From contig NZ_VSLZ01000002.1 of assembly GCF_010747475.1 (NCBI RefSeq), positions 186,001-250,000 of the forward strand: a DNA stretch of 64,000 nt, in the 5' to 3' direction. Of this stretch, positions 1-64,000 are shown in pieces; the stretch's first letter is position 1, and each line of letters opens with the position of its first letter. This DNA comes from Halorussus sp. MSC15.2. Lineage in GTDB: Archaea > Halobacteriota > Halobacteria > Halobacteriales > Haladaptataceae. The notes under the pieces were generated by a model that did not search any database, was not told the DNA's origin, and worked only from the letters and a program-made list of their open reading frames with translations. The position numbers and the translations under genes are program-made.

Positions 1-824
1 GGTCGGCAGAGGCGGCGGTGCCCGACGTGGAGGCTATCCGCAAGTTCATCACCGACGGAAAAGTCATCGACGGCTCCTCGGGAACGTACGCCGGCAAGGA
101 CTACCCCGGCAGCCTCTCGGGCATCAAAGCCAGCCAGTCGGAAGCGAAGTACGACTACACCTTCGGGAAGGTCAAATCGTCGGTCCTCAAGGACCACCAG
201 AGCGCCGACAAGGAGATTCGCGTGGACGGCAAGACCATCCCCGAGGTCATGGACGGCGAACCGATTACCATCTTCATCGACCCGCCGAAGAAGACGCCGA
301 AGGAGGCGAAGGCCATCCAGCGCTGGACGGACAACCTGAAGACCGTCGGTATCCCGGTGAAGACCCAGACGCTGTCGTTCAACACCATGCTGTCGAAGGT
401 GTACCAGCAGGAGGACTTCGACATCTACCCGATGGGCTGGGGCGGCACCGGTCCGTTCGGCAGTTCCGCCTACGCCTTCTTCCACTCGGACAACGCCGAC
501 GACCTCTCGAAGAAGGACCACAAATCGGACAAACTCAACGTCGAATCGACGCTGTACAACGCGGTCGGATACGGTCTCTCCGGCGGCAGTGCCGACAAAC
601 TGCTCTCGGACGCGCGGACCGAACTGAACCCCGACAAGCGTGACAAACTCAGCGCGAAGGCCCTAGAGCGCATCTACCTCGACATGCCGTACTTCCTCAT
701 GGACTACGAGAAGATGAAGTGGCCGGTCAACACCGAGAAGTTCGGCGGATTCATCGACGGACTCGTGGACCCGCCGTACGCGAGTTTCGGCACCGCGCTG
801 AACAACATCCACCTGAAGGAGTAG
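1..824 (+). CDS. ABC transporter peptide-binding protein, C-terminal part
   Basis: The reading frame is open from the first base, so the N-terminus, including any lipobox and signal, lies outside the window; about 270 C-terminal residues are visible. The text resembles the second lobe of family 5 solute-binding proteins (DppA/OppA type): a segment with TIFIDPPKKTPKEAKAIQRW, then a substrate-contact-like region with GWGGTGPFG, and a terminal stretch LDMPYFLMDYEKMKW typical of this fold. It would capture peptides or similar ligands outside the cell and deliver them to the permeases downstream. Two permease and two ATPase genes follow in the same direction, which supports the assignment. The true ligand cannot be read from the sequence. 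Confidence 0.85.
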   Translation, partial: SAEAAVPDVEAIRKFITDGKVIDGSSGTYAGKDYPGSLSGIKASQSEAKYDYTFGKVKSSVLKDHQSADKEIRVDGKTIPEVMDGEPITIFIDPPKKTPKEAKAIQRWTDNLKTVGIPVKTQTLSFNTMLSKVYQQEDFDIYPMGWGGTGPFGSSAYAFFHSDNADDLSKKDHKSDKLNVESTLYNAVGYGLSGGSADKLLSDARTELNPDKRDKLSAKALERIYLDMPYFLMDYEKMKWPVNTEKFGGFIDGLVDPPYASFGTALNNIHLKE

Positions 825-1005
825 CGACCTCGGCTCTCCCTCTCGCGGCGTTTTCGTACGGGATGCACTCCTAGTAACTCGTCGGCCTGAGAGGGGTCCG
901 TGACGTGCTAAATCATCACATTCATAACGAACCTGCTCCATGAACAGCACGTATTTGCCGGAGTCACAATCGAAAGAAGAAACCACAACGTAATCGAAGT
1001 AAACA

Positions 1006-1995
1006 ATGACACGAATTAGTGCAAGATACTTGGGCAAGCGATTGGTCGTGTCCTATCTGACCTTGCTTGTCATCATGTCGCTCCTCTTCGTCCTCATCAG
1101 GAGTATGCCGGGTTCGTTCATCGGTTCGATGATTACCCCGGAACTCGACCAGGACGACATCATGAGGCTGCGAGAGACTTGGGGCCTAAACGAACCGCTT
1201 TGGAGACAGTACGTCGATTTCATGATTAACTACCAGACCGGCCAGTTCGGACGGTCGCCGACGTACAAAGAGCCAGTTTGGGACATCATCATCCGACGGC
1301 TTCCGCGCACGATGATACTGTTCGGCAGCGCGTTCATCGTCCAGTTCATCGTCGGTCCGCTCGTCGGGATGTACCTCGGCTGGTGGCGTGGCACGCGGAA
1401 GGACAAGAGCATCTTCACGACGAGCCTCGCCGTCTACTCGATGCCGGCGTTCTGGATTTCGTGGTTGTTCATCTGGTTGTTCAACTACGAACTCGGCTGG
1501 TTACCGAGCACGTACATGTTCACCAAGTTCGCCAACTTCGAGTGGACGACGATGTCGATAATCGTGGACGTGCTCAAACACATCACCCTCCCGCTCGTCA
1601 GCATCGCGTTCGTCTCGTGGGTCGGTGCCATGTTGGTCATGCGACCCGCGATGAACAACGTGACCAGCGAGGATTACGTGTTCCTCGCGCAGGCGAAGGG
1701 ACTCAGCGAACGGACGGTCATGATAAAGCACGCCGCGCGAAACGCGTTAATTCCGGTCGCGACACAGGCTATTGTCGGACTCGCGTTCCTGCTCGACGGC
1801 AGTGTCATCATCGAGAACGTGTTCAGTTGGCCGGGTCTCGGGCAGGTCATCGTCACGTCGGTGCTGAGCAGAGACTACCCCGTCTCGCAGGCGGCGTTCT
1901 TCATGCTCGCCGTCCTCATCGTCGTCATGCGACTCGCGACGGACATCGCGTACACGTATCTCGACCCGCGCATCAAGTTCGGGGGTGATTCCTGA
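1006..1995 (+). CDS. ABC peptide transporter permease (DppB type)
   Basis: Inner-membrane permease of 329 residues, the usual length for DppB. It starts with a membrane helix (YLTLLVIMSLLFVLI), has a family-typical extracytoplasmic segment with ETWGLNEPLWRQYVDF, and further helices. The cytoplasmic EAA loop that docks the ATPase is visible as DYVFLAQAKGLSERTVMIKHAARNALIPV. The stop codon overlaps the start of the next permease, so the two are co-translated. It pairs with the following gene to form the channel. A 180-base gap separates it from the binding protein gene; I see no clear promoter there. Confidence 0.93.
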   Translation: MTRISARYLGKRLVVSYLTLLVIMSLLFVLIRSMPGSFIGSMITPELDQDDIMRLRETWGLNEPLWRQYVDFMINYQTGQFGRSPTYKEPVWDIIIRRLPRTMILFGSAFIVQFIVGPLVGMYLGWWRGTRKDKSIFTTSLAVYSMPAFWISWLFIWLFNYELGWLPSTYMFTKFANFEWTTMSIIVDVLKHITLPLVSIAFVSWVGAMLVMRPAMNNVTSEDYVFLAQAKGLSERTVMIKHAARNALIPVATQAIVGLAFLLDGSVIIENVFSWPGLGQVIVTSVLSRDYPVSQAAFFMLAVLIVVMRLATDIAYTYLDPRIKFGGDS

Positions 1996-2954
1996 TGGCC
2001 GCCGAAACCGAGAGCAGTTCGCAGTTCGACTCGCTGAAGGAGCGCTGGCGACCCCGAATCGAGCGGTTCCGCCGAGGATGGGACCGGTTCACCGAGGAGA
2101 AGATGGGTGTCCTCGGTATCGTCATCATGGTCGTGTTCGTCACTTGGGCGCTGTTCCCCGACGTGTTCGCTCCCCATTCACTGGAGTGGCGAGCGTATCT
2201 AGGAACCGAACCCGGACGACTGACGGCCGAACAGGCCGAGTCGCTTCCCCACCCGCCGGCGTTCGGCGACCCGTTCTTCGCCCCGCTCGGGACGAACTAC
2301 CTCGGGGAGGGTATCCTGACGCTGATAATCCACGCCGCCGACGACGCGCTGTACATCGGCTTCGCCGCGGGACTCCTGTCGAGTCTCGTCGGCGTTCCGC
2401 TCGGACTCGTCAGCGGCTTCTACGGGAACACGTGGATAGACGAGATGATTCAGCGCATCGTCGACGTGATGTACGGCCTGCCGTTCCTTCCGTTCCTCAT
2501 CGTCCTCGTGGCGATTCGAGGTATCACGACGACGAACATCATCCTCGGCATCGCGGTCACCTCGTGGCTCAACAACTGCATCATCATCCGCGGGGAGACG
2601 CTCTCGCTGAAGGAACGCTCGTACGTCGAGTCTGCGAAGGTCGCGGGCGCGAGCGACACGCGAATCGTGTTCCGACACATCATGCCCAACGTCCTGCCGT
2701 TGGCGTTCGTCTTCCTCGCGCAGGACGCCGCCATCGCCATCCTGTCGCAGGCGTCGCTGGCGTACCTCGGACTGGCGGACTTCACCGCCAACTCGTGGGG
2801 CCTGATGCTCCAGAACATCAAGTCGAACGGATACGTCTTCGACGCGTGGTGGTGGCTCGTTCCGCCGGGGGCCTGCATCATGCTCGTCGCGGCCGCGTTC
2901 TACTTCGTCGGCTTCTCGATGGAGGACGTGACCAACCCGCAGGAGGACAGCTAA
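1995..2954 (+). CDS. ABC peptide transporter permease (DppC type)
   Basis: Second channel subunit, 319 residues. The N-terminus is soluble and charged (about 45 residues), then come a first helix (GVLGIVIMVVFVTWALF) and further helices in the C-terminal half. The segment HPPAFGDPFFAPLGTNYLG is the DppC hallmark 'PLGTD'-type region; the EAA loop reads SYVESAKVAGASDTRIVFRH. The start codon overlaps the stop of the upstream permease. Together they form the heterodimeric pore fed by the two ATPases that follow. Confidence 0.93.
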   Translation: MAAETESSSQFDSLKERWRPRIERFRRGWDRFTEEKMGVLGIVIMVVFVTWALFPDVFAPHSLEWRAYLGTEPGRLTAEQAESLPHPPAFGDPFFAPLGTNYLGEGILTLIIHAADDALYIGFAAGLLSSLVGVPLGLVSGFYGNTWIDEMIQRIVDVMYGLPFLPFLIVLVAIRGITTTNIILGIAVTSWLNNCIIIRGETLSLKERSYVESAKVAGASDTRIVFRHIMPNVLPLAFVFLAQDAAIAILSQASLAYLGLADFTANSWGLMLQNIKSNGYVFDAWWWLVPPGACIMLVAAAFYFVGFSMEDVTNPQEDS

Positions 2955-2955
2955 G

Positions 2956-4101
2956 ATGTCACTACTCGAAGTCAACGACCTTTCGGTGCGGTACGACGCC
3001 GGAGAATCGCAGGTTCACGCCGTGGACGGCGTGAGCTTCAGCGTCGAACACGGCGAAACGTTCGGTCTCGTCGGCGAGTCGGGATGCGGAAAGACGACGC
3101 TCGGCAAATCGCTCGTCCACCTCCTCGACGCCAACGGGTACGTGGAGCGAGGCGAAGTGTGGTTCGACGGGACGCTCCCGAGGTGGGAGGACCAGAACGG
3201 CGAACCGCGTCGGGAGATAATCGATGACGACCAGTATCCCGTCCGCGAAGACGGGAAGACCGACCTCACCGAACTCGACGACCAAGACATCCGCGACGTG
3301 CGGTGGCGCGACATCGCGCTCATCCCCCAGAGCGCGATGAACGCGCTGAATCCGGTCTACAAGGTGGGTGACCAGATAATCGAGGCCATCCTCCGCCACG
3401 AACCGGACACGACGAAGGCGGAGGCCGACGAGCGCGCACGCGACCTGCTGGAACGGGTCGGTATCGAACCCAATCGGGCGGACGACTACGCCCACGAGTA
3501 CTCCGGCGGGATGAAGCAGCGTGCGGTTATCGCCATGGCGATGGCATGCAACCCCGACATGCTCATCGCCGACGAACCGACCACCGCGCTCGACGTCATC
3601 ATTCAGGACCGCATCCTCGAGGAGATAGAGGAGCTACAGGACGAGTTCGACGTGTCCATCCTCGTCATCAGCCACGACATCAGCGTGATGGCCGAAATTT
3701 GTGACAAACTCGGGGTGATGTACGGCGGTAAGATGATGGAGAGCGGGCCGAAAGAGGACGTGCTGGAGTCGTCCGCGAACCCGTACACGCTCGGACTGAA
3801 GAACTCGTTCCCGACGGTCAAACAGGAACAACAGCAGTTGGTCTCGATTCCGGGGTCGCCGCCGACCCTGCTCGACCCCAGTGACGGCTGTCGGTTCGCG
3901 GACCGATGTCCGTTCGTCGTAGACGAGTGCCACACGTCGCATCCGCCGATGTACGACGTGGAGGCCGCCGAGATGGGGACGCGGACCGAAGCGAGCGACC
4001 GCCACGCCCACCGTTCGGCGTGTTACCGGGTCGACGACCTCGAACAGATGCGCGAAGACGCAGCCAAGGAGGAAACATGGACCGAAACGAAGACCCACTG
4101 A
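2956..4101 (+). CDS. ABC peptide transporter ATPase (DppD type)
   Basis: ATP-binding subunit, 381 residues. Walker A GESGCGKTT lies near residue 41, the signature EYSGGMKQR in the middle, Walker B with DEPTTALD after it, and the H-loop VISHD follows. There is an insertion between Walker A and the Q-loop (about residues 65-110), common in haloarchaeal members. The C-terminal oligopeptide/dipeptide domain is present with the cysteine pattern GCRFADRCPF...C...ACYR. It begins one base after the permease stop, so it belongs to the same operon. It powers uptake together with the next gene. Confidence 0.94.
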   Translation: MSLLEVNDLSVRYDAGESQVHAVDGVSFSVEHGETFGLVGESGCGKTTLGKSLVHLLDANGYVERGEVWFDGTLPRWEDQNGEPRREIIDDDQYPVREDGKTDLTELDDQDIRDVRWRDIALIPQSAMNALNPVYKVGDQIIEAILRHEPDTTKAEADERARDLLERVGIEPNRADDYAHEYSGGMKQRAVIAMAMACNPDMLIADEPTTALDVIIQDRILEEIEELQDEFDVSILVISHDISVMAEICDKLGVMYGGKMMESGPKEDVLESSANPYTLGLKNSFPTVKQEQQQLVSIPGSPPTLLDPSDGCRFADRCPFVVDECHTSHPPMYDVEAAEMGTRTEASDRHAHRSACYRVDDLEQMREDAAKEETWTETKTH

Positions 4102-5444
4102 TAGAAGTCGAGAACGTCTCGAAGTGGTTCGACATGTCTCAGGGGGTCATGGACCGCCTGATGGGCAAAGAGCCGAACCCCGTGAAGGCAGTGGACGACG
4201 TGTCGTTCACTATCAACGAAGGCGACATTATGGGCATCGCGGGCGAGTCCGGGTGCGGGAAGACCACGCTCGGCAAACTGCTCGTGCAACTCCACGAACC
4301 CACCTCGGGAAGCATCCGGTTCGACGGCAACGACATCACCGACATGTCCAACGAGGAGGAGAAGGAGTTCCGCAAGCGGGTCCAGATGATATTTCAGGAC
4401 CCCTTCGAGAGCCTCAACCCCCGGATGACGGTGTTCCAGTCGGTCGTGGAACCGCTCCGAATCAACGACATGCACGACGGGTACAACGAGCGCCGCGACC
4501 GCGTCATCGAGGTGCTGAACGAGGTGGGCCTGTCGCCCGCCGAGGCGTACCTCAACGAGTTCCCGAAGGAACTCTCCGGCGGCGAACTCCAGCGAGTCGC
4601 CATCGCGCGGGCGCTGGTGGTCAATCCGGACTTCGTCGTCTGTGACGAACCCGTCTCGATGCTCGACGTGTCCATCCGGGCGGGCGTCCTGAACCTGATG
4701 AAGGAGTTGCAGGACGAGTACGGCCTGACCTACGTCTTCATCAGCCACGACCTCTCGCTCATCCGGTACATGTGCGACCGGACTGCCATCATGTACCTGG
4801 GCGACCTCATCGAGCAGGGGCCGACCGACGACGTGGTGATGGACCCGAAACACCCCTACACAGAGGCGCTGTTCGACGCGGTGCCAGAAGTGGACCCCGA
4901 GTCCAAGCGCCACCGCGCCAACGTCACGGGCGAGGTTCCGAATCCGCGGAACCCGCCGTCGGGGTGCCGGTTCCATCCCCGTTGTTCGGAGATAATCCCG
5001 CCGGAGAACTGGACCGGCGACCAACCCGCCTTCCGCCGCGTGTTCAAGTTCAAACGACAAGTGGTCACCGAGCAACTCGACCCGGAAGATGTCGGAATCG
5101 GTCCGGGGACACCGCCGGACCGGGCCGCAGACGAGTTGCTCGAACACGGACTCGCGCTCGAACTCCCCGAGGAACACAAATCCGAGGGCGAGAGGGGAAC
5201 CACTATCGAGTGGCAGCGACTCGACATCCCGCAGGACGCCGAGCAGACCTTGCGGGAGACCGCCAGACGAGTCGTGGACGGCGACTACGACGCGGCCCGG
5301 GAGATACTCGACGGCGAGTTCGAGACTATCTGTGCACGGGAGCACCCCGACCTGCGGACGGCGGGCGACCAGATAACCGCGTGCCACCTCTACGAGGGTG
5401 AGCACCAAGAGACGAGGAGAGCGCGGTCGAACGCCGACGACTGA
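4077..5444 (+). CDS. ABC peptide transporter ATPase (DppF type) with C-terminal insertion
   Basis: Second ATPase, 455 residues from the ATG at 4077, chosen because a GGAGG ribosome site stands just upstream (4068-4072) and the protein then begins like its family (DPLIEVENVSKWF). It overlaps the preceding gene by 25 bases. Walker A is GESGCGKTT, the signature ELSGGELQR, Walker B CDEPVSMLD, and the H-loop FISHD. The usual C-terminal cysteine cluster is split: GCRFHPRC comes first, then roughly 100 extra acidic residues, and only then the closing CAREHPDL and ACHLYEG. From general knowledge such an insertion is frequent in haloarchaeal DppF-like proteins; its function is unknown. Confidence 0.93.
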   Translation: MDRNEDPLIEVENVSKWFDMSQGVMDRLMGKEPNPVKAVDDVSFTINEGDIMGIAGESGCGKTTLGKLLVQLHEPTSGSIRFDGNDITDMSNEEEKEFRKRVQMIFQDPFESLNPRMTVFQSVVEPLRINDMHDGYNERRDRVIEVLNEVGLSPAEAYLNEFPKELSGGELQRVAIARALVVNPDFVVCDEPVSMLDVSIRAGVLNLMKELQDEYGLTYVFISHDLSLIRYMCDRTAIMYLGDLIEQGPTDDVVMDPKHPYTEALFDAVPEVDPESKRHRANVTGEVPNPRNPPSGCRFHPRCSEIIPPENWTGDQPAFRRVFKFKRQVVTEQLDPEDVGIGPGTPPDRAADELLEHGLALELPEEHKSEGERGTTIEWQRLDIPQDAEQTLRETARRVVDGDYDAAREILDGEFETICAREHPDLRTAGDQITACHLYEGEHQETRRARSNADD

Positions 5445-5533
5445 CGCACGCTCACCTTTCTCTCGTCCTGACGAATCGGTCGAAGCTATCGGACAACGTT
5501 TATGTTGTTACGGCAACCCGTCTTTGACAGTAT

Positions 5534-6016
5534 ATGACAGGCCGCATTCCCTTCAGTCCGCAGAAACCCGTCGCAGTGGGGTCGTTTCTGCTGGTGGCGC
5601 TCGTGGCGACGATGCTGTTCGTACCGACGTTCTCCGCCCACGTCGCAGTGATGAACAAGGTCAGCATCGACGCGACGGCGACCGACGTCGCCACCTCGGA
5701 CGACGGGAGCCAACTCGTCGTCGAGATTCGAGTCCACAACCCGACCGGAAGCGCGTTCACCGCGTCGTACGGTCGATTGTACGGGAAGGTCGGTAACCGG
5801 ACGCTGACGACCCCCGGGGTCGAACTCGACGGGGGAACCATCGGTGCGGGCGAAACCGGGACCGTTACCGCCCGTATCGACATAGAGGACGGCTCCGGCG
5901 AGGAAGCCGCGGCCGCCATCGAATCCGGACGGCTCCGCATCGTCGGCCAACTCGAAGGGACCATTCAGGACGTGGACGTCAGAATCGACGTGACGGAGGA
6001 CGAAGTCGATGGCTGA
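5534..6016 (+). CDS. Membrane-anchored protein with extracytoplasmic beta domain
   Basis: I do not recognise a named family. The 160 residues start with a short basic stretch, then one hydrophobic helix (VGSFLLVALVATMLFVPTF) that anchors the protein or acts as an uncleaved signal. The rest is a small beta-rich domain with the pattern VVEIRVHNPTGSAFTASYG and later GAGETGTVTARIDI, reminiscent of LEA14-like or immunoglobulin-like accessory domains. It overlaps the following membrane protein gene by eight bases, so the two are probably expressed together. Function unknown. Confidence 0.75.
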   Translation: MTGRIPFSPQKPVAVGSFLLVALVATMLFVPTFSAHVAVMNKVSIDATATDVATSDDGSQLVVEIRVHNPTGSAFTASYGRLYGKVGNRTLTTPGVELDGGTIGAGETGTVTARIDIEDGSGEEAAAAIESGRLRIVGQLEGTIQDVDVRIDVTEDEVDG

Positions 6017-6455
6017 GCGCACGCGTACGACGTCCGGGTTCGACCTCGACGGCGTCCGTACGAACCTCCGTCTCCTCGCGTTCACCCTGTTCATCGGGTC
6101 GGTTGCCGGGATGGGAGCGTTCATGTCGGTCAAGCACACGCTCATGCCGCTGGGAGTCTCCCAGACGTGGGCGTACGTCGTCATCGTGCTCGGCGGCGCG
6201 TACAACCATCTCCTCGCGAGAGACCTCACCGAGAGCATCACGCTGGCGTTGGGATCGTTCCTCGTCGGACTCGCCTTCCACGTTGCGATGTGGATTGCGC
6301 CACTCTGGCTGCTGCCGTATCCCCCGCTCGCGCGGGACGTCCTCCTCCCGAAGATGCTGGGTCAGGCGATAGCCGGTGCACTCTTCACGTATCTGGTGAC
6401 GTTCTACGGGGCGTACTTTGCGACGGCGCTCGTCGGCGGCTATCTCGAAGGCTAA
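6009..6455 (+). CDS. Multi-pass membrane protein of unknown function
   Basis: 148 residues with about four predicted membrane helices, the first near residues 15-35 (LRLLAFTLFIGSVAGMGAFM) and the last near the C-terminus (GALFTYLVTFYGAYFATALV). No catalytic motif is visible. Its start overlaps the stop region of the previous anchored protein, which suggests the pair works together in the membrane. The family is not one I can name. Confidence 0.75.
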   Translation: MAERTRTTSGFDLDGVRTNLRLLAFTLFIGSVAGMGAFMSVKHTLMPLGVSQTWAYVVIVLGGAYNHLLARDLTESITLALGSFLVGLAFHVAMWIAPLWLLPYPPLARDVLLPKMLGQAIAGALFTYLVTFYGAYFATALVGGYLEG

Positions 6456-6493
6456 CCGAGGCGTTTTTGGGCCGGCGCGCGCAACGTGAACTC

Positions 6494-6754
6494 GTGTCGA
6501 AGGACACCCCGAATCCCGAGAAGTCGGTGCGCGAACGGGGGACGTTCGCGAGCCACAACGACGACCCCACCCTCGCCAGTTACCTCTCGTCGCTGTTTCT
6601 GGTCCTGTCGGTCCCGGGGTTCATCGTGGCGGCCTACGCCGGACACTGGGCCGGACTCTACGGGTACGGTTCCATCGTCCCCGCGTTCGCCGGACTGCTC
6701 ATCGCCTCGCTCGCCGTCGCCTTCTCCCTGATGCACTGGCTGACGGGTCGATAA
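6494..6754 (+). CDS. Small two-helix membrane protein
   Basis: 86 residues from a GTG start at 6494, chosen because the frame upstream of it is only shadow sequence of the previous gene. A charged N-terminal third (SKDTPNPEKSVRERG) precedes two hydrophobic helices (SSLFLVLSVPGFIVAAYAG and SIVPAFAGLLIASLAVAFSL). No known domain is visible. It follows two membrane protein genes at a 38-base gap and may share their transcript. Confidence 0.65.
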   Translation: MSKDTPNPEKSVRERGTFASHNDDPTLASYLSSLFLVLSVPGFIVAAYAGHWAGLYGYGSIVPAFAGLLIASLAVAFSLMHWLTGR

Positions 6755-6783
6755 TCGACGACTGTGGACGCTGGTGGCCGGTC

Positions 6784-6996
6784 TCAGTAGGTGTTGGTCC
6801 GTAGGGTCATGTAGAACACCACGACCATCGCGGCGACGAGGAGGGAGAACTCGGTCCGCGTCGGCGACCCCGACGTTCCGTCGAAGAAGAAGGCCAAACT
6901 GGCGAGCCCGAGTCCGACCGCCAGCGCGAAGAGGAGGATAGTCCTGTTACCCTCGTCGGTCAACCAGACGAATATCGTCTCCTTCGGGTCGTCCAT
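6784..6996 (-). CDS. Small two-helix membrane protein
   Basis: 70 residues on the minus strand: an acidic start (MDDPKETIFVWLTDEGN), one helix (ILLFALAVGLGLASLAFFF), a short loop, and a second helix (EFSLLVAAMVVVFYMTL). It is the last gene of a leftward set of three closely spaced genes (from 7792 to 6784) and is nine bases downstream of its neighbour. No function can be assigned. Confidence 0.65.
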   Translation of the reverse strand: MDDPKETIFVWLTDEGNRTILLFALAVGLGLASLAFFFDGTSGSPTRTEFSLLVAAMVVVFYMTLRTNTY

Positions 6997-7005
6997 ATCG
7001 ACTGC

Positions 7006-7539
7006 TCAGTACCAGACGTCTTTGTAGTCGCAGTTGACGGGTTCGTTCGTGACGTTCTGTGCGAGCGCCATCGACGTGAGCGCGACGGTCGAGTCGGCGG
7101 TGAACGCCTCCTCCTCGTCGCGCCACTCGCAGACGCCGACGCCGACTTCGAGTTCCCAGTCTCGAATCGTCAGGAGCCACTCGTCCGGGAGTTCCTCCGC
7201 GTCGTCTCGGACCTCCACGCGGAAGAGGTACTTGTACGTCGTCTCGTAACGGTCGCTGATGTCCTCGCCAGCCATGTACTCGGGAAACGGCGGCGTGCCG
7301 AACAACTGGACGAGTCGATAGAGCGCCGTGCCGACGTCACCTTCGGCGACCTCGCCGGGTTCGTCGGTCAGCGGTGCCCGAACGTCGAGGTCGTCGCGGT
7401 CGTTTATCACGTCTTCGACGAGGACTTGGCCGTCCTCGCGGCGGCGACGAATCTCGTCCTGCGGAATCGGTTCGAGCACCAGATTCTGTAACTGTTCGAG
7501 GTCGGGCGCGTCGGGGTGAGTGCGAACGTCTATCGGCAT
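7006..7539 (-). CDS. Acidic soluble protein of unknown function
   Basis: 177 residues, acidic throughout, with no signal peptide or membrane helix. The body contains a conserved-looking core (ETTYKYLFRVEVRDDAEELP followed by WLLTIRDWELEVGVGVCEW). One base separates it from the upstream gene stop, so it is probably co-transcribed with the two small membrane proteins on either side. I do not recognise the family; a cytoplasmic partner of these membrane proteins is possible but unproven. Confidence 0.7.
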   Translation of the reverse strand: MPIDVRTHPDAPDLEQLQNLVLEPIPQDEIRRRREDGQVLVEDVINDRDDLDVRAPLTDEPGEVAEGDVGTALYRLVQLFGTPPFPEYMAGEDISDRYETTYKYLFRVEVRDDAEELPDEWLLTIRDWELEVGVGVCEWRDEEEAFTADSTVALTSMALAQNVTNEPVNCDYKDVWY

Positions 7540-7540
7540 G

Positions 7541-7792
7541 TTAGTAAGCGAAATAGTTGAAGCCGCGCCATCCGAGATAGCCCGCCACGAACGCGCCGAT
7601 GCCGACGGCGGTCACGCCGATAGCCTCGACGCTGCTGACGGCCCCCTGCTGAATGGGGTCGAGACCGAGGTACAGCGTGATGCCCACCATGGTGAGGATG
7701 TATCCGACGACGATGCCGAGCAGCATGACTGCTAACGACGCAAAACCCGCCGGACCGCGGAGGGGTTTGGGTACTTGTTCGCGTATCGCCAT
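7541..7792 (-). CDS. Small membrane protein with two helices
   Basis: 83 residues: short basic N-terminus (MAIREQVPKPLRGP), a first helix (ASLAVMLLGIVVGYILTMVG), a loop, and a second helix rich in glycine and alanine (AIGVTAVGIGAFVAGYLGW). It is the first gene of the three-gene leftward set. Sequence just upstream (around 7800-7825) is AT-rich on this strand and could hold its promoter. Function unknown. Confidence 0.68.
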   Translation of the reverse strand: MAIREQVPKPLRGPAGFASLAVMLLGIVVGYILTMVGITLYLGLDPIQQGAVSSVEAIGVTAVGIGAFVAGYLGWRGFNYFAY

Positions 7793-7885
7793 GGTTTGTG
7801 GTATTATTCGCCAAGGTTAAAAGTTCCGCACTTTCAACGTGACGCGGTTCGCCGACGTCTGCCGGTTCCCCGCGACCCGCCCGAC

Positions 7886-8260
7886 TCAGTTGCGGACGTC
7901 GTCCGAGGGTTCGTCGCTCTTCCGCGCGTCCGACTCGACGTGTTCGAGACCGTCACCGCCCAGCGGCGACATCTCGGGGTCGAACTCCCCGGTCCGGTCC
8001 GGGTCGGTCGATTCGTCGGGCGTCCCGCCGGACCGGTCGGGTTCGTCGGACGGCATGGCGACGTACTCCTCGGTCGGGGTCCGGAAGCGGTAGCCGAGGA
8101 CGATGAAGAGTCCGCCGAGGACGACCCGAAGGACGACCCACGGCGAAGTGACTGCGTACTCTCCGGTCACCACCCCGCCGTGGAGGGCCTCTCCCACGAG
8201 GAGCGCCCCGACCACGAGCAGGAACGTACTCAGCATCGCCAAGAACCGTACTGAAAGCAC
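7886..8260 (-). CDS. Membrane protein with long acidic tail
   Basis: 124 residues. Two hydrophobic helices occupy the first half (LAMLSTFLLVVGALLVGEAL and WVVLRVVLGGLFIVLGY); the second half is a cytoplasmic-type acidic tail rich in D, E, S and P, typical of haloarchaeal disordered tails. It is separated from the other leftward genes by 93 bases. No named family recognised. Confidence 0.65.
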   Translation of the reverse strand: MLSVRFLAMLSTFLLVVGALLVGEALHGGVVTGEYAVTSPWVVLRVVLGGLFIVLGYRFRTPTEEYVAMPSDEPDRSGGTPDESTDPDRTGEFDPEMSPLGGDGLEHVESDARKSDEPSDDVRN

Positions 8261-8617
8261 GCACGGTGGTTGCTAGTGGCACGATTTACGCCTTCCGATT
8301 TCACGTCGAAGCGATGATACGCCGAGTCGGGGACGCGACTGACGGCCGAATTCGGTTGGTCGCCACTTTTCGACGTATTGTCACGATAACAAATCATATC
8401 CCCCGACTATAACGCCACCTGTCAAAATTATTTGTACTCTGGGCGTGCCGCGGTCGTGTCAGGAAATCCGGCACGAACCCCGGGGCAGGGTGTCAATTCG
8501 CCGTCCTGTCGGCCACAATTTTCATTATGCCTCCATTGACCATGTAAAGTAAAGTATGAGGACGTATCTCTTCTCTGTTACGAGGTTTTTTGCGTCATTA
8601 GGCGAGGGGAATAGCCA
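8261..8617. other. Intergenic region upstream of the pilus operon
   Basis: About 357 bases without a convincing gene. It has AT-rich stretches around 8385-8435 and 8515-8560 that may carry the promoters for the leftward membrane protein gene and for the rightward pilus operon, but no TATA box at a clear distance from either start could be fixed. No repeat or tRNA seen. Confidence 0.5.
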
Positions 8618-11600
8618 ATGAGCGACGAACGAGACGCTGGGGACGACGCCCCAGACGAAAAACGACGGCAGGCCGAGGAGAGTTCGTCCGGCGGTCACGA
8701 CGCCGACGCGCCGACACGAGACGGGTCGAACGCGCGGCCGACGGACGACGTCTCGGAGGCGGCCGAGGCGGGAGAATCCGACACCCGGAACTCCGATACG
8801 GAAGCGACCGATTCGGAGGGCGCGGCGGATGACGTGGGGTCGGGCGCCGCCGCCGACCAGACGGTAACCGGTGACGGAGACGACGCGGAGTCCGGAAGTG
8901 ACGTCGAGTCAGGAAACGAAGCCGACGCCGAATCCGACGAGGACACCGAACCGGTGGACTTCGGGGACGAATCGACGGACAGTATCGAAGGTGAATCCGA
9001 AGACGACACCGAGGACGAATCGGTGGACGACACCGAGAACGAAACGCTAGACAGCGCCGAGAGCGAACTGGTGGACGATACAGAGGGCGAATCCGACGCC
9101 GACGCGGACTCGTCGGAAGACGGGCCGGACGCACTCGACATCAGCGACGAGGAGTTAGCCAGCGCGGACGTCACGGTCGGCGAGTATGACTGGGAGGCGT
9201 TCAAGGAGGAGTACTTCTACGAGGACGGGAGTCCCCCGACCAACTGGCGCGGGAAGCCGCGCCCCTTCGACGCCGCGGAGTATCTCGGCTACGAGGCCGA
9301 CGAGACCGACTCGCGCGTCGAAGACGCCGCCGGGACCGCCGCGGGTCTCAGCGCCTACTTCGAGGACTTCCTCGACCCGGACGAGACGCCGGTCGCGCTC
9401 GGCGAGTACCTCTGGGAACACTTCCGGTACGAGTACTACTACGACGACGCCGAGAACGGGATGGCGCTCCCCCGGGACGAGTCGGGCGAGGTCGTCCCCT
9501 TCGACCGGGGCGAGTGGCTCGGTCACGACGACTTCCCGGCCAGCGTCTTCGAGGGCGGTCTCGCCGTCACCGACCTGAGCGCGAGTTTCGAGGAGTGGCT
9601 CGACCCGGCGACCACGCCCGTCACGAAGGGCGAGTACTACTGGGAGCACTTCAAGTACGAGTACTACTACGAGGACACCAGCGTCACCGCCCCCGAGCGC
9701 CCGCGAGACGAGGAGGGCGACATCGACCGCTTCGAGAAGGAGGAGTGGCTGGGCTTCCCCGAAGAGGACCTCGAAGAACTCCTCGCCGAGGGCGCACACG
9801 ACGCCCGGAAACTCCGGAAAATCGAGGACGAGCGCACCCTCGACGTGCCCGAGGAACTCGACGAGGACGCCTTCTTCTCGACGGTTGAGGGCCACACCAC
9901 GCTGGTGAACCGCTACGATTTGGAAAAGGAGGTCGCGCTCCCGAAGAAACAGCACTTCAGGGAGGTGGACCGCTACTGGGTCAACAAACCCTACTCGTTC
10001 GTCGTCATCTTCCACTCCGAGAAGGAGAACGAGACCAAGTACTACATGGTGGAGCCGTACTGCACGCCCATCGAGGACGACCTGCAGGAGTTCCTGACCC
10101 AGAAGCTCCGGTCGTCCATCAAGTACTCCAGCGACGACGTCGTCGTCGACGCGGAGGAAGAAGAACGCGGGGAGGTCATCGAGCGCGAGGCGCTCCAACT
10201 GCTCGCCCGCTACGACCTCTACGCCGAGAACGACGGCGAGCGCGCCCGACAGTTCCGTGAACTGCTCGACCGCTACGACGAGACCAGAGACGCCGTCTCG
10301 GCGTACGTGGACCGGATTCGGACCGAGACCGACGCCGCCTTCGACCCGATTCGAGAGGCGCTCGAACGACGGGACGGCGATACCGACGCGACGCCCGGAA
10401 CCGCCGAGGGAGACTCGGACGAAGACGTCGGCGATGCAGATGCCGACGCTCCCGGGGCGGACGACGATTCCACGGACGACGCCGAACCGTCGCCGGACGC
10501 CGACGCCGCAACCGACGAGGTCGCGGCCGACGGCGGTGAGCGAACCGACAGTTCGCGACCCTCGTCGGGCGTTGCGTCTGACGGCGGCGCGGTCAGCGAC
10601 GACCCGGACGCTGAGACCGGAACCCCGGTCGAGACGACCGAGGAACCGGCGTCTCCCGACTCGACAGGGACGTCCGGAGACGGCGACGATGAGACCGACT
10701 TACCCGCGACTCCCAACGACGCGGGCGAGAGCGACCTGCCCGAGACGGCAGACTCCGACGACGAACCCCGAATCCGCCTCGACGAGTACCTCGACCTCGA
10801 CTTCGAGGCCGAGGGGACCCTGCGCGAGCAGGTTCGGACCGCGGTGGAGACCAAAATCGAGGACCTCGAACCCGACGACTCCGGCGGTCTCGACGGTATC
10901 TCGGTCCGGCCGGAACCGGTCCTCATCGAGGAGGACGACGAGACCCTTTCGGAGTATCAGGCCGAGAAGTTGCTCTACTACCTCCGGCGGGACTTCGTGG
11001 GCTACGAGCGCATCGACGGCATCAAGCACGACATCAACGTCGAGGACATCTCGGTGGACGGCTACAACTCGCCGGTGTTCGTCTACCACACCGACCACGA
11101 GCAGGTCATCTCCAACGTCTACCACGGCGAGGACGAACTCGACGACTTCGTGGTCAAGATGGCCCAGCGCTCGGGCAAGGGCATCTCCAAGCGCCAACCG
11201 CAGGTGGACGCCACCCTGCCCGACGGGTCGCGCGCCCAGTTGACCCTGGGAAGGGAGGTTTCGGACCACGGGACAAATTACACCATCCGGCAGTTCAAGG
11301 ACGTGCCGTTCACGCCGGTGGACCTCGTGAACTGGAACACGTTCTCGCTGGAGGAGATGGCGTTCATGTGGCTCGCCATCGAGAACCACAAGTCGCTCAT
11401 CTTCGCCGGGGGCACCGCGTCCGGGAAGACCACCAGCCTCAACGCGGTGTCGCTGTTCATCCCGAGCAACTCCAAAATCGTCTCCATCGAGGACACCCGC
11501 GAGGTCGAACTGCCCCAGCGCAACTGGATTGCCAGCGTCACCCGGCCGTCGTTCTCCGACGACGACAAGGGCGACGTGGACGAGTTCGACCTGCTGGAGG

Positions 11601-12721
11601 CCGCGCTCCGCCAGCGCCCCGACTACATCGTGATGGGCGAGATTCGGGGCGAGGAGGGTCGGACGCTCTTTCAGGTCATGTCCACGGGGCACACGACCTA
11701 CACCACCTTCCACGCCGACACCGTGGGCGAGGTGCTGAAGCGGTTCACGACCGAACCCATCAACGTCTCGAAGACGCTGTTCACCGCGCTGGACTTGGTC
11801 TCCATCCAGACCCAGACCCGCGTGCAGGGGAGCAAGGTGCGCCGGAACAAGTCGCTCACCGAAATCAACGAGTACAACGCCGAGAACGACGAGATAAACG
11901 TTCAGGACATCTTCCAGTGGCGCGCCGAGGACGACGAGTTCATGCGCCTGTCGGGGTCGAACACCATGGAGGACATCATGTTCGACCGCGGGTGGGACCA
12001 CGACAGACTGGAGCGCGAAATCCTCAAGCGCCGGGTCATCCTCGCGTACCTCATCAAGAACGGTCTCAACGAGTACACGCAGGTCGCCGCCACGGTGCAG
12101 GCGTTCATCAACGACCCCGACACCATCCTGACGCTCGTGGCCAACGAGCAGCTCGAGGAGAGCCTCGAAGACCTCCGGGAGATGGAGAGCGTCCAAATCG
12201 ACGTGGACCCCAAGAAGGAGGAGATGGTGCCCCGACCCGACCCCGGCGAGGAGACCTACGAACTCGCCAAGGGCATCCTCGCGGAGGCCGAGGACCGACT
12301 CCTCGACGACTACCGCGGCGCGGACGCCGACGTGGAGGGTCTCGCGGTCGCGCTCGCGGAGTCCGCCGAACCCACCGACGCGCCCGCCGAAGTCGAGGTG
12401 GACCCCGACGCCGAATCCGACCCCGAGTCGGACAACCCGTTCGGGGACATTCTCGGCGGTGACTCGGGCCGGGGCGGCCCGTTTCAGGACACGGAGTCGG
12501 TCGGCCCGGAGGACAGCGTCCGGAACGTCAACGACGCCGGGGAACTGGGAAGCTTCCCCGAGGTCTACGACGAGGACGCGGCCGAGAGCAGCGAGGGGGA
12601 CGACGAGTGGCCGAACGGACTCCCAGCAGACCGGGACGACGAAGACGAGTCGGGCGAGGACGGTTCGTTCGGCGACTTCGAGGCGGCCTTCGACGCCGAC
12701 GACGAGGAGGACGAGCGATGA
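8618..12721 (+). CDS. Type IV pilus assembly ATPase (PilB/TadA superfamily), giant form
   Basis: 1367 residues, roughly twice the usual secretion ATPase. Order of parts: an acidic, repetitive disordered N-terminus (1-185); three tandem repeats of about 75 residues beginning near 188, 262 and 338, each opening with GEY-x-WE-x-F and closing with a WLG- or YLG-type motif; a conserved N-terminal domain; a second acidic linker (about 585-715); then the ATPase core. The core shows Walker A GGTASGKTT (near 932), Walker B region PDYIVMGEIRGEE (near 1001-1013) and the His box GHTTYTTFHADT. A third acidic tail ends the protein. It drives assembly of pilins at the membrane. The layout matches the PilB3-type operon known from Haloferax. 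Its stop overlaps the start of the platform gene. Confidence 0.93.
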   Translation: MSDERDAGDDAPDEKRRQAEESSSGGHDADAPTRDGSNARPTDDVSEAAEAGESDTRNSDTEATDSEGAADDVGSGAAADQTVTGDGDDAESGSDVESGNEADAESDEDTEPVDFGDESTDSIEGESEDDTEDESVDDTENETLDSAESELVDDTEGESDADADSSEDGPDALDISDEELASADVTVGEYDWEAFKEEYFYEDGSPPTNWRGKPRPFDAAEYLGYEADETDSRVEDAAGTAAGLSAYFEDFLDPDETPVALGEYLWEHFRYEYYYDDAENGMALPRDESGEVVPFDRGEWLGHDDFPASVFEGGLAVTDLSASFEEWLDPATTPVTKGEYYWEHFKYEYYYEDTSVTAPERPRDEEGDIDRFEKEEWLGFPEEDLEELLAEGAHDARKLRKIEDERTLDVPEELDEDAFFSTVEGHTTLVNRYDLEKEVALPKKQHFREVDRYWVNKPYSFVVIFHSEKENETKYYMVEPYCTPIEDDLQEFLTQKLRSSIKYSSDDVVVDAEEEERGEVIEREALQLLARYDLYAENDGERARQFRELLDRYDETRDAVSAYVDRIRTETDAAFDPIREALERRDGDTDATPGTAEGDSDEDVGDADADAPGADDDSTDDAEPSPDADAATDEVAADGGERTDSSRPSSGVASDGGAVSDDPDAETGTPVETTEEPASPDSTGTSGDGDDETDLPATPNDAGESDLPETADSDDEPRIRLDEYLDLDFEAEGTLREQVRTAVETKIEDLEPDDSGGLDGISVRPEPVLIEEDDETLSEYQAEKLLYYLRRDFVGYERIDGIKHDINVEDISVDGYNSPVFVYHTDHEQVISNVYHGEDELDDFVVKMAQRSGKGISKRQPQVDATLPDGSRAQLTLGREVSDHGTNYTIRQFKDVPFTPVDLVNWNTFSLEEMAFMWLAIENHKSLIFAGGTASGKTTSLNAVSLFIPSNSKIVSIEDTREVELPQRNWIASVTRPSFSDDDKGDVDEFDLLEAALRQRPDYIVMGEIRGEEGRTLFQVMSTGHTTYTTFHADTVGEVLKRFTTEPINVSKTLFTALDLVSIQTQTRVQGSKVRRNKSLTEINEYNAENDEINVQDIFQWRAEDDEFMRLSGSNTMEDIMFDRGWDHDRLEREILKRRVILAYLIKNGLNEYTQVAATVQAFINDPDTILTLVANEQLEESLEDLREMESVQIDVDPKKEEMVPRPDPGEETYELAKGILAEAEDRLLDDYRGADADVEGLAVALAESAEPTDAPAEVEVDPDAESDPESDNPFGDILGGDSGRGGPFQDTESVGPEDSVRNVNDAGELGSFPEVYDEDAAESSEGDDEWPNGLPADRDDEDESGEDGSFGDFEAAFDADDEEDER

Positions 12722-14739
12722 GTCACGGGAACCCGGGCAGTTCAGGCCGGTCGGCCGACGCGCTGGCCGACGCGTTCTACCCCCTCTTCGACTACCTGTT
12801 CGACGAGGACGGCGACTTCGTGGACGACGTGGAGACGAAACTCGCCGAGGCCCGGATGCCCGACACCGTGGAACTCTACCTCTCGCGAGGGCTGGCAATC
12901 GGCGTCCTCGCGGGCGTCGTCCTCTGGTTGCTCGGAACGTTCGTCGGTTACGTGCTGTTCGTGACCGGCGTCGTGGAGGTGGGCATCCTCATCGGCGTGC
13001 CGGTCCCCAACCAGACGGTGGCGTGGATAATCAAGACGTTCAAGATTCCGTCGCTGGTCGCGGTCAGCGGACTGGTCTTCGGCGCTATCGGCTTCGGCAT
13101 CGGGTTCGGGTTCGTCGTCGGGATTCCCTACATGCGGGCCAGCGAGCGCGAACGCGAGATAAACATGCTGCTGCCCGACGCCATCTCGTTCATGTACGCC
13201 CTCTCCATCGGGGGTCTCAACCAACTCGAAATTCTGGAGGCGATGGCGATGGCCGACGACACCTACGGCGAGGTGGCCCGCGAGTTCCAATCCATCGTGC
13301 AGGAGACCGAGTACTTCGACACCGACTACCGGACCGCGATTCGCAAGCGGTCGCTGGAGACGCCCAGCGACGAACTCGGCCAGTTTCTGACCGACATGCT
13401 CTCCATCGTCAACTCCGGCGGGGACATGAGCGACTTCCTCGACGACAAGAAGGACAAGCACATGCGGACCGCCAAGCAGCAACAGGAGATGACGCTGGAG
13501 ACCCTCGAACTGTTCGGCGAGATGTACATGACCCTCTCGCTGTTCCCCCTGCTGCTCATCATCATCCTCGTCATCATGTCGATGCTCGGGCAGGCCAAGG
13601 AGTCGATGCTGTACGCGACGGTCTACGGGCTGATTCCGCTGACCGGCGTCGGGTTCCTCGTGCTGGTCTCGACCGTCAAGCAGGACGACCCCGGCGACGG
13701 CTACCTCAACCCCGCCGACGGCGGCGACCGACTCGAAGCCACGACCGGCGCGGGCCTGCTGCACCTCGGCCTCGTCGAGAAGTACGTGGGCGATTTCTCG
13801 GTCTTCGACCGCATCAAGAGCCGCGAGGGGACCTTCGAGACCGTGGCCCTGCTGAAGCGACCGCACGTCTTCTTCCGGGACCACCCCCTGTTCATCCTCG
13901 GACTGACGTTCCCCGCCTCGCTGGTGCTCGTCGGGAACGCGGTCTGGACCGGCGCGGCTCCGCGCAGTTTCAAGGAGATGGTCGCCAACCCCATCTGGGG
14001 AACGTTCATCTACGTCTACGTCCCGGTGTACGTCAACTTCCTGCCGCTGGCGATATTCCACACGTGGAACGTCCGGTCGCGACAGGCGGTCATCAGCAAA
14101 CTCTCGGACAACCTGCGAAAGCTGTCGTCGGCCAACGACACCGGCCTGACCCTGCTCGAATCCATCCGGACCGTCGCCGACACCTCGACCGGGAAGCTCG
14201 CCGACGAGTTCGACGTGATTCACGCCAAGGTCGAGTACGGGATGAGCCTGAAGGCCGCGCTCATCGAGTTCAACAACCGGTATCACATCCCGCGCCTCGC
14301 CCGGACGGTCAAACTGGTCTCGAAGGCACAGGAGGCCTCCAGCCAGATTACGGACGTCCTCTCGACCGCGGCGCAGGCCAGCGAGAATCAGGACGACATC
14401 GACCGCGAGCGCAAGTCCCGCTCGCGGATGCAGGTCGTCATCATCATCATGACCTACCTGACGCTGCTCGCGGTGATGGCCATTCTGAAGGTCAAGTTCC
14501 TCGACGTGATGGCCGGACTCGCCGGACAGGCCTCCTCGTCGGGCGGGGCGGGTGCGAGCCAGTTCGGCGGCGGCGTGGACACCACGCTCCTCTCGATGTT
14601 GTTCTTCCACGCCGTGACCCTGCAGGCCATCCTCTCGGGGTTCATCGCGGGCTACATCCGGGACGCATCGCTGCTGTCGGGCGTGAAGTTCGCGGTGATA
14701 CTGCCGACCGTCGCGCTCGTCACCTTCTCGTTCATCTAA
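12718..14739 (+). CDS. Type IV pilus platform membrane protein (PilC/TadC type)
   Basis: 673 residues, with the ATG at 12718 overlapping the ATPase stop. Two T2SSF-like cytoplasmic domains are visible: one around residues 150-290 (LPDAISFMYALSIGGLNQLE, then a GGDMSDFL segment) and one in the C-terminal half (GLTLLESIRTVADTS, later EASSQITDVLSTAAQASEN). Each is linked to groups of membrane helices (for example YMTLSLFPLLLIIILVIMSM). This protein is the membrane scaffold on which the ATPase acts to insert pilin subunits. It is nearly always paired with the ATPase in Halobacteria. Confidence 0.93.
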   Translation: MSHGNPGSSGRSADALADAFYPLFDYLFDEDGDFVDDVETKLAEARMPDTVELYLSRGLAIGVLAGVVLWLLGTFVGYVLFVTGVVEVGILIGVPVPNQTVAWIIKTFKIPSLVAVSGLVFGAIGFGIGFGFVVGIPYMRASEREREINMLLPDAISFMYALSIGGLNQLEILEAMAMADDTYGEVAREFQSIVQETEYFDTDYRTAIRKRSLETPSDELGQFLTDMLSIVNSGGDMSDFLDDKKDKHMRTAKQQQEMTLETLELFGEMYMTLSLFPLLLIIILVIMSMLGQAKESMLYATVYGLIPLTGVGFLVLVSTVKQDDPGDGYLNPADGGDRLEATTGAGLLHLGLVEKYVGDFSVFDRIKSREGTFETVALLKRPHVFFRDHPLFILGLTFPASLVLVGNAVWTGAAPRSFKEMVANPIWGTFIYVYVPVYVNFLPLAIFHTWNVRSRQAVISKLSDNLRKLSSANDTGLTLLESIRTVADTSTGKLADEFDVIHAKVEYGMSLKAALIEFNNRYHIPRLARTVKLVSKAQEASSQITDVLSTAAQASENQDDIDRERKSRSRMQVVIIIMTYLTLLAVMAILKVKFLDVMAGLAGQASSSGGAGASQFGGGVDTTLLSMLFFHAVTLQAILSGFIAGYIRDASLLSGVKFAVILPTVALVTFSFI

Positions 14740-14741
14740 CC

Positions 14742-15284
14742 ATGCACGCACGAACCGACACCCCGAACGAGAACGCCGCCCGCGGCGGTACGCGAGGCCA
14801 GACCAGCGTCGATTTCGTCGTCGGGATGAGCGTCTTCCTGCTGACGGTCGTGTTCGTCGTCGCGTTCCTCCCCGGCGTCTTCGACCCGTTCACCGCCAGC
14901 GGCGAGGGCGACGTGCTGGCGGCCGACCGGACCGCGACGCTGCTGGCCGAGCAGTTGCTCGCCGACCCGTCCTCGCCGTCGGTCTTCGACTCGGCGTGTA
15001 CCGCCGAGTTCTTCGACGCCGCGGGCGACGGCGCGGGTGGCGTGGCCGGGTGCCAGTTCACCACCGACGCCGCGGACCTTAGCGCCGCGCTCGGAGTCGG
15101 CCCGGCGGTGGCGGTCAACGTCACCGTCGAGGAGAACGGCACCGTGCGGTCGGTCAGTCCGGGCGGGACGTCGGTCTCGCTCGACGCCGGACCGACCCCG
15201 CCCGAGTCCGAGAGCGTGGTCGTCTCTCGCCGGGTGGTACTGCTCGGCGGCGAACAGAGCGACCTCTACGTGAGGGTGTGGTAG
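14742..15284 (+). CDS. Pilin-like single-pass protein of the pilus operon (1 of 5)
   Basis: 180 residues. After a short polar leader there is a GGTRGQTSVDFVVGMSVFLL segment, in which a charged or glycine-rich stretch is followed by Q-T-S and a hydrophobic helix. This resembles archaeal class III prepilin signals. The remainder is extracytoplasmic, alanine and valine rich, with three cysteines (about residues 87, 104 and one more) and an N-x-T sequon. It sits two bases after the platform gene. In related haloarchaeal operons several such genes follow pilC; they are probably minor pilins or assembly-initiating subunits. Confidence 0.8.
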   Translation: MHARTDTPNENAARGGTRGQTSVDFVVGMSVFLLTVVFVVAFLPGVFDPFTASGEGDVLAADRTATLLAEQLLADPSSPSVFDSACTAEFFDAAGDGAGGVAGCQFTTDAADLSAALGVGPAVAVNVTVEENGTVRSVSPGGTSVSLDAGPTPPESESVVVSRRVVLLGGEQSDLYVRVW

Positions 15285-15285
15285 C

Positions 15286-15888
15286 GTGAGCGACGACGCG
15301 CCCCGCGGACAGGTCCACACGCTGGAGGCGTTCACCGCCGCCCTGCTGGTCGTCTCGGGCGTGCTGTTCGCGCTCCAGACGACCGCGGTGACGCCGCTCA
15401 CCGCCAGCACGTCGAACCAGCACATCGAGAACCAACACCAGAGCGCGGCCGGAGACCTGCTGGCGACCGCGGCCGAGAACGGGACGCTCCGACCGGCCGT
15501 GACGTTCTGGGACCCCGGGAACGGCAAGTTCGTCGGCGCGACCAGTCGGGGGTTCTACGCGAACGGCGGCCCGCCCAACGCCCTCGGAGCGGCGTTGAAC
15601 CAGACGTTCGGCAACTTCTCGACGTCCGGGCGGCGCATCGCGTACAACGTCTACGTCAGGTATCGGACCGCCGGGAACGCGACCCGGCGACAGACGATGG
15701 TGTACATGGGGTCGCCCAGCGACAACGCCGCGACCGCGACCCGGACGGTCGCGGTGTACGACGGGTCCCCGCTGGCCGGGCCGGGCGACGGGAACGTCTC
15801 GTCGGCGAACTTCTACGCGCCGGACGCCGCGCCGAACGCGTCGCTGTACAACGTCATGGAGGTGCGAATCGTCGTATGGCAGATGTAA
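15286..15888 (+). CDS. Pilin-like single-pass protein of the pilus operon (2 of 5)
   Basis: 200 residues from a GTG start one base after the previous stop. The N-terminus reads RGQVHTLEAFTAALLVVSGV, again a polar leader, a glycine-glutamine junction and a long hydrophobic helix. The rest looks extracellular, with several sequons (NQTFGNFS, NATRR, NVSS). It overlaps the next gene by 13 bases. I infer a minor pilin or accessory subunit co-translated with the assembly machine. Confidence 0.8.
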   Translation: MSDDAPRGQVHTLEAFTAALLVVSGVLFALQTTAVTPLTASTSNQHIENQHQSAAGDLLATAAENGTLRPAVTFWDPGNGKFVGATSRGFYANGGPPNALGAALNQTFGNFSTSGRRIAYNVYVRYRTAGNATRRQTMVYMGSPSDNAATATRTVAVYDGSPLAGPGDGNVSSANFYAPDAAPNASLYNVMEVRIVVWQM

Positions 15889-16874
15889 GACCGAAACCGA
15901 ACCGAGAGAGCGACGACGACGGCCGCCGCGAGCGCGGCCAGTTGATACTCGTGACCGGCCTCGCCATCGCGGTGATGCTGGTCGCGCTGGTCCTGTTGTT
16001 GAACACCGTCATCTACACGCAGAACCTCGCCACGCGCGGGGCCGGAATAGACGACAGCGGGGCCGTCTCCTACCGACAGGAGGTCGTGAGCGGCGTCGGC
16101 GGCGTCGTGGACGCCGAGAACCGGGAGGGCTACGACTCCCGAGCGAAGGTAGAGCGGAACGTCACCGCGGCTATCGGCCGGTTCGACGACTTGACCGCCG
16201 GATATCGGGCCGAGCGAGCCACCGTCGCGCGGGTCGAGACCGACTCGGTCTCGTTCACCGACGGGACTCTGCTCTACCAGACCAACGCCTCGCGGACCCT
16301 CACGAGCGACGGCGGGTCGGACGACTGGACGCTGGCCGAGAACGTCGGCGAGGGAGGCGGGCCGGGCGTGCGCCACGTCACGGTGACGGTCTCCCGCGAG
16401 AACCTGAGTACGAGCGTCTCGACGGCGTTCGCGGTGCGGACGCGCACCGCCTCGGACGAGTGGCGGGTCCACCTCTACGACGACGGGTCGGCGGTGGCGG
16501 TCGCGGTCCAGAACGCCAGCGAGTCCTCGCCTCACCGGGTCTGCTCGACGTCCGGTCCGGAAGCGACGGTGGACCTCACGGCGGGAACCGTCAACGGGAC
16601 GCGGTGTCCCGCCCTCGACTGGGCGACGGGCGTCTCCGCGCCCTACGACCTCGCGTTCGAGAACGGAACCGAGGCCACCGGGACCTACGGCGTGACGGTC
16701 GCCAAACCACCCTCCGACGGCGACGTGCGCTCGGGGAACTTCGCCGGGCCGGACGCCGAGGAGTCGCCGCGGGCGGTCCCCGCGGTCTACGACGCCGAGT
16801 TCGACGTCCACTTCGAGACGTCGGACCTCTCGTTCCACACGACCGTCCGGGTCGCGCGGGGTGAGCCAGCGTGA
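15876..16874 (+). CDS. Pilin-like single-pass protein of the pilus operon (3 of 5)
   Basis: 332 residues. A charged leader of about 20 residues (with RRERGQ) precedes the helix LILVTGLAIAVMLVALVLLL. The large C-terminal part is a predicted extracytoplasmic beta-rich domain with two cysteines (VCSTSG and TRCPALDW) and many sequons. Its ends overlap both neighbours. The longer ectodomain suggests a tip-like or surface-exposed subunit; this is inference only. Confidence 0.8.
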   Translation: MADVRPKPNRESDDDGRRERGQLILVTGLAIAVMLVALVLLLNTVIYTQNLATRGAGIDDSGAVSYRQEVVSGVGGVVDAENREGYDSRAKVERNVTAAIGRFDDLTAGYRAERATVARVETDSVSFTDGTLLYQTNASRTLTSDGGSDDWTLAENVGEGGGPGVRHVTVTVSRENLSTSVSTAFAVRTRTASDEWRVHLYDDGSAVAVAVQNASESSPHRVCSTSGPEATVDLTAGTVNGTRCPALDWATGVSAPYDLAFENGTEATGTYGVTVAKPPSDGDVRSGNFAGPDAEESPRAVPAVYDAEFDVHFETSDLSFHTTVRVARGEPA

Positions 16875-17392
16875 CCCGACCGCGTCCGCGACGCGGGGGA
16901 CAGGACGAGGACCGCGGCGGCATACGTCGGAGACTCCGCGCGGACGACCGCGGGGTCTCGGTCACCGTCAACTACGCGCTCAACCTCGTGGTGGCGACGC
17001 TGCTCATCGGGGGCGTCCTGACCGCCACCGGCGGGATGGTGGACGACCGGCGGGAGTCGGCCGCGCGGACGGAACTGTCGGTCCTCGGCGAGCGCGTCGC
17101 CACGGACCTGATGGCGGCCGACAGACTCGCCGAAGTCGGGCGGGGCGACGAGACGGTCGCCGTCTCCGTGACCCTCCCCGAACGGGTCGCCGGGGCGCGC
17201 TACGAGGTGGAAATCGACGCGACTGCGTCCGGTTCTACGATACTCCTCCGGTCTGACCATCCGGAGGTGACGGTCAGGGTCGGGTTCCGTAACGCCACCG
17301 CGGTCGAATCGACCACGGTTCGTGGCGGCGACCTCCGAATCGAGTTGAACACCGGTGGCTCGCCGGACCGACTGGAGGTGTCCAGCGCGTGA
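16871..17392 (+). CDS. Pilin-like single-pass protein of the pilus operon (4 of 5)
   Basis: 173 residues with a GTG start that overlaps the stop of the preceding gene by four bases. The N-terminus is arginine and aspartate rich, then RGVSVTVNYALNLVVATLL, a pattern close to archaeal prepilin signals. The hydrophobic helix continues to LIGGVLTATG. The remaining 110 residues form a compact extracytoplasmic domain. Likely another minor pilin of the same machine. Confidence 0.78.
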   Translation: MTRPRPRRGGQDEDRGGIRRRLRADDRGVSVTVNYALNLVVATLLIGGVLTATGGMVDDRRESAARTELSVLGERVATDLMAADRLAEVGRGDETVAVSVTLPERVAGARYEVEIDATASGSTILLRSDHPEVTVRVGFRNATAVESTTVRGGDLRIELNTGGSPDRLEVSSA

Positions 17393-18165
17393 TGGACCGC
17401 CGCGGGGTCAGCGAGACCATCGGCTTCGTGTTCGTCTTCGCGCTCGTGACCGCCTCCATCGGCGTGGTCTACACCACCGGCATCGGCGGACTGGAGGACG
17501 CCCGCGAGGACGAGCAACTCACCAACACGGTCCGGGCGTTCGACGTGCTGGCCGACAACGTCGCCGACGTGACCCACGAGGGCGCGCCCAGCAGGGCGAC
17601 CGAACTCAAACTGTCGGGCGCGACGCTCGGGTTCGGCGACCCGGTGCGCGTCGAAGTGCAGGCCAACGACACCGACAGCGACGCCAACCTGACCGTCGGG
17701 CGGACCGCCCGACCGCTGGTCTACGACGCTCCGTCCGGAGAGGTGGTGTACTCGATGGGTGCGACCTTCCGAGTGGACGACGGGAACGCCGCGATGCGGA
17801 CCGAACCCGGTCTGGTCGTGGACGAGCGGCGGTCGGTCGTCCCGCTAGTCGTCACCTACCCCAGGTCCGACTCGGGCGGCGTGGGCGGGAGTTCTACGGT
17901 CTTACTCGTCGCCTACCGCCAGTCGGTCGGCGTCGGCGGCCAGTTGGACACGGGGTCCGACGCCGCGGACGAGGTCCGGGTCAACGTCACGGTCGAGTCG
18001 CCGCGGGCGGCGGCGTGGGGGCGGTACTTCGAGTCGATGGGGATGACGCCCCCCGACTCGAACCCGGCCGCGGCAGACGCCGCCGACGGCGAGGTGACTT
18101 ACCAGTTCTACACCGACGGCCTGCTCGTGTCCGACTCGGTGGTCGAGTTCTCGATTTCGGGCTGA
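17392..18165 (+). CDS. Pilin-like single-pass protein of the pilus operon (5 of 5)
   Basis: 257 residues from the ATG at 17392 (a GTG one codon earlier is equally possible). The leader is very short: MDRRGVSETIGFVFVFALVT, where RRGVSETIGF is a classic archaeal pilin or archaellin-type N-terminus with cleavage expected after the glycine. The rest is a predicted secreted beta-rich domain. This is the last gene of the operon; the next gene faces it. By motif it is the most convincing pilin of the five. Confidence 0.82.
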   Translation: MDRRGVSETIGFVFVFALVTASIGVVYTTGIGGLEDAREDEQLTNTVRAFDVLADNVADVTHEGAPSRATELKLSGATLGFGDPVRVEVQANDTDSDANLTVGRTARPLVYDAPSGEVVYSMGATFRVDDGNAAMRTEPGLVVDERRSVVPLVVTYPRSDSGGVGGSSTVLLVAYRQSVGVGGQLDTGSDAADEVRVNVTVESPRAAAWGRYFESMGMTPPDSNPAAADAADGEVTYQFYTDGLLVSDSVVEFSISG

Positions 18166-18246
18166 GGGGGTCCGTGTTTCGGTCGGGAGTAAAATAGCGA
18201 CGGATTCCCGAAGTTCGTTGCCGGAAGTCTTCTCGGCCGGTCGTTC

Positions 18247-20055
18247 TCAGACGCTGGTGACGTTCACGCGGGCGACGCTGATGTGGAGGTAGGTCAGTCG
18301 CGGAACGTTCTCGGACGCGCCGATGACGGGGTCCACCGACTTGAGCGCTTGGTCGAAGTGAATCGACCCGCCCGACTTCAGGAGCGTGTTGCCGCCGCCG
18401 ACGATGCCGCCGTAGAGTTCGGCCTGACTTTTGACCGTAATCGACCCCGAGTTGGTGTCGGTACCCGGCGCGTAGATGAGACCGACGAACTGGGTGTGCG
18501 TTTCGAGTCTCACGTCGAGACCCGGCCCGGCGTAGACTCGCAGCGACGGCGAGTAGTGAGTGGCGGTGTCCCCGACGGTCGAGTCCTTGAGGTGGAACTT
18601 CGACCCGCTGGTGTAGAGTTTCACCATCCCGCCGTCGGGGTCGGCCACCTCGACGTTCACGTCGTTCCAGACGATGTCGTCGTCCACGACGAGCGTGATG
18701 TCCCCGCCGGTGTTGTCGAACCTGAGCGTCTGACTCGAATCGAGGTCGTCGTTGGAGATATAGTACGCCCCCGAGGGGAGCGTCAGCGTCGATTCGGAGT
18801 CGTTCCACGTGTCCGTGCTCTCGTTGATTGCCGTCACGCCGCCGTTCTGGTTGTTCGAGGGGTCGCTGTAGGTCGCCACCTTTCCCTGCACCATGTCGCC
18901 GATGGGACTGATGTCGGGGGCGGTACCGTTGTTGGCCTGCCACCCCTCGACTGAACTACAGTCGCTGCCCGGCGAACCGCCGTTGCAGTTGACCGTCCCG
19001 CCGTACGAGAGGTTGCCGTGGACGGTGACGCCACCGCCGAAGTCGACGGTCCCCCCGCCGGTACGCAGGTCGCCGTAGATTTCGGCACCGCCGGTCAGTT
19101 CCACGCTCCCCTTGGTGACGATGGTCCCGTTGTCGGAGGCACCTCTACCCGAGTATCCCGTGCCGTCCGAGGAGTTGTAGCTGTCGGTGAACGACGACCC
19201 GCCAGCGCCTTGGATGGTCATCTGGTCGGGCGTCGTCCCGGCCAGCGCGTTCGTGACGTTCCGCGTCCGCGTGGGGACGACCAGCGAGATGGTGACGCGG
19301 TTCTCTGGGTGGTAGTACGTGACCGACCCGCCGGTTCGCTGCTCGAAGAACCGGCCCCATGCTTGGTAGTAGTCGCTCCGTACCGTGACGTTCACCTCGC
19401 CGTTCGTGAGCGGGTTCCGGAAATCGGGGTCGCTGCGTTTCGGAAACTTCGACTCGGGGTCGCCGCCGCTGGTCATCCGAACGCGGCCGTCGAGCGTCTT
19501 GCTCCCGTTGATGGCGACGAGCGGTAGCGTGAGCGTGGTGCCGCGGTAGTGGAACTCCGGCGGCGACACCATCGTACTCCCGTTGGCGGTTCGCTTCCAG
19601 ACGCCGCCACCCTGATACGCGATGCTCGTGTCACCGTTTCGGTAGGATATCGCGCCGAGGGTCTGGTTCATCACGACGTGTTCGGTCGTCCCGTCGGTTC
19701 GATTGACGACCCGAACTCGCATCCATCCGGTCCGATTCTCCACCGTGGCGCTATCGACCCCCAGCGAGACGCTCTGGGCGGGCGACGGGCCGATACCGAC
19801 CAAACTCGCCTTCGAGTCGAGTTGCGTCATGGCGTGTTCGGCGCTGTCTATCTCCGAAGACTGCTTGGAGTCCGACAGCGCCGACGACCCGAACGCGACG
19901 ATGAGGCCCGTGCCCGTGATGGTGATGGCGAGCAGGAGAACGACGCCCAACACTTCCGACTGGCCGCGTGCCCTCCTCGCCGTTCCTGACGCCGAATCCG
20001 TCGGCGATTGGCGTCCCCCAACTGCGCCGTCGCTCGAACTCCACCGGCCGGTCAT
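18247..20055 (-). CDS. Large pilin-like surface protein (602 aa)
   Basis: The N-terminus has about 30 polar residues, then RARGQSEVLGVVLLLAITIT, a strong archaeal pilin-type signal followed by the hydrophobic helix that would embed in a filament core. The ectodomain is very large for a pilin. Its middle has glycine-rich repeats such as GDLRTGGGTVDFGGGVTVHG, which suggests a right-handed beta-helix, with two cysteines in NCNGGSPGSDCSS. It converges with the pilus operon, leaving an 81-base gap. I infer a pilus-tethered adhesin or tip protein; it could also be an independent surface protein using the same export path. Confidence 0.78.
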   Translation of the reverse strand: MTGRWSSSDGAVGGRQSPTDSASGTARRARGQSEVLGVVLLLAITITGTGLIVAFGSSALSDSKQSSEIDSAEHAMTQLDSKASLVGIGPSPAQSVSLGVDSATVENRTGWMRVRVVNRTDGTTEHVVMNQTLGAISYRNGDTSIAYQGGGVWKRTANGSTMVSPPEFHYRGTTLTLPLVAINGSKTLDGRVRMTSGGDPESKFPKRSDPDFRNPLTNGEVNVTVRSDYYQAWGRFFEQRTGGSVTYYHPENRVTISLVVPTRTRNVTNALAGTTPDQMTIQGAGGSSFTDSYNSSDGTGYSGRGASDNGTIVTKGSVELTGGAEIYGDLRTGGGTVDFGGGVTVHGNLSYGGTVNCNGGSPGSDCSSVEGWQANNGTAPDISPIGDMVQGKVATYSDPSNNQNGGVTAINESTDTWNDSESTLTLPSGAYYISNDDLDSSQTLRFDNTGGDITLVVDDDIVWNDVNVEVADPDGGMVKLYTSGSKFHLKDSTVGDTATHYSPSLRVYAGPGLDVRLETHTQFVGLIYAPGTDTNSGSITVKSQAELYGGIVGGGNTLLKSGGSIHFDQALKSVDPVIGASENVPRLTYLHISVARVNVTSV

Positions 20056-20285
20056 ACCGACCTCATCGAACCACGGCCTTATAAACTAACCCGCCACCCC
20101 TCGGGAAAAATTCACTAGCGAACTGACGGGACGGCTGGCGCTGGCAGACTTCGGGGCGTCTCCGCGTCACGGCGTGTCTCCCCCGAGAAGTCCCCGCACA
20201 CCGGCACGTTCGACCGCTCGCGCCGGAATCCCGATATCATCGGAAAGCCTTTGTACGACCCACTCTGATAGGGTGTAGCAACCGA

Positions 20286-20615
20286 ATGAGCATGTCGAGA
20301 AACAACATCGACCCGGTGGAGATTCAATCCGCGTCCGAGGACGGCGATTTCACCTCTACGTACGTCTTCGACATCAGCGACCAGATGCTCGGTGGGGAGG
20401 TGTGTACCGGTCTCGCACTCGCGCTCGCGGAGGTACTCGACCGCGACCCCGCCCGGATGACACCGCTAAGTTCCGTGGTGGACTGCGACGCGCTCCAGAT
20501 GCTCTTCCACACGCGACGGTACGGCGACCTGCGCGACGACGTCTCGGTATCGTTCCCCTACGACGTGTACGAGGTCACGGTGCATTCGAGCGGCCGAGTC
20601 GTGGTACAGGGGTAG
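20286..20615 (+). CDS. HalOD1 domain protein
   Basis: 109 residues. The C-terminal 80 residues match the small haloarchaeal output domain HalOD1: EVLDRDPARMTPLSSVVDCD followed by a terminal strand pattern EVTVHSSGRVVVQG. HalOD1 is often attached to response regulators, but here it stands alone after a short polar start. It probably acts as a small sensor or output module in the cytoplasm. The exact partner is unknown. An in-frame ATG two codons downstream is an alternative start. Confidence 0.85.
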   Translation: MSMSRNNIDPVEIQSASEDGDFTSTYVFDISDQMLGGEVCTGLALALAEVLDRDPARMTPLSSVVDCDALQMLFHTRRYGDLRDDVSVSFPYDVYEVTVHSSGRVVVQG

Positions 20616-20719
20616 CCGACCGACGCCCGCCGCCGACTCACGACGCTGATTCGTATCGTCGATTTCCATCGCCGAGCGACGACCAACAGTCATGTGTTCG
20701 GCCCGCGTACCTCCGCGAG

Positions 20720-20911
20720 ATGCGGGAACTCCTCGGTCCGTCGTATCGGAACCTCGCCGCGCTGGCGGTCGTCGCGGCGGTTCTCGGTGTCGCCTATCTA
20801 CTCGTGCGCCATCCGTTGGTCCAGTACGGCGCGTGGCTGGTCGCGTTCGCGGTGTGGATGGCGTGGTTCGTGGCGGTCGCTCGCGAGTGGCTATCGAAAG
20901 CGGACTTCTGA
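20720..20911 (+). CDS. Small two-helix membrane protein
   Basis: 63 residues from the ATG at 20720; the frame upstream is open but does not look like protein. Two hydrophobic helices (LAALAVVAAVLGVAYLLV and YGAWLVAFAVWMAWFVAVA) are joined by a short histidine and arginine containing loop, with a charged end (REWLSKADF). No known family. It stands alone between the HalOD1 and aIF1A genes. Confidence 0.6.
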   Translation: MRELLGPSYRNLAALAVVAAVLGVAYLLVRHPLVQYGAWLVAFAVWMAWFVAVAREWLSKADF

Positions 20912-21023
20912 ACCTCGAAGTCGATGGCCGAGTGCCGAACCGAACGTCGCCAGACCGGCGACGCTCGACGGTACGGCGACACGATTCGGAGGCAACTAGC
21001 CAATTCGCCGCACGATGAAACAC

Positions 21024-21030
21024 TTTAAAA
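21024..21030 (+). promoter_or_regulatory. TATA box of the aIF1A gene
   Basis: TTTAAAA lies 23-29 bases before the GTG start at 21053. This spacing is expected when transcription begins at or within a few bases of the start codon, as in leaderless haloarchaeal mRNAs. Confidence 0.6.
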
Positions 21031-21052
21031 GGACTCACGACGTATAACAGTT

Positions 21053-21340
21053 GTGAGTGAAGATTCTGGGCGACGGAACCTCCGCATGCCCGACGACACG
21101 GAGCAGTTCGCTATCGTGACCGAGATGCTCGGCAAGAACCGCGTACGCCTCCGCTGTAACGACGGTGTCGAGCGCATGGGTCGGATTCCGGGCCGGATGC
21201 GAAAGCGAATCTGGATTCGACGCGACGACATCGTGCTGTGCGAACCGTGGGACTGGCAGGACGAGAAGGCCGACATCGAGTGGCGGTACGACGGGTCCGC
21301 GCAGGACCAACTCCGACGCGAAGGTCACATCAACGTCTAA
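21053..21340 (+). CDS. eif1A: Translation initiation factor aIF1A
   Basis: 95 residues, the usual length. It has the OB-fold core of IF1/eIF1[20 protein letters not shown], then the conserved [20 protein letters not shown] and [11 protein letters not shown]. It binds the small ribosomal subunit A site and helps start-codon selection. The GTG start is supported by the TATA box 23-29 bases upstream. Single gene; no operon partner visible. The AT-richer island begins about 230 bases after its end; the gap itself (21341-21567) shows no gene. Confidence 0.96.
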
Positions 21341-21567
21341 AACGCTGGTTTCGGTTCTGTTCTTCTGAGCGCAGTGGTGTTGAGTGCTATCGCTCGATGT
21401 TCAGTCCCCAGCGCCGCGGCGCTGCTACTTTCGGGACGGTTCGGGTCCACCGAGAAGGCGTAAACGGAGGCCTCACCAAGAGGGCGTGAACGAGAACTGC
21501 ATCGTCCTCATGAACCCCGTGCTTTTGTCGAGTGCGCGACGTGACGCACTTCTGGAACCTCCGGAAA

Positions 21568-22326
21568 TCACCCTCTTGGCTTATGATGAGGAGCTTTCGA
21601 CTTAACTCCGACAACCTCAAGTTGTCCGTGGTTACGAACGTGTACCTTCGGCGTAATAGAAACCGTTTTTGTAGTGTATTCTCTTTGCTTCGGTTTCCGC
21701 CATGATTCTTGCCATTCTTCACCGCCAGTGATTGTAATTTCCCCGGGGTTCTTCTCGACGGTTTTGTATACTTCGATGCGGACTTCTTGTTTGGGTAGTG
21801 TCAGTATTTCTTGGTCCCCGGGGTGAACCAGCGTTCGTTCGCTATCGACTTCAATGGTGACGGCCTGTCCCTGTTCTGCAACTGTTGGCTGAGGTTCTCT
21901 ATATCCCTCCTTAACACTAAGAAACTCTTTCGGCCGGTAATCCTCTCGGAGTTCAGTGATTGGTGTCTCTCCCTGACACGGGTTACGCTTCGTTGGTAAA
22001 GGAACAAGCCGTGAACCTGCTACTACAGCGTTATTTTGCTTAGCCGCTTGGACTTTCTTGGGTGAATACGTCTCGTTTATGAAGACTTTAGATTGCTGGT
22101 CGTTAATGAAATATGTGCGGCCGAACTCATCTGCGTGAAAGAATGGATATTGGTACTCCTCTCCTGTCGGCAGTGAGACGTCGTGCTGTATCCCGAGTTC
22201 GCTAAAGAGGGTTGAACCGTGGGATGAGATAGCAGTGACGTTTCCAGTCACACCTAGCCCTGCAACTGCGCTAGCCGACTTGAGTATGCTTCGACGATTT
22301 ATTCCCTGAGAGTTTTTCTCGCTCAT
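21568..22326 (-). CDS. Tat-exported protein of unknown function
   Basis: 252 residues. The N-terminus carries a twin-arginine signal, NRRSILKSASAVAGLGVTG, so the folded protein would be exported by Tat. No catalytic motif is visible; the mature part is polar with a proline- and lysine-rich C-terminus. It begins four bases after the stop of the metalloprotease-like fragment, which suggests a former two-gene operon in which this protein accompanied the secreted enzyme, perhaps as partner or inhibitor (inference). Codon use is AT-richer than in flanking chromosomal genes, a sign of transfer. Confidence 0.7.
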   Translation of the reverse strand: MSEKNSQGINRRSILKSASAVAGLGVTGNVTAISSHGSTLFSELGIQHDVSLPTGEEYQYPFFHADEFGRTYFINDQQSKVFINETYSPKKVQAAKQNNAVVAGSRLVPLPTKRNPCQGETPITELREDYRPKEFLSVKEGYREPQPTVAEQGQAVTIEVDSERTLVHPGDQEILTLPKQEVRIEVYKTVEKNPGEITITGGEEWQESWRKPKQREYTTKTVSITPKVHVRNHGQLEVVGVKSKAPHHKPRG

Positions 22327-22330
22327 GGTT

Positions 22331-22921
22331 TTAGTACTGGTTTGCTATTTGGTCGATTGATTCGACTGTGCAACTAGTCAAGTTGGTAGTGTATGCCTGT
22401 TCGAACACACACCCGTCACTGCAATGTCCTCTGTCGGCAGCATCGTTTTCATATCCTGTTGACATTGGTGATGTATTATTAGCAAGACCTCCACAGTAGA
22501 CTTTTCCGAGATCGTGATGTGACTCGTCGATATAGGTGCTATCGTAGTCTTCTATCACTGACTTATCCAAGCAGTTGTGAAGAACTTCATGAATTCCCCC
22601 GTTTTTCCATACCTCTTTTGGGAACTCAGTACCTACGACGGCCGGTTGCCAGTTTCCATTTAGTACAGTCGAACCGTTGTTGCCCTTATTTGCGCATCCG
22701 TTTTGAATATAATCCGTTACGAGGAGGTGGGAACCAACCGGAGGATTTTTCGGGTTGAGGTAGTCGTTAAATCTGTCGAGCATTCCGTATCCGTTACAAC
22801 CGGTCGTGCTATCACTATCATTTCCCAGACTGGGATGGTCGTACGTGATAGCGATTTCGTAGTAGTCAATGGCAGTGTTGTTGTACAGTTCATCGCACGC
22901 GCTTTCTAATGCGCTTTGCAT
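22331..22921 (-). pseudogene. HEXXH metalloprotease-like protein, 5'-truncated
   Basis: 196 residues are readable from the first ATG. Zincin signs are HEVLH at residues 111-115, a candidate third ligand in DESHHDLGK (132-140) and a Met-turn-like SPMS (151-154). At least eight cysteines suggest a secreted, disulfide-bonded enzyme. No signal peptide is present. The frame continues open another 35 codons upstream (to about 23026) with protein-like text but contains no start codon before a stop, so the 5' end with its export signal seems lost or frameshifted. Spacing between HEXXH and the third His is not that of metzincins, so the family is uncertain. Confidence 0.6.
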
Positions 22922-23109
22922 CGCGTTTTCACATTCATTGTCGTCACTGCTGGTGTTTGGGTACTGATAAATGGTAGCCGATTGTTTGCCGCTATTGGGT
23001 CTCCTCTTGACGTTTGCAGGTTGTAATTAACCATGCAATATCTAAAATATACTCCATGTATTTATTCCTTTTTATCCCAGTATAATATAATTAATATATC
23101 CATTAAATG

Positions 23110-23490
23110 CTACGGACTTATTTCATTGATGCTAATTCTGTTCTCGTAAACTGTGACGGCTAAACCAGTACTATCTGAATCAGATGCTTCCCATTCATAG
23201 GAAGCGTTCCGGTTCTCATCTATCCAGATTTCTATTCTTTTTTTACCATCCTTTGCAAACGGACTGGCGTATTCTTTACTGGTATGAGGTTCGAGTACAA
23301 ATCCTTCATCAATTACTGTGGTTCGCTCTGGAAGGGAATATATCTGGATAGAAACCTTGGTTTCTTGCTCGGTGACGTTGGTAATAGATATTTCACTGAC
23401 TGGGTTGTTTAAATAGGATGAACAACCAGCAACTACAGTCGTTGTTACGGTTAAAAGCCCCCTCAAAACGCACCGTCTTGCTCTATCCAT
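23110..23490 (-). CDS. Small lipoprotein
   Basis: 126 residues. The N-terminus is basic, then hydrophobic, ending in a lipobox VVAGCSS, so the mature protein should start at that cysteine and be lipid-anchored outside the membrane. The rest is a single beta-sandwich-like domain (ISITNVTEQETKVSIQIYS). AT-rich like its neighbours. Function unknown. The spacer between this gene and the metalloprotease-like fragment is very AT-rich and shows no gene. Confidence 0.68.
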   Translation of the reverse strand: MDRARRCVLRGLLTVTTTVVAGCSSYLNNPVSEISITNVTEQETKVSIQIYSLPERTTVIDEGFVLEPHTSKEYASPFAKDGKKRIEIWIDENRNASYEWEASDSDSTGLAVTVYENRISINEISP

Positions 23491-23696
23491 AATTTAATTA
23501 ATCTTACTACCGATTGCCAAAATATCCTTCGTATGTCAAATTCTTAACTATGGTATAAAAATTTAGGGTGCGCGACATTACATAGTATGGGATTTAGTGA
23601 GCTTGCCATCGTTTAAGGTAGGGTTGGCGAAAAGGTCGGTTAGGCGTTATGTCATGGCTACTGCTCGCCATTTCTCCGTTCGTGACCTCACTCAGA

Positions 23697-23711
23697 AGTG
23701 GACTCGTCGGG
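23697..23711. repeat. attL: left 15-bp attachment repeat
   Basis: AGTGGACTCGTCGGG, identical to 48679-48693. It is 79 bases from the integrase stop codon. Bases to its left are former chromosome, bases to its right belong to the element. Confidence 0.82.
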
Positions 23712-23789
23712 TAATGACCTTTCGAGGGATTGCGCACAGCCGGGTTCGATTCTGTCTATCACTGGTCGGTAAGGGTGAACTGCTCGAAA

Positions 23790-24827
23790 TCATGCGTCTT
23801 GGATGAATTCACGCCGGAGTTCCATCTTCTCACGCTCGGTTCGCTGGTCGTAATGCTGGTCGAGGACGTCACCAGAGACGTTCATCCGGTCGGTGACGAT
23901 CTCCTCCGGAGTCCCGTCGCGGAGATGCTTCGTAATCGCTCCGCGACGAATCCCGTGCGGCGACCGCGACGAAGGGCACCCACTCGCGTGGTCGCGGTCA
24001 GTCTTGTACCGACACGTAGCCGGGTCCTCACCGTGTGGGCAGTCCGCTACCACGCAGGGTAGCGTCCACTCGTAAACCGTCCGACGAATCGGAGTCGCCG
24101 TGAGTCGACCCTGTGCGCTCGTGAGAAGCGGCTCGCGCCCGTACTCGTCGGTCACGTCGTGGCGATTGTGAGCGAGATAGTCCTGAAGGACCTCCGCGTA
24201 GTGTTCGCCGACCGCTATCGTCCGCTTCGCGGCTTTCCCGTTCTTGAGGGGTGTGCCCTCTTCGGGACGGTGGCGGAGTTCGAGACACGGTGCCTTCGAA
24301 TCGAAGTCCCCCACGTCGAACGCGCGGAGGCTACCGAGTCGGATACCAGTGTGCCACAGCAACGCGATGATGACGTGATCGCGGCTCGCGTAGTGGAACC
24401 GATTTAAGTGATCGAGGATTCTCTCTGCCCGGTCCTCTGGTAACTGTTCCTCCTTCGCTTCCTCCTCGGGGTCGAGTTCCGGGAGGAGAACGCGCTCGCG
24501 CATTCCCTGCTCGACCGCGTCGATACCCGCGGCGAACTCCAAGAAGACGCGGAGCGTGGCGAGGTTGCTCCGGAGCGTCGTCTTCGAGACGCCGTCGTCA
24601 CCGTATCCGTCGCCCTCGCCGTTCCGTCGCCAGACGCGGTACCGATGCAGGTCACGGCCGGTCAACGAGTTCAGGTTCTCGATCTCCTCCTCCTGACAGA
24701 AATCGATGAACGAGTTCAGTCGGTATCGCTGGTTCTCTATCGATTTCTCGGACAGTTCGGGTTCGCGGTGGTCGAGGTAGAGGTTCACCGCTTCCGCCGG
24801 TGGAAGCGGTTCGAGGTTCTCACTCAT
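23790..24827 (-). CDS. Tyrosine recombinase (integrase)
   Basis: 345 residues. The N-terminal SAM-like DNA-binding domain covers roughly residues 10-110. The catalytic domain has the first arginine in WHTGIRLGSL (R163), HGIRR (H291, R294) and the tyrosine in LDQHYDQR (Y326), so the active site looks complete. A cysteine-rich insert (CVVADCPHGEDPATC) lies between, as seen in several haloarchaeal integrases. It should integrate and excise the element at the tRNA-Ala repeat. It is the last gene of a six-gene leftward operon; its ATG overlaps the stop of the restored J-domain frame. Confidence 0.93.
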   Translation of the reverse strand: MSENLEPLPPAEAVNLYLDHREPELSEKSIENQRYRLNSFIDFCQEEEIENLNSLTGRDLHRYRVWRRNGEGDGYGDDGVSKTTLRSNLATLRVFLEFAAGIDAVEQGMRERVLLPELDPEEEAKEEQLPEDRAERILDHLNRFHYASRDHVIIALLWHTGIRLGSLRAFDVGDFDSKAPCLELRHRPEEGTPLKNGKAAKRTIAVGEHYAEVLQDYLAHNRHDVTDEYGREPLLTSAQGRLTATPIRRTVYEWTLPCVVADCPHGEDPATCRYKTDRDHASGCPSSRSPHGIRRGAITKHLRDGTPEEIVTDRMNVSGDVLDQHYDQRTEREKMELRREFIQDA

Positions 24828-25405
24828 CGAGCATCGCCTCCTTGGCGTCGTTCACCCGGCGGAACGCGGCCTCGCTCCCGCCGTGGTCCGGGTGGACCCT
24901 CTGGACTCGCTGCCGGAACGCCTCCCGGACCTCGTCGGCGTCAGCACCGCGCTCGACGCCGAGAATCCGGTGGGGGGGGTTCCTCTGCGACGACTGCGCC
25001 GGAGTCGTCGCCCGAGGGAAGTCTCGCGTTGGCGAACTCGGACTCGCCCGTGACGACCGGGCGCTGCTCCATCTTCCGTTTCTCCCGAAGGTAGAGGTAG
25101 AGACTCCGGATGTTGTCGCGGAGTCGGGAATAGGCGTCGCAGGCGACCGCGAACTGGTCGCCGTCCATCGTCCAGCGGACGACCGCGCTCGGGTCGTCGG
25201 GGCTGGCATTCGCGTAGGGGTACTTCGGGTTCTGCTTCTGGTGGCGTGCGTCGGTCGAGAGTCGCCAGTCGTCCACGTCGAGTCGTTCGAGTTCCGATTC
25301 GAGGTCGTCGATGGAGTCGTGAAGTGATGCCTCAAATCGGTTGTTTCGTTCTCGGTTGGTGGGGTTGGTTCGGTCGAAGCCAGTCGGCCAGTCGAGGCTG
25401 CTCAT
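24820..25405 (-). pseudogene. J-domain protein interrupted by a frameshift in a C8 tract
   Basis: From the ATG at 25405 one frame gives 154 residues (MSSLDWPTGFDRTNPTNRER to a stop at 24941). Its conserved body ends at AVVAEEPP in a run of eight C (plus strand G at 24972-24979). The continuation, HRILGVERGADADEV, a J domain with HPDHGG, lies in the next frame and ends at 24820, overlapping the integrase start. Removing one base gives a continuous 194-residue protein of a type I recall from haloarchaeal elements, where the body is fused to the J domain. It could be a mutation, sequencing error or regulated slippage. The intact form would recruit an Hsp70 such as DnaK. Confidence 0.82.
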
Positions 25406-25557
25406 TCTTCGGCCTCCATGTCGAGGTACGCGCCGCAGTCGGTACACTGACGTTCGATAACGGGGTTACCCACGGCGTCCGGGCGACCGAAGCGCCGGAC
25501 GTTCTCATGGTTGCAGGTATCGCTACGGGCGTTGCTTGTTACATCCTCGACGCTCAT
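25402..25557 (-). CDS. Small zinc-ribbon protein (51 aa)
   Basis: 51 residues, ATG at 25557. One cysteine-histidine pair (TCNHENV) and a CTDCGAY knuckle would bind one zinc. Its start overlaps the stop of the upstream small gene and its stop overlaps the J-domain gene start (ATGA), so it is firmly within the operon. Probably a DNA- or protein-binding accessory factor; exact role unknown. Confidence 0.72.
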   Translation of the reverse strand: MSVEDVTSNARSDTCNHENVRRFGRPDAVGNPVIERQCTDCGAYLDMEAEE

Positions 25558-25676
25558 TCAGCATCGACCTCCCGCCAGTCGTCGGCTCCGCACTTCAGAC
25601 AGACCAGTTCCGGCTCACCGGGTGTCTCGAAGCTATCGCCGCAGTCGCCGCACTCCCACTCGGTCATCTCGCTCAC
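25554..25676 (-). CDS. Small zinc-ribbon protein (40 aa)
   Basis: 40 residues from a GTG at 25676. Two CxxC knuckles, ECGDCG and CLKCG, make a complete four-cysteine zinc ribbon. It overlaps the PadR-like gene upstream and the next zinc-ribbon gene downstream by four bases each. Too short to carry more than the zinc-binding fold. Confidence 0.72.
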   Translation of the reverse strand: MSEMTEWECGDCGDSFETPGEPELVCLKCGADDWREVDAE

Positions 25677-26011
25677 GCAGTCTCACCTCCGTTGGTCGAG
25701 AGGCCAACCTGCTCGGCGCGGCGCTCCGTCCGTGCCTCTAAGAGGGCGCGCGCTTCGTCGGTGGTGGCGTACTCGTTGGTCCGGTCGTCCTTCTTGCCCT
25801 TCGTCAGGAGGTTGTGCGCGACGAGACCGTCGAGGTTCTGGTAGAGCCGTGAGTGGTTGATTTCCTCGTCGTACTCGGCTTCGAGGTGGTCCTTGACGGC
25901 GAGACCCTTGGGGGCGTCGCCGTCACGTTCGAGCGCGCGGACCGCGTACAGCAGGTCGCGCTCGAAGGCGTGGAGGTCCGCGAATTGGACCCCGGCGCTC
26001 GTGGAACTCAC
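25673..26011 (-). CDS. PadR-like winged-helix regulator
   Basis: 112 residues from a GTG overlapping the upstream stop. The core FERDLLYAVRALERDGDAPK, then EINHSRLYQNLDGLVAHNLL, is a PadR-type winged helix in which the SRLYQNLDGL segment is the recognition helix; a C-terminal helix (EARALLEARTERRAEQ) probably dimerises. As second gene of the operon that ends in the integrase it is the best candidate to bind the repeated sites at 26270-26346 and control excision (inference). Confidence 0.82.
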   Translation of the reverse strand: MSSTSAGVQFADLHAFERDLLYAVRALERDGDAPKGLAVKDHLEAEYDEEINHSRLYQNLDGLVAHNLLTKGKKDDRTNEYATTDEARALLEARTERRAEQVGLSTNGGETA

Positions 26012-26265
26012 GCCGAACCCTCCCGGTGGTCGCTGCGGAGGTCCTGATACGGTCCGGCAGGGGTCACGAGTTCGAGTTGGTCGCGCTCGAAGACCTCGCC
26101 CGTCGCCCTGTTCCGAAGCTGGTCGAACTCGCCCTCAATGTCCCTGTGGCGAGCGCACGACACGCACCAGAAGTGATTGTTCGTCGGCTCCCAACTGCGG
26201 TGACCGTTCGGGCACACCCACTTCCAACGGTCTGTCTCGTCTTCGAGACGAATTTCCTCCGACAT
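26008..26265 (-). CDS. Zinc-ribbon protein, first gene of the integrase operon
   Basis: 85 residues from the ATG at 26265, supported by a TATA-like TTTTTACA about 27-33 bases upstream on this strand and by the operator-like repeat between them. Cysteines occur as WVCPNGHRSW and WCVSCARHRD, a zinc ribbon of C-x-x-x-H and C-x-x-C type. The next gene overlaps its stop. Likely a nucleic-acid-binding accessory factor of the element. Confidence 0.75.
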   Translation of the reverse strand: MSEEIRLEDETDRWKWVCPNGHRSWEPTNNHFWCVSCARHRDIEGEFDQLRNRATGEVFERDQLELVTPAGPYQDLRSDHREGSA

Positions 26266-26269
26266 GTAT

Positions 26270-26346
26270 GCCGGAGTGACGAACGGTCTTGTAAAAAGGC
26301 GAATCCTTATCCGGAGTGAAAGTGAAACTGTATCAGTCACTCCGGC
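26270..26346. promoter_or_regulatory. Three operator-like repeats of GCCGGAGTGAC
   Basis: GCCGGAGTGAC at 26270-26280 and its perfect reverse complement GTCACTCCGGC at 26336-26346, with a third, partial copy CCGGAGTGA at 26311-26319. The first copy lies between the TATA-like element and the start codon of the leftward operon (ATG at 26265), so a protein bound there would block transcription; the other two form an inverted pair upstream. The PadR-like protein is the likely ligand. Confidence 0.65.
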
Positions 26347-26431
26347 AATATTGTTTGAATTTGTTAATTTCGGTACCAATTCGAGCCGCCGTGCGGTGGT
26401 TTCAAATCCCCGCGTCGTGTTTGCGTACATG

Positions 26432-26492
26432 GCTTCCGTACCGTGCTTACGGAGGCTCACGCGGACCCGCTGCCACTAACAGCGGGGTCCGC
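26432..26492 (+). ncRNA. Two tandem strong hairpins, possible structured RNA
   Basis: Hairpin one pairs 26432-26440 with 26448-26456 (nine pairs, one G-U) around a seven-base loop. Hairpin two pairs 26461-26472 with 26480-26492 (twelve pairs with one bulged base) and is followed by a T-rich TTCGTTTT. The pair sits in a 400-base gap between divergent genes. It could be a small RNA with a terminator-like end, or a DNA structure used by the element. Confidence 0.4.
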
Positions 26493-26672
26493 TTCGTTTT
26501 CGAGCGATGGACTCATCGGCGAGCGACGGGTCCGCGATTGTCTCCGTGATTTCTCCCTTTAGAGTAATGCGTAATAAATCTTGATACTGGTTAGTATCAC
26601 AGACACACCAACAGGTATTAACAGTGGACGGGTGACATGCAATTATGAGAATTGAGCATCAAGAGCGGGGTA

Positions 26673-26939
26673 ATGCGCCCGCTGGTGACGTGGATGACTA
26701 AGTCAGACCCTGCTATCCTCGAATTTTTCGAGGAGCAGGACATTTCTATGCCGCCAGCGGTTGTCTCCTTCAACATCGAAGGAGTATCGCATCCGACTGT
26801 AAAGCGTCGAATGCCTGAATTGGCCGACCATGGGTTACTGGAGAAAGTAGAAGGAAAGCGTGGCTATTATCGGATTACGGACCGCGGCCGTGCCTACCTC
26901 GCGGGCGACCTCGACGCCGAGGAGTTAGAGGACGAGTAA
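26673..26939 (+). CDS. Winged-helix transcription regulator
   Basis: 88 residues from the ATG at 26673, preceded by GCGGGG; a second in-frame ATG at 26694 and an upstream TTG at 26652 are alternatives. The segment SHPTVKRRMPELADHGLLEK is a helix-turn-helix recognition region and GYYRITDRGRAYLAGDLD is the wing. Similar small wHTH proteins are common in haloarchaeal mobile elements and often act near their own promoter. It faces away from the integrase operon, sharing the 400-base control region. Confidence 0.78.
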   Translation: MRPLVTWMTKSDPAILEFFEEQDISMPPAVVSFNIEGVSHPTVKRRMPELADHGLLEKVEGKRGYYRITDRGRAYLAGDLDAEELEDE

Positions 26940-26963
26940 TCGGAATGGTTGGTCTCTCCGGCG

Positions 26964-27542
26964 CTACCCCGTGATTCGCTGACCGAGTTCGAGGAACACC
27001 GCGTCCTCGCCTTCGACCTTTCCGCTCGGAGTCCACTTGATATACGCTGGGTTCTTCGCAGATGCGTCGTAGCTGACGTTCGGAAACGCGCTTTCTCCGC
27101 CTTTCACCCGGTCAGTAGCGACGAATGGCTCGTTGAGGACGCGCTTATCATCTCGGTTCCGTAGCTTTTCCCACGATACGTTGTCCGGTAGTTCGGTTAG
27201 GAGAGGGAAAGCCTCTCCAGCGACCCACAAGTTGAAGTTGGTAAGGCTGGGAACCGATTTTGACCGTTCTCCGAGATTGTTGACAGTGAGATTCACATCG
27301 TAGAACGCGCCATTCTCGGCGTCCAACAGCTTGGTTTGATCGGCGTCGGAGTCGTAGTAGCGGACCTCGTTCTTCCGGCCCCACTGACCGACCGAGACCT
27401 CGATGTTGTCCTCGCTGACCGCGGTGGAGTGGACTGGGCCGTCGGGCGTGGTCGTCGGTTCATCCGACGAGGAAGAGGTACAGCCAGCGGTAGCAGTTGT
27501 GAGAGTCACCCCAGTCGCGGCGAGGAAGCTTCGTCGGTTCAT
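26964..27542 (-). CDS. Tat lipoprotein
   Basis: 192 residues. The N-terminus has MNRRSFLAATGVTLTTATAG followed by C-T, a twin-arginine signal with a lipobox. The mature protein has a serine- and threonine-rich spacer and one beta-sandwich-like domain (FYDVNLTVNNLGERSKSVPS), resembling DUF4352-type extracellular domains. It is lipid-anchored outside the membrane. Part of the accessory mosaic of the element; role unknown. Confidence 0.75.
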   Translation of the reverse strand: MNRRSFLAATGVTLTTATAGCTSSSSDEPTTTPDGPVHSTAVSEDNIEVSVGQWGRKNEVRYYDSDADQTKLLDAENGAFYDVNLTVNNLGERSKSVPSLTNFNLWVAGEAFPLLTELPDNVSWEKLRNRDDKRVLNEPFVATDRVKGGESAFPNVSYDASAKNPAYIKWTPSGKVEGEDAVFLELGQRITG

Positions 27543-27605
27543 AGTCTCCGTGTCTGACAGCGCGATAATAAGACCAGCGGTGGGAAACTGGGACTCGTCT
27601 CCTTC

Positions 27606-28262
27606 TCAAAGGCCGTAGAGTTCCGCACGGTCCAGCGACCGATTGATGGTCGCCCGCGAGGTTTCCAACCGTTTAGCGGCCTTCCGCTTGGAGAGTTCAT
27701 CTTTTCGGACCATGTCCAGAACGGCGACCACGTCGTGGTAGTTCTCGGCCTCGACGAGTCGTCCGTCGTCCTTCTCGAATCCGAGGGGAGCAGGGCCGTG
27801 GTGGTAGTCGTCCTTGGCCTGTCGAGCGGCGATTCCTTCCTTCGTCCGCTGTTGAGCCATGTTCGCCTCTAGTTCGGCAAACACTCCGAGAAGTTGGAAC
27901 AGCGCCCGCTGGAACGGGTCGTCGTCGCCGGGCCGGAGCGTCAGGCCCTCGGTGACGATGTGAAGTTCGACCCCAGCGCCTTCGAGGCGAGAGGCCGTGC
28001 GTTCGAGGTCGGAGATTGACCGACAGACTCGTGAGACGCTGTGGACGACCACGGCGTCGAGGTCACCCGCGTTGGCGTTGGCGACCATCTCTTGGTAGCC
28101 CGAGCGGTCGGTGTTGGTTCCGGTACTCTTGTCGCGGTACACTTCGAGGTCGGCGAGGTCTGCGCCGAACTCGCGCTCGGCGTAGTCTCGGGTTGAGGAC
28201 AGCTGCCGGTCGAGGCTTTGGTCGTCGGTGGAGACGCGACAGTAGCAGGCGATTTCGCTCAT
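27606..28262 (-). CDS. Serine recombinase (resolvase family)
   Basis: 218 residues from the ATG at 28262; an ATG four codons upstream is the alternative. The N-terminal catalytic domain begins ACYCRVSTDDQSLDRQL, with the nucleophilic serine in RVST, and continues with YRDKSTGTNTDRSGYQEM and VVVHSVSRVCRS. A long helix (AELEANMAQQRTKEGI) follows and the C-terminus is a helix-turn-helix (ELSKRKAAKRLETSRATINR). It could resolve multimers or invert DNA within the element, acting in addition to the tyrosine integrase. Confidence 0.88.
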   Translation of the reverse strand: MSEIACYCRVSTDDQSLDRQLSSTRDYAEREFGADLADLEVYRDKSTGTNTDRSGYQEMVANANAGDLDAVVVHSVSRVCRSISDLERTASRLEGAGVELHIVTEGLTLRPGDDDPFQRALFQLLGVFAELEANMAQQRTKEGIAARQAKDDYHHGPAPLGFEKDDGRLVEAENYHDVVAVLDMVRKDELSKRKAAKRLETSRATINRSLDRAELYGL

Positions 28263-28286
28263 GGTCTCGTACACCCACCAACTTCA

Positions 28287-28298
28287 CTTAAACTCGGG
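28287..28298 (-). promoter_or_regulatory. TATA-type promoter of the serine recombinase gene
   Basis: Minus-strand CCCGAGTTTAAG, with TTTAAG 25-30 bases before the ATG at 28262, the spacing for a leaderless transcript. The same twelve bases occur at the same distance before the gene starting at 29628. Confidence 0.55.
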
Positions 28299-28373
28299 AA
28301 GAAACGTACAGGCTGTACGGGAACGCTGGTACTCGTTCATATTTCGGAATGAATATGTATCCTTGAGAGAGGG

Positions 28374-28805
28374 GTGGAAGTAGTGGACCGCACTTGCTTC
28401 ATTTGTGGCGAGACAAATCAGAATGTGATGGAAGAGCATCACATTTTACCCCGAAGATACGATGGCAGTGATGAGCCTGAAAACTTAGTCACTCTCTGCT
28501 CCAATTGCCACACAGCCATCGAGAAAATATACGGAGACGACTTCTTCGACCGGCTAATTGAAAATATTAAGAACAGGGAGTTCGGTGGCGATGTGACTGA
28601 AGGCGTCGAGTGCTTCGCCGAAGAGTATCTTGGTGAGGATAATGTAAGTGTCCCCAAGGGTACTACGGATGGGAGTCGAGCGGAAATATTTCGAGCATAT
28701 AAGGACTTCTGCGAACGGAGACGGTTCCCTCGCCACACGGTAAGACGCCGTTTCCTTAGAGAGTTAGAGTCCGTTATGGATGGTGAATTTTGGAGGACTG
28801 TTTGA
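28374..28805 (+). CDS. HNH endonuclease-like protein
   Basis: 143 residues. The N-terminal 60 residues form an HNH/ββα-metal domain: CFICGETNQNVMEEHHILPR, then EPENLVTLCSNCHTAIEK, with two CxxC zinc knuckles and the HH, N and H residues of the motif. The C-terminal half is helical and basic, probably DNA-binding. The gene is clearly AT-richer than its surroundings, so it may be a recent guest. Homing or defence nuclease are both possible. Confidence 0.82.
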   Translation: MEVVDRTCFICGETNQNVMEEHHILPRRYDGSDEPENLVTLCSNCHTAIEKIYGDDFFDRLIENIKNREFGGDVTEGVECFAEEYLGEDNVSVPKGTTDGSRAEIFRAYKDFCERRRFPRHTVRRRFLRELESVMDGEFWRTV

Positions 28806-28890
28806 ACACAGTCAAGAGACCGGCTAACCACCGATGCGCTCCAGAATGTTCTCCGGAAGCTGTAAATCATAATAAATCAGTAGTTAGGAC

Positions 28891-29250
28891 ATGGCTAGTA
28901 CTGACGTTGAGTTCGCATTGGTACTCTTACAAGTAATCGCGCTCTTATTTCCAGTCATCGCAATTTTACTCCAAGCTTATCGCAAAATTGGCATCTACAA
29001 AGAAGACCGTAGCGTTGTTCTTCCCTTTCACCCTGAATACGGTATTTGGCTCGCAGGGGGATTTTTAGCTGTTGCAGGTGTTGCAGATATTGTGTTTTTA
29101 ATCCGGACAATAGATAAGACCTCTATTTTGTTGTTCCTGTCCGCAGGTATGGTCCTTCTCGTACTGATTGGTTTAGGAGTATCTGCGGCTTCCATCACAT
29201 CCCGCCAAATCGATGAACTCTTTGAGGAATCGATTCCAGACGAAGAATGA
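28891..29250 (+). CDS. Three-helix membrane protein
   Basis: 119 residues with three hydrophobic helices (LVLLQVIALLFPVIAILLQA, WLAGGFLAVAGVADIVFLI and LFLSAGMVLLVLIGLGVSAA) and an acidic C-terminus. It is AT-rich like the HNH gene just upstream, and the two may have arrived together. No family recognised; membrane anchoring of a defence effector is one possibility but there is no motif to support it. The 150 bases after it (29251-29400) show no convincing gene. Confidence 0.65.
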   Translation: MASTDVEFALVLLQVIALLFPVIAILLQAYRKIGIYKEDRSVVLPFHPEYGIWLAGGFLAVAGVADIVFLIRTIDKTSILLFLSAGMVLLVLIGLGVSAASITSRQIDELFEESIPDEE

Positions 29251-29400
29251 TATCTCCAAGTCGTTAGAAGTTAATGACACCCCGCGACTCGCCCGCTTCG
29301 ACATGGCCGTCGAGACCCGACGACGTCCCGGTGAACACGGTGACCGACCCATCTTCGACCGCATCAAGAACTCCGCTTGGAGAGCACGACCCGGACATGG

Positions 29401-29628
29401 TCAGTCAGCAGCCTCTAACTCGGGGTCGGCGTGGTTGGGCTGGTCCAGTGGTTGGCAGTCCTCGTCGAGGATAACGAGTTCGTAGCGGCCCTCACCGTCG
29501 TAGTTGAAGTGGATGTTAGCGCTCTCGACGTTTCCGTCGTCGTCAACGAGTCCGTCGCGTTCGAGGTACTCTTTCGGCACGGTGACGATTCCACTCGTCT
29601 TATCGTCGGCTGGTGACAGTTTCCGCAT
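29401..29628 (-). CDS. AbrB-like small protein
   Basis: 75 residues. The core SGIVTVPKEYLERDGLVDDD resembles the SpoVT/AbrB swapped-hairpin DNA-binding fold, which typically reads G-x-V-T-I-P-K. The C-terminal half (YELVILDEDCQPLDQPN) is a beta strand and acidic tail. A promoter identical to that of the serine recombinase lies 25-36 bases upstream. Probably a transcription or antitoxin-like regulator; no toxin partner is visible. Confidence 0.7.
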   Translation of the reverse strand: MRKLSPADDKTSGIVTVPKEYLERDGLVDDDGNVESANIHFNYDGEGRYELVILDEDCQPLDQPNHADPELEAAD

Positions 29629-29652
29629 ACCACAGTCTGGGAGATTCTCTAC

Positions 29653-29664
29653 CTTAAACTCGGG
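29653..29664 (-). promoter_or_regulatory. TATA-type promoter of the AbrB-like gene
   Basis: The same minus-strand twelve bases CCCGAGTTTAAG as at 28287-28298, with TTTAAG 25-30 bases before the ATG at 29628, again a leaderless arrangement. Confidence 0.55.
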
Positions 29665-29786
29665 ATGTATCCACGACGGCTACACGAACATCGTACGATA
29701 ATCTTGTAGAACATCTTATGTTTTGAAGCTGGAAACCATGACGATGTTGTAGCGGCTGGCCTCCGCGGCTGGCCGTCGTGACAACT

Positions 29787-29948
29787 ATGGGCAAGGACCC
29801 ACGCGAGCCGCGTCGAACCGACGGCTCTCACGACCGTTTTCAGGAGCATCGTATCCACCGAAGCTACGAGTCCGTCCTCGACACCACCGTCGGCGACCTC
29901 GCACGCGTTGACGACGGCCTCAACGACCTCGTCGGGAGGCAGGCGTGA
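29787..29948 (+). CDS. Small polar protein opening the membrane-module operon
   Basis: 53 residues, highly charged (MGKDPREPRRTDGSHDRFQE), with a helical end. It begins 23 bases after a GGCTGGC-rich stretch and its stop overlaps the GTG of the next gene. No domain recognised. Its place at the head of the coupled series suggests a regulatory or scaffolding role for the module (inference). Confidence 0.55.
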   Translation: MGKDPREPRRTDGSHDRFQEHRIHRSYESVLDTTVGDLARVDDGLNDLVGRQA

Positions 29949-30373
29949 CCGACGCCCCAGTCCGTCTGGCGGACTCAGCCGACGACACGGGCGGCGAGGT
30001 TGCCATCCGGGAGAACGGGCAGGTGACGGCGTTCGCCGCCTCGAATCTCGACGGGCAGATTTCCATCTGTCTCGACAACGAGGACCCCGAAATCGGTGTC
30101 CCGCCGCACGCTGACGTACGGTTCGAGGACCCAACCGCAGACGACGAAGTGCTCGCGGACGGCGGTGTCGCCGACCACGTCGCGGTCACGTCCCGAGGCA
30201 TCGGCCTCGAAGAGGACCTCGCAGTGTTCGCACTCGTCGGGACCATCTTCTCGCTCGTCGGGGGCGGCTACCTCCTTTCGACGGCCAACTCCTTCTCGGG
30301 AATTGTGATGGTCTGTGTCGGCCTAATCCTCACGGCCATCCTCGCCCGCCAACAGGAGGAGTCCCTCGCGTGA
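29945..30373 (+). CDS. Two-helix membrane protein with soluble N-terminus
   Basis: 142 residues from a GTG overlapping the previous stop. About 95 soluble acidic residues (GQISICLDNEDPEIGVPPHA within them) precede two helices (LAVFALVGTIFSLVGGGYLL and FSGIVMVCVGLILTAILA). No named family. It is part of the continuous rightward gene run of the element. Confidence 0.68.
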   Translation: MTDAPVRLADSADDTGGEVAIRENGQVTAFAASNLDGQISICLDNEDPEIGVPPHADVRFEDPTADDEVLADGGVADHVAVTSRGIGLEEDLAVFALVGTIFSLVGGGYLLSTANSFSGIVMVCVGLILTAILARQQEESLA

Positions 30374-30492
30374 CCTCGTTTGGCGTCCTCGATTTCGGCG
30401 GCGAGCGCTGGCATCAGTACGTCCACAACCTGCGCGAGACGTGGCCACCGCGCCCCGAACTGCATCCCGCCGTAGAGGAGGTTTCACCGTGA
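30370..30492 (+). CDS. Small coupled gene (40 aa)
   Basis: 40 residues from a GTG that overlaps the stop of the previous gene by four bases; its own stop overlaps the next GTG the same way. The peptide is aromatic and proline rich (FGVLDFGGERWHQYVHNLRE). The double overlap argues that it is really translated, but no function can be given. Confidence 0.5.
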   Translation: MTSFGVLDFGGERWHQYVHNLRETWPPRPELHPAVEEVSP

Positions 30493-30707
30493 AGCGTTGG
30501 AAGAAGGTCCTGCTGGCAATCATCGCAGGACCGGCGCTGATGACTGTCGGATTCGTGGTCGGCGGTGCGTTGTGGACGGGACTCGTCAACGTTCTCGGAA
30601 GCGTCGCCCCGAGCGTGACCGGCCTGAAGTCGTTCGGTATCGTCCCGGCAGTTCTGGGCGCTCTCGGCCTGCCATATCTGGTCTTCGCAGATGATTCGGA
30701 CGACTGA
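30489..30707 (+). CDS. Small two-helix membrane protein
   Basis: 72 residues from the GTG at 30489. Basic start (MKRWKKVLLAI), a first helix (IAGPALMTVGFVVGGALWTG), a second near the end (FGIVPAVLGALGLPYLVFA), and an acidic tip (DDSDD). A longer frame with an upstream ATG exists, but the GTG matches the four-base overlap seen throughout the module. Confidence 0.6.
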   Translation: MKRWKKVLLAIIAGPALMTVGFVVGGALWTGLVNVLGSVAPSVTGLKSFGIVPAVLGALGLPYLVFADDSDD

Positions 30708-30773
30708 GACTCTCGAAGCTGAATCGACTCGCACCAGCCACGGTGCCGAAACGACCGCAGAAGAACCCAACAC

Positions 30774-32309
30774 ATGAACTTCGGAGATTCACGATTCGCA
30801 TCGGCCTTCATCGCAGTACTGCTCGTCGCGTCGTCGATTACCGGCGTCGCGGGCGTCGCCCTCGCACAAGAGGCCGACGTTCCGTCGCCCATCGACGACC
30901 CGACCGAACTCTACTACGACGCCTCGACCGTCCACAACCCCGAGATTCCCGTGACGGTCACGAAGGACGTCCACCACGTCGGCGACTGGACACCGACCCA
31001 GTACGAGAGCGACTCGGGCGAAGCCCGGACGCTCAACGCCTCGCTCAACCAATCGAAGGCGAACCCCATCGCGCTCGTCGCGACGGACATCAACGCCTCC
31101 GACTTCGGGGAGTTCCCCCGAAAGAACGAGGCCGCCAATTCGGCATCGGCGCTCGATGCCTCCGAGTGGTCGGCCGATTCGTCCGGCATCTCCACCACCG
31201 GAGCGACCTTCAGCGTCCAAGATGCAACGACTGCACCCGGCGTAGATGCCGTCCGAGTTAACACGTCGAGTCTCAGCAGCGGTGACACAGGAGTTGCGAC
31301 GTACAGCAACTTCTCCATTACCAGCGACGAGGCCAAGCGCTTCGCACAGTTCGGCGTGGACATCGACACGCTTGACTCCGGCACGCACGCCGAGGTCCGC
31401 GTCGTTGACGAGGACGGCGACTACAAGGCGTTCGTCATCGACCCGAACAACGCGACCGCCGACGCCGACGTCCTCGCGAACAGCACTGGCGACGGCTACG
31501 TCACCCAGCAGCAGATGGGCGGCATCACGACCGAGGGCACCGGCGACGGCAGTTTCAACAACATCCAATCAGTCGAGGTTCGCGTTACCGACGGCGACCT
31601 TGACGCCAGTTTCTCGCTCATCAACGCCGAGAAGATGGGACAGTACACGTTCGGTGAACAGGCCTACGACGAGGACGGCGACGGCGAGAAGGACGAGACC
31701 CGGACGCTCTACGAGCCGAGCGGTCAGTACCGGATTACCAGCTACGAGTCGCTCCAGAGCAGTTTCTCCGGCGCTGAAGTCCACAACACCGAGCAGTCGC
31801 TCCAGTTCCACGCGTCGAACCTCACGCAGGAGATGGATGCGCAGGTCGAGTTCTCCTCGGCCGGGGACTTCCCGGACTTCGAGCTTATCGCGGACGTCTA
31901 CTACCGGCTTCAGCTCCCGTCGGCGTACGACCTGAGCTATCAGAACGCCGAACTGGCTGACACGGTGGACCTGCCGAGCGGCCGCTACCAGTCGGTTGAG
32001 GTCGCCGAAGGCGTCGGCGACACCGGGTTCCAGAACATCAGTTCGTGGACCTCGGTCAAGAGCAAGTACGGCACGCAGGGCGCGAACGTCACGCTCGACT
32101 CGACGATTCAGCCCGGCCAGCAGATTGCCATCCACTACCAGTACCCCATCACCAGTGCCGAGCAGGGCGACATGACGTCCCAAGGCGGCGTCGCGGGCCA
32201 GTTCCGGAAGGGTGGTGGCGGTAATTGGGCGAGCGACATCCCGATTCTCGGGTCGCTCGTATCCATCGTCGGCGCAATCTTCGGCGGTAAATGGCTGATG
32301 GACCGGTAA
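30774..32309 (+). CDS. Exported surface protein, candidate spike (511 aa)
   Basis: A cleavable signal peptide (FASAFIAVLLVASSITGVAG, then VALAQE) is followed by a large extracellular domain rich in beta strand and about eight N-x-S/T sequons. The C-terminus holds a single hydrophobic helix (IPILGSLVSIVGAIFGGKWL) with a very short basic tail, so it is a type I surface protein. Signal plus ectodomain plus C-terminal anchor is the architecture of pleolipovirus VP4 spikes. I see no sequence motif that proves homology, so spike is an inference from architecture and from the membrane-protein genes that follow. Confidence 0.72.
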   Translation: MNFGDSRFASAFIAVLLVASSITGVAGVALAQEADVPSPIDDPTELYYDASTVHNPEIPVTVTKDVHHVGDWTPTQYESDSGEARTLNASLNQSKANPIALVATDINASDFGEFPRKNEAANSASALDASEWSADSSGISTTGATFSVQDATTAPGVDAVRVNTSSLSSGDTGVATYSNFSITSDEAKRFAQFGVDIDTLDSGTHAEVRVVDEDGDYKAFVIDPNNATADADVLANSTGDGYVTQQQMGGITTEGTGDGSFNNIQSVEVRVTDGDLDASFSLINAEKMGQYTFGEQAYDEDGDGEKDETRTLYEPSGQYRITSYESLQSSFSGAEVHNTEQSLQFHASNLTQEMDAQVEFSSAGDFPDFELIADVYYRLQLPSAYDLSYQNAELADTVDLPSGRYQSVEVAEGVGDTGFQNISSWTSVKSKYGTQGANVTLDSTIQPGQQIAIHYQYPITSAEQGDMTSQGGVAGQFRKGGGGNWASDIPILGSLVSIVGAIFGGKWLMDR

Positions 32310-32322
32310 CGAGGTGTCACAG

Positions 32323-32751
32323 ATGGCATCCTCACAACCGAATCCGATGGACCTCATCAACAGGGCGGAAGGGAAGTCCCTGACCAGCGTCACCAAACAG
32401 GGCATCGGCGGGTGGCTATTCGCGCTCAGCACCAGCGCCATCCTCGGCGTTCAGGCGCTGACCCAACTCTTGTTGATGCCGGTCCGACTCGTCAACAAAA
32501 TCGGCACCAACGTCGTCGAGGGCCTCATCCTGAAGCCGCTGCTCGTGGTCATCACGGGGAGCGAGGCGTCGGCGCGCGGCGTTGACCAGATGGGGCTGTT
32601 CGGTCTCCCAATAGGGACTATCGTCCTACTCGGAACGTTCTCGATTATCGCGCTGTACCTCCGGCAGGACGTGACGTCGGACACGATTCCGGGTACGTTT
32701 ACCGACTACTTCGGAACCGGTGTTGACGAAGACGCGGAGGACGGAGCGTAG
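32323..32751 (+). CDS. Membrane protein of the element module
   Basis: 142 residues from the ATG at 32323 with GAGGTG six bases upstream; a GTG three codons earlier is less likely. About three hydrophobic helices (GGWLFALSTSAILGVQALTQ; LILKPLLVVITGS; LFGLPIGTIVLLGTFSIIAL) and an acidic C-terminus. Directly follows the candidate spike gene. Small multi-helix proteins next to the spike are typical for membrane-vesicle viruses (VP3 type), but sequence homology is not evident by eye. Confidence 0.68.
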   Translation: MASSQPNPMDLINRAEGKSLTSVTKQGIGGWLFALSTSAILGVQALTQLLLMPVRLVNKIGTNVVEGLILKPLLVVITGSEASARGVDQMGLFGLPIGTIVLLGTFSIIALYLRQDVTSDTIPGTFTDYFGTGVDEDAEDGA

Positions 32752-32794
32752 CCATGCTCGGTGCGCGTCCCCCACTGGCCCGGAGGTGGTCGGC

Positions 32795-33184
32795 GTGAGT
32801 CCACCGGGACCAGATTTCGAGCAGGGCAGCGGAGGCGGCGGCTCGCGGGACGCGTTGATTACGTCGCTACTCACTCGGGACAATCACATCAAGTGGGGCG
32901 CGCTCGGTGTGGCGCTAACCGGGAGTACCGTCTACGCGATTTTCATTGGCGTCGTTCGGGGTGTCATCTCGGTCGGCGCGGCAATCGACCTGTTCGTCGG
33001 CGGTCTCGTCGGAACCATCGAGAGACAGACGACCCGGTACTTCGACTCGTTCACGCGACAACTCGCGGCGGCGTGGACGTTCGAGATTGACCTCGGTCTG
33101 TTCCAGCTTCCGTTCAACCTCGTGATGGTGCTGGTGGCGTTCACCATGCTCGCAATCGGGGTGAGTCAATTCACCGATGGTTAA
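32795..33184 (+). CDS. Membrane protein of the element module
   Basis: 129 residues from a GTG at 32795 preceded by GGAGGTGG. The N-terminus is polar and glycine rich (PPGPDFEQGSGGGGSRDAL), then come a helix near residues 34-58 (WGALGVALTGSTVYAIFIGV) and a C-terminal helix (LPFNLVMVLVAFTMLAIGV). A 14-codon ORF (32754-32798) ends in the same overlapped GTGA and may couple its translation. It overlaps the next gene by eight bases. Confidence 0.66.
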   Translation: MSPPGPDFEQGSGGGGSRDALITSLLTRDNHIKWGALGVALTGSTVYAIFIGVVRGVISVGAAIDLFVGGLVGTIERQTTRYFDSFTRQLAAAWTFEIDLGLFQLPFNLVMVLVAFTMLAIGVSQFTDG

Positions 33185-33710
33185 GATAGTCGAGAAGGTG
33201 ACGAAAGTCACCGTCCCCGACTGGGTTAGTGAAAATGCGAACGCACTGAAAGCGTTAGCCACCCTCTCCGCGGGTGGTATCTCGTTCTACGCTAATCCCC
33301 TCGGCTTTCTTCGGGCGAAGATTGCGCCGATGGTGGTAGGTGGCATCCTCGACATGTTCACGCCGATAATTGAGGGTATCCTGTTCCTGTTCGTCGGGTC
33401 GGAAGTCGGGTATCCGGGGTACCCGCCTGCGACGGGTGCCACGTACGGGGCGACCGACCTGTTGCCCCTCGTCGTGGACATCACCGTCAGTCCGATTCTC
33501 ACACTGATGCGGATTGGCGTGGGCGGACTCATCAACATCAACCAAGCGGTCGTCCCGTCGGGGACGCCGTTCGCGGCGCTGGTCGTGTACGCGCTGCTGG
33601 TGGCCGAGACGCTGATTCTGGCGGAGTTGGCGATACGAGGGCTTCGGGCGGTGCTGGACTCGGTTCCAGTCACGTCGGGCATCGAGACGTTCCTGTTTGG
33701 AGGCGGATAG
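33177..33710 (+). CDS. Multi-pass membrane protein of the element module
   Basis: 177 residues with four or five hydrophobic stretches (for example MVVGGILDMFTPIIEGILFL and ALVVYALLVAETLILAELAI) and a glycine/tyrosine/proline loop (GYPGYPPATGATYG). No catalytic motif. Its start lies inside the end of the preceding gene. Function unknown; likely an envelope component. Confidence 0.68.
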   Translation: MVKIVEKVTKVTVPDWVSENANALKALATLSAGGISFYANPLGFLRAKIAPMVVGGILDMFTPIIEGILFLFVGSEVGYPGYPPATGATYGATDLLPLVVDITVSPILTLMRIGVGGLININQAVVPSGTPFAALVVYALLVAETLILAELAIRGLRAVLDSVPVTSGIETFLFGGG

Positions 33711-33714
33711 AGAT

Positions 33715-34017
33715 ATGAAAGGACTCAACCGCGTTCGTGAGGCGCTTGCGCACCCGCTGGCGGCGGCATCGACAGTTGCGGGAGTATTCGGTATCGCGCT
33801 CCATCCGGGCGTGCTGAAGGCGTTCGTGCTGGCGTTGTGGCAATCGGCACCGACGCTGTTCACCATCAGTTCCATCGGAGCGTTCACGCTTCCGAAGATT
33901 CTCCCGAAACTGGAGTTGCTGAAGCCGGTGTTCATGGCGGCGCTGGCCGTCTCGGGCGTGCTGTACCTCGCCCGTCTCGGGAAGCGGACGTACCAGAACT
34001 TCGACAACGAACTATGA
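33715..34017 (+). CDS. Membrane protein of the element module
   Basis: 100 residues from the ATG at 33715, behind GGAGG at 33699-33703. Two or three hydrophobic segments (LAAASTVAGVFGIALHPGVL; LFTISSIGAFTLPKI; PVFMAALAVSGVLYLARLG) and a polar end. Its stop overlaps the start of a 23-residue ORF. Confidence 0.66.
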   Translation: MKGLNRVREALAHPLAAASTVAGVFGIALHPGVLKAFVLALWQSAPTLFTISSIGAFTLPKILPKLELLKPVFMAALAVSGVLYLARLGKRTYQNFDNEL

Positions 34018-34085
34018 GACGAAACACACGCACAGACGGCTGTATCGCACGCAAAACGAAGAGTAGGGAGGTACGCCATGCCTAA
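34014..34085 (+). CDS. Tiny coupled ORF (23 aa)
   Basis: 23 residues, basic (MRRNTRTDGCIARKTKSREV), whose ATGA start overlaps the previous stop and whose end overlaps the next gene start; a GGAGG lies just before that next start. It may be a real peptide or simply a device that carries ribosomes from one gene to the next. Confidence 0.4.
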   Translation: MRRNTRTDGCIARKTKSREVRHA

Positions 34086-34509
34086 GCTGGCGTTCCTCGC
34101 GGACAACTGGACGTGGCTCGTCGGCGCACTGCTCGCGGCGCTGTTCACGTACTGGTGGTGGGACGAGCGCAACGAACACGAGCATCAAAGTCCCGGCGAG
34201 ACTGTGGACCGCGTCACTTCACGGGCCGAATCCGCGACCGGTGGGGCACTGTCGGGCTTCCGGGCGCTGCTCGTCGGTCTCGCGTCCATCGGCATGACCA
34301 TCGCGGTCGAGTTCCTGCAACTCGCAGGAGACTTGAACGAACTCCTCGGTGGCGTCCCGTTCATCGTGGGCTACCTGATTTACGGCGGACTGTCGTTCGT
34401 CGGCATCGAGTGGGACATTTCACCGCAGGTTCTCGGGTTCGCGTTCATCCTGATTCTGCTCGTGGCGGCGATGGCGAAGTTCGGCCAGCCGGGAGGTGAC
34501 CGGGCGTGA
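34078..34509 (+). CDS. Multi-pass membrane protein of the element module
   Basis: 143 residues. A first helix (WTWLVGALLAALFTYWWW) is followed by a charged loop (DERNEHEHQSPGETVDRVTS) and three further helices ending in FAFILILLVAAMAKFG. Overlaps both neighbours by four to eight bases. No family recognised. Confidence 0.68.
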   Translation: MPKLAFLADNWTWLVGALLAALFTYWWWDERNEHEHQSPGETVDRVTSRAESATGGALSGFRALLVGLASIGMTIAVEFLQLAGDLNELLGGVPFIVGYLIYGGLSFVGIEWDISPQVLGFAFILILLVAAMAKFGQPGGDRA

Positions 34510-34949
34510 CCATGCTCGACCTCGACGTGCGCGACCGGCTTCCCGAACGGGCCGACCGCGCCCTCGACGTTGCTGAGGTCGTAGTCGGAGTGGTCCTCAA
34601 CGTCGCGCTGTACTTACTCGGTGCTGCGACGACGTTCGGCTACGCGACGGGCGAACTGTCGCTGTCAGCAGCAACGTGGATTTCCGTCGGCTTCGTCGGC
34701 ATAATGACGGTGTTCTACGTCGCTGGTCGAATTCGCGGAGACGACGAACAGGAAGCGGCGGCACTTGTGACAGGGGGCGAGTTCCTCGTCTACGGTGCGG
34801 TCGGCGTCGGAATCGCGCTCCTACCATCGCCCGCGAGCGAGGTCCTGTGGTGGGCCGGTGTCGTGCTGGCCGGACTGTTCTACGTCCGCTACGAGTGGGT
34901 GACGGCCCGTCTCGGGTTCGAGGGGACTGGCGAGGAGGTGGCCGCCTGA
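34506..34949 (+). CDS. Four-helix membrane protein of the element module
   Basis: 147 residues from a GTG (34506); an ATG two codons later also fits. A polar start (LDLDVRDRLPERADRALD) precedes four hydrophobic helices (VVVGVVLNVALYLLGAATTF; ATWISVGFVGIMTVFYVAG; FLVYGAVGVGIALLP; VLWWAGVVLAGLFYV). The fold, four helices with a short cytoplasmic start, is like VP3-type proteins of pleolipoviruses in outline only. Confidence 0.67.
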   Translation: MTMLDLDVRDRLPERADRALDVAEVVVGVVLNVALYLLGAATTFGYATGELSLSAATWISVGFVGIMTVFYVAGRIRGDDEQEAAALVTGGEFLVYGAVGVGIALLPSPASEVLWWAGVVLAGLFYVRYEWVTARLGFEGTGEEVAA

Positions 34950-35080
34950 TGGTGTTCAAATCACTCGTGACCGGCGGGAAAGCGCTGGCCGCGACGGTCG
35001 GCGGCTTCTTCGCCGGATTGTTCGGGTGGAGCGCGTCTCAGGAATCTTCGCGGGAGTGTTGGACGCGGTGGGTATCGTGA
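34949..35080 (+). CDS. Small glycine-rich protein (43 aa)
   Basis: 43 residues with one amphipathic or weakly hydrophobic helix (LAATVGGFFAGLFGW). Its ATG overlaps the preceding stop (TGATG) and its own stop overlaps the next GTG. Supported mainly by this coupling. Confidence 0.5.
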   Translation: MVFKSLVTGGKALAATVGGFFAGLFGWSASQESSRECWTRWVS

Positions 35081-35160
35081 CGCCAGCGAGCGCGTGGTTG
35101 ACGCTCTCACCGTTCGTCGGGCTGGTTGTCGCCGGGACCGCAGTAACGAGGGTGACGTAG
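35077..35160 (+). CDS. Tiny single-helix protein (27 aa)
   Basis: 27 residues, almost all hydrophobic (SPFVGLVVAGTAV), starting at a GTG overlapped with the previous stop and ending one base before the next start. It may be a membrane microprotein; the evidence is position and hydrophobicity only. Confidence 0.42.
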   Translation: MTPASAWLTLSPFVGLVVAGTAVTRVT

Positions 35161-35161
35161 C

Positions 35162-36853
35162 GTGCGCCGCGCCACAGCGCTCCTGCTCGTCGTGCTGTTC
35201 GTCCTGCCGACGGTCACGGGTGTCGGTGTTTTCGCAGCGAGTGACGCCCAGAACCAGACGTCGAGTGACGAGTACACGCTCGACGAACTCCAAGAGAATG
35301 GGAAGCGCTACGAGAGCGCCCCGCCGTCGATGCGGTTCCTCGGCGATTACGGCAGTGCAACCGTCCGATACACGCCGGTCTCCCCCGGCAAAAACGGGTG
35401 GAAGTACCTCGAACCGGGGACGACGATTCACTCGAACGAAGTGGCACTTCGAGCGGTTCGGCTCGCGCCATCGGACGAAATCGACGAGTCACTGAACGTC
35501 ACGGTCGTCGCGTGGCAGAAGGGCGAAAAGGAGGTCTCGACGGGGAACGGTACGGTCACGCGCCCGACGGCAACGAACGTCTCGGTCTACCACCACCAAG
35601 TCTCGCTCGGACGTGGCTACGACCTCGCGAACATCTCGTTACCCGCCCACTACGACGAGTCGTACCAGATTACGATGTGGGTCGAGGAGAACCCGGACGC
35701 GCGCTGGCGGTTCACCCACCAGAGCGTTGAGTCCAAGAAGGGACTGCCGTTTCCGGCGACATGGGGCGGCTACTGGCAGTTCACGACGACGAATCTGCTA
35801 ATCTGGATTCTGGCCGCGACCGGTATCGTAGCGATTGCCGTTCCGGCGTCCATCCGACAGACGGGTCGCGGGCCGAACATGGGCCTGCTGTTCTGGGCCA
35901 TCGTCCTCGGTCTCGGAAGCGCGCTCATCGGCGGTGGTGCGTACGTCTGGACGGCGAGTCTGCTGACCGCCGCGCCCCCAGTAGCAGCGTTCCTCATCGC
36001 GGGGGTAATCGGCATCGTGATGCTGGAGACGATGGAGTACGGCGTCTACCGCGTCGCGCTCATCCGGCTGTTCACCGAGGAGACGAAGAACCCGCGCGGC
36101 GACCTCGCAAACTCCGCGGAAGGTGGCGAGTTCGAGGTCGTCACGCTGGCCCAGACCGAGGAGGGACCGAAGGCGATTCGGGACGGTATCCGGCCGTGGA
36201 TTGCCCGCTTGTTCAGCGGTGGGTCGCCGCTCTACGGTCTCGACCGCCTCGAACTGGAGTTCGACCTCGGAACGCCCGACGTCTCGCTGACCTCGTCGCC
36301 CGCGGACAAGCTCATCTTCGTGGACGAGGACCCCGAGCAACTCATCGACTACGAACCCGAGACGCTCTCGTTCGAGCTACCGTTGACCGAGTTTGACCCC
36401 GAGACCGGCGAGGAACGCTGGAGTTGGACCGGCGCTGTGACGGTAGCGTTCTACGCGGTCGTCAGTGGCGGCCTCGCATTCTTCGCACTCCAGAAATCGG
36501 GTATCGGCGGCGCTCGAACTGGTGCGCTCGCCTTCGCTGGGGTCGCACTCTATGCACTGTTCACGACTGCCGAAGCTGGACGAGCAGTATTCGTCCCCGC
36601 CGTGGGGTGCGCTCAAGACGCAACTGCGACAGCGATGTACCGAGAGGCCGAAATCGACGGCTACGAGACGCTGGAGGCGGCGTTGAATGCCTTGGTCGAG
36701 GAGCGCAACAGCAGCGACGAACTGCTGGACACGCTCGAAGAGATGGACGCCGAGAGCGTCGTCAAAGAGGCGTCGAGCCGAGACACGTCGCCCGGCGAGT
36801 TCGTCGGCGGGTCGGACTCGCCGACCACGACGTCGGCGGGAGGTGACGACTGA
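35162..36853 (+). CDS. Large membrane protein with ectodomain and cytoplasmic domains (563 aa)
   Basis: A signal peptide (ATALLLVVLFVLPTVTGVGV) leads into an extracellular domain of roughly 190 residues with sequons (NQTSS, NVTVV, NVSVY). Three helices follow (from about residue 214, LLIWILAATGIVAIAVPA), then a cytoplasmic domain (about 300-425), two further helices (AVTVAFYAVVSGGLAFFAL and a second), and a coiled, acidic tail. The gene ends at the overlapped start of the next. I recognise no family. Topology suggests a link between surface and the cytoplasmic ATPase two genes downstream. Confidence 0.75.
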   Translation: MRRATALLLVVLFVLPTVTGVGVFAASDAQNQTSSDEYTLDELQENGKRYESAPPSMRFLGDYGSATVRYTPVSPGKNGWKYLEPGTTIHSNEVALRAVRLAPSDEIDESLNVTVVAWQKGEKEVSTGNGTVTRPTATNVSVYHHQVSLGRGYDLANISLPAHYDESYQITMWVEENPDARWRFTHQSVESKKGLPFPATWGGYWQFTTTNLLIWILAATGIVAIAVPASIRQTGRGPNMGLLFWAIVLGLGSALIGGGAYVWTASLLTAAPPVAAFLIAGVIGIVMLETMEYGVYRVALIRLFTEETKNPRGDLANSAEGGEFEVVTLAQTEEGPKAIRDGIRPWIARLFSGGSPLYGLDRLELEFDLGTPDVSLTSSPADKLIFVDEDPEQLIDYEPETLSFELPLTEFDPETGEERWSWTGAVTVAFYAVVSGGLAFFALQKSGIGGARTGALAFAGVALYALFTTAEAGRAVFVPAVGCAQDATATAMYREAEIDGYETLEAALNALVEERNSSDELLDTLEEMDAESVVKEASSRDTSPGEFVGGSDSPTTTSAGGDD

Positions 36854-37863
36854 TGTCGGGTATCCCGCAGATGGGCCGCGACGACCTCGCTGAGGACAGC
36901 GATGCGGCCGACCTCGTAGACCAAGCGCTTGCGAGCCACGACGGGGGTTCGGAGACGCTCGCTGCGGACGCGGCCGAGGGCGTGACCGAGACGGTCCGCC
37001 AGATTCAGGCGTTCGTCGAGGGCGACGTCGATGTCGAGCAGGTCGAGACCGCGAGCGACGAGGTCGCGGAGACCGTCCTGCCGGAGTTCGAGCCGGTCGA
37101 TTCCGACGCTGATGATGAACTCCAGCCGACGCGTCCGGCGTTGGCGAACCTGAACGAACAGCAACTGGAGGCGCTCCGGGAGTTCCGCGACGAGGGCGTC
37201 GAACATCGTCCAGAACTCCTACGGTGGCTGTTACGGCTTCAGTTCCGGACGCTCGGGCGTCTACCGGACTACTGGTACCATCACGTCGCGACGGACCCGA
37301 CCGCCTTAGCATGCGTGCTGACAGGCGAGAACCGCGGCGCGTACGGTGAGAAGGATGGGACGGACGTGACTCCGCAGGAGGCGTGGGCCGCACGTCGGCG
37401 TCTCGTGGCGAAGTACCTGCGGCCAGCGTGTCGCGACGCGTTCCGGACGCTCCGACCGAAGGCGACGGAGTACCTCGACGACGACAAGAACCCCGACAAG
37501 ATGGCAGCGCTGGCGATGCGCCCAGCACTGGACGAACACTACCAGCGGACCGAGCGCGCACTCGCACAGTTCCATCGCGGGTTCGAGAACGAGGACGACC
37601 TCGACGAGTGGCTTCACCACCTCGACCTCGCGACGTTCGGTGCTATCAAGGCCGTCGAATCGGAGTTCGACTACGTTCTCCTCACCGACGAGAGCGCGCC
37701 CGACCTCTACCTCTCGGACGCCGAGCGGTACGTCGAGGCGCGCGAGCGTATCATGGCCCGGTTCCTGCTCCCGGCGACCAACGTCGCCGTACGCGAACTT
37801 GCGGAGCGGGCCGGTGAATCGGACGACGAAACCTCCGACCATTCGGGAGGTGTTGACGTATGA
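36853..37863 (+). CDS. Soluble helical protein upstream of the ATPase
   Basis: 336 residues, no signal or membrane helix. An acidic start (DLAEDSDAADLVDQALASHD) is followed by a mainly helical body with NEQQLEALREFRDEGVEHRP and RRRLVAKYLRPACRDAFRTL. It overlaps both the 563-residue membrane protein and the ATPase, so equimolar production is likely. Probably a cytoplasmic adaptor between these two (inference). No known domain seen. Confidence 0.72.
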   Translation: MSGIPQMGRDDLAEDSDAADLVDQALASHDGGSETLAADAAEGVTETVRQIQAFVEGDVDVEQVETASDEVAETVLPEFEPVDSDADDELQPTRPALANLNEQQLEALREFRDEGVEHRPELLRWLLRLQFRTLGRLPDYWYHHVATDPTALACVLTGENRGAYGEKDGTDVTPQEAWAARRRLVAKYLRPACRDAFRTLRPKATEYLDDDKNPDKMAALAMRPALDEHYQRTERALAQFHRGFENEDDLDEWLHHLDLATFGAIKAVESEFDYVLLTDESAPDLYLSDAERYVEARERIMARFLLPATNVAVRELAERAGESDDETSDHSGGVDV

Positions 37864-39158
37864 GTAAGACTGACCAGTCACTACAGACGACGCCACGGGA
37901 AATCGTGGACGCCTTCGAGGCCGAGACGCGGACTCGGACGTTCCGCGACGTATCCTACGGCGTCTACGACGCAGGGAGCATCAGACGAGACCACGGCCTC
38001 CGGCCGTTCTGGAAACAACTCTACGAGACCGACGAGGCCGCCAGAATCGACACGAGCGCGGACGCCGTGCAGTATCCCGGCGTCGTGCCGGACTGTCTCA
38101 TCCACCTCCGGCGCGACGAACGCGAGCTACTCAAGCAGGACCAACCGGACCTCGCGGGCTATCCCGAGACACGACGGCACGTCCTGCGGTGGCTCGCAGC
38201 AGACGACCGTGCGCTCTCGAAGATGAGCATCGGCGGGACCGACTTCCTCGGCACCGGCCAACCCGGTTCGGGCAAATCGACGCTGGCGTGCGACCTCGCG
38301 CGACAGGTCCTCGGCATCAACCCCGAGGAGGCGGTCGTGTGGCGCGGAACGCCGTCACGGGCGGAATGGACGCCGCTGGCGAAGTGGACGAAGCTCCTGC
38401 TCCCGGCGGGCGTCGAGTCTACGGTGGCGGTCCAGCCGCCACAGCACGGCGCTGGGGGCTTCGAACTCGACGTGACGGAGGTCGCCCGCGAGGTCGAGCG
38501 CTACGAAGACGTCTTCGACCTGCTGGAGCGATTCGAGCCGGGGAAGTTCCACGTCGTCTACCCCGACCCCGAAGGCAAGGGCGTTGAGGACGTGTTCGCT
38601 CAGTCGGCACGGACGGATAGCTTCGAGTGGGTGAACACGGCGTCGATGGACGACTCTTCGGAGTACGACACGCCGACACCGCTGTCGCACTGGTGGTTCG
38701 CGTTCGTTGTCGCCATCGTCGATTTCATGGGACCGGAGTTCCTGACGCTGTTCCTCGACGAAATCGGCGACCTACTCCCGCAGGCCGCGCGGTCCGGGCC
38801 GAAGAACCACAACTGGTACGAGAAGATAGAGGCGTTCCGCGACGCGCTCGTGGACGCTCGCAAGAACAACAAGTCGATTTTCAAGTTCGGCCACAACGAG
38901 GCCGACGTCCATAGCCTCGTTCGACGGAAGCTCCGGTGGCGAATCACGATGCCGGGCTGGCCGAACCCGACGGAAGGCGACAAAGTCGTCGGCTTTCAGG
39001 ACGCGCCGATGACCGAGCAGCACACCAAGTACTTCAACGTGGGCAAGGGGCTGTGGTGGACGGCCCTCCACTGGTCGGAGTTCTACTGGAGTGACGTGCC
39101 GAAGCCGACCGTCGCGAAGGTCGCTGTCGAACTCTCGAACCGAGGTGGTTCGGCGTGA
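37860..39158 (+). CDS. P-loop ATPase of the HerA/FtsK-like or viral packaging type
   Basis: 432 residues. Walker A GTGQPGSGKST at 131-141 and Walker B LTLFLDEIGDLL with DE at 300-301 are complete. Between them is WHTG-free, mixed sequence with a long insertion. The C-terminal half (FKFGHNEADVHSLVRRKLRW) could hold sensor residues. It is the only ATPase in the module, sitting after the membrane proteins, which is where pleolipoviruses place their VP8-type ATPase and conjugative elements their coupling protein. It probably moves DNA or drives particle assembly. The exact subfamily needs a profile search. Confidence 0.82.
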   Translation: MSKTDQSLQTTPREIVDAFEAETRTRTFRDVSYGVYDAGSIRRDHGLRPFWKQLYETDEAARIDTSADAVQYPGVVPDCLIHLRRDERELLKQDQPDLAGYPETRRHVLRWLAADDRALSKMSIGGTDFLGTGQPGSGKSTLACDLARQVLGINPEEAVVWRGTPSRAEWTPLAKWTKLLLPAGVESTVAVQPPQHGAGGFELDVTEVAREVERYEDVFDLLERFEPGKFHVVYPDPEGKGVEDVFAQSARTDSFEWVNTASMDDSSEYDTPTPLSHWWFAFVVAIVDFMGPEFLTLFLDEIGDLLPQAARSGPKNHNWYEKIEAFRDALVDARKNNKSIFKFGHNEADVHSLVRRKLRWRITMPGWPNPTEGDKVVGFQDAPMTEQHTKYFNVGKGLWWTALHWSEFYWSDVPKPTVAKVAVELSNRGGSA

Positions 39159-39346
39159 GAACTGGGGCCGAACTGGCTCGTCGCGGCGAAGATTTCGATT
39201 CGCCGACACCAGACGCACGCGCGTGTTACGAATCGAGTAGTACAACCCCCCGTGGGTGGGTGCGCGCCGTTGCTCCACAGCGCTCGGCCGCAGCACTGCG
39301 CGGGCGTGGTCGCGCCTCAACCGAGGAGGTGACGACCGATGCGTGA
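39155..39346 (+). CDS. Doubtful small ORF between ATPase and surface protein
   Basis: 63 residues from a GTG overlapping the ATPase stop, ending inside the start of the 996-residue gene. Composition is low-complexity and arginine/alanine rich, and no domain is visible. The overlaps at both ends resemble those of genuine genes in this operon, which is the only support. Confidence 0.35.
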   Translation: MRTGAELARRGEDFDSPTPDARACYESSSTTPRGWVRAVAPQRSAAALRGRGRASTEEVTTDA

Positions 39347-42329
39347 GCGTCCTCGGTCACTCGCTCTCGTCGCGCTGCTGCTCGTCTCGACGTTGGCTGG
39401 CGTCGTACCGACGGCAACTGCTGGCGGTCCGCCCAGCGGGATGGTCGCAGTCAGTGAAACCAACATCAACGACATTCGGCCGAGCGGCGTGGCGACGAAC
39501 GTCTCGGAAGCGGACCTCGACGGTGCAGTGTACGTGAGTGGACACGCCTCGACGACGGAGGTGGACCTCGTTACGGACGCCCAAGCGGACGAGATTGCTA
39601 AGGGCGCATCACCCTCGGACGTCGCGCAAGAGGCAGTCTGCTCGTCGCCCGCGGCCGGGAAGAATCCGCAGTTCGATTGTTCACGAGACGAGTCGATGTC
39701 GTTGGTCATCTCTGACGACGTTCATCACGATGGCCGTCGCGTGGCAGTCCGCGCTGGCGTCATCAAGGATGCGTTCGGGTACGTTCCGGAGTATCTCGCT
39801 ATTGCGAACAACGAGACGGGCGAGACGTGGCAGTCGCCCGTGACGGTGCGCGACGGATGGATTGTCGCCGACGTCAAGCACTTCTCGTCGAACACGGTCA
39901 GCTTCGAGGGGACGGTCTCGATACAGGCGACACCGGCGCAGGACGGCGACCAGTTCAACTACCAGTTGTCTGACCTCGACGCAGTCTCGAACTTCTCTGT
40001 CGAACTCACAGGGAGTACGGCGACGGAATGGGATAACGAGTCTGCTACGGGCATCTCGGCAAACGGCGGCTCAATGAGCGTGGCGGTCGGTGGCGACCTC
40101 TCGCCGGGCGGCCCGTCAGAGACCGACAACCCGACGCTCTCGGTCACTGGTCGTACGGAGTGGGATAACGAGTTTTCGACAAAATCCGATGAGGCCGCGA
40201 TTATCGCGGATTCAAAGACTGGTATCGAGGTCGGGTTTATCAACCCGCCAGAGACCGTGACCGGAATCAGCATTAACACGTCGCGAAACGACGGCGGGCC
40301 GTATCATGTGCTGGCCAAAGTTGGTGAGCTACCCGACGGGACCAAAAACGAGGGGACGGTCGTGCATTCTGAGTCGTCCTCGACCGACCTGATGAACGTC
40401 ACGTTTGACCAACCTGTCGAGACGAATGGCCAGAATCTGACGTTAGAGTTCCAGACAGACGGGACAAATTACGTCGTGTCCGAACTGGACAATTCTGTGA
40501 ATTACGAGCTGTTTAACACCCGGAAATCGGCGTTTAACGTGACTGTGCTAGGGAATCCACGAGAGGTCTCGGCAACCGTCGACGACGGGACCACTGCGTC
40601 GTTCGGGAATCTCTCGGGCGGCCAGACAAAGACTCAAGAGTTAGATATCTCGACATCGGCAAGTTCGCTCTCATTCGATGGCTCCGGGATGGTCGACGCG
40701 ACGCTCCGGATGCGAGAACGCCAGCGAACGGAGAGTCCGACGCTCAACGTGAACGGTGATGTTATCGCGGATTACTCCGGGACATTGGCTGACAGTGAGA
40801 CGGTGTCGTTCATGCCGAACGAGTCGGTTATTCAATCGGGAACGAACACGGTGAACGTCACGGTCGGTTCCTCGGTCGGGGCGGATGCGCCAACACCAGA
40901 GGTTGACGTAGCATACCAGCATGATGCGAAATCAACGTTCTCGGTTGATTACTCGGCTGAGAAGTTGAGTGTGCGCTACGAGGTCGGTCGAAACTTCTCG
41001 TCCTCACAATCCGATATCTCGATGACTATCCCGTTCGACAACACGGTGTACGGGATGAGAGACGTCGAGAAACGAGTGAACGGCGGAAGCTGGACCGCAG
41101 TCGCCTCGTCGAACTATCGTATCACCGACGCGAACGAACTCGTCGCCGACATCGGCTCGGTCTCGAAAGGTGACACCGTCGAGGTACGCGCGAACGGTTC
41201 GCGCGTCGAGACTTACAACATGAGCATCACTGTCGAACGAGCGACCGCGAAAGGGAACAAACTCGACTCGAAACTCTCCATCGACTCCATCAGCGAAAAC
41301 GGTCACTTGAGGTTCGCATCGTCGGGCGAGTCGAAGAAAATCGTGTACCCCATGAACGAATCGTGGGATTCGGCCGACGGATACGCTACCATCCAATCCA
41401 ACGGTCAGCAGGACCTCTCCCTGCCGAACGCGCCAGAAGGAGGTACCTTCCGAGTCCAAACGATTCCGGTGAAGGCGACCCCAAATCAAGGCGACGTCGA
41501 GGTCTCGGTCTCGGAACCACGCCAAGAGGAACCGCAGTTCTACGTTCGGCCGGGCGATGCGCCCAGCGACACGGTGGAGTTCACCTATCTGAACGCGAAA
41601 CCGGATACGAAGTACCTGCTCTACTCGAAATCGAACGGAGTAGTTCGGGACTCGGGCACAGCGAACTCGCCAGTCACGTTGACCGACGACGACAGCGCCG
41701 AGCGACTCGTGTTCCGGGTTGACGACAGCGGAAGCTCCGGGCCGTCGAACAGTGACGGATGGACCGATGGCTTCCCTCCACCGGGCCAGTTCGCCAAGCA
41801 ATCGGCCAGCGGTGGGAATCTCCCGGTGGTCCTGCTCGTCTCAGGTCTCGGCATTGCAGTGCTGTGGTACGCTCGGAGTCGATATCGAGGAGCGAGCGGC
41901 GTCACGGGCCTGTTCGGCCGGGCGCTCTCCTCGAACGTGGTCCTCGGAAGTCTCGTCGTCGCAGTGGTCGGCGTCGGGGGCGCGGTCGGTGGCGTTTCGC
42001 TCCCGCCGGGCGCTGGTCTCCTGCTGCTGGTGACGGGCGTCCCGCTGGCGACGTACCTCGGCCTCCGTCGGACCGGCCAGTACTCGCACGTAGCATTCGG
42101 CGCAGTGACGGCCGTCGCGCTCATCCTCGGACTCCAACTGCTCGGCGGGAACGTCGTCAGTTCGGTGCTGTCGAACCTCGGCCCGTCGATGCCTATCATC
42201 GCCATCGGTGGTCTCTACGTCGTCTACAAGGCAGTCAAGGCCTACCGACGAGGGAAGACCGTGAAACTCAGCGTTCGAGGATTCCGCCGCGGGTCCTCGA
42301 ACGACGAGGACGACAAAGGAGGGCCGTAG
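39339..42329 (+). CDS. Very large exported surface protein with C-terminal membrane domain (996 aa)
   Basis: A signal peptide (LALVALLLVSTLAGVVPTATA) opens a beta-rich ectodomain of about 790 residues with many sequons, including NVSEAD, NETGE and NTSRN. Two cysteines occur near the start (VCSSPA and DCSRDE). A serine/glycine/proline hinge (SGSSGPSNSDG) is followed by about four helices, starting with LPVVLLVSGLGIAVLWYA, and a basic tail. The stretch at about 40180-41000 is noticeably AT-richer, so the ectodomain may be a mosaic, as is common in receptor-binding proteins. It is the second surface protein of the module and a candidate for host attachment or fusion. Confidence 0.75.
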   Translation: MRERPRSLALVALLLVSTLAGVVPTATAGGPPSGMVAVSETNINDIRPSGVATNVSEADLDGAVYVSGHASTTEVDLVTDAQADEIAKGASPSDVAQEAVCSSPAAGKNPQFDCSRDESMSLVISDDVHHDGRRVAVRAGVIKDAFGYVPEYLAIANNETGETWQSPVTVRDGWIVADVKHFSSNTVSFEGTVSIQATPAQDGDQFNYQLSDLDAVSNFSVELTGSTATEWDNESATGISANGGSMSVAVGGDLSPGGPSETDNPTLSVTGRTEWDNEFSTKSDEAAIIADSKTGIEVGFINPPETVTGISINTSRNDGGPYHVLAKVGELPDGTKNEGTVVHSESSSTDLMNVTFDQPVETNGQNLTLEFQTDGTNYVVSELDNSVNYELFNTRKSAFNVTVLGNPREVSATVDDGTTASFGNLSGGQTKTQELDISTSASSLSFDGSGMVDATLRMRERQRTESPTLNVNGDVIADYSGTLADSETVSFMPNESVIQSGTNTVNVTVGSSVGADAPTPEVDVAYQHDAKSTFSVDYSAEKLSVRYEVGRNFSSSQSDISMTIPFDNTVYGMRDVEKRVNGGSWTAVASSNYRITDANELVADIGSVSKGDTVEVRANGSRVETYNMSITVERATAKGNKLDSKLSIDSISENGHLRFASSGESKKIVYPMNESWDSADGYATIQSNGQQDLSLPNAPEGGTFRVQTIPVKATPNQGDVEVSVSEPRQEEPQFYVRPGDAPSDTVEFTYLNAKPDTKYLLYSKSNGVVRDSGTANSPVTLTDDDSAERLVFRVDDSGSSGPSNSDGWTDGFPPPGQFAKQSASGGNLPVVLLVSGLGIAVLWYARSRYRGASGVTGLFGRALSSNVVLGSLVVAVVGVGGAVGGVSLPPGAGLLLLVTGVPLATYLGLRRTGQYSHVAFGAVTAVALILGLQLLGGNVVSSVLSNLGPSMPIIAIGGLYVVYKAVKAYRRGKTVKLSVRGFRRGSSNDEDDKGGP

Positions 42330-42333
42330 GACG

Positions 42334-42621
42334 ATGCCGACACCGTTGGTCATCGGAGACGTCCTCTCGATGCTGGGACTCCCCCACGTCGTGGTGGTCG
42401 CGGTGATGGCAGTCGCGGCGTTCAGTCACGGACAGGACGTGGTTCACGCGGTCTCGTTCGGACTGACGATGGCGCGACTCGGGACGTGGGTCGCGGTCGT
42501 TGTTCTCGCGCTGGGTAGTGCGGCGGTCCTCGGACTGATTCCGGGCGTCGAGGCGAGCGTGAATTTCGGAACGCTCGGCAGTGGACTCGACCGATTGGGC
42601 GACCTGCTCCCGATAATATGA
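42334..42621 (+). CDS. Small membrane protein of the element module
   Basis: 95 residues with two or three hydrophobic segments (LPHVVVVAVMAVAAFSHG; LGTWVAVVVLALGSAAVLGL) and no catalytic residues. It begins four bases after the large surface protein stop and overlaps the start of a 31-residue ORF. Likely envelope or assembly component. Confidence 0.66.
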   Translation: MPTPLVIGDVLSMLGLPHVVVVAVMAVAAFSHGQDVVHAVSFGLTMARLGTWVAVVVLALGSAAVLGLIPGVEASVNFGTLGSGLDRLGDLLPII

Positions 42622-42713
42622 CGCCGGAATTCGCAGTTAGTAGCGTCCTACTGGTCATCTGGGCGTGTTCGACGGTGGCTACGAGGTTCGAGGACCGCCT
42701 ACGCTCAATCTAG
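42618..42713 (+). CDS. Tiny single-helix membrane protein (31 aa), last of the run
   Basis: 31 residues with one helix (FAVSSVLLVIWACSTVA) and a charged end (TRFEDRLRSI). Its ATGA overlaps the preceding stop. It closes the rightward gene series. Confidence 0.5.
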   Translation: MTPEFAVSSVLLVIWACSTVATRFEDRLRSI

Positions 42714-42730
42714 AGCGTGTATTTATCGAA

Positions 42731-42841
42731 TCACTGTTCTTGCAAGAGGTGTGATTCAGTCCGCTGTACGATTACTGGAACCGCTCTCGTATAGGTTTCT
42801 CCCTCAAGTACGACTGTTGCGTGTACCGTTCGTGGTGTCAC
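42731..42841 (-). pseudogene. Possible gene remnant or small ORF
   Basis: On the minus strand a GTG at 42841 opens 36 codons of protein-like text (TPRTVHATVVLEGETYTRAV) ending at a stop at 42731. Upstream, the frame is closed by TAA after six codons. It may be the tail of a lost gene between the convergent structural operon and the phosphotransferase gene. The surrounding 200 bases show nothing else. Confidence 0.3.
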
Positions 42842-42927
42842 TTCAACTGTATCTGACGTTTAAAACTGAAACAACTACTAACGCGATGCAAGTACGTTAA
42901 AACCCGTTCTCGGTCCCCCCATCTCCC

Positions 42928-43869
42928 TTATTCGTTCAAGGCATCACGGGCGTTTGCTAATGAGCTACGGACGAACGCAACCATCGAATCTGCGGTCGCG
43001 GCGGGCTCTTTGACCTCGTCTTTCCATGTATTGAAAAACCGCATTGGGTCAAGTTTGAGAATGCCTCTATAGACCTCACGCCGAGCAGTGAAGCCACTGG
43101 GAAGTGGACGGACCGACTCGTAGCCCTCCTGAAGCGCGTCTCGGAGTTCATCGTCTTCCTCAGGGGCGTCGTACCAGTCGAAGAATTCCCGCTCGGCCCG
43201 ACAGAGGTCGAACTCCCCGCTCCCGACTAGTGAGAACTCCCAGTCAAGGACTCCAACGACTCGTTCCCCGTCGAACAGGACGTTCGCTGGCTGGTAGTCA
43301 CCGTGAATGAGGTCCGGGCCATCTGCATTATTGAGAGCGTCTTGGTGAGTCCGGACGAATTTACGGACGGATTGCCCGGCCTCCTCGAACTGCGTCCCTG
43401 CGAGGTCGTCACACCATCTCGACACAAGTGTTTCGAGCATTTCACTCCACGTTCCTTTCGCATCAAGGTCGAGTTGGCCATCTTGAGCGCAGAGGTAGCC
43501 GTGGGACGCGAAGTCTGCCTCTGTGTGAAGCCGCGCTAGCATTGCACCTGCATTGCGGAGTCGCCGTTCTCGAAGGTCTCGCACTTCGTTGCTTCTATAC
43601 GGAGTGCCGTTAATCCATTCGAAGAGTGCATAGTCATCCTCCGCGGCAAGTAGAGCCGGTGTCGGCACTGTTGTTTGTTCTCCGACATACTGGGCCACGA
43701 ATACACGCTGGCCGATATGTGCGTTGTTTTCCCGAGCTACCTTGCAGACGGCGGTCTGACCGTCAACAATCACTTCGTAAACCCCGTTCGGACCCCGTGA
43801 GGGGAGTTCCCGGCGGATTTCGTAATCATCAGTGTATGTGGCAAGCGCGTCACCCACGTCTGCTACCAT
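42928..43869 (-). CDS. APH/choline kinase-family phosphotransferase
   Basis: 313 residues. Kinase signs are the nucleotide-lysine region TAVCKVARE, the catalytic loop LIHGDYQPANVLFDG with its HGD and N residues, and the metal-binding VVGVLDWEFS. Members phosphorylate small molecules such as aminoglycosides, choline or sugars; the substrate cannot be told from sequence. It is AT-richer than chromosomal genes and lies alone, convergent to the structural operon, so it looks like cargo that may benefit the host. Aminoglycosides generally do not affect archaeal ribosomes strongly, so a resistance role is doubtful. Confidence 0.85.
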   Translation of the reverse strand: MVADVGDALATYTDDYEIRRELPSRGPNGVYEVIVDGQTAVCKVARENNAHIGQRVFVAQYVGEQTTVPTPALLAAEDDYALFEWINGTPYRSNEVRDLRERRLRNAGAMLARLHTEADFASHGYLCAQDGQLDLDAKGTWSEMLETLVSRWCDDLAGTQFEEAGQSVRKFVRTHQDALNNADGPDLIHGDYQPANVLFDGERVVGVLDWEFSLVGSGEFDLCRAEREFFDWYDAPEEDDELRDALQEGYESVRPLPSGFTARREVYRGILKLDPMRFFNTWKDEVKEPAATADSMVAFVRSSLANARDALNE

Positions 43870-44609
43870 CTTATAAACTATGTTCTGCTCTTGTCAGTTA
43901 GATGTTACGATAGATGCGCACCACCCATTGCGCAAAACGTCGAGTCGTTCACGAGTGATAGACTACATAAAGGACTCGTATTACCAACTACTGTTAAGAG
44001 GATGTAGAAGTATACTCTGAATAACAGAAGCAATCCACCAATAATTCCTGTCATAAGACCCAACCGAAAAGGAGGTAATCTAATTCTCTTCCTTCGATTA
44101 CACACCCCTTTTCTCTATTTGCCTCGACGACTGCGAGAGACTCGCGCGCGCCACGAGCGCGCACTACCGTAGAGGCGATAGGGGTCGGATTTTCCGCGAG
44201 GCCCAGACTGTGTCCACCCTCGTTTCATACGTTCTCCCGTCTGGTTTCGGGCGGTTCGACACGTGCGGTGAGGGCCGGGCCGTTCTGGCCCGGCCCGCAT
44301 TGAGTTAGCCGCCTACGGGCAACTACCGTAGGGGTGTTGGGGGTTGGCGGACCCCCAGCCCGGACCCACAGATGCCGGATAGAGGAACTGTAGATGGTGA
44401 TGACGGCGGAGACGGTGGGGTGTACGGTGCGCGAGAACTGGCCGGAACTGGCGACCGCGGCGTCGAGGCAGCGATGAAAACGTGCTAAAACCATATGCAA
44501 AATAGAAATTTGTCGAACGATAAACGAATCTCTCCGTCCTCGCTCGAAATAAAGTTGAAAAAGAGAGTGTTGCCACTACGTGCCGACGTGAACCCGGTCC
44601 GAAAGGGCG
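43870..44609. other. Non-coding zone with several perfect hairpins
   Basis: No convincing gene. A weak 66-residue minus-strand ORF (43905-44105) with a hydrophobic segment is possible. Perfect inverted repeats are: 44146-44151 with 44157-44162 (6 pairs), 44272-44281 with 44287-44296 (10 pairs, GGGCCGGGCC arm), and 44312-44318 with 44326-44332 (7 pairs). The ten-mer ACTACCGTAG is directly repeated at 44163 and 44322. AT-rich blocks flank the structured part. It directly follows the 3' end of the putative replication gene, so it may be a replication origin or a structured RNA. Confidence 0.45.
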
Positions 44610-46469
44610 CTACCCTCCGGTGAATATCGCCGGGTACGGGTCAGTCCGAATCTCGACGTGGTCGCCGTCGATGTGGTCGCGGTCGAGCGCAGCGCCCAAC
44701 TGCTCGCCAGTCAGATGAACGTCGGCGAACGTCTCCCAATTGGCAGCGTCGTCGCGACCGTCGTCGTCATCCTCTGCGCTGCTGCTGTCGCCCGTCGAGG
44801 CGTCGGTATTATCCGTGGCGTCCGCGTCGGACGTGCGATTCTCGCGGGCCTGCTGGCGGTCTTCGCGGCGTTGTTCACCGCGTTCGCGGATGTCCTTGAG
44901 GTCCTCGTCAGGATGGATAGCTTCGAGTTCGTCGAGCGCGTTGAGCCGGAGTTCTTCGTTGTTGAAGACGACGAGCGTGGGCATACTAAGCCGGAGCAGC
45001 ACGTCATCTTCGACGAACTCCCCAACCATCTCCTGAACGTAGTCCTCGGTGAAGCCGGTAATCTCGGCGAGTTCCTCGTAGCGAGTGCCGTTCATCGTGG
45101 CGACGGCGTAGAGAAGGTCCCACTTGCTCTGGGTCCCCGACTGGCCGTACACAGTGTTGAGGATTCGCCGGAGGCGGGTCTCGTTCGCTTCTTGGACGGC
45201 GGCCCGCCAGCCGGTCGGGACGAGCGTGTCGATGCGCTCGCGGTCGCGCGGCTCGTAGTAGTCGTCCTCACGCAGGAGGCCGAGATTCAGGCCGGACCGA
45301 ACGGCGACCGTCGAGGCCATCTGGCGGAGCGTCGCGCGGAGCGCGGCCCACTCATCGGCGTGCGGGAGTTCGGTATCGTGGTCGGTACCCGCGAAGAACG
45401 CTTCCAGCTTCGGTTCGGAGAGGCGGTCGTCACGGGGACTCCCGTTGATGCGATAGACCTTCAGACCGAGTTCGATGCCCTCGCGCTGGGCGAAGGCGTT
45501 GAAACCGAGGACATTCCAGCGGTCCGAGCGGACCATCTCCTCAACGAACATCCCTTCGCGCATAGTGCTGTCGCCGTCCACGTCGCCGCGGCCACCGTAC
45601 TCCAGCATCGACTTCGCCTCGCGGAGGCGCTGGACGACGGCGTCCATCATCTCGCTGGCGAACCGATGGTGGACCTCGCCCTTCCAAACCTTCCACGAAT
45701 CACGGTTGAACGTACTCCAGTCAGGGCGCTCGACGCCGAGCGCGGTCGCGGCGAGGTTCGTAATCTGGACGGTGCGGACGAGCGATTCCTTGCTCCCGGC
45801 GTAGGTGGTCTGGGTTTTGAATCGCGAGCCTTCACCGTGTTGGCAGACCATCGGGTCGCCGGACGGTCGGACGAGATTCTCGTCCTGCGGCTGGACCCAG
45901 CACTGGTAGGAGACGGGTGCGCGGAGGTTGCCGTCGAGGTCGGCCGCGAGCTTGCCCGAATCCTCGTCGTAGCGCATGACCGAGAGGTTGTACTCGTAGT
46001 ACTGCGAGATGAGCGCCTCCGCACCCGCGTTCGGTCCAGCGAGGTCGTCGTCCACGTCGCGACCGACCATCCAGCCCTTCGAGGAGAGGACGAGGTGGGC
46101 CGGGTAGTCATCGTGAAGCCAGTCGAATTGGTCGTGGACGTCCTCGGCGAGGACGACAGGCTCCTCCTCGGGTTCGATATCGAGGTTCTGCCAGCCCTCG
46201 AACAGCCGAGTGTAGAAGCTCTCACTGTCGTCTTCGTCCTCGTCGAGGAGGTCTTCGAGGACGGCCTGAATCCCGTGACCGTGTTCGATAGGGTCGGGAT
46301 AATCGAGTTCGTCGTAATCCTTGAGGAGGACCTCGTGTTCGGCGTCCTCGTCCGGAACGGGCGCGAGGCGGCCGCTCTTGGTGTAGTCGTGCGCCATGTG
46401 GGCGCTCTGCTGTGGGTCAGCGTCATCGAGCGAGACGCTCGCCGTCTGGGTGGGCACGTCGGCGCTCAT
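44610..46469 (-). CDS. Large mobile-element protein, possible replication initiator (619 aa)
   Basis: Last gene of a seven-gene leftward operon, overlapping its neighbour by four bases. The start is acidic; the middle has YQCWVQPQDENLVRPSGDPM and a basic region; near residues 430-510 a winged-helix is suggested (RLRRILNTVYGQSGTQSKWD, then YEELAEITGFTEDYVQEMVG). A charged disordered part (RREDRQQARENRTSDADATD) separates it from the last 50 residues. Proteins of this look are common on haloarchaeal plasmids and viruses (the DUF7845 group, from memory). Replication or copy control is an inference from size, HTH and position next to the hairpin zone. Confidence 0.7.
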   Translation of the reverse strand: MSADVPTQTASVSLDDADPQQSAHMAHDYTKSGRLAPVPDEDAEHEVLLKDYDELDYPDPIEHGHGIQAVLEDLLDEDEDDSESFYTRLFEGWQNLDIEPEEEPVVLAEDVHDQFDWLHDDYPAHLVLSSKGWMVGRDVDDDLAGPNAGAEALISQYYEYNLSVMRYDEDSGKLAADLDGNLRAPVSYQCWVQPQDENLVRPSGDPMVCQHGEGSRFKTQTTYAGSKESLVRTVQITNLAATALGVERPDWSTFNRDSWKVWKGEVHHRFASEMMDAVVQRLREAKSMLEYGGRGDVDGDSTMREGMFVEEMVRSDRWNVLGFNAFAQREGIELGLKVYRINGSPRDDRLSEPKLEAFFAGTDHDTELPHADEWAALRATLRQMASTVAVRSGLNLGLLREDDYYEPRDRERIDTLVPTGWRAAVQEANETRLRRILNTVYGQSGTQSKWDLLYAVATMNGTRYEELAEITGFTEDYVQEMVGEFVEDDVLLRLSMPTLVVFNNEELRLNALDELEAIHPDEDLKDIRERGEQRREDRQQARENRTSDADATDNTDASTGDSSSAEDDDDGRDDAANWETFADVHLTGEQLGAALDRDHIDGDHVEIRTDPYPAIFTGG

Positions 46470-46804
46470 GTTGCCTCCGCGAGCGCTGGCTCAGGCGTCG
46501 CGACCGGCACGGTCTCGCCACCGAGGCGGGCCTCGGCCGTCGTGAAGTGGTCGGGTGCGGCTTCCTCGGGTGCTGGGAGGACTACATCGACGCGGCGGCA
46601 CTCGCAGGACCACCCATAGACCGGAAGGTCCTCGGTGATACGCGTCTCCAACAGGTCGGCCGGAACGGTCGGCGTTCCGATGGTGCTGGTCACGTCGGCC
46701 CCGCACAGCGGACAGAACGCGGCGTCGAGGTGGGCGTCGTAGTCGGCGATGAGGACGATAGTCCGCGGTTCGACGAGGTCGCTCGCAGACTCCCGCACCG
46801 TCAC
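46466..46804 (-). CDS. Zinc-binding protein (112 aa)
   Basis: 112 residues. FCPLCGADVTST gives one CxxC and GWSCECRRVD a second CxC, together a probable zinc site. No membrane segment. Its ends overlap both neighbours by four bases. Accessory factor of the element operon, role unknown. Confidence 0.7.
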   Translation of the reverse strand: MTVRESASDLVEPRTIVLIADYDAHLDAAFCPLCGADVTSTIGTPTVPADLLETRITEDLPVYGWSCECRRVDVVLPAPEEAAPDHFTTAEARLGGETVPVATPEPALAEAT

Positions 46805-47127
46805 GACGAGTCACCTCGCTGCTCAGTAGCCGTGCTGGACCGAGCGCGGTTCAGGTCCCATTTGAACTCGAACCACCGGACGGTTTCGCACTCGTCGCAG
46901 CGGTACATCGTCATGAACGACCGGCTCGCGAATCGCCGGATAGAGCCGCACTCCGTACACTCGAAGTTGACCGAGTGGTTTTTGTAGGCAGTTCCGTTCT
47001 CTCCGAGAGAGTACTTCAGTGAGGGGCCGGTCGCGCCACCTTCTCGGACGGACTTCGGCACGTCGTGGCCGACCGTCGAGTCCCCGTTGGACCACTCACT
47101 TCCGTCTGTAGACTGCTCGCCAGTCAC
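46801..47127 (-). CDS. Zinc-ribbon protein (108 aa)
   Basis: 108 residues: an acidic glycine/serine-rich start and a four-cysteine ribbon FECTECGSIRRFASRSFMTM then RCDECETVRWF. The ribbon resembles nucleic-acid-binding ribbons of transcription factors. Overlaps both neighbours by four bases. Confidence 0.72.
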   Translation of the reverse strand: MTGEQSTDGSEWSNGDSTVGHDVPKSVREGGATGPSLKYSLGENGTAYKNHSVNFECTECGSIRRFASRSFMTMYRCDECETVRWFEFKWDLNRARSSTATEQRGDSS

Positions 47128-47639
47128 GCGGTCTCACCACCCGAGAACTCGGTGAGGCTCGTGAGTTTTGGACCGTCCTGCTCGTCGGTAGGTTCCTCGA
47201 GGTCGGCCGGGTCGGGATGATGCACGACCTCGGCGTCGAGGTCGTCGGCCAGCACATCGGCAAGCACGCGTCGATGACAGTACCGCGGGTCCTTCTCCCA
47301 GCAGACGAGCCAGACGTTCCGATGTTCGGCGCGGTCGCGGAGTTCGTCGAGGACTTGCTGTTGGCCCGCACCGTCGAGATGGTCGCGGTAGCGGTCCTCG
47401 AAGTCTACCGTGCGCCATGCGGCGGCGCTCGGGTTGGCGACGCCGTCGCGGTCGCCCGCCTCTTCGACAGTCTTGAACGCATTAAGTAGGTCGTCGGGCG
47501 GTGCGACCGCAGGAACGTTCCGGTCGGTGACGCGCTGGACGAAGTCCTGCGGATACCGGACGACGCCGAGGATGAGGTCGGCATCGTCGGGGTGGACGAG
47601 GGAGTTGAGGCCACCGAAGTAGGTGGTGTAGAGCGTCAC
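47124..47639 (-). CDS. DUF488 family protein
   Basis: 171 residues. The family signature VWLVCWEKDPRYCHRRVLAD (C-x-E-x5-CHR) is present, with the start TLYTTYFGGLN. DUF488 proteins are widespread, often on plasmids and near DNA-modification genes; their chemistry is unsettled, the conserved cysteine and histidine suggesting a small enzymatic or metal site. In this operon it sits between a zinc-ribbon and a nuclease-like gene. Confidence 0.85.
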   Translation of the reverse strand: MTLYTTYFGGLNSLVHPDDADLILGVVRYPQDFVQRVTDRNVPAVAPPDDLLNAFKTVEEAGDRDGVANPSAAAWRTVDFEDRYRDHLDGAGQQQVLDELRDRAEHRNVWLVCWEKDPRYCHRRVLADVLADDLDAEVVHHPDPADLEEPTDEQDGPKLTSLTEFSGGETA

Positions 47640-48145
47640 CGCTGGTCACCTCCCTTGACGTCGTCGGGGTCAATGATGCGCGACCACGTCAGTTGCCGGT
47701 ACCCTCGCTCCGAGCGGTCTCCCTCGACGCTGGTCCAGCCGTCGGGAAGAATTTCGTCGAGGACAGATGCCGAGATGACGGCCATCGCGAGGACGCGCTG
47801 GTTGTGTCCGGGTCGGGGGTCGTACACTGCGACGAGATACGCGGCGTTCTCCTCCAGAAGGCGTTCGTGTTGTCGCTTCCGGACGTAGATTCGGCCGCGT
47901 TGGCCGCTGGCGAGACGGTCCTGAGCGCTCTTGATTTCGACGTGTGTTCCCTTCGCGAGCAGGTTGATTCCGCAGAAGACGACCGAGTCGGTCGTAGTCG
48001 GGGCGAGCAGCGAATCGGCCAAGGCGTCGCACCACTCGGCCTCCCGGTCGCTGACGTACGCGAGTTGCTCGACGCGCTGGACGACGTTGGCCTCGACGGA
48101 CTCGCCCGCGGCCTTCGGGTGGAGGACCGCCAGAGAGTCGCTCAC
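47636..48145 (-). CDS. PD-(D/E)XK nuclease-like protein
   Basis: 169 residues. The stretch TTDSVVFCGINLLAKGTHVE followed by IKSAQ matches the beta-hairpin of the PD-(D/E)XK fold, with D (or equivalent), E and K as metal and catalytic residues, then a basic segment GQRGRIYVRKRQH. Such proteins are small resolvases or restriction-like nucleases. In an integrative element it may resolve replication intermediates or provide defence. Overlaps both neighbours by four bases. Confidence 0.72.
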   Translation of the reverse strand: MSDSLAVLHPKAAGESVEANVVQRVEQLAYVSDREAEWCDALADSLLAPTTTDSVVFCGINLLAKGTHVEIKSAQDRLASGQRGRIYVRKRQHERLLEENAAYLVAVYDPRPGHNQRVLAMAVISASVLDEILPDGWTSVEGDRSERGYRQLTWSRIIDPDDVKGGDQR

Positions 48146-48414
48146 GGCGACGCACCTCCGTCGGCGAGAACTCGTTTCTCCGGGGCGCTGTCTGGACTAA
48201 TCTCGCTGGTGTCCTCGAACAGCGGTTTCGCGGTGCCTTCGCGTATCTCGCCGAGTGGCGAAAGGCCGAAGTCCTCGGGGAGATGGTCTCTGAGGAAGTG
48301 GTCCGAGGTTTTCGTCTTCCCGGAGAGGTCTTCACCGCAGGCCGGGCATGCAGTGAGGAGTTGGCGCTCGCGCCGTTGCGTGGCGCGGTCCTGAATCGCC
48401 ATCAGGGACGACAC
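48142..48414 (-). CDS. Small zinc-finger protein (90 aa)
   Basis: 90 residues from a GTG at 48414. CPACGEDLSGKTKTSDHFLR with a downstream H gives a C-x-x-C...H-x4-H zinc finger of C2H2 type. The C-terminal part is acidic and disordered. Overlaps the next gene by four bases; its start lies inside the end of the tiny upstream gene. Possible DNA-binding regulator. Confidence 0.7.
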   Translation of the reverse strand: MSSLMAIQDRATQRRERQLLTACPACGEDLSGKTKTSDHFLRDHLPEDFGLSPLGEIREGTAKPLFEDTSEISPDSAPEKRVLADGGASP

Positions 48415-48506
48415 CTCCCGTTATTAAGGGCAGGACACTGTTTTTCGGGGTCCTCGATGGCGCACCCGCAGAAGGTACAAACGGCGGCGTAGTACTCGAC
48501 GCTCAC
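48402..48506 (-). CDS. Tiny zinc-ribbon protein, first gene of the right operon (34 aa)
   Basis: 34 residues from a GTG at 48506, with GAGGTG placed six bases upstream. The peptide has six cysteines, including CTFCGCAIEDPEKQC and a later C-x-P, enough for one zinc ribbon. It is too short for most gene finders, yet position, ribosome site and the shared frame boundary with the next gene support it. Confidence 0.55.
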   Translation of the reverse strand: MSVEYYAAVCTFCGCAIEDPEKQCPALNNGRCRP

Positions 48507-48678
48507 GCCGACCACCTCTGTCCCCTAATATGACCGCCAGAAGGCGGCGACCCGCGTTCCGGATGCGAAGCTACTCGCTTTCTATTGGGGGTGTTCGAGA
48601 ACGGCGATTCTCCGTTTTCCGGGAGGAAAAGACGCTCCTCTGTCGGTTTAGTTTCCCTCGGAACGGCGGTAAAACGGG

Positions 48679-48693
48679 AGTGGACTCGTCGGG
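48679..48693. repeat. attR: right 15-bp attachment repeat inside tRNA-Ala
   Basis: AGTGGACTCGTCGGG, identical to 23697-23711. It covers the last 13 bases of the tRNA-Ala gene and two bases outside, so the tRNA stays intact after integration. Confidence 0.82.
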
Positions 48694-48752
48694 ATTTGAA
48701 CCCGAGGCCTTCCCCGTGCCAGGGGGATGATCTACCGCTGATCTACGAGCCC
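48681..48752 (-). tRNA. tRNA-Ala (anticodon GGC)
   Basis: The minus strand folds into a complete cloverleaf of 72 bases without CCA: acceptor stem GGGCTCG pairing CGAGTCC with the G3-U70 pair that identifies alanine tRNAs, D stem GATC/GATC, anticodon stem TCCCC/GGGGA around loop CTGGCAC (anticodon GGC, codons GCC and GCU), T arm TCGGG TTCAAAT CCCGA, and discriminator A. Its 3' end is the integration site of the 25-kb element. Confidence 0.95.
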
Positions 48753-49252
48753 TCGAACGCATCTCTTCGTTGTCCGGGGGTACTGATAAACCTCTCGGAT
48801 TCCGACTACCACCGGGAAAGGGTGACGCATTGCTCGACGACTCGTCAGTGTCGGAGAGTCCGTGGCTTGACGCTGACAGGCTTTGGATTTAGTGGTGCAA
48901 GAACTCACTCGGGCCGGAAGGGAAGAAGAGAAAAGCCAGATATAGGCTTGAACACAGGAGTCTACAGCAACCGCACAGCACCGCGCCAGCGCGCGCCGGG
49001 GAAATTTTGTACTCTACGCCTGATGAGACGTGTGTAGACGGAATCAGATAGAAAAGCTTTACCCTCACAAAACCATTCCCCTGTGTACGGGAACAGCACA
49101 GCCGTAAATCTGACTCGTCGGGTCCGAGGCGTTCTTCGCCTCCCTACTTGCCCGACTCGGGATTACGGACGTGCGCCGCGTCAGACCGACGCATCAGCAC
49201 GCCTACCTCACAATCGGCGATAGCGGCCTGTGCAGTTCCAATCCAGAAAACT
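48753..49252. promoter_or_regulatory. Control region and long leader of the rps15 operon
   Basis: No gene. A TATA-like GAAAAGCTTTA lies near 49050, which would place transcription start about 170 bases before rps15; haloarchaeal leaders are usually short or absent. In the leader a perfect hairpin pairs GAGGCG at 49126-49131 with CGCCTC at 49137-49142, flanked by TCGGG and CCCGA that could extend it. This may be a regulatory structure for ribosomal protein expression. Confidence 0.4.
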
Positions 49253-49720
49253 ATGGCACGAATGCACACCCGCCGCCGCGGCTCGTCCGACTCGGACAAG
49301 CCCGTGGCAGACGAACCGCCGAAGTGGAGCGACGTAGACGAAGACGCCATCGAAGAGCGCGTGGTCGAACTGGCCGAGCAGGGTCACAGCCCGAGCCAAA
49401 TCGGCCTGAAGCTGCGCGACGAGGGCGTCAAGGGCACGCCGGTCCCCGACGTGAAGCTTGCGACCGGTAAGAAGGTCACCGAAATTCTCGAAGAGAACGA
49501 CGCCGACGGCGACGTTCCGGAGGACCTCCGCAACCTGCTGAAGCGGGCCGTCCGCCTGCGCGAGCACATGGACGAGAACCCGCAGGACGCCCAGAACAAG
49601 CGGGCGCTCCAGAACACCCAGTCGAAGGTTCGACGCCTCGTGGACTACTACCGCGGCGACGAACTCGACGAGGACTTCAAGTACTCCTACGACAACGCCA
49701 AGGAACTCCTCGAGGACTAA
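49253..49720 (+). CDS. rps15: 30S ribosomal protein S15 (archaeal S13/S15 type)
   Basis: 155 residues from the ATG at 49253. The archaeal start MARMHTRRRGSSDSDKPV, the central EERVVELAEQGHSPSQIGLK and the C-terminal S15 core with NTQSKVRRLVDYYRGDELDE are unmistakable. It binds 16S rRNA in the platform of the small subunit. It begins a four-gene operon with the RecJ-like protein, Pcc1 and S3Ae, all overlapping or adjacent. Confidence 0.96.
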   Translation: MARMHTRRRGSSDSDKPVADEPPKWSDVDEDAIEERVVELAEQGHSPSQIGLKLRDEGVKGTPVPDVKLATGKKVTEILEENDADGDVPEDLRNLLKRAVRLREHMDENPQDAQNKRALQNTQSKVRRLVDYYRGDELDEDFKYSYDNAKELLED

Positions 49721-50917
49721 ATGTCTACTTCGGGTCGAACTGACGACGGGCCAGCCACGCCCGCCAGCGACGTGGCCGCCGGTCTGCGGGAGGCCGACTT
49801 CGTTCAAGTCCTCGCGCGCGCCGACGGTGACTGTCTCGCCGCGGCCGGACTGCTGGCTCGCGCGCTCGCCGAACGCGGCGTCCCCTACCAGATTCGGGTC
49901 GGGCGCTTCGGCGAGTCGGTGGCCGACGCCGACTCCGACGACACGACCGTCGGTATCGGTCTCGACGCCGCCGCGGGCGCCCACTTGCCGGGGGAAGCGA
50001 CCCCGGCGAGCGTGACCGCCTTCGACGCGGCCAGCGAACTCAGCGGGTCGTCCGACCCGGTGCTAGCACTTGCTGGCGTCGCGGCCGCGGGCCACCCCGT
50101 GGGCGGGGGCGAGAGCGCTCACGTCCTCGAACAGGCCCGCGACGCCGGTCTCGACCGGCGACCCGGTGTCGGCGTTCCGACGGCGGACCTCGCCGACGGA
50201 CTGGCCCACTCGACGCTCGCACACGCCGAGTACTCGGGCGAGGCAGACGCGGTGCAGGCCACGCTCGCCGAACTCGGCCTTCCCGCCGAACTCGACGTAT
50301 CAGCCCACCGCACGATAGCCTCGGAGTTCGCGCTGGCGGTCGCCGGCGCGGACGCCGCGACCGACCGGGCCGCCGAGGCAGTCGAGCGCGCGCTCCGACC
50401 GCACGCAATTGCGGACGACTCGCCCGACGGCGAATCCGATGCTTCGGCGGGCGCGGACGCGCCCTTCGCAACGGTCGAGGGCTACGCCGACGTGCTGAAC
50501 GCCGTCGCGCGCGAGCGGCCGGGCACGGGCGTCGCGCTGGCGCTCGGTCACGACGCACGCACCGACGCGCTCGACGCGTGGCGCGACCACGGCGCAGCGG
50601 CCCACCGCGTCCTCCGCGAGGCAACGACCGGCCGGTACGACGGACTGTTCGTCATCCGGACGGACGAGGCCCCCGTCGAGACGGTCGCGCGCCTCCTGCG
50701 GGACTTCCGGTCGCCCGAACCGGTCGCGCTCGTCGTGACCGAGACGGAAGCGGCCGCGACCGCAGTCGAGGACGCGAGCGTCGGCGCGGCGATGGACGAG
50801 GCCGCGCAGGCGGTCGGCGGGTCGGGCGGCGGCACGTCCGACCGCGGCTACGCGCAGTTCGACCACGAGAGAGACGCCAAGGAGTTTCTCACCGCGTTCC
50901 GGGAGGCCAGAGCGTGA
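49721..50917 (+). CDS. RecJ-like DHH-fold protein, apparently without the DHH motif
   Basis: 398 residues, beginning directly after the rps15 stop. The first motif resembles RecJ motif I but is altered: FVQVLARADGDCLAAAGLLA lacks the usual H-x-D. No DHH triad is found further on; the C-terminal half has a DHHA1-like segment (GVALALGHDARTDALDAWRD) without its GGG motif. In Halobacteria such genes are often annotated as RecJ exonuclease because of position and fold. An inactive scaffold, for example for the GINS/replisome, is plausible (inference). Confidence 0.72.
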   Translation: MSTSGRTDDGPATPASDVAAGLREADFVQVLARADGDCLAAAGLLARALAERGVPYQIRVGRFGESVADADSDDTTVGIGLDAAAGAHLPGEATPASVTAFDAASELSGSSDPVLALAGVAAAGHPVGGGESAHVLEQARDAGLDRRPGVGVPTADLADGLAHSTLAHAEYSGEADAVQATLAELGLPAELDVSAHRTIASEFALAVAGADAATDRAAEAVERALRPHAIADDSPDGESDASAGADAPFATVEGYADVLNAVARERPGTGVALALGHDARTDALDAWRDHGAAAHRVLREATTGRYDGLFVIRTDEAPVETVARLLRDFRSPEPVALVVTETEAAATAVEDASVGAAMDEAAQAVGGSGGGTSDRGYAQFDHERDAKEFLTAFREARA

Positions 50918-51234
50918 CGGGACGCCAGTCCGACGCGGACGGGTCCGCCGGTCGCTCGGCGACGATTCGGACCGAACTCGACGACGCCGCGATACTGGCG
51001 GCGTCGGTTCGCCCCGACAACACGCCCGAAATCGACACTCGCGCTGCAGACGGCGTCATCGAGACGTCCATCGAGCGCGAGACCACCGGCGGTCTCCGGA
51101 CCACGGTGGACGACTACGTCGTGAACCTCGCGGTGGCGCAGGAAGTCGCACAGGCAGCCAGACGACACGCGAACGGCTCGCAGACGGACGCGAGCGAATC
51201 GCGAGCGAACGCAGACGACACAACCCAATCATGA
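50914..51234 (+). CDS. pcc1: KEOPS complex subunit Pcc1
   Basis: 106 residues from a GTG overlapping the RecJ-like gene stop. The Pcc1 fold shows as ILAASVRPDNTPEIDTRAAD, then TSIERETTGGLRTTVDDYVV with the helix NLAVAQEVAQAA. Pcc1 dimerises KEOPS, which makes the t6A modification on ANN-decoding tRNAs. Clustering with ribosomal genes fits. Confidence 0.92.
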   Translation: MTGRQSDADGSAGRSATIRTELDDAAILAASVRPDNTPEIDTRAADGVIETSIERETTGGLRTTVDDYVVNLAVAQEVAQAARRHANGSQTDASESRANADDTTQS

Positions 51235-51866
51235 GTGAACGATCCGTATCCAAGCAGAAACAGGAGAAACGGTGGTACACCATCCACGCTCCCGAGCAGT
51301 TCGACCGACAGGAGCTTGGTGGCACCCCCGCAGACGAACCGGACAAGGTCCTCGGTCGCAACATCGAGACCACGCTGGGCGAGCTGAAGGGCGACGCCAG
51401 CGAGAACAACACCAAGCTCACGTTCAAAATCAACGACGTGGGCAGCGACGCGGCGTACACCGAGTTCATCAAGCACGAACTCACCCGCGACTACCTGCGG
51501 AGCCTCGTGCGCCGCGGTGCCTCGAAGGTCGAGGCGTACGTCACGGTCCTGACGACCGACGACTACCGCGTCCAGATTCAGCCCGTCGCGTTCACGACCA
51601 AGGACGCCGACGCGAGCCAAGAGAAGGCCATCCGCAACACGATGGTGGACATCGTCGAGGAGGCCGCGGAGGACCGCACCTTCGAGGACCTCATCGACAG
51701 CGTGGTCGAGGGTCGCCTCTCGTCGGCCATCTACGGCGAGGCCAAGACCATCTACCCGCTCCGCCGCGTCGAGATTCAGAAGGCGACGATGGAGGCCCGT
51801 CCCGAAGAGGTCGCCGCCGAGGAGGAGACCTCGGTGGACGTGGACGAAGAAGAAGTCGAAGTCTGA
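51231..51866 (+). CDS. rps3ae: 30S ribosomal protein S3Ae
   Basis: 211 residues, overlapping the pcc1 stop. Family signatures are KWYTIHAP-type start (RWYTIHAPEQFDRQELG), KFKINDVG-like (LTFKINDVGSDAAYTEFIKH) and RRGASKVEA. The C-terminus is acidic, ending in VDVDEEEVEV, a typical haloarchaeal extension. Last gene of the operon. Confidence 0.96.
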   Translation: MSERSVSKQKQEKRWYTIHAPEQFDRQELGGTPADEPDKVLGRNIETTLGELKGDASENNTKLTFKINDVGSDAAYTEFIKHELTRDYLRSLVRRGASKVEAYVTVLTTDDYRVQIQPVAFTTKDADASQEKAIRNTMVDIVEEAAEDRTFEDLIDSVVEGRLSSAIYGEAKTIYPLRRVEIQKATMEARPEEVAAEEETSVDVDEEEVEV

Positions 51867-52011
51867 GCGCGGACTTCCGAGTTCGATTCGACTTTCGTTT
51901 TATCGACCTGACCGAGTTACCGAGAGCAACGCCGAAACCGCCGAGGCGGCCGTCCGTCGTTCTCGGTGGGTCAGGGAAGTCGGAATACTGCGAGTAGCGT
52001 CCGGACGGGGT

Positions 52012-52452
52012 CTACTCCGTCACGACGATTTTCCCGACCATCCCCGTCGGTTCGTGGGGGATGCAGAAGTAGTGGTACTCGCCCGGCACGTCGAACGTCA
52101 CTTCGTAGGTCGCGCCCGCGTTGATTCGCCCGCCGAAGCCGTCCGTCCATCCGTCGCGGGCGGCCTGCTCGGAGTCGAATCCGCCGGACGCGAAGTAGTC
52201 GGCGTCGTCGGGAATCTGGTCCTCGTAGGCCGTCACGGTGTGGCGGCGGTTGCCCGTGTTCCGCCAGACGACCGTCTCGCCGACGCCGATTTCGAACGTC
52301 TCCGGGCGGAAGAACGCCGACCCCATGCCGATGTCGTAGTCGGCGTCCTCGCTCTCGTTCGCGCTCGCGCTTCCGCCGCGGAGGGCGCTACACCCGGCGA
52401 GACTCAGCGACCCGACGCCAGCGGCACCCGCGAGGAACGTTCGGCGGTCCAT
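52012..52452 (-). CDS. Halocyanin-like blue copper protein
   Basis: 146 residues. The N-terminus MDRRTFLAGAAGVGSLSLAG followed by C-S is a twin-arginine signal with a lipobox, so a membrane-attached lipoprotein. The cupredoxin domain has the first histidine in RNTGNRRHTVTAYE, and the C-terminal copper loop YHYFCIPHEPTGMVG with C-x-x-H-x4-M. It transfers electrons outside the membrane in the respiratory chain. Confidence 0.92.
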   Translation of the reverse strand: MDRRTFLAGAAGVGSLSLAGCSALRGGSASANESEDADYDIGMGSAFFRPETFEIGVGETVVWRNTGNRRHTVTAYEDQIPDDADYFASGGFDSEQAARDGWTDGFGGRINAGATYEVTFDVPGEYHYFCIPHEPTGMVGKIVVTE

Positions 52453-52595
52453 GTCCGACCCTCGGCGCGCGAGCGATTTAGGTCATGCGGAAACCGATTC
52501 GGGGACTCCCGACGCAGCGACGAACGGACCTGTCCGGCCGCCGGTAGTAAGCCGGATATAAAGACGTATCAACGGCCGTCGCACACCCGACACGT

Positions 52596-53336
52596 ATGGA
52601 ACCCCGGTTCGTCGGTCGGCTCGGCGTCGCCGACGCGGTGACGGTCGCCAACGCCGCGCTCGGCTTTCTGGCGGCCGTCGTCGCGACCATCGACCCGGGA
52701 CTGTCCGCTCGATTGGTGTTGCTGGCGGCAGTCGCGGACGGACTCGACGGCGTCGTCGCTCGCAAGTGGGGAAGTACCCCGGCGGGCGAGTACTTGGACT
52801 CGCTGGCGGACGTCGCCTCGTTCGGCGTCGCGCCCGCCGCGCTGGTGTTCGCCATTGCACGCCAGCGGTGGGGACTGGCCGACCCTTCGGCGATGGCGGT
52901 CGCCGCGTTCTGCGTCCCCGCGTTGTTCGTGGCGATGGCCGTGGTCCGGTTGGGGCTGTACACGGCGTACGACGTCGGAAACGGCCACACGGAGGGCGTC
53001 CCGAGCACGCTCGCGGCGACGATTCTGGCGACCGCCGTGTTGGCGGGCGTCGAGGACGCCGCAGTGCTGCTGGCGGCCGCAGCGGCCTTCGCGTACCTGA
53101 TGGTTACACAGGTGACGTATCCGGACCTCTTCGCTCGGGACGCGCTGGCGATGGGCGGCGTGCAAGCGCTCGCCATCCTCGCTCCGACCGCGTTCGGGCG
53201 GGCGTTCCCGCGACTCCTGCTCGCGGCCGCGCTCGCCTACCTCCTGCTGGGGCCGCGGTTCTACTGGCGCGACGCCCAGTGCGAACTGGACGACCGCGAG
53301 GTGGCCCCACGCGAGGTGGAAGGGAAACGCTCTTGA
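52596..53336 (+). CDS. CDP-alcohol phosphatidyltransferase (archaetidylserine synthase-like)
   Basis: 246 residues. The family motif DGLDGVVARKWGSTPAGEYL then DSLADVASFGVAPAA gives D-G-x2-D-G-x2-A-R-x8-G-x3-D-x3-D, complete. About six membrane helices follow. It joins a CDP-activated lipid to an alcohol, most likely serine, in polar lipid synthesis. Single gene, with the ATG preceded by a short AT-rich stretch. Confidence 0.9.
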   Translation: MEPRFVGRLGVADAVTVANAALGFLAAVVATIDPGLSARLVLLAAVADGLDGVVARKWGSTPAGEYLDSLADVASFGVAPAALVFAIARQRWGLADPSAMAVAAFCVPALFVAMAVVRLGLYTAYDVGNGHTEGVPSTLAATILATAVLAGVEDAAVLLAAAAAFAYLMVTQVTYPDLFARDALAMGGVQALAILAPTAFGRAFPRLLLAAALAYLLLGPRFYWRDAQCELDDREVAPREVEGKRS

Positions 53337-53393
53337 GGTGTACGCACCGAGTTTTGACCATATGAGTCCGGTAAGCCTTGCGGGGTGGGACGA

Positions 53394-54680
53394 ATGAGCG
53401 ACGAGGACAACGAGACGGACGCCGAGACCGAGGCGACCGAAACCGAGGAGTCGTCGGTCGAGGCGACGCTCACCGAGGAAGAGATTGAGGCGGAACTGGA
53501 CGCGGCCGAGGCGGACCTCGACGCCGCGGAGACGGAAGCGGACCTCGACGAAGTGGAGGCCCATCTCGACGAGATAGACGGCCACGTCGAGCGCGCCGAC
53601 CTCCCCGAACCGGAGGACGAAGACGAGGAGAGTCCGCGCGAGCAGTTGGAAGACCGCCTCTCGACGCTCAGAAACGACCTCGAAGAGGCCCGCGGCCCCT
53701 ACGCCGAGGACGTCGTGGAGGACGTGTCGGCGGCGGGGACCACCATCGAGGAGACCGAGTGGACCGAACACGGCCGCGAGGAACTGGCGGAAGCAGTGGA
53801 TGCGTTCGTGACCGAGGTCGAGGAGATTCTCGGCACCACCATCTCGGTTACGGTCTCGCCGGACCTCGACGACCTCACGACCGCAGTCGAGGACACCGCG
53901 GTCCGTATTGGTGAGGCGGGACTCGACCCCGACGACGACGCCGAGACCATCGCCGAACTGGAGGCGGCGGCCGCCGACCTGCAGACGGGCGTCGAGGACG
54001 CCGAGGAGTGGGACGACCTCGAAACCCGCGAGCAGTTGCAGGTACAGGGTTTCTACGACGTTCTGGACCACCGCAAGGACTATCCGCCGGAGTGGCACGC
54101 GCTGAAGGTCTGGGAGAAGCGCGGGCGCGCCGACATGGTGCTGCTCGGACTCGACAACTTCCAGTCGAACTTCATGGAGGAACACTGTCTGGAGGCGCTC
54201 GAACGGATGGGCCACCCCGACTCGCTCGACGCGATGAAAGAGCGCGCCCAGCGCCGTGACAAACCCGCCATCAAGATAATCGGTAAAATCGGCGAGGAGG
54301 ACGGACTCGATGCGGTTCTCGACTACGTCGATTCCGACCCCGGTCTCGCCAAGCCCGCGCTGAAGGCCGTCGGCGAAATCGGGAGCGAGGAGGCGACCCA
54401 AGACGTGGCGAACCAACTCGCGGCCGACGACGCCTCGGTCCGGAGTCAGGCCGCCCGCGCGCTCGGTCTCATCGGCGACACGCGCGCTATCGACCCGCTG
54501 ACGGACGTCCTCGAAGACGACGAGGCAGACGAGGTCCGGGCCAGTGCGGCGTGGGCGCTCAACCAAATCGGCACCGAGCGCGCCGTCGAAGCGGTCCGCC
54601 CCTTCGCCGACGACCGGGCGTACCTCGTGCAGACCGAAGCCGAGAAAGCGGTCGAGAGCCGGTCGGAAACTCCGGCGTAA
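53394..54680 (+). CDS. HEAT-repeat protein with acidic N-terminus
   Basis: 428 residues from the ATG at 53394 (a GTG three codons earlier is possible). The first 110 residues are acidic and coiled-coil-like (EEIEAELDAAEADLDAAETE). The C-terminal half carries HEAT/PBS repeats: KPAIKIIGKIGEEDGLDAVL, KPALKAVGEIGSEEATQDVA and ASVRSQAARALGLIGDTRAI. Such repeats form protein-binding scaffolds; in archaea they occur with phycobilisome-lyase-like annotation, where the enzymatic meaning does not apply. Role unknown. Confidence 0.88.
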   Translation: MSDEDNETDAETEATETEESSVEATLTEEEIEAELDAAEADLDAAETEADLDEVEAHLDEIDGHVERADLPEPEDEDEESPREQLEDRLSTLRNDLEEARGPYAEDVVEDVSAAGTTIEETEWTEHGREELAEAVDAFVTEVEEILGTTISVTVSPDLDDLTTAVEDTAVRIGEAGLDPDDDAETIAELEAAAADLQTGVEDAEEWDDLETREQLQVQGFYDVLDHRKDYPPEWHALKVWEKRGRADMVLLGLDNFQSNFMEEHCLEALERMGHPDSLDAMKERAQRRDKPAIKIIGKIGEEDGLDAVLDYVDSDPGLAKPALKAVGEIGSEEATQDVANQLAADDASVRSQAARALGLIGDTRAIDPLTDVLEDDEADEVRASAAWALNQIGTERAVEAVRPFADDRAYLVQTEAEKAVESRSETPA

Positions 54681-54813
54681 TCGCTCCATACCGGTTTTTC
54701 AGTACGACATTGACCGCGATAATCGCGGAGTAGTACGACACTACCGAGCGACAGCGCCAAGTAGCCACACCATAACAAAGCGCCCCCTTTTCGTCGTATT
54801 ACGTAGCCGAACT

Positions 54814-54969
54814 ATGGCCATCGATACGCAAACGCTCGGATGCTGTCCGAACTGCGGCGAGGCGATTACCCGCGACTACCTGCTCATCGAGTACGAGTCG
54901 GAAGGTCGGCCCGAACGCTTCGCAGAATGTCCCGACTGCCGCGACGTGGTTCATCCGTCAGGCGAGTAG
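54814..54969 (+). CDS. Small zinc-ribbon protein (51 aa)
   Basis: 51 residues from the ATG at 54814. Two knuckles, CCPNCGEAITRDYLLIEYES and ECPDCRDVVHP, form a zinc ribbon. Small proteins like this are widespread in Halobacteria and may bind nucleic acids or partner proteins. The end overlaps the convergent membrane protein gene by twelve bases. Confidence 0.8.
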   Translation: MAIDTQTLGCCPNCGEAITRDYLLIEYESEGRPERFAECPDCRDVVHPSGE

Positions 54970-55200
54970 CGCCGCGAGGAATTGTATCGTAAACGAGACG
55001 ATGAGGAGGAACGCACCGATTCGACCAATCCAGGTGTGTTCTGTCACTTCCATCGGTGAGATATCGACGCTGTAGTCGTTGTACTCCTCGCTGTACTCGA
55101 CGTAACTCGGCAGTTGGAAGAACTCGAAGAAGACCAGCGCCGCACCGAGTGCGCCGAGCGCGTATCCCGCAAGTTCGAGTGCCAGCACGAAATCGACCAT
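54958..55200 (-). CDS. Two-helix membrane protein
   Basis: 80 residues from the ATG at 55200; the frame upstream is open but not protein-like. Helices: ALELAGYALGALGAALVFFE and IGAFLLIVSFTIQFLAALL, separated by an acidic, tyrosine-rich loop (SYVEYSEEYNDYSVDISPM). No known family. Confidence 0.7.
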   Translation of the reverse strand: MVDFVLALELAGYALGALGAALVFFEFFQLPSYVEYSEEYNDYSVDISPMEVTEHTWIGRIGAFLLIVSFTIQFLAALLA

Positions 55201-55279
55201 AGTCACACCGGCGAACCTGTCGAGCAAAAAGCCATCGGTCCCCGAGAGTTTAAATCCGGAGGCGGGACCAATCCATCGC

Positions 55280-57070
55280 GTGTCGCTCTCGACCGACTCC
55301 GCACCGATTCTCGTCGCCGCCGTGCTGTCCGCAGTCGTTCTCGTAGTAATTCCACCAGCAATCGCTGTAAACACGCCCGCCGAGACAGCTCTCGTCGGCG
55401 AGACGACCGCCAACGACGCTCCCGTCGATATCGGTCCGGCCGACTCGCCAGAAATCGTGGCACTCTACCCGAATCCCGTGGCCGACGGCGACACGGGGGA
55501 GTTCGTCGTCGTGCGGTTTTCCGAGCGGTCGAACCTCTCGAACTGGTCGCTCGCTGACGGTGAAACGACGGTATCGTTGCCGAACGCGACCGTTTCCGGC
55601 CGAGTCGCGGTTTCTGCCGTCCCTCAAACCGCACGGAACCTGACAGACGCCCGCGTCCTCGCGGTCGCTGGCAGTCTTTCACTGGCGAACGGGGGTGAGA
55701 CCGTTCGGCTGGTCTGGGACGGAACCGCAGCGAGAACGTCAAGAACAGATGTAAACGATAGCCTCGCTGCGACCGTCACCTACGAGGACGCTCCCGAAGG
55801 AGAACGCTTTCGTCGCGTCCGGAGCGGGGACGACCTGACTGTCGAGACGAAAGGGTCCGCAGGGACGGCCGGGTGGCGGTGGACTCCGCTCGGCGCGACC
55901 GACTTCGGCGTCGCCCGAACCGGACCGACCGACGCCCGCGCCTTCGTCCTCCCGGACTCGCCCGCGGTTCCCATCGAAACCCTCCGGCGGGCCGACCGGC
56001 GCATCCTCCTCGCCGGGTACACGTTCGCCTCCGAGCGAGTCGCCGACGCGCTCGCGTCCGCGACTCGACGCGGCGTCGAAGTTCGCGTACTCGTGGACGA
56101 TTCCCCGGTCGGCGGTCTCTCCCGCAGGTCGGCCGAACTGCTCGACTCGTTGGCCGCTCGCGGGGTCGAGGTCCGAGTCCTCGGCGGACCGCGCGCACGC
56201 TACGACTTCCACCACGCGAAGTACGCCGTCGCAGACGACCGGGCGCTGGTCCTGACCGAGAACTGGAAGCCGTCGGGGACCGGCGGCCACTCGAACCGCG
56301 GGTGGGGAGCGGTCGTCCGGAGCGAGGCGGTCGCGAGTCGTCTGGCCGACGTGTTCAGGGCCGACGCGGGGTGGCGCGGGGCAACTCCGTGGTCGGAGTT
56401 CAGACGCGGCCGGAGTTTCGACCCCGCGGACGGTGCGCCCGCGAACGACACCTACTCCGAGGCGGTCGCTCCCGACCGCGTAAACGTCTCTTCGAGCGGC
56501 GTCTTGATAGCGCCCGACAACGCGGAGGCGTCGCTCGTCTCGACGCTCGACGCCGCCGACGAGTCGATTCGCGTCCAACAGGTCGCCATCGGCGGGCGAA
56601 AGCACTCGCTGTTACGGGCGACGGTGCGGGCCGCCCGTCGGGGCGTCGAGGTCCGAGTCCTGCTGAGCAGCGCGTGGTACGTCGAGGAGGACAACCGGAA
56701 ACTGGTCGAGTGGCTGAACCGCCGTGCCGAAGCGGAGGGCCTGCCACTGGAGGCACGCATGGCGGACCCGCGAGGACGCTATGGGAAGATTCACGCCAAG
56801 GGCGTAGTCGTGGACGGCGACGCCGCAGTCGTCGGAAGCCTCAACTGGAACAACCACTCCGCGAGGGCGAACCGCGAAGTCGCGGTCGTATTACGCGGCG
56901 AGGAGGCGGGCGGATTCTACGCCCGCGCGTTCGACGCCGACTGGCGGGCGAGCGCGAACGACGGGTTCGGAAGCGGCGGTCGAGTCCCGGTCGGTCTGCT
57001 CGGGGCAGTTGCCGTCGGAGCGCTCGTCGCCCTCCTGTACGCGAAACGCGAGGTGGTGTTCGAGAACTGA
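55280..57070 (+). CDS. Lamin-tail domain / phospholipase D-like protein
   Basis: 596 residues with a signal or anchor helix (ILVAAVLSAVVLVVIPPAIA) at the start. A lamin-tail-like beta domain follows (EIVALYPNPVADGDTGEFVV). Two PLD domains then occur, with HHAKYAVADDRALVLTENWK and IHAKGVVVDGDAAVVGSLNW, each an HxK(x4)D motif, so a complete pseudo-dimeric active site. A C-terminal helix (VGLLGAVAVGALVALLYAK) would anchor it from outside. It may cleave DNA or phospholipids outside the cell. The LTD plus PLD pairing fits secreted nucleases. Confidence 0.88.
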   Translation: MSLSTDSAPILVAAVLSAVVLVVIPPAIAVNTPAETALVGETTANDAPVDIGPADSPEIVALYPNPVADGDTGEFVVVRFSERSNLSNWSLADGETTVSLPNATVSGRVAVSAVPQTARNLTDARVLAVAGSLSLANGGETVRLVWDGTAARTSRTDVNDSLAATVTYEDAPEGERFRRVRSGDDLTVETKGSAGTAGWRWTPLGATDFGVARTGPTDARAFVLPDSPAVPIETLRRADRRILLAGYTFASERVADALASATRRGVEVRVLVDDSPVGGLSRRSAELLDSLAARGVEVRVLGGPRARYDFHHAKYAVADDRALVLTENWKPSGTGGHSNRGWGAVVRSEAVASRLADVFRADAGWRGATPWSEFRRGRSFDPADGAPANDTYSEAVAPDRVNVSSSGVLIAPDNAEASLVSTLDAADESIRVQQVAIGGRKHSLLRATVRAARRGVEVRVLLSSAWYVEEDNRKLVEWLNRRAEAEGLPLEARMADPRGRYGKIHAKGVVVDGDAAVVGSLNWNNHSARANREVAVVLRGEEAGGFYARAFDADWRASANDGFGSGGRVPVGLLGAVAVGALVALLYAKREVVFEN

Positions 57071-57116
57071 GAAACGGAGTCGAGGACTGAGAGAAGCGCC
57101 CTACGGATGTAGGCGG

Positions 57117-59060
57117 TCAGTCGTCCTGCTCGTGGCCGACCGTCGTGCTCTGCAACTCCTCGTCGATTTCGGCGTCGGCCATCTTCTCCACGAGCGCGTC
57201 GAGGACCTCCTCGCGCATGCCGGGGACGAACTTGATGGACCCGACGACGAGGTGGCCGCCGCCGGAGACGCCGCCGCCGACGACCTCCTCGTTGAGTTCC
57301 GTGACCATCTCGGGGATGTCGAGGCGCACGCCGTCGCTCCGGAGGACCGCGAAGTCCGGTCCGTAGCCGATGGTGATGACGGGTTCGCCGGTCTGCTGGA
57401 CCTTCCGGTCGTGGATTTCGCCCGTGGTCTTGCCCGGCGCGGGGTAGGTGAACCGATGGGCGTGGTTCTCCACGTCGATGCGGTAGAGGTGGGCGTCGCT
57501 GTCGAGTCGTTCGTGTTCGACGTGGGGCATCGCCGCGTCGAGTTGGTCCTCGACCTCGGACTCGGCGGTCTCCGCGAGGAACTCGACGAGTTCGCGGTGG
57601 CGCTCCTCGCCGTCGCCGTCGTCGGCCGAACTCCGACCGCTCTTCGAGGCCGGCTCGACCGTGTTGCCCACGTTCAGCACGTCGTTGATGAGGTTGCGGC
57701 CCGCGTCGTACTTCAGCCAGTGGGCCTCGTAGTCGAGCGCCTCGCCGATTTCGCGGAGGAACGACTCGTCGTAGCCCTCCGACTCGGCGAGTTCGACGTA
57801 GTCGGTCATCACGTCGGCCTTCGAGCGGTCCGAGATGCCCGCGACCGCGGGGACGTGACGGAGTTCCTCGGTTATCGGCGGCCAAATCATCCGCGCGAGT
57901 TCGACGCACATCATCCCGGTCGTGATGCGGTAGTCCTCGTCGTAGAGGTACGGGTTGACGTGGTTGTCCACGTAGGGTTCGACCGCTTCGGGGTCGGGGT
58001 GGTGGTGGTCAACGACAACGATGGGGATGTCGTAGTGCGCGAGGTTCTTGTACGCGGGCACGTCCTCGGCGGTGCTCCCGTTGTCGAGCATCAGCAGGAG
58101 CGGGAGTTTCTGACCGTGACGGGCCTGGTCCTCCAGCGCGAAGTTGAGGTCGCGAGTCACGTCCTCCATCTCGTAGAAGGGGGCCTTGCTCGGGAGGCGC
58201 TTGAACAGGTGGCGCTTGGCCTCGGGGTCTTGGTGGGTGTCTTGGATGAACTGCTCCAGCGCGTACTGGACCGGAATCGAGGCGCACATCCCGTCGCCGT
58301 CGGCGTGGTGGCGCACCCGAATCGGCCGACTCTCGAGGACGGTCCGTCGGAGTTGCTTGGCGACCTGCTGGAGGTCGGGGAACATCTGGGTCAGCGCGGG
58401 CCACTCCACGAGCGGTTCGACCTCGTGGGGTTCCGCGCGCTCCTCGAACGCCGCCGCGAGGCGCTCGCGCACGTCCTCGGCCTCGCCGTTGGTCAGCACG
58501 TCGAGGCTATCGACTTCGACCTGCAGGGCGTTGTCGCGCTCCTCGACCTGCCCGGTGATTCGAATCACGTCGTCGATTTCGACCTCGGGGTAGGCACGGA
58601 CGCCCGCTTCCTCGAACGCCGCGCACGGGATGACGCCCGTCTCGTCGCTGACGTGGAAGATGGTCGGGCCGCCGGTCTGCTTTATCTGGACGACTTCGCC
58701 TTCGAGGTGGACCGTCTCGCCGACCGCGCTGCCGAGTTCGCCCGCGTCGGCGATGTCGTAGTCGTGGTCTACCTCGACGGTCTCGTACTCGTCGAGTTCG
58801 ACGGGGTCGAAACTCAGGTCGCCGTTCTCTCGGATTTCGGTCAGTTCGACCACGAGGTCCTCGCCGACCTCGTAGCTCCCGTCGTAGTTGGACTCGTGGG
58901 CGAGTCCGGAGACCGACTCGGAGAGGTCCACGAAGACGCCGTAATCGACGACGCCGTTGACCGTCGCGTGGTAGTAGTTACCCTCTTCGACGTCTTCGAG
59001 GGTGCAGTCCGGGTCGAGGTCGTAGACGACGACCCCGCCGGAGGTATCGGTAGATGTCAT
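57117..59060 (-). CDS. RecJ-like DHH phosphoesterase with S1 and OB domains
   Basis: 647 residues from the ATG at 59060; the longer open frame upstream is not protein-like. Order: an S1 domain (about 20-90, NYYHATVNGVVDYGVFVDLS), an OB-fold nucleic-acid domain (about 110-200, HLEGEVVQIKQTGGPTIFHV), then the DHH catalytic domain with RHHADGDGM near 290 and VVVDHHHPDPEAVEP near 395, and a DHHA1 domain ending with GGGVSGGGHLVVGSIKF. A single-strand exonuclease or nanoRNase role is expected. It stands alone. Confidence 0.93.
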   Translation of the reverse strand: MTSTDTSGGVVVYDLDPDCTLEDVEEGNYYHATVNGVVDYGVFVDLSESVSGLAHESNYDGSYEVGEDLVVELTEIRENGDLSFDPVELDEYETVEVDHDYDIADAGELGSAVGETVHLEGEVVQIKQTGGPTIFHVSDETGVIPCAAFEEAGVRAYPEVEIDDVIRITGQVEERDNALQVEVDSLDVLTNGEAEDVRERLAAAFEERAEPHEVEPLVEWPALTQMFPDLQQVAKQLRRTVLESRPIRVRHHADGDGMCASIPVQYALEQFIQDTHQDPEAKRHLFKRLPSKAPFYEMEDVTRDLNFALEDQARHGQKLPLLLMLDNGSTAEDVPAYKNLAHYDIPIVVVDHHHPDPEAVEPYVDNHVNPYLYDEDYRITTGMMCVELARMIWPPITEELRHVPAVAGISDRSKADVMTDYVELAESEGYDESFLREIGEALDYEAHWLKYDAGRNLINDVLNVGNTVEPASKSGRSSADDGDGEERHRELVEFLAETAESEVEDQLDAAMPHVEHERLDSDAHLYRIDVENHAHRFTYPAPGKTTGEIHDRKVQQTGEPVITIGYGPDFAVLRSDGVRLDIPEMVTELNEEVVGGGVSGGGHLVVGSIKFVPGMREEVLDALVEKMADAEIDEELQSTTVGHEQDD

Positions 59061-59155
59061 TCTTGGCCGTTGTTTCGGTTCGCCCGATTTTAAGGGTTTG
59101 CAACTGGGTTCGTGTCGGCGAGCGTCCCACGGGGACCGCTTTCGGTTTGTGACGG

Positions 59156-59710
59156 TTACCGCTCCGCTCGCCAGTCTTCCCGCAGGAGACCGTAGCAGAG
59201 CACGTCGTGATACTCCCCGCGGAACCACGCCGCCTCGCGGAGCGTCCCCTCGTGGTCGAATCCAAGCGATTCCAAGAGGCCAGCGGAAGCGTCATTGAAA
59301 CTACCGACTTGGGCACTCACCCGCCGAAGGTTCCGGTCGTCGAAGGCGTACGCTACCATCGTTTCGGCGGCGTCGGAACCGTACCCCTGTCCGTGGTGTT
59401 CGGGCGCGAACCAGTAGGCGAGTTCGGCGTCGCGCGAGCGGGCGGTCTCGGTGGGACCGTACTGCGACCCGGTCAACGCCACGATTCCCAACGGCTCGTC
59501 GCCGTCGCAGGCGAGGCAGTGGACGCCGTCTTCGCCCGAGACGACGTTCTCGAAGAACTCCTCGCACTGGTCGTAGTTCGTCGGATTGACGTCGAGGGCG
59601 GGTCTCCACACCCGGGCGTCGTTCATGCACCGCTGGACGAACTCGATATCGGCCGGTTCTACCGGTCGAAGCGTTACTTCCTCACCCTCCAAAAAGACTG
59701 GTCCGGGCAT
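59156..59710 (-). CDS. GNAT family N-acetyltransferase
   Basis: 184 residues. The acetyl-CoA-binding loop APEHHGQGYGSDAAETMVAY is the GNAT Q-x-x-G-x-G/A pattern, and the ends resemble RimJ/RimL members (VTLRPVEPADIEFVQR; NLRRVSAQVGSFNDASAGLL). It transfers acetyl groups to a protein N-terminus or small molecule. Single gene. Confidence 0.92.
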   Translation of the reverse strand: MPGPVFLEGEEVTLRPVEPADIEFVQRCMNDARVWRPALDVNPTNYDQCEEFFENVVSGEDGVHCLACDGDEPLGIVALTGSQYGPTETARSRDAELAYWFAPEHHGQGYGSDAAETMVAYAFDDRNLRRVSAQVGSFNDASAGLLESLGFDHEGTLREAAWFRGEYHDVLCYGLLREDWRAER

Positions 59711-59860
59711 ATCGAACGAGACAGAGAGCGCCGACTAATGCGTTTTTGAGATGCGTGAACTAGAATCACTCAAACTCCCCTCCGCAGCGCGTCGTCTCCG
59801 TGTCGAGGTCGCGGGTAGCGGTTCGCAACCTTTAGAACGCGCCCGCCCGGAGATTTCACC

Positions 59861-60373
59861 ATGCGGTTGTTCCGGTCGAGCGAGATACTCGGCATCGCGG
59901 AGGACGCCCTCCAGTTCGCCCTCGCGGCCTCCGAGGACGCCCATCCCCACGAGTACATGGGCTTTCTCCGCGGCGAGGACGCCCGGTCGCTGGGACTCGA
60001 ACGAGACGGGACCGTCATCACCGACGTGCTGGTCATCCCGGGCACGGAGACCAACTCTGTGAGCGCGACCGTCAAGACCAGCCAGATACCCAACGACTTC
60101 AACTCCGTCGGGTCGGTCCACTCCCACCCGAACGGCGTTCTGAAGCCGAGCAAGGAGGACCTCGCCACGTTCGGGAAAGGGAAGGTCCACATCATCATCG
60201 GCTACCCCTACGACGACGAGGACTGGAAGGCGTTCGACCGGGAGGGCGAACCTCGCGAGTTGGACGTCCTCGACGTCTCGCTCCCCGAGGGCGAATCGTT
60301 CTTCGACTTCACGCAGGCCGACATCGACGCCGAGTTGGACTACGACCTCGGCGAGGATTCAGACTCACCATGA
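59861..60373 (+). CDS. JAMM/MPN metalloprotease (desampylase-like)
   Basis: 170 residues. The JAMM motif is complete: E31 in HPHEYMGFL, then [14 protein letters not shown] with H87, H89, S97 and D100, which bind and activate zinc. Archaeal JAMM enzymes remove the ubiquitin-like SAMP modifiers from proteins or process SAMPs. The next gene (FAD synthase-like) starts 16 bases after its stop, so the two may be co-expressed. Confidence 0.92.
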
Positions 60374-60389
60374 CCGACGAGGACTCAGC

Positions 60390-60824
60390 ATGACCCACGT
60401 CATCGCACAGGGAACCTTCGACCTCCTCCACCCCGGACACGTCCACTACCTCCGGGACGCCGCCGCGTTCGGCGATAGGCTCACCGTCATCGTCGCGCGC
60501 AGGGAGAACGTCACCCACAAGGACCCGCCGATTCTGCCGAACCGCCAGCGCCGCGACGTGGTGGCCGCCATCGACGTGGTAGACGACGCCCGCGTCGGTC
60601 ACCCCGAGGACATCTTCGCGCCCATCGAGGAACTGGACCCCGACGTCATCGCCCTCGGCCACGACCAACACCACGACGAGACCGCCATCTCGGACGAACT
60701 CGCTCGCCGCGGTATCGACTGCGAGGTCCGTCGGGCGAGTCCCCGCGACCCGGAGTACGAGGGCGAACTGCTCTCGACGGGCCGCATCATCGACCGGATT
60801 CTCGCCGAGCGCGGCGACCGCTGA
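60390..60824 (+). CDS. ribL: FAD synthase-like nucleotidyltransferase
   Basis: 144 residues. The cytidylyltransferase core has [20 protein letters not shown], the HxGH motif of the superfamily, then LGHDQHHD. Archaeal RibL of this size makes FAD from FMN. Glycerol-3-phosphate cytidylyltransferase is the alternative reading. Follows the JAMM gene closely. Confidence 0.85.
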
Positions 60825-60878
60825 CGGCCCGGCCCACAGACACTCCCGTCTCGGCGCGCAACGTCCACCGGACTCAGC

Positions 60879-61331
60879 ATGACACGGACACGTAGCTACT
60901 CCGACGCAGAGCGCCCGGAGCGGACCGAACGGACGCCGAGCGTGACGGACTCGGTCCGGCGGTTCGGCTTCGTCCACGCGTTCGCCGGACTCGCGGGTCT
61001 CGTCGGTCCGGCGGTCGAGGGGAACGACGACGGACTCGTCAACACGGAGCCGGGACTGTTCCTCGGCGTCGTCGCTGTCAACGGTCCCCACGCGCTGTTC
61101 CACCTCCTGTGGGGACTGCTGGGCCTGAGCGCCAGTCGCGACGAGGGGTCGGCCCGGAGACACGCCCTACTGAGCGCCGTCGTCTTCGCGACGCTGGCCG
61201 CCGTCGGCTGGCGGCGATTCGGCTTCGAGCGAGGCGTCCACCGCATCGGCGTCTTCGCCGTCGATGGCTGGGGGAACCTCGGTCACGCCATCGTCTCCGT
61301 GCTCGGTCTGCGCACCGCGATGCGGTCGTGA
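60879..61331 (+). CDS. DUF4383-like membrane protein
   Basis: 150 residues with about four hydrophobic stretches (GFVHAFAGLAGLVGPAVEGN; GLFLGVVAVNGPHALFHLLW; ALLSAVVFATLAAVGWRRFG; GNLGHAIVSVLGLRTAM). The NGPHALFHLLWGLLGL pattern matches the small DUF4383 membrane family. Function unknown. Confidence 0.8.
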   Translation: MTRTRSYSDAERPERTERTPSVTDSVRRFGFVHAFAGLAGLVGPAVEGNDDGLVNTEPGLFLGVVAVNGPHALFHLLWGLLGLSASRDEGSARRHALLSAVVFATLAAVGWRRFGFERGVHRIGVFAVDGWGNLGHAIVSVLGLRTAMRS

Positions 61332-61457
61332 GACCCGTTCAGGGGTCACGCCCGTCTCCAGACCCTCCTTATCCCGCCGTTATCGACGTCACTCGCCGAC
61401 TATACCTGATAGTTAGATTATAACAAAGCCGTTTCCGGCCGTCCGATAGACCGACCT

Positions 61458-63034
61458 ATGGTCTCCCCCACAGACGTGGACGACGACAGGCGACGGTTGC
61501 TGGCGGGCGTCGGCGTCGCGGCGTTCGGCGACGTCTCACTCGGCGAGCGAGGCGGGGACGGCGACGGACGCGGCGGCAGTGAACGGAACGGCGACTCGGA
61601 CGACGATACCGGCGAGCGGTCCGGCGTCCACCCCGACTGGCGGACCCGCGGGTTCGACGCCGGAAACACGAGCTACAACCACGCGACGACCGGTCCGACC
61701 GAGCGGGGTCTCCCGACGTGGCACTTCTGGGAGTTCACGACCGGCCCGGTGGTCGCCGACGGTACCGTCTACGTCGGCGGCCGTGGCGGATGGGGCGACG
61801 ACCGGACCAGCGACGGTGTCTACGCGGTGGACCCCGAGACCGGCGAACGGAAGTGGGAAGCGACGTTCGAGGACGCGTCGTTCGGGCGACCCACGGTCTT
61901 CGGCGGGACCGTCTACGCCTTCGGGTCCGAGGACGTGCTGTACGCGCTCGACGCGGCGACCGGCGAGGAGCGCTGGCGCTACGCCGACGCGGCGAACGTC
62001 GGAACCCCGGTGGTCGCCGACGGAACGGTCTTCCTCGGCGGCCGCGAGCGGTTGGTCGCACTCGACGCCGAGACGGGCGCGCACCGGTGGGAGTACGGCA
62101 CCACCGACGGAATCGCGTACTCACCGGCGGTCCGTCGGGGACGCGTGTTCGCCAGCGAGGGCACGTGGCGCACCTCGGAACACCGACTCCACGCCTTCGA
62201 CGCCGCGACCGGCGAGCGACGCTGGACGTACGAGTATCCGGACGACTGCGAGTTCGTCAGAACCGCGCCGACAGTGGGCGAGGGGACGGTCTTCGTCGGC
62301 GGCGGGTCCCACGACATCGACAAGGGTCTGGGCCGGGTCGTCGCGTTGGACGCGAACACCGGCGAGGTGGCGTGGTCGTGGGTCGGAGACGAACCCATGA
62401 ACCAGACGATGGCATTGGCTCACGACACCCTGTACGTCCCCACGAAGGGCGCGTTCACGGCGCTCGACGCGACGACCGGCGAGGAGCGCTGGCAGTTCGC
62501 CGTCGATTCCGCAGACCGGAATCCGATGGCCCGCATCGACCGATTCTCACCCCCGGCGGTTGTCGGCGACACCGTGTACGTCGGCGGATACGACGCCGCG
62601 GTCTACGCGCTCGACGCCCGCGCGGGGACCTGTCGCTGGCGGTACGCCCTCGGCGAGACGTCGCGCGCGAGTTCCCAACCGGCGGTCGTCGATGGGACCG
62701 TGTACGTGGCCTGCGACCACCTCTACGCCTTTTCGGAGACCGGGGACGCGAGCGTGGAGGCGAACTTCGTCTTCGAGAACACGGGACCCGGTCCCGAACA
62801 CGAGATTCGCGTCGGCAGGCGAGTCACGTTCTGGGGGCGACTCACCACGGGCCGATAGCCCGCTACGAGTGGGACTTCACGGGTGACGGGACTGCGGACG
62901 CGACCGGGCAGTTCGCCAACCACACCTACGAGGAGTCGGGGAAGAAAAGGGCGACGTTGCGGGCGGTCGGTGCGGACGGCCGCACCGACACGATGACTCG
63001 CGCGGTTCGCGTCAGACCGACGCTGGACGCGTAG
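61458..63034 (+). pseudogene. PQQ-repeat beta-propeller protein with PKD tail, frameshifted
   Basis: From the ATG at 61458 a 466-residue propeller is read, with an arginine-rich, Tat-like start (DDDRRRLLAGVGVAAFG) and repeats of ALDAATGEERW type. The frame ends at 62858 just after GPGPEHEIRVGRRVTFWG. The following PKD-like domain (ARYEWDFTGDGTADATGQFA ... GKKRATLRAVGADG) lies in another frame and ends at 63034. So propeller and PKD were one gene; a shift between about 62830 and 62870 parts them. The propeller itself may still be made and exported; sequencing error is possible. Confidence 0.82.
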
Positions 63035-63040
63035 TCGTCG

Positions 63041-64000
63041 CTACAGCGAGTCCCACGCCTTCAGCGCGCGGGGCCACGACGTGAGGTCGGCAATCCAGCG
63101 CGCGGCCACGGCCTTCTTCAGGAACTTCGCGGGGTAGGAGTTGAACGTCCGAATCGGGACCGAATCGACGTCGTGGGCGACCGCGGTCTCGCCGACCGAG
63201 ATGAGCGTCCCCTTGTCGTCGTAGGTCCACGTCTTCAGCGGTTGGTCGTTGATGGCGCGGGCGATGTTCTGGCCCGCCACCTCGGCGGCCTGCCACGCCG
63301 CCTGCGCGGTCGGCGGTGCGGGGTCCTCGCCTTGGTCGATGATGGCCGAGTCGCCGATGGCGAAGACGCTCTCGTCGCTGGTCTGGAAGTTTGACTCCGT
63401 GGTGACGCGGTTGTGCTCGTTGTCGAGTTCGGTGCCGTCGAGCGCGTCCTGTCCGGTGATACCGCCGGTCCAGACGAACACGTCGTAGTCGAGGGGGTCG
63501 CCCTCGTCGAACTCGATGGCGTCCTCGGTGGCCTCCGTGATGGGGTCGTCGGTCAGGATTTCGACGTCGGCCTCTTCGAGGTGTCGCCGGACCGTCCCCT
63601 GAAGTTCGGAGTCCTGTCCGGGCATGATTTCTTCGAGCGCTTCCACGAGGTAGATGTCGATGGGCGCGCGGTGTTCGTCGCGGTACTCCGCGACCTCGCC
63701 CGCGCTCTGGATACCCGACAGGCCAGCGCCGCCGATGACGACCGTCGCGGGGTCGTTGCGCGAGGCCTGCGAGGCCGCCCGCTCGACTTGGTCGTGAATC
63801 TCGTGGGCGTCGTCGAGGTTCTTGAGCGTCAGCGCGTTCTCCTCCATCCCGGGGATGCCGTAGTAGGCGGTCTGGCTCCCGAGCGCGACGAGCAGGTAGT
63901 CGTACTCGACCGAGTCCTCGCCGTCGAGTTCGACTGTCTGGTCGTCGGTATCGACGCTCTCGACTCGCGCCTGCACGAACTCCGTGCTCGGGCTAGCGAT
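63041..64000 (-). CDS. NADH dehydrogenase-like FAD oxidoreductase, partial
   Basis: The frame is open past the window end, so the N-terminus (FAD-binding GxGxxG) is missing; about 320 residues are visible. The NAD-binding motif VVIGGAGLSGIQSAGEVAEY, then YDVFVWTGGITGQDAL and the FAD-phosphate motif SVFAIGDSAIIDQ followed by PTAQAAWQAAEVAGQNIARA identify a type II NADH dehydrogenase. It oxidises NADH and passes electrons to quinone at the inner face of the membrane. Sits just after the frameshifted propeller gene on the opposite strand. Confidence 0.9.
   Translation of the reverse strand: MASPSTEFVQARVESVDTDDQTVELDGEDSVEYDYLLVALGSQTAYYGIPGMEENALTLKNLDDAHEIHDQVERAASQASRNDPATVVIGGAGLSGIQSAGEVAEYRDEHRAPIDIYLVEALEEIMPGQDSELQGTVRRHLEEADVEILTDDPITEATEDAIEFDEGDPLDYDVFVWTGGITGQDALDGTELDNEHNRVTTESNFQTSDESVFAIGDSAIIDQGEDPAPPTAQAAWQAAEVAGQNIARAINDQPLKTWTYDDKGTLISVGETAVAHDVDSVPIRTFNSYPAKFLKKAVAARWIADLTSWPRALKAWDSL

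Follow-up and report, generated by a model that had tools for sequence, protein, structure and literature searches.

What does a run of closely packed, co-directional genes for surface proteins, small membrane proteins and a single ATPase build in a haloarchaeon? The question is raised by a 64,000-nucleotide stretch of Halorussus sp. MSC15.2 DNA (the window, to whose numbering all coordinates refer), for which a preliminary description, made from the sequence alone, had proposed a particle or vesicle that carries the element between cells.

The element and its integration and replication backbone

The block is almost certainly part of an integrated mobile element, as the preliminary description had supposed. 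Two exact 15-nt direct repeats, the only exact copies within the window (23697-23711 and 48679-48693), enclose 24,982 bp (25.0 kb); the left copy adjoins an integrase gene and the right copy is the 3' end of tRNA-Ala(GGC). In genomes of the same genus, a host gene homologous to 21053-21340 lies close to tRNA-Ala with no element DNA between them, and in one of these (G399) 164 bp separate the tRNA from the gene that adjoins the element in the window; therefore, an element-free site exists. A sister element, with an ATPase 99% identical, occupies the same site in Halorussus aquaticus XZYJ18. The features of the element around the module are as follows:

23697..23711, no strand: attL, 15-nt direct repeat AGTGGACTCGTCGGG (exact-copy count in the window)
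23790..24827, - strand: tyrosine integrase of SNJ2 type, 345 aa (Phage_integrase; SNJ2 integrase homology)
25673..26011, - strand: PadR-like recombination accessory protein (PadR; SNJ2 gp3 homology)
27606..28274, - strand: serine resolvase, cargo (Resolvase, E=4e-33)
28374..28805, + strand: HNH endonuclease, cargo (HNH, E=1.6e-9)
42928..43869, - strand: APH-family phosphotransferase, probable cargo (APH, E=1.5e-20)
44110..44360, - strand: strong hairpins downstream of Rep, candidate replication origin (stem-loops of -14 to -20)
44610..46469, - strand: Rep-Arvir-type replication initiator, 619 aa (hhalign; catalytic residues)
46466..48414, - strand: small Rep-operon genes for Zn-finger/CxxC and DUF488 proteins (ORFs and Pfam)
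48679..48693, no strand: attR, repeat overlapping the tRNA-Ala 3' end (ARAGORN and repeat search)
48680..48752, - strand: tRNA-Ala (GGC), integration site (ARAGORN)

These limits leave outside the element 2.3 kb to the left of attL that are also variable among genomes. A low-GC stretch (46%; 21400-23500) between an aIF-1A-like gene and attL differs among genomes of the genus and is perhaps the remnant of another insertion at the same tRNA. In two further genomes of the genus (L081 and L084; G024 and G173), DNA related to window positions 47229-48815 lies beside this tRNA-Ala, which points to related elements at the site. Also outside the element, large genes followed by short pilin-like genes at 8618-18165 suggest a type IV pilus-like cluster.

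Over 347 aa the integrase shares 47% of its residues with the SNJ2 integrase (E=4e-110), and the PadR-like protein shares 45% with gp3, the recombination accessory protein of SNJ2 (E=2e-26). The 619-aa protein aligns with betapleolipovirus Reps over 308 columns (hhalign 95.8%; shuffled null <1%), with its catalytic Y339 and E356 placed on SNJ2 Y283 and E303. Judged by profile and residues, it is a divergent, distantly linked member of Rep-Arvir (DUF7845), the family whose role as initiator of rolling-circle replication in SNJ2 has been established by experiment (PMC13107129). Pfam misses this Rep, which falls below the cut-off for PF25227 (DUF7845); those of related loci match the same family (L012, 3e-100; L031, 2e-97; L018, 8e-12). 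The 15-nt origin motif of SNJ2 occurs downstream of Rep in several of these loci, exactly in L031 (~185 nt downstream), with one mismatch in L011 and with two mismatches each in L012 and L013, and is absent from the window. Taken together, the integrase, accessory protein and Rep homologies mark the backbone of the element as that of the betapleolipovirus SNJ2.

The gene order may carry this likeness further. A gene for a 90-aa CxxC protein in the Rep operon faces attR. As read from the map, closure of the circle would bring the leftward integrase operon to a position immediately upstream of this gene and of the Rep operon, an arrangement reported from SNJ2 (PMC13107129) and from other pleolipoproviruses (PMC7911831). 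The APH-family protein (aminoglycoside/homoserine-kinase-like) sits between the module and Rep, has no homologue in the related loci and is probably cargo.

Composition and distribution of the module

Where pleolipoviruses carry their structural block, the element carries a 12.7-kb module of ~16 genes, all on the + strand, from 29945 to 42621 (17 with a 56-aa ORF at 29778), fewer than the 21 or so previously counted. Overlap by a few bases, described as the rule for these genes, was found at eight of the 15 junctions (by 1-32 nt); three more lie within 4 nt, and four are gaps of 60-76 nt.

29945..30373, + strand: small protein with two helices, 142 aa, module start (homologues in L010, L021 and L023)
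30441..30707, + strand: small two-helix protein, 88 aa (hydropathy scan)
30774..32309, + strand: surface protein 1, 511 aa (homologues in 18 loci; AF2)
32314..32751, + strand: small membrane protein, 145 aa, paralogue a (iterated profile, two genes per locus)
32720..33184, + strand: small membrane protein, 154 aa, paralogue b (profile family common with the 145-aa protein)
33177..33710, + strand: small membrane protein, 177 aa, paralogue c (iterated profiles, hydropathy)
33697..34017, + strand: small membrane protein, 106 aa (17 homologues)
34078..34509, + strand: small membrane protein, 143 aa (15 homologues)
34506..34949, + strand: small membrane protein, 147 aa (60% identity to sister-element counterpart)
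35026..35160, + strand: one-helix ORF, 44 aa, 70 aa in the sister element (ORF list, hydropathy)
35162..36853, + strand: large membrane protein, 563 aa (homologues in 70/394 haloarchaeal genomes)
36853..37863, + strand: soluble helical protein, 336 aa (internal duplication, hhalign)
37860..39158, + strand: P-loop ATPase, 432 aa, assigned to the PAV1 ORF375/pTN2 family (profile matches to pP12-1 and pTN2)
39155..39346, + strand: 63-aa ORF (90% identity to sister-element counterpart)
39339..42329, + strand: surface protein 2, adhesin-like, 996 aa (identity profile; homologues in >20 loci)
42334..42621, + strand: small membrane protein, 95 aa, module end (iterated profiles, hydropathy)

The five large proteins have exactly the lengths first given, all on the + strand, and their described natures were borne out by hydropathy and motifs. 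The 511-aa protein has a signal peptide and a C-terminal anchor; the 996-aa protein, likewise exported, has a signal peptide, a beta-rich body and four C-terminal helices; the 563-aa protein combines an N-terminal helix or signal peptide, an ectodomain, four internal helices and a cytoplasmic domain. The 336-aa protein is soluble and helical, with no membrane-spanning helix in the hydropathy scan, and the 432-aa protein carries a P-loop (GQPGSGKST) and a Walker B motif (LFLDE). Nine small proteins have two or three helices each, in line with the earlier figure of at least eight.

Apart from the P-loop of the 432-aa protein, which matches one unnamed PHROG (3e-18), the module proteins are essentially unrecognised by Pfam and PHROGs. 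As first reported, no terminase, portal or capsid family was matched in these collections; the module holds no recognisable capsid, MCP or fusogen, the small proteins match no solved structure, and the 88-aa protein gave no homologue outside the window.

Searched with the ATPase, 84,980 genomes yielded 22 loci; blocks homologous to the module and syntenic with it were seen at more than 20 independent loci, far beyond chance. In nearly all of them the order is the same: a 511-aa type protein, two or three paralogous small membrane proteins, two further small ones, then the 563-aa type, the 336-aa type, the ATPase, the 996-aa type and often a leftward Rep. Among 394 Halobacteria species genomes (E<=1e-5), the ATPase family is found in 72, the 563-aa family in 70 and the 511-aa family in 64, so that the module is present in about one in six, or roughly 18%, of haloarchaeal species (70/394). 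When four weak ATPase matches are removed, the 563-aa gene lies on the same strand at most 8 kb upstream of the ATPase in 79 of 87 places, joined by the 511-aa gene in 64. The distribution is sporadic (23 of 86 genera), and beyond Halobacteria a few distant ATPase matches came from a sample of the phylum. The ATPase has no relative in 2.9 million IMG/VR contigs, 50,697 phage records hold no homologue, and no description of the module was found in the open-access literature (subscription papers and supplements lying beyond this scope).

The set varies in places. In pNG300 and its relatives two shorter proteins replace the 511-aa protein; in L011-L014 the 996-aa homologue is undetectable and other large membrane-associated ORFs stand at that place; the Haloarcula plasmids pNG400, pNG100 and the GH36 plasmid (L003, L008 and L001) carry the ATPase alone of the module genes. 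On a 163-kb Halosegnis marinus plasmid (L002, 12916-34000) a type B DNA polymerase and Cdc6, not the usual Rep, accompany the module, which thus has another replication backbone there. One locus filed as Rhizobium sp. S152 (L018, NZ_JAUDRZ010000015.1) has a layout nearly identical to that of Halobaculum litoreum L015/L016, and this haloarchaeal element in a Rhizobium assembly is almost certainly contamination.

This distribution bears on two alternatives. A host surface, secretion or defence operon taken up as cargo would explain the surface proteins and the ATPase; it is disfavoured, and highly improbable in our view, by the sporadic distribution, the recurrent company of Rep and integrase genes and the lack of any match to a housekeeping family, including the secretion and S-layer systems that the preliminary description had named as refuting its proposal; its other refuting condition, a block not conserved in other elements, did not arise either. 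The other is a plasmid-vesicle element working like pR1SE, in which protein-studded vesicles carry the DNA and there is no true virion. The precedent exists in haloarchaea (PMC10818511), the module is rich in membrane proteins and has no capsid, and some relatives are plasmid-borne (Halosegnis 163 kb, pNG300, pNYT2). However, the backbone matches a virus, SNJ2, and the pR1SE-type gene set first suggested was not recovered: with pHTUR05, chosen from its gene order as proxy for pR1SE, no module profile matched at E<1e-3, and the module has neither the S8 protease that belongs to the apHPV core (ORFs 6-9 and 17-25) nor a VirB4-type ATPase. We regard this reading as unlikely.

The ATPase and the surface proteins

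Compared through its pTN2 and pP12-1 members, the PAV1 ORF375/pTN2 family is the one to which the 432-aa ATPase belongs. Its profile, which itself includes both sequences, matches pP12-1 at 2e-90 and pTN2 at 3e-89, and independent tblastn searches against the two gave 1e-9 and 7e-7; the family is otherwise reported from the virus PAV1 and the plasmids pTN2 and pP12-1 (PMC3543421). The ATPase is also probably related to the pleolipovirus NTPase (VP8), with which hhalign gave a single match of 89.8% over 73 columns that extends outside the P-loop; the shuffled null reached at most 0.2%, and unrelated P-loop proteins reached up to 80.6% (an ABC protein), which is modestly lower. Both proteins contain the motif RK..GH....H (RKYNGALIYIGHDESSIHPLLWR in SNJ2, RKNNKSIFKFGHNEADVHSLVRR in the window). 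In the preceding 336-aa protein a ~105-aa domain is duplicated in tandem, and the two halves match each other at hhalign 99.4% (E=5e-21).

For the 511-aa protein, AF2 gave a model (pLDDT 80, pTM 0.74) with a beta-rich ectodomain and a carbohydrate-binding-like jelly roll. Its best PDB fold match is the turret of HFTV1 (Haloferax tailed virus 1; E=5e-5), followed by carbohydrate-binding modules, all with low TM-scores and therefore with only a domain in common. A VP4-type spike identity was rejected, as comparison with seven VP4s gave hhalign 35.5% on 21 columns and VP4 structures were absent from the 50 best PDB folds. The 996-aa protein reached 3.8% against VP4, and its AF2 model (pLDDT 64, pTM 0.36) is too poor for fold comparison.

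VP3 and VP4 are the defining proteins of pleolipoviruses (PMC10599561, PMC10919331), and VP3 was rejected among the small proteins, the best hhalign value between nine module families and six VP3s being 0.64%. A similarity of the 563-aa protein to HRPV-1 ORF6 (E=3e-4 in a small set) was not upheld by profile comparison (33% on 32 columns; 1.4% against ORF7); the protein has no PDB match, and the 336-aa protein scored 0.05% against ORF7. The pleolipovirus link originally drawn thus has the support of homology in the integrase, accessory protein and Rep, and probably in the ATPase, and lacks it for VP4 and VP3. Membership of Pleolipoviridae proper, with a block that has diverged strongly, would account for the betapleolipovirus type of these backbone genes, the probable NTPase relation and the layout of block and leftward Rep, which HGPV-1 shares; the lack of VP3, VP4, ORF6 and ORF7 support and a module about twice as large as a pleolipovirus block (its larger size had already been remarked in the preliminary description) make it very improbable.

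The surface proteins differ in how they have diverged from the sister element. Identity is 95-99% for the 511-, 563-, 336- and 432-aa proteins and 67% for the 996-aa protein, in which it is 26-64% at residues 200-550 and mostly 86-100% at 1-150 and 600-996; in broad terms, both ends of this protein compare with its nearest relative at 94-100% and the middle at 26-50%. An exchangeable region on a conserved base is as expected of a receptor-binding adhesin, and the protein could equally serve cell-cell adhesion. Its C-terminal helices prompted a comparison with the fusexin Fsx1, which gave no profile or fold match and, given the weak model, is not a strong exclusion. A contact-dependent apparatus for transfer or mating, either resembling conjugation or working by fusion in the way proposed for fusexin elements, would fit the large adhesins and membrane proteins, and DNA exchange by cell fusion has been proposed for haloarchaea (PMC7838353). 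Against it, no VirB4/TraG/HerA protein, relaxase or conjugation family was recognised, and with the Fsx1 result we consider it improbable.

Proposed cycle and comparison with known systems

From the backbone and the gene types we propose, with a probability of about 0.68, that the module builds a membrane-bound extracellular particle, that of a temperate, probably non-lytic virus or of a plasmid-vesicle group; this reading draws on the analogy with SNJ2 and LSV-48N, both on the same backbone. The SNJ2-type integrase and accessory protein would excise the 25.0-kb element, as provirus or integrative plasmid, from tRNA-Ala, circularisation would join the leftward integrase and Rep operons in the SNJ2-like manner, and the Rep-Arvir protein would initiate rolling-circle replication. 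The module proteins would collect in the cell membrane, where the 563-aa protein may form the envelope scaffold together with the three paralogues among the small membrane proteins, while the ATPase with the duplicated 336-aa protein may power DNA loading or particle budding. Attachment to the next host would fall to two proteins, the carbohydrate-binding-like one of 511 aa and the 996-aa adhesin, whose middle is variable. We infer the release of a particle or vesicle, as we do particle formation, DNA loading, non-lytic exit and receptor binding.

A spindle-shaped virus with the same cycle, in which the paralogous small membrane proteins would be the capsid and the 996-aa protein the tail adhesin, is a tentative reading and a sub-case of the particle proposed here, so that their weights overlap. 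PAV1, a spindle virus, has the same ATPase family and a Rep-Arvir protein (PMC3543421, PMC13107129), and the spindle-shaped LSV-48N (24.9 kb) has an integrase and a Rep of the same families, and one of its exported proteins (904 aa) carries three helices at its C-terminus; yet the small proteins lack sequence similarity to His1 or LSV-48N structural proteins or to solved capsids.

The findings suggest a previously undescribed particle group, compatible with a pleomorphic as with a spindle shape and with a virus as with a vesicle. We hold it to be about an even bet that the module marks a family of archaeal membrane-bound viruses not yet described, whose particle would be a third type on the Rep-Arvir and SNJ2-type-integrase backbone, with the module in ~18% of haloarchaeal species. 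Should the particle be real, haloarchaea would harbour a very common group of viruses or vesicles that has escaped notice because its structural genes are all unlike known ones and it is missing from viral databases; one integration-replication backbone would have carried at least three unrelated particle modules, and PAV1-type and pleolipovirus-type ATPases would become linked. The carriers are about 70 sampled species genomes, several in culturable genera.

Among known systems, the pR1SE/apHPV plasmid vesicles share the idea of a membrane-protein-rich transfer module in haloarchaea and differ in gene set, as judged through pHTUR05. Halfvol2, of a Haloferax volcanii provirus group, integrates at tRNA-Ala, encodes many TM proteins and has been suggested to be lipid-enveloped (PMC7911831), but its length is just 12.3 kb, close to that of the module by itself. 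PAV1 and the pTN2-like Thermococcales plasmids have the ORF375-type ATPase, and PAV1, from the literature, the Rep-Arvir protein; in pTN2 and pP12-1, however, the protein encoded before the ATPase is no relative of the 336-aa protein, for which a PAV1 ORF137-like identity was rejected on this ground, and the other module genes are unmatched.

Two further parallels lie on the backbone itself, which elsewhere bears pleomorphic (SNJ2) and lemon-shaped (LSV-48N; PMC12714723) particles. LSV-48N, a Haloferax virus, differs in structural proteins without sequence homology and has no ORF375-type ATPase (its Orc1/Cdc6-like CDS0006, considered as the same ATPase, matches in the Walker A region alone), but it shares the Rep-Arvir and SNJ2-type integrase families, a ~25-kb genome, a large exported protein with C-terminal helices and many membrane proteins. 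Whereas homologues of betapleolipovirus VP3, VP4, ORF6 and ORF7 are undetected and the 12.7-kb module has two other surface proteins and about nine small membrane proteins, SNJ2 and its relatives share with the element the integrase, the accessory protein, the Rep-Arvir initiator, tRNA integration, the operon closed by circularisation, a rightward structural block followed by a leftward Rep and, probably, a related NTPase.
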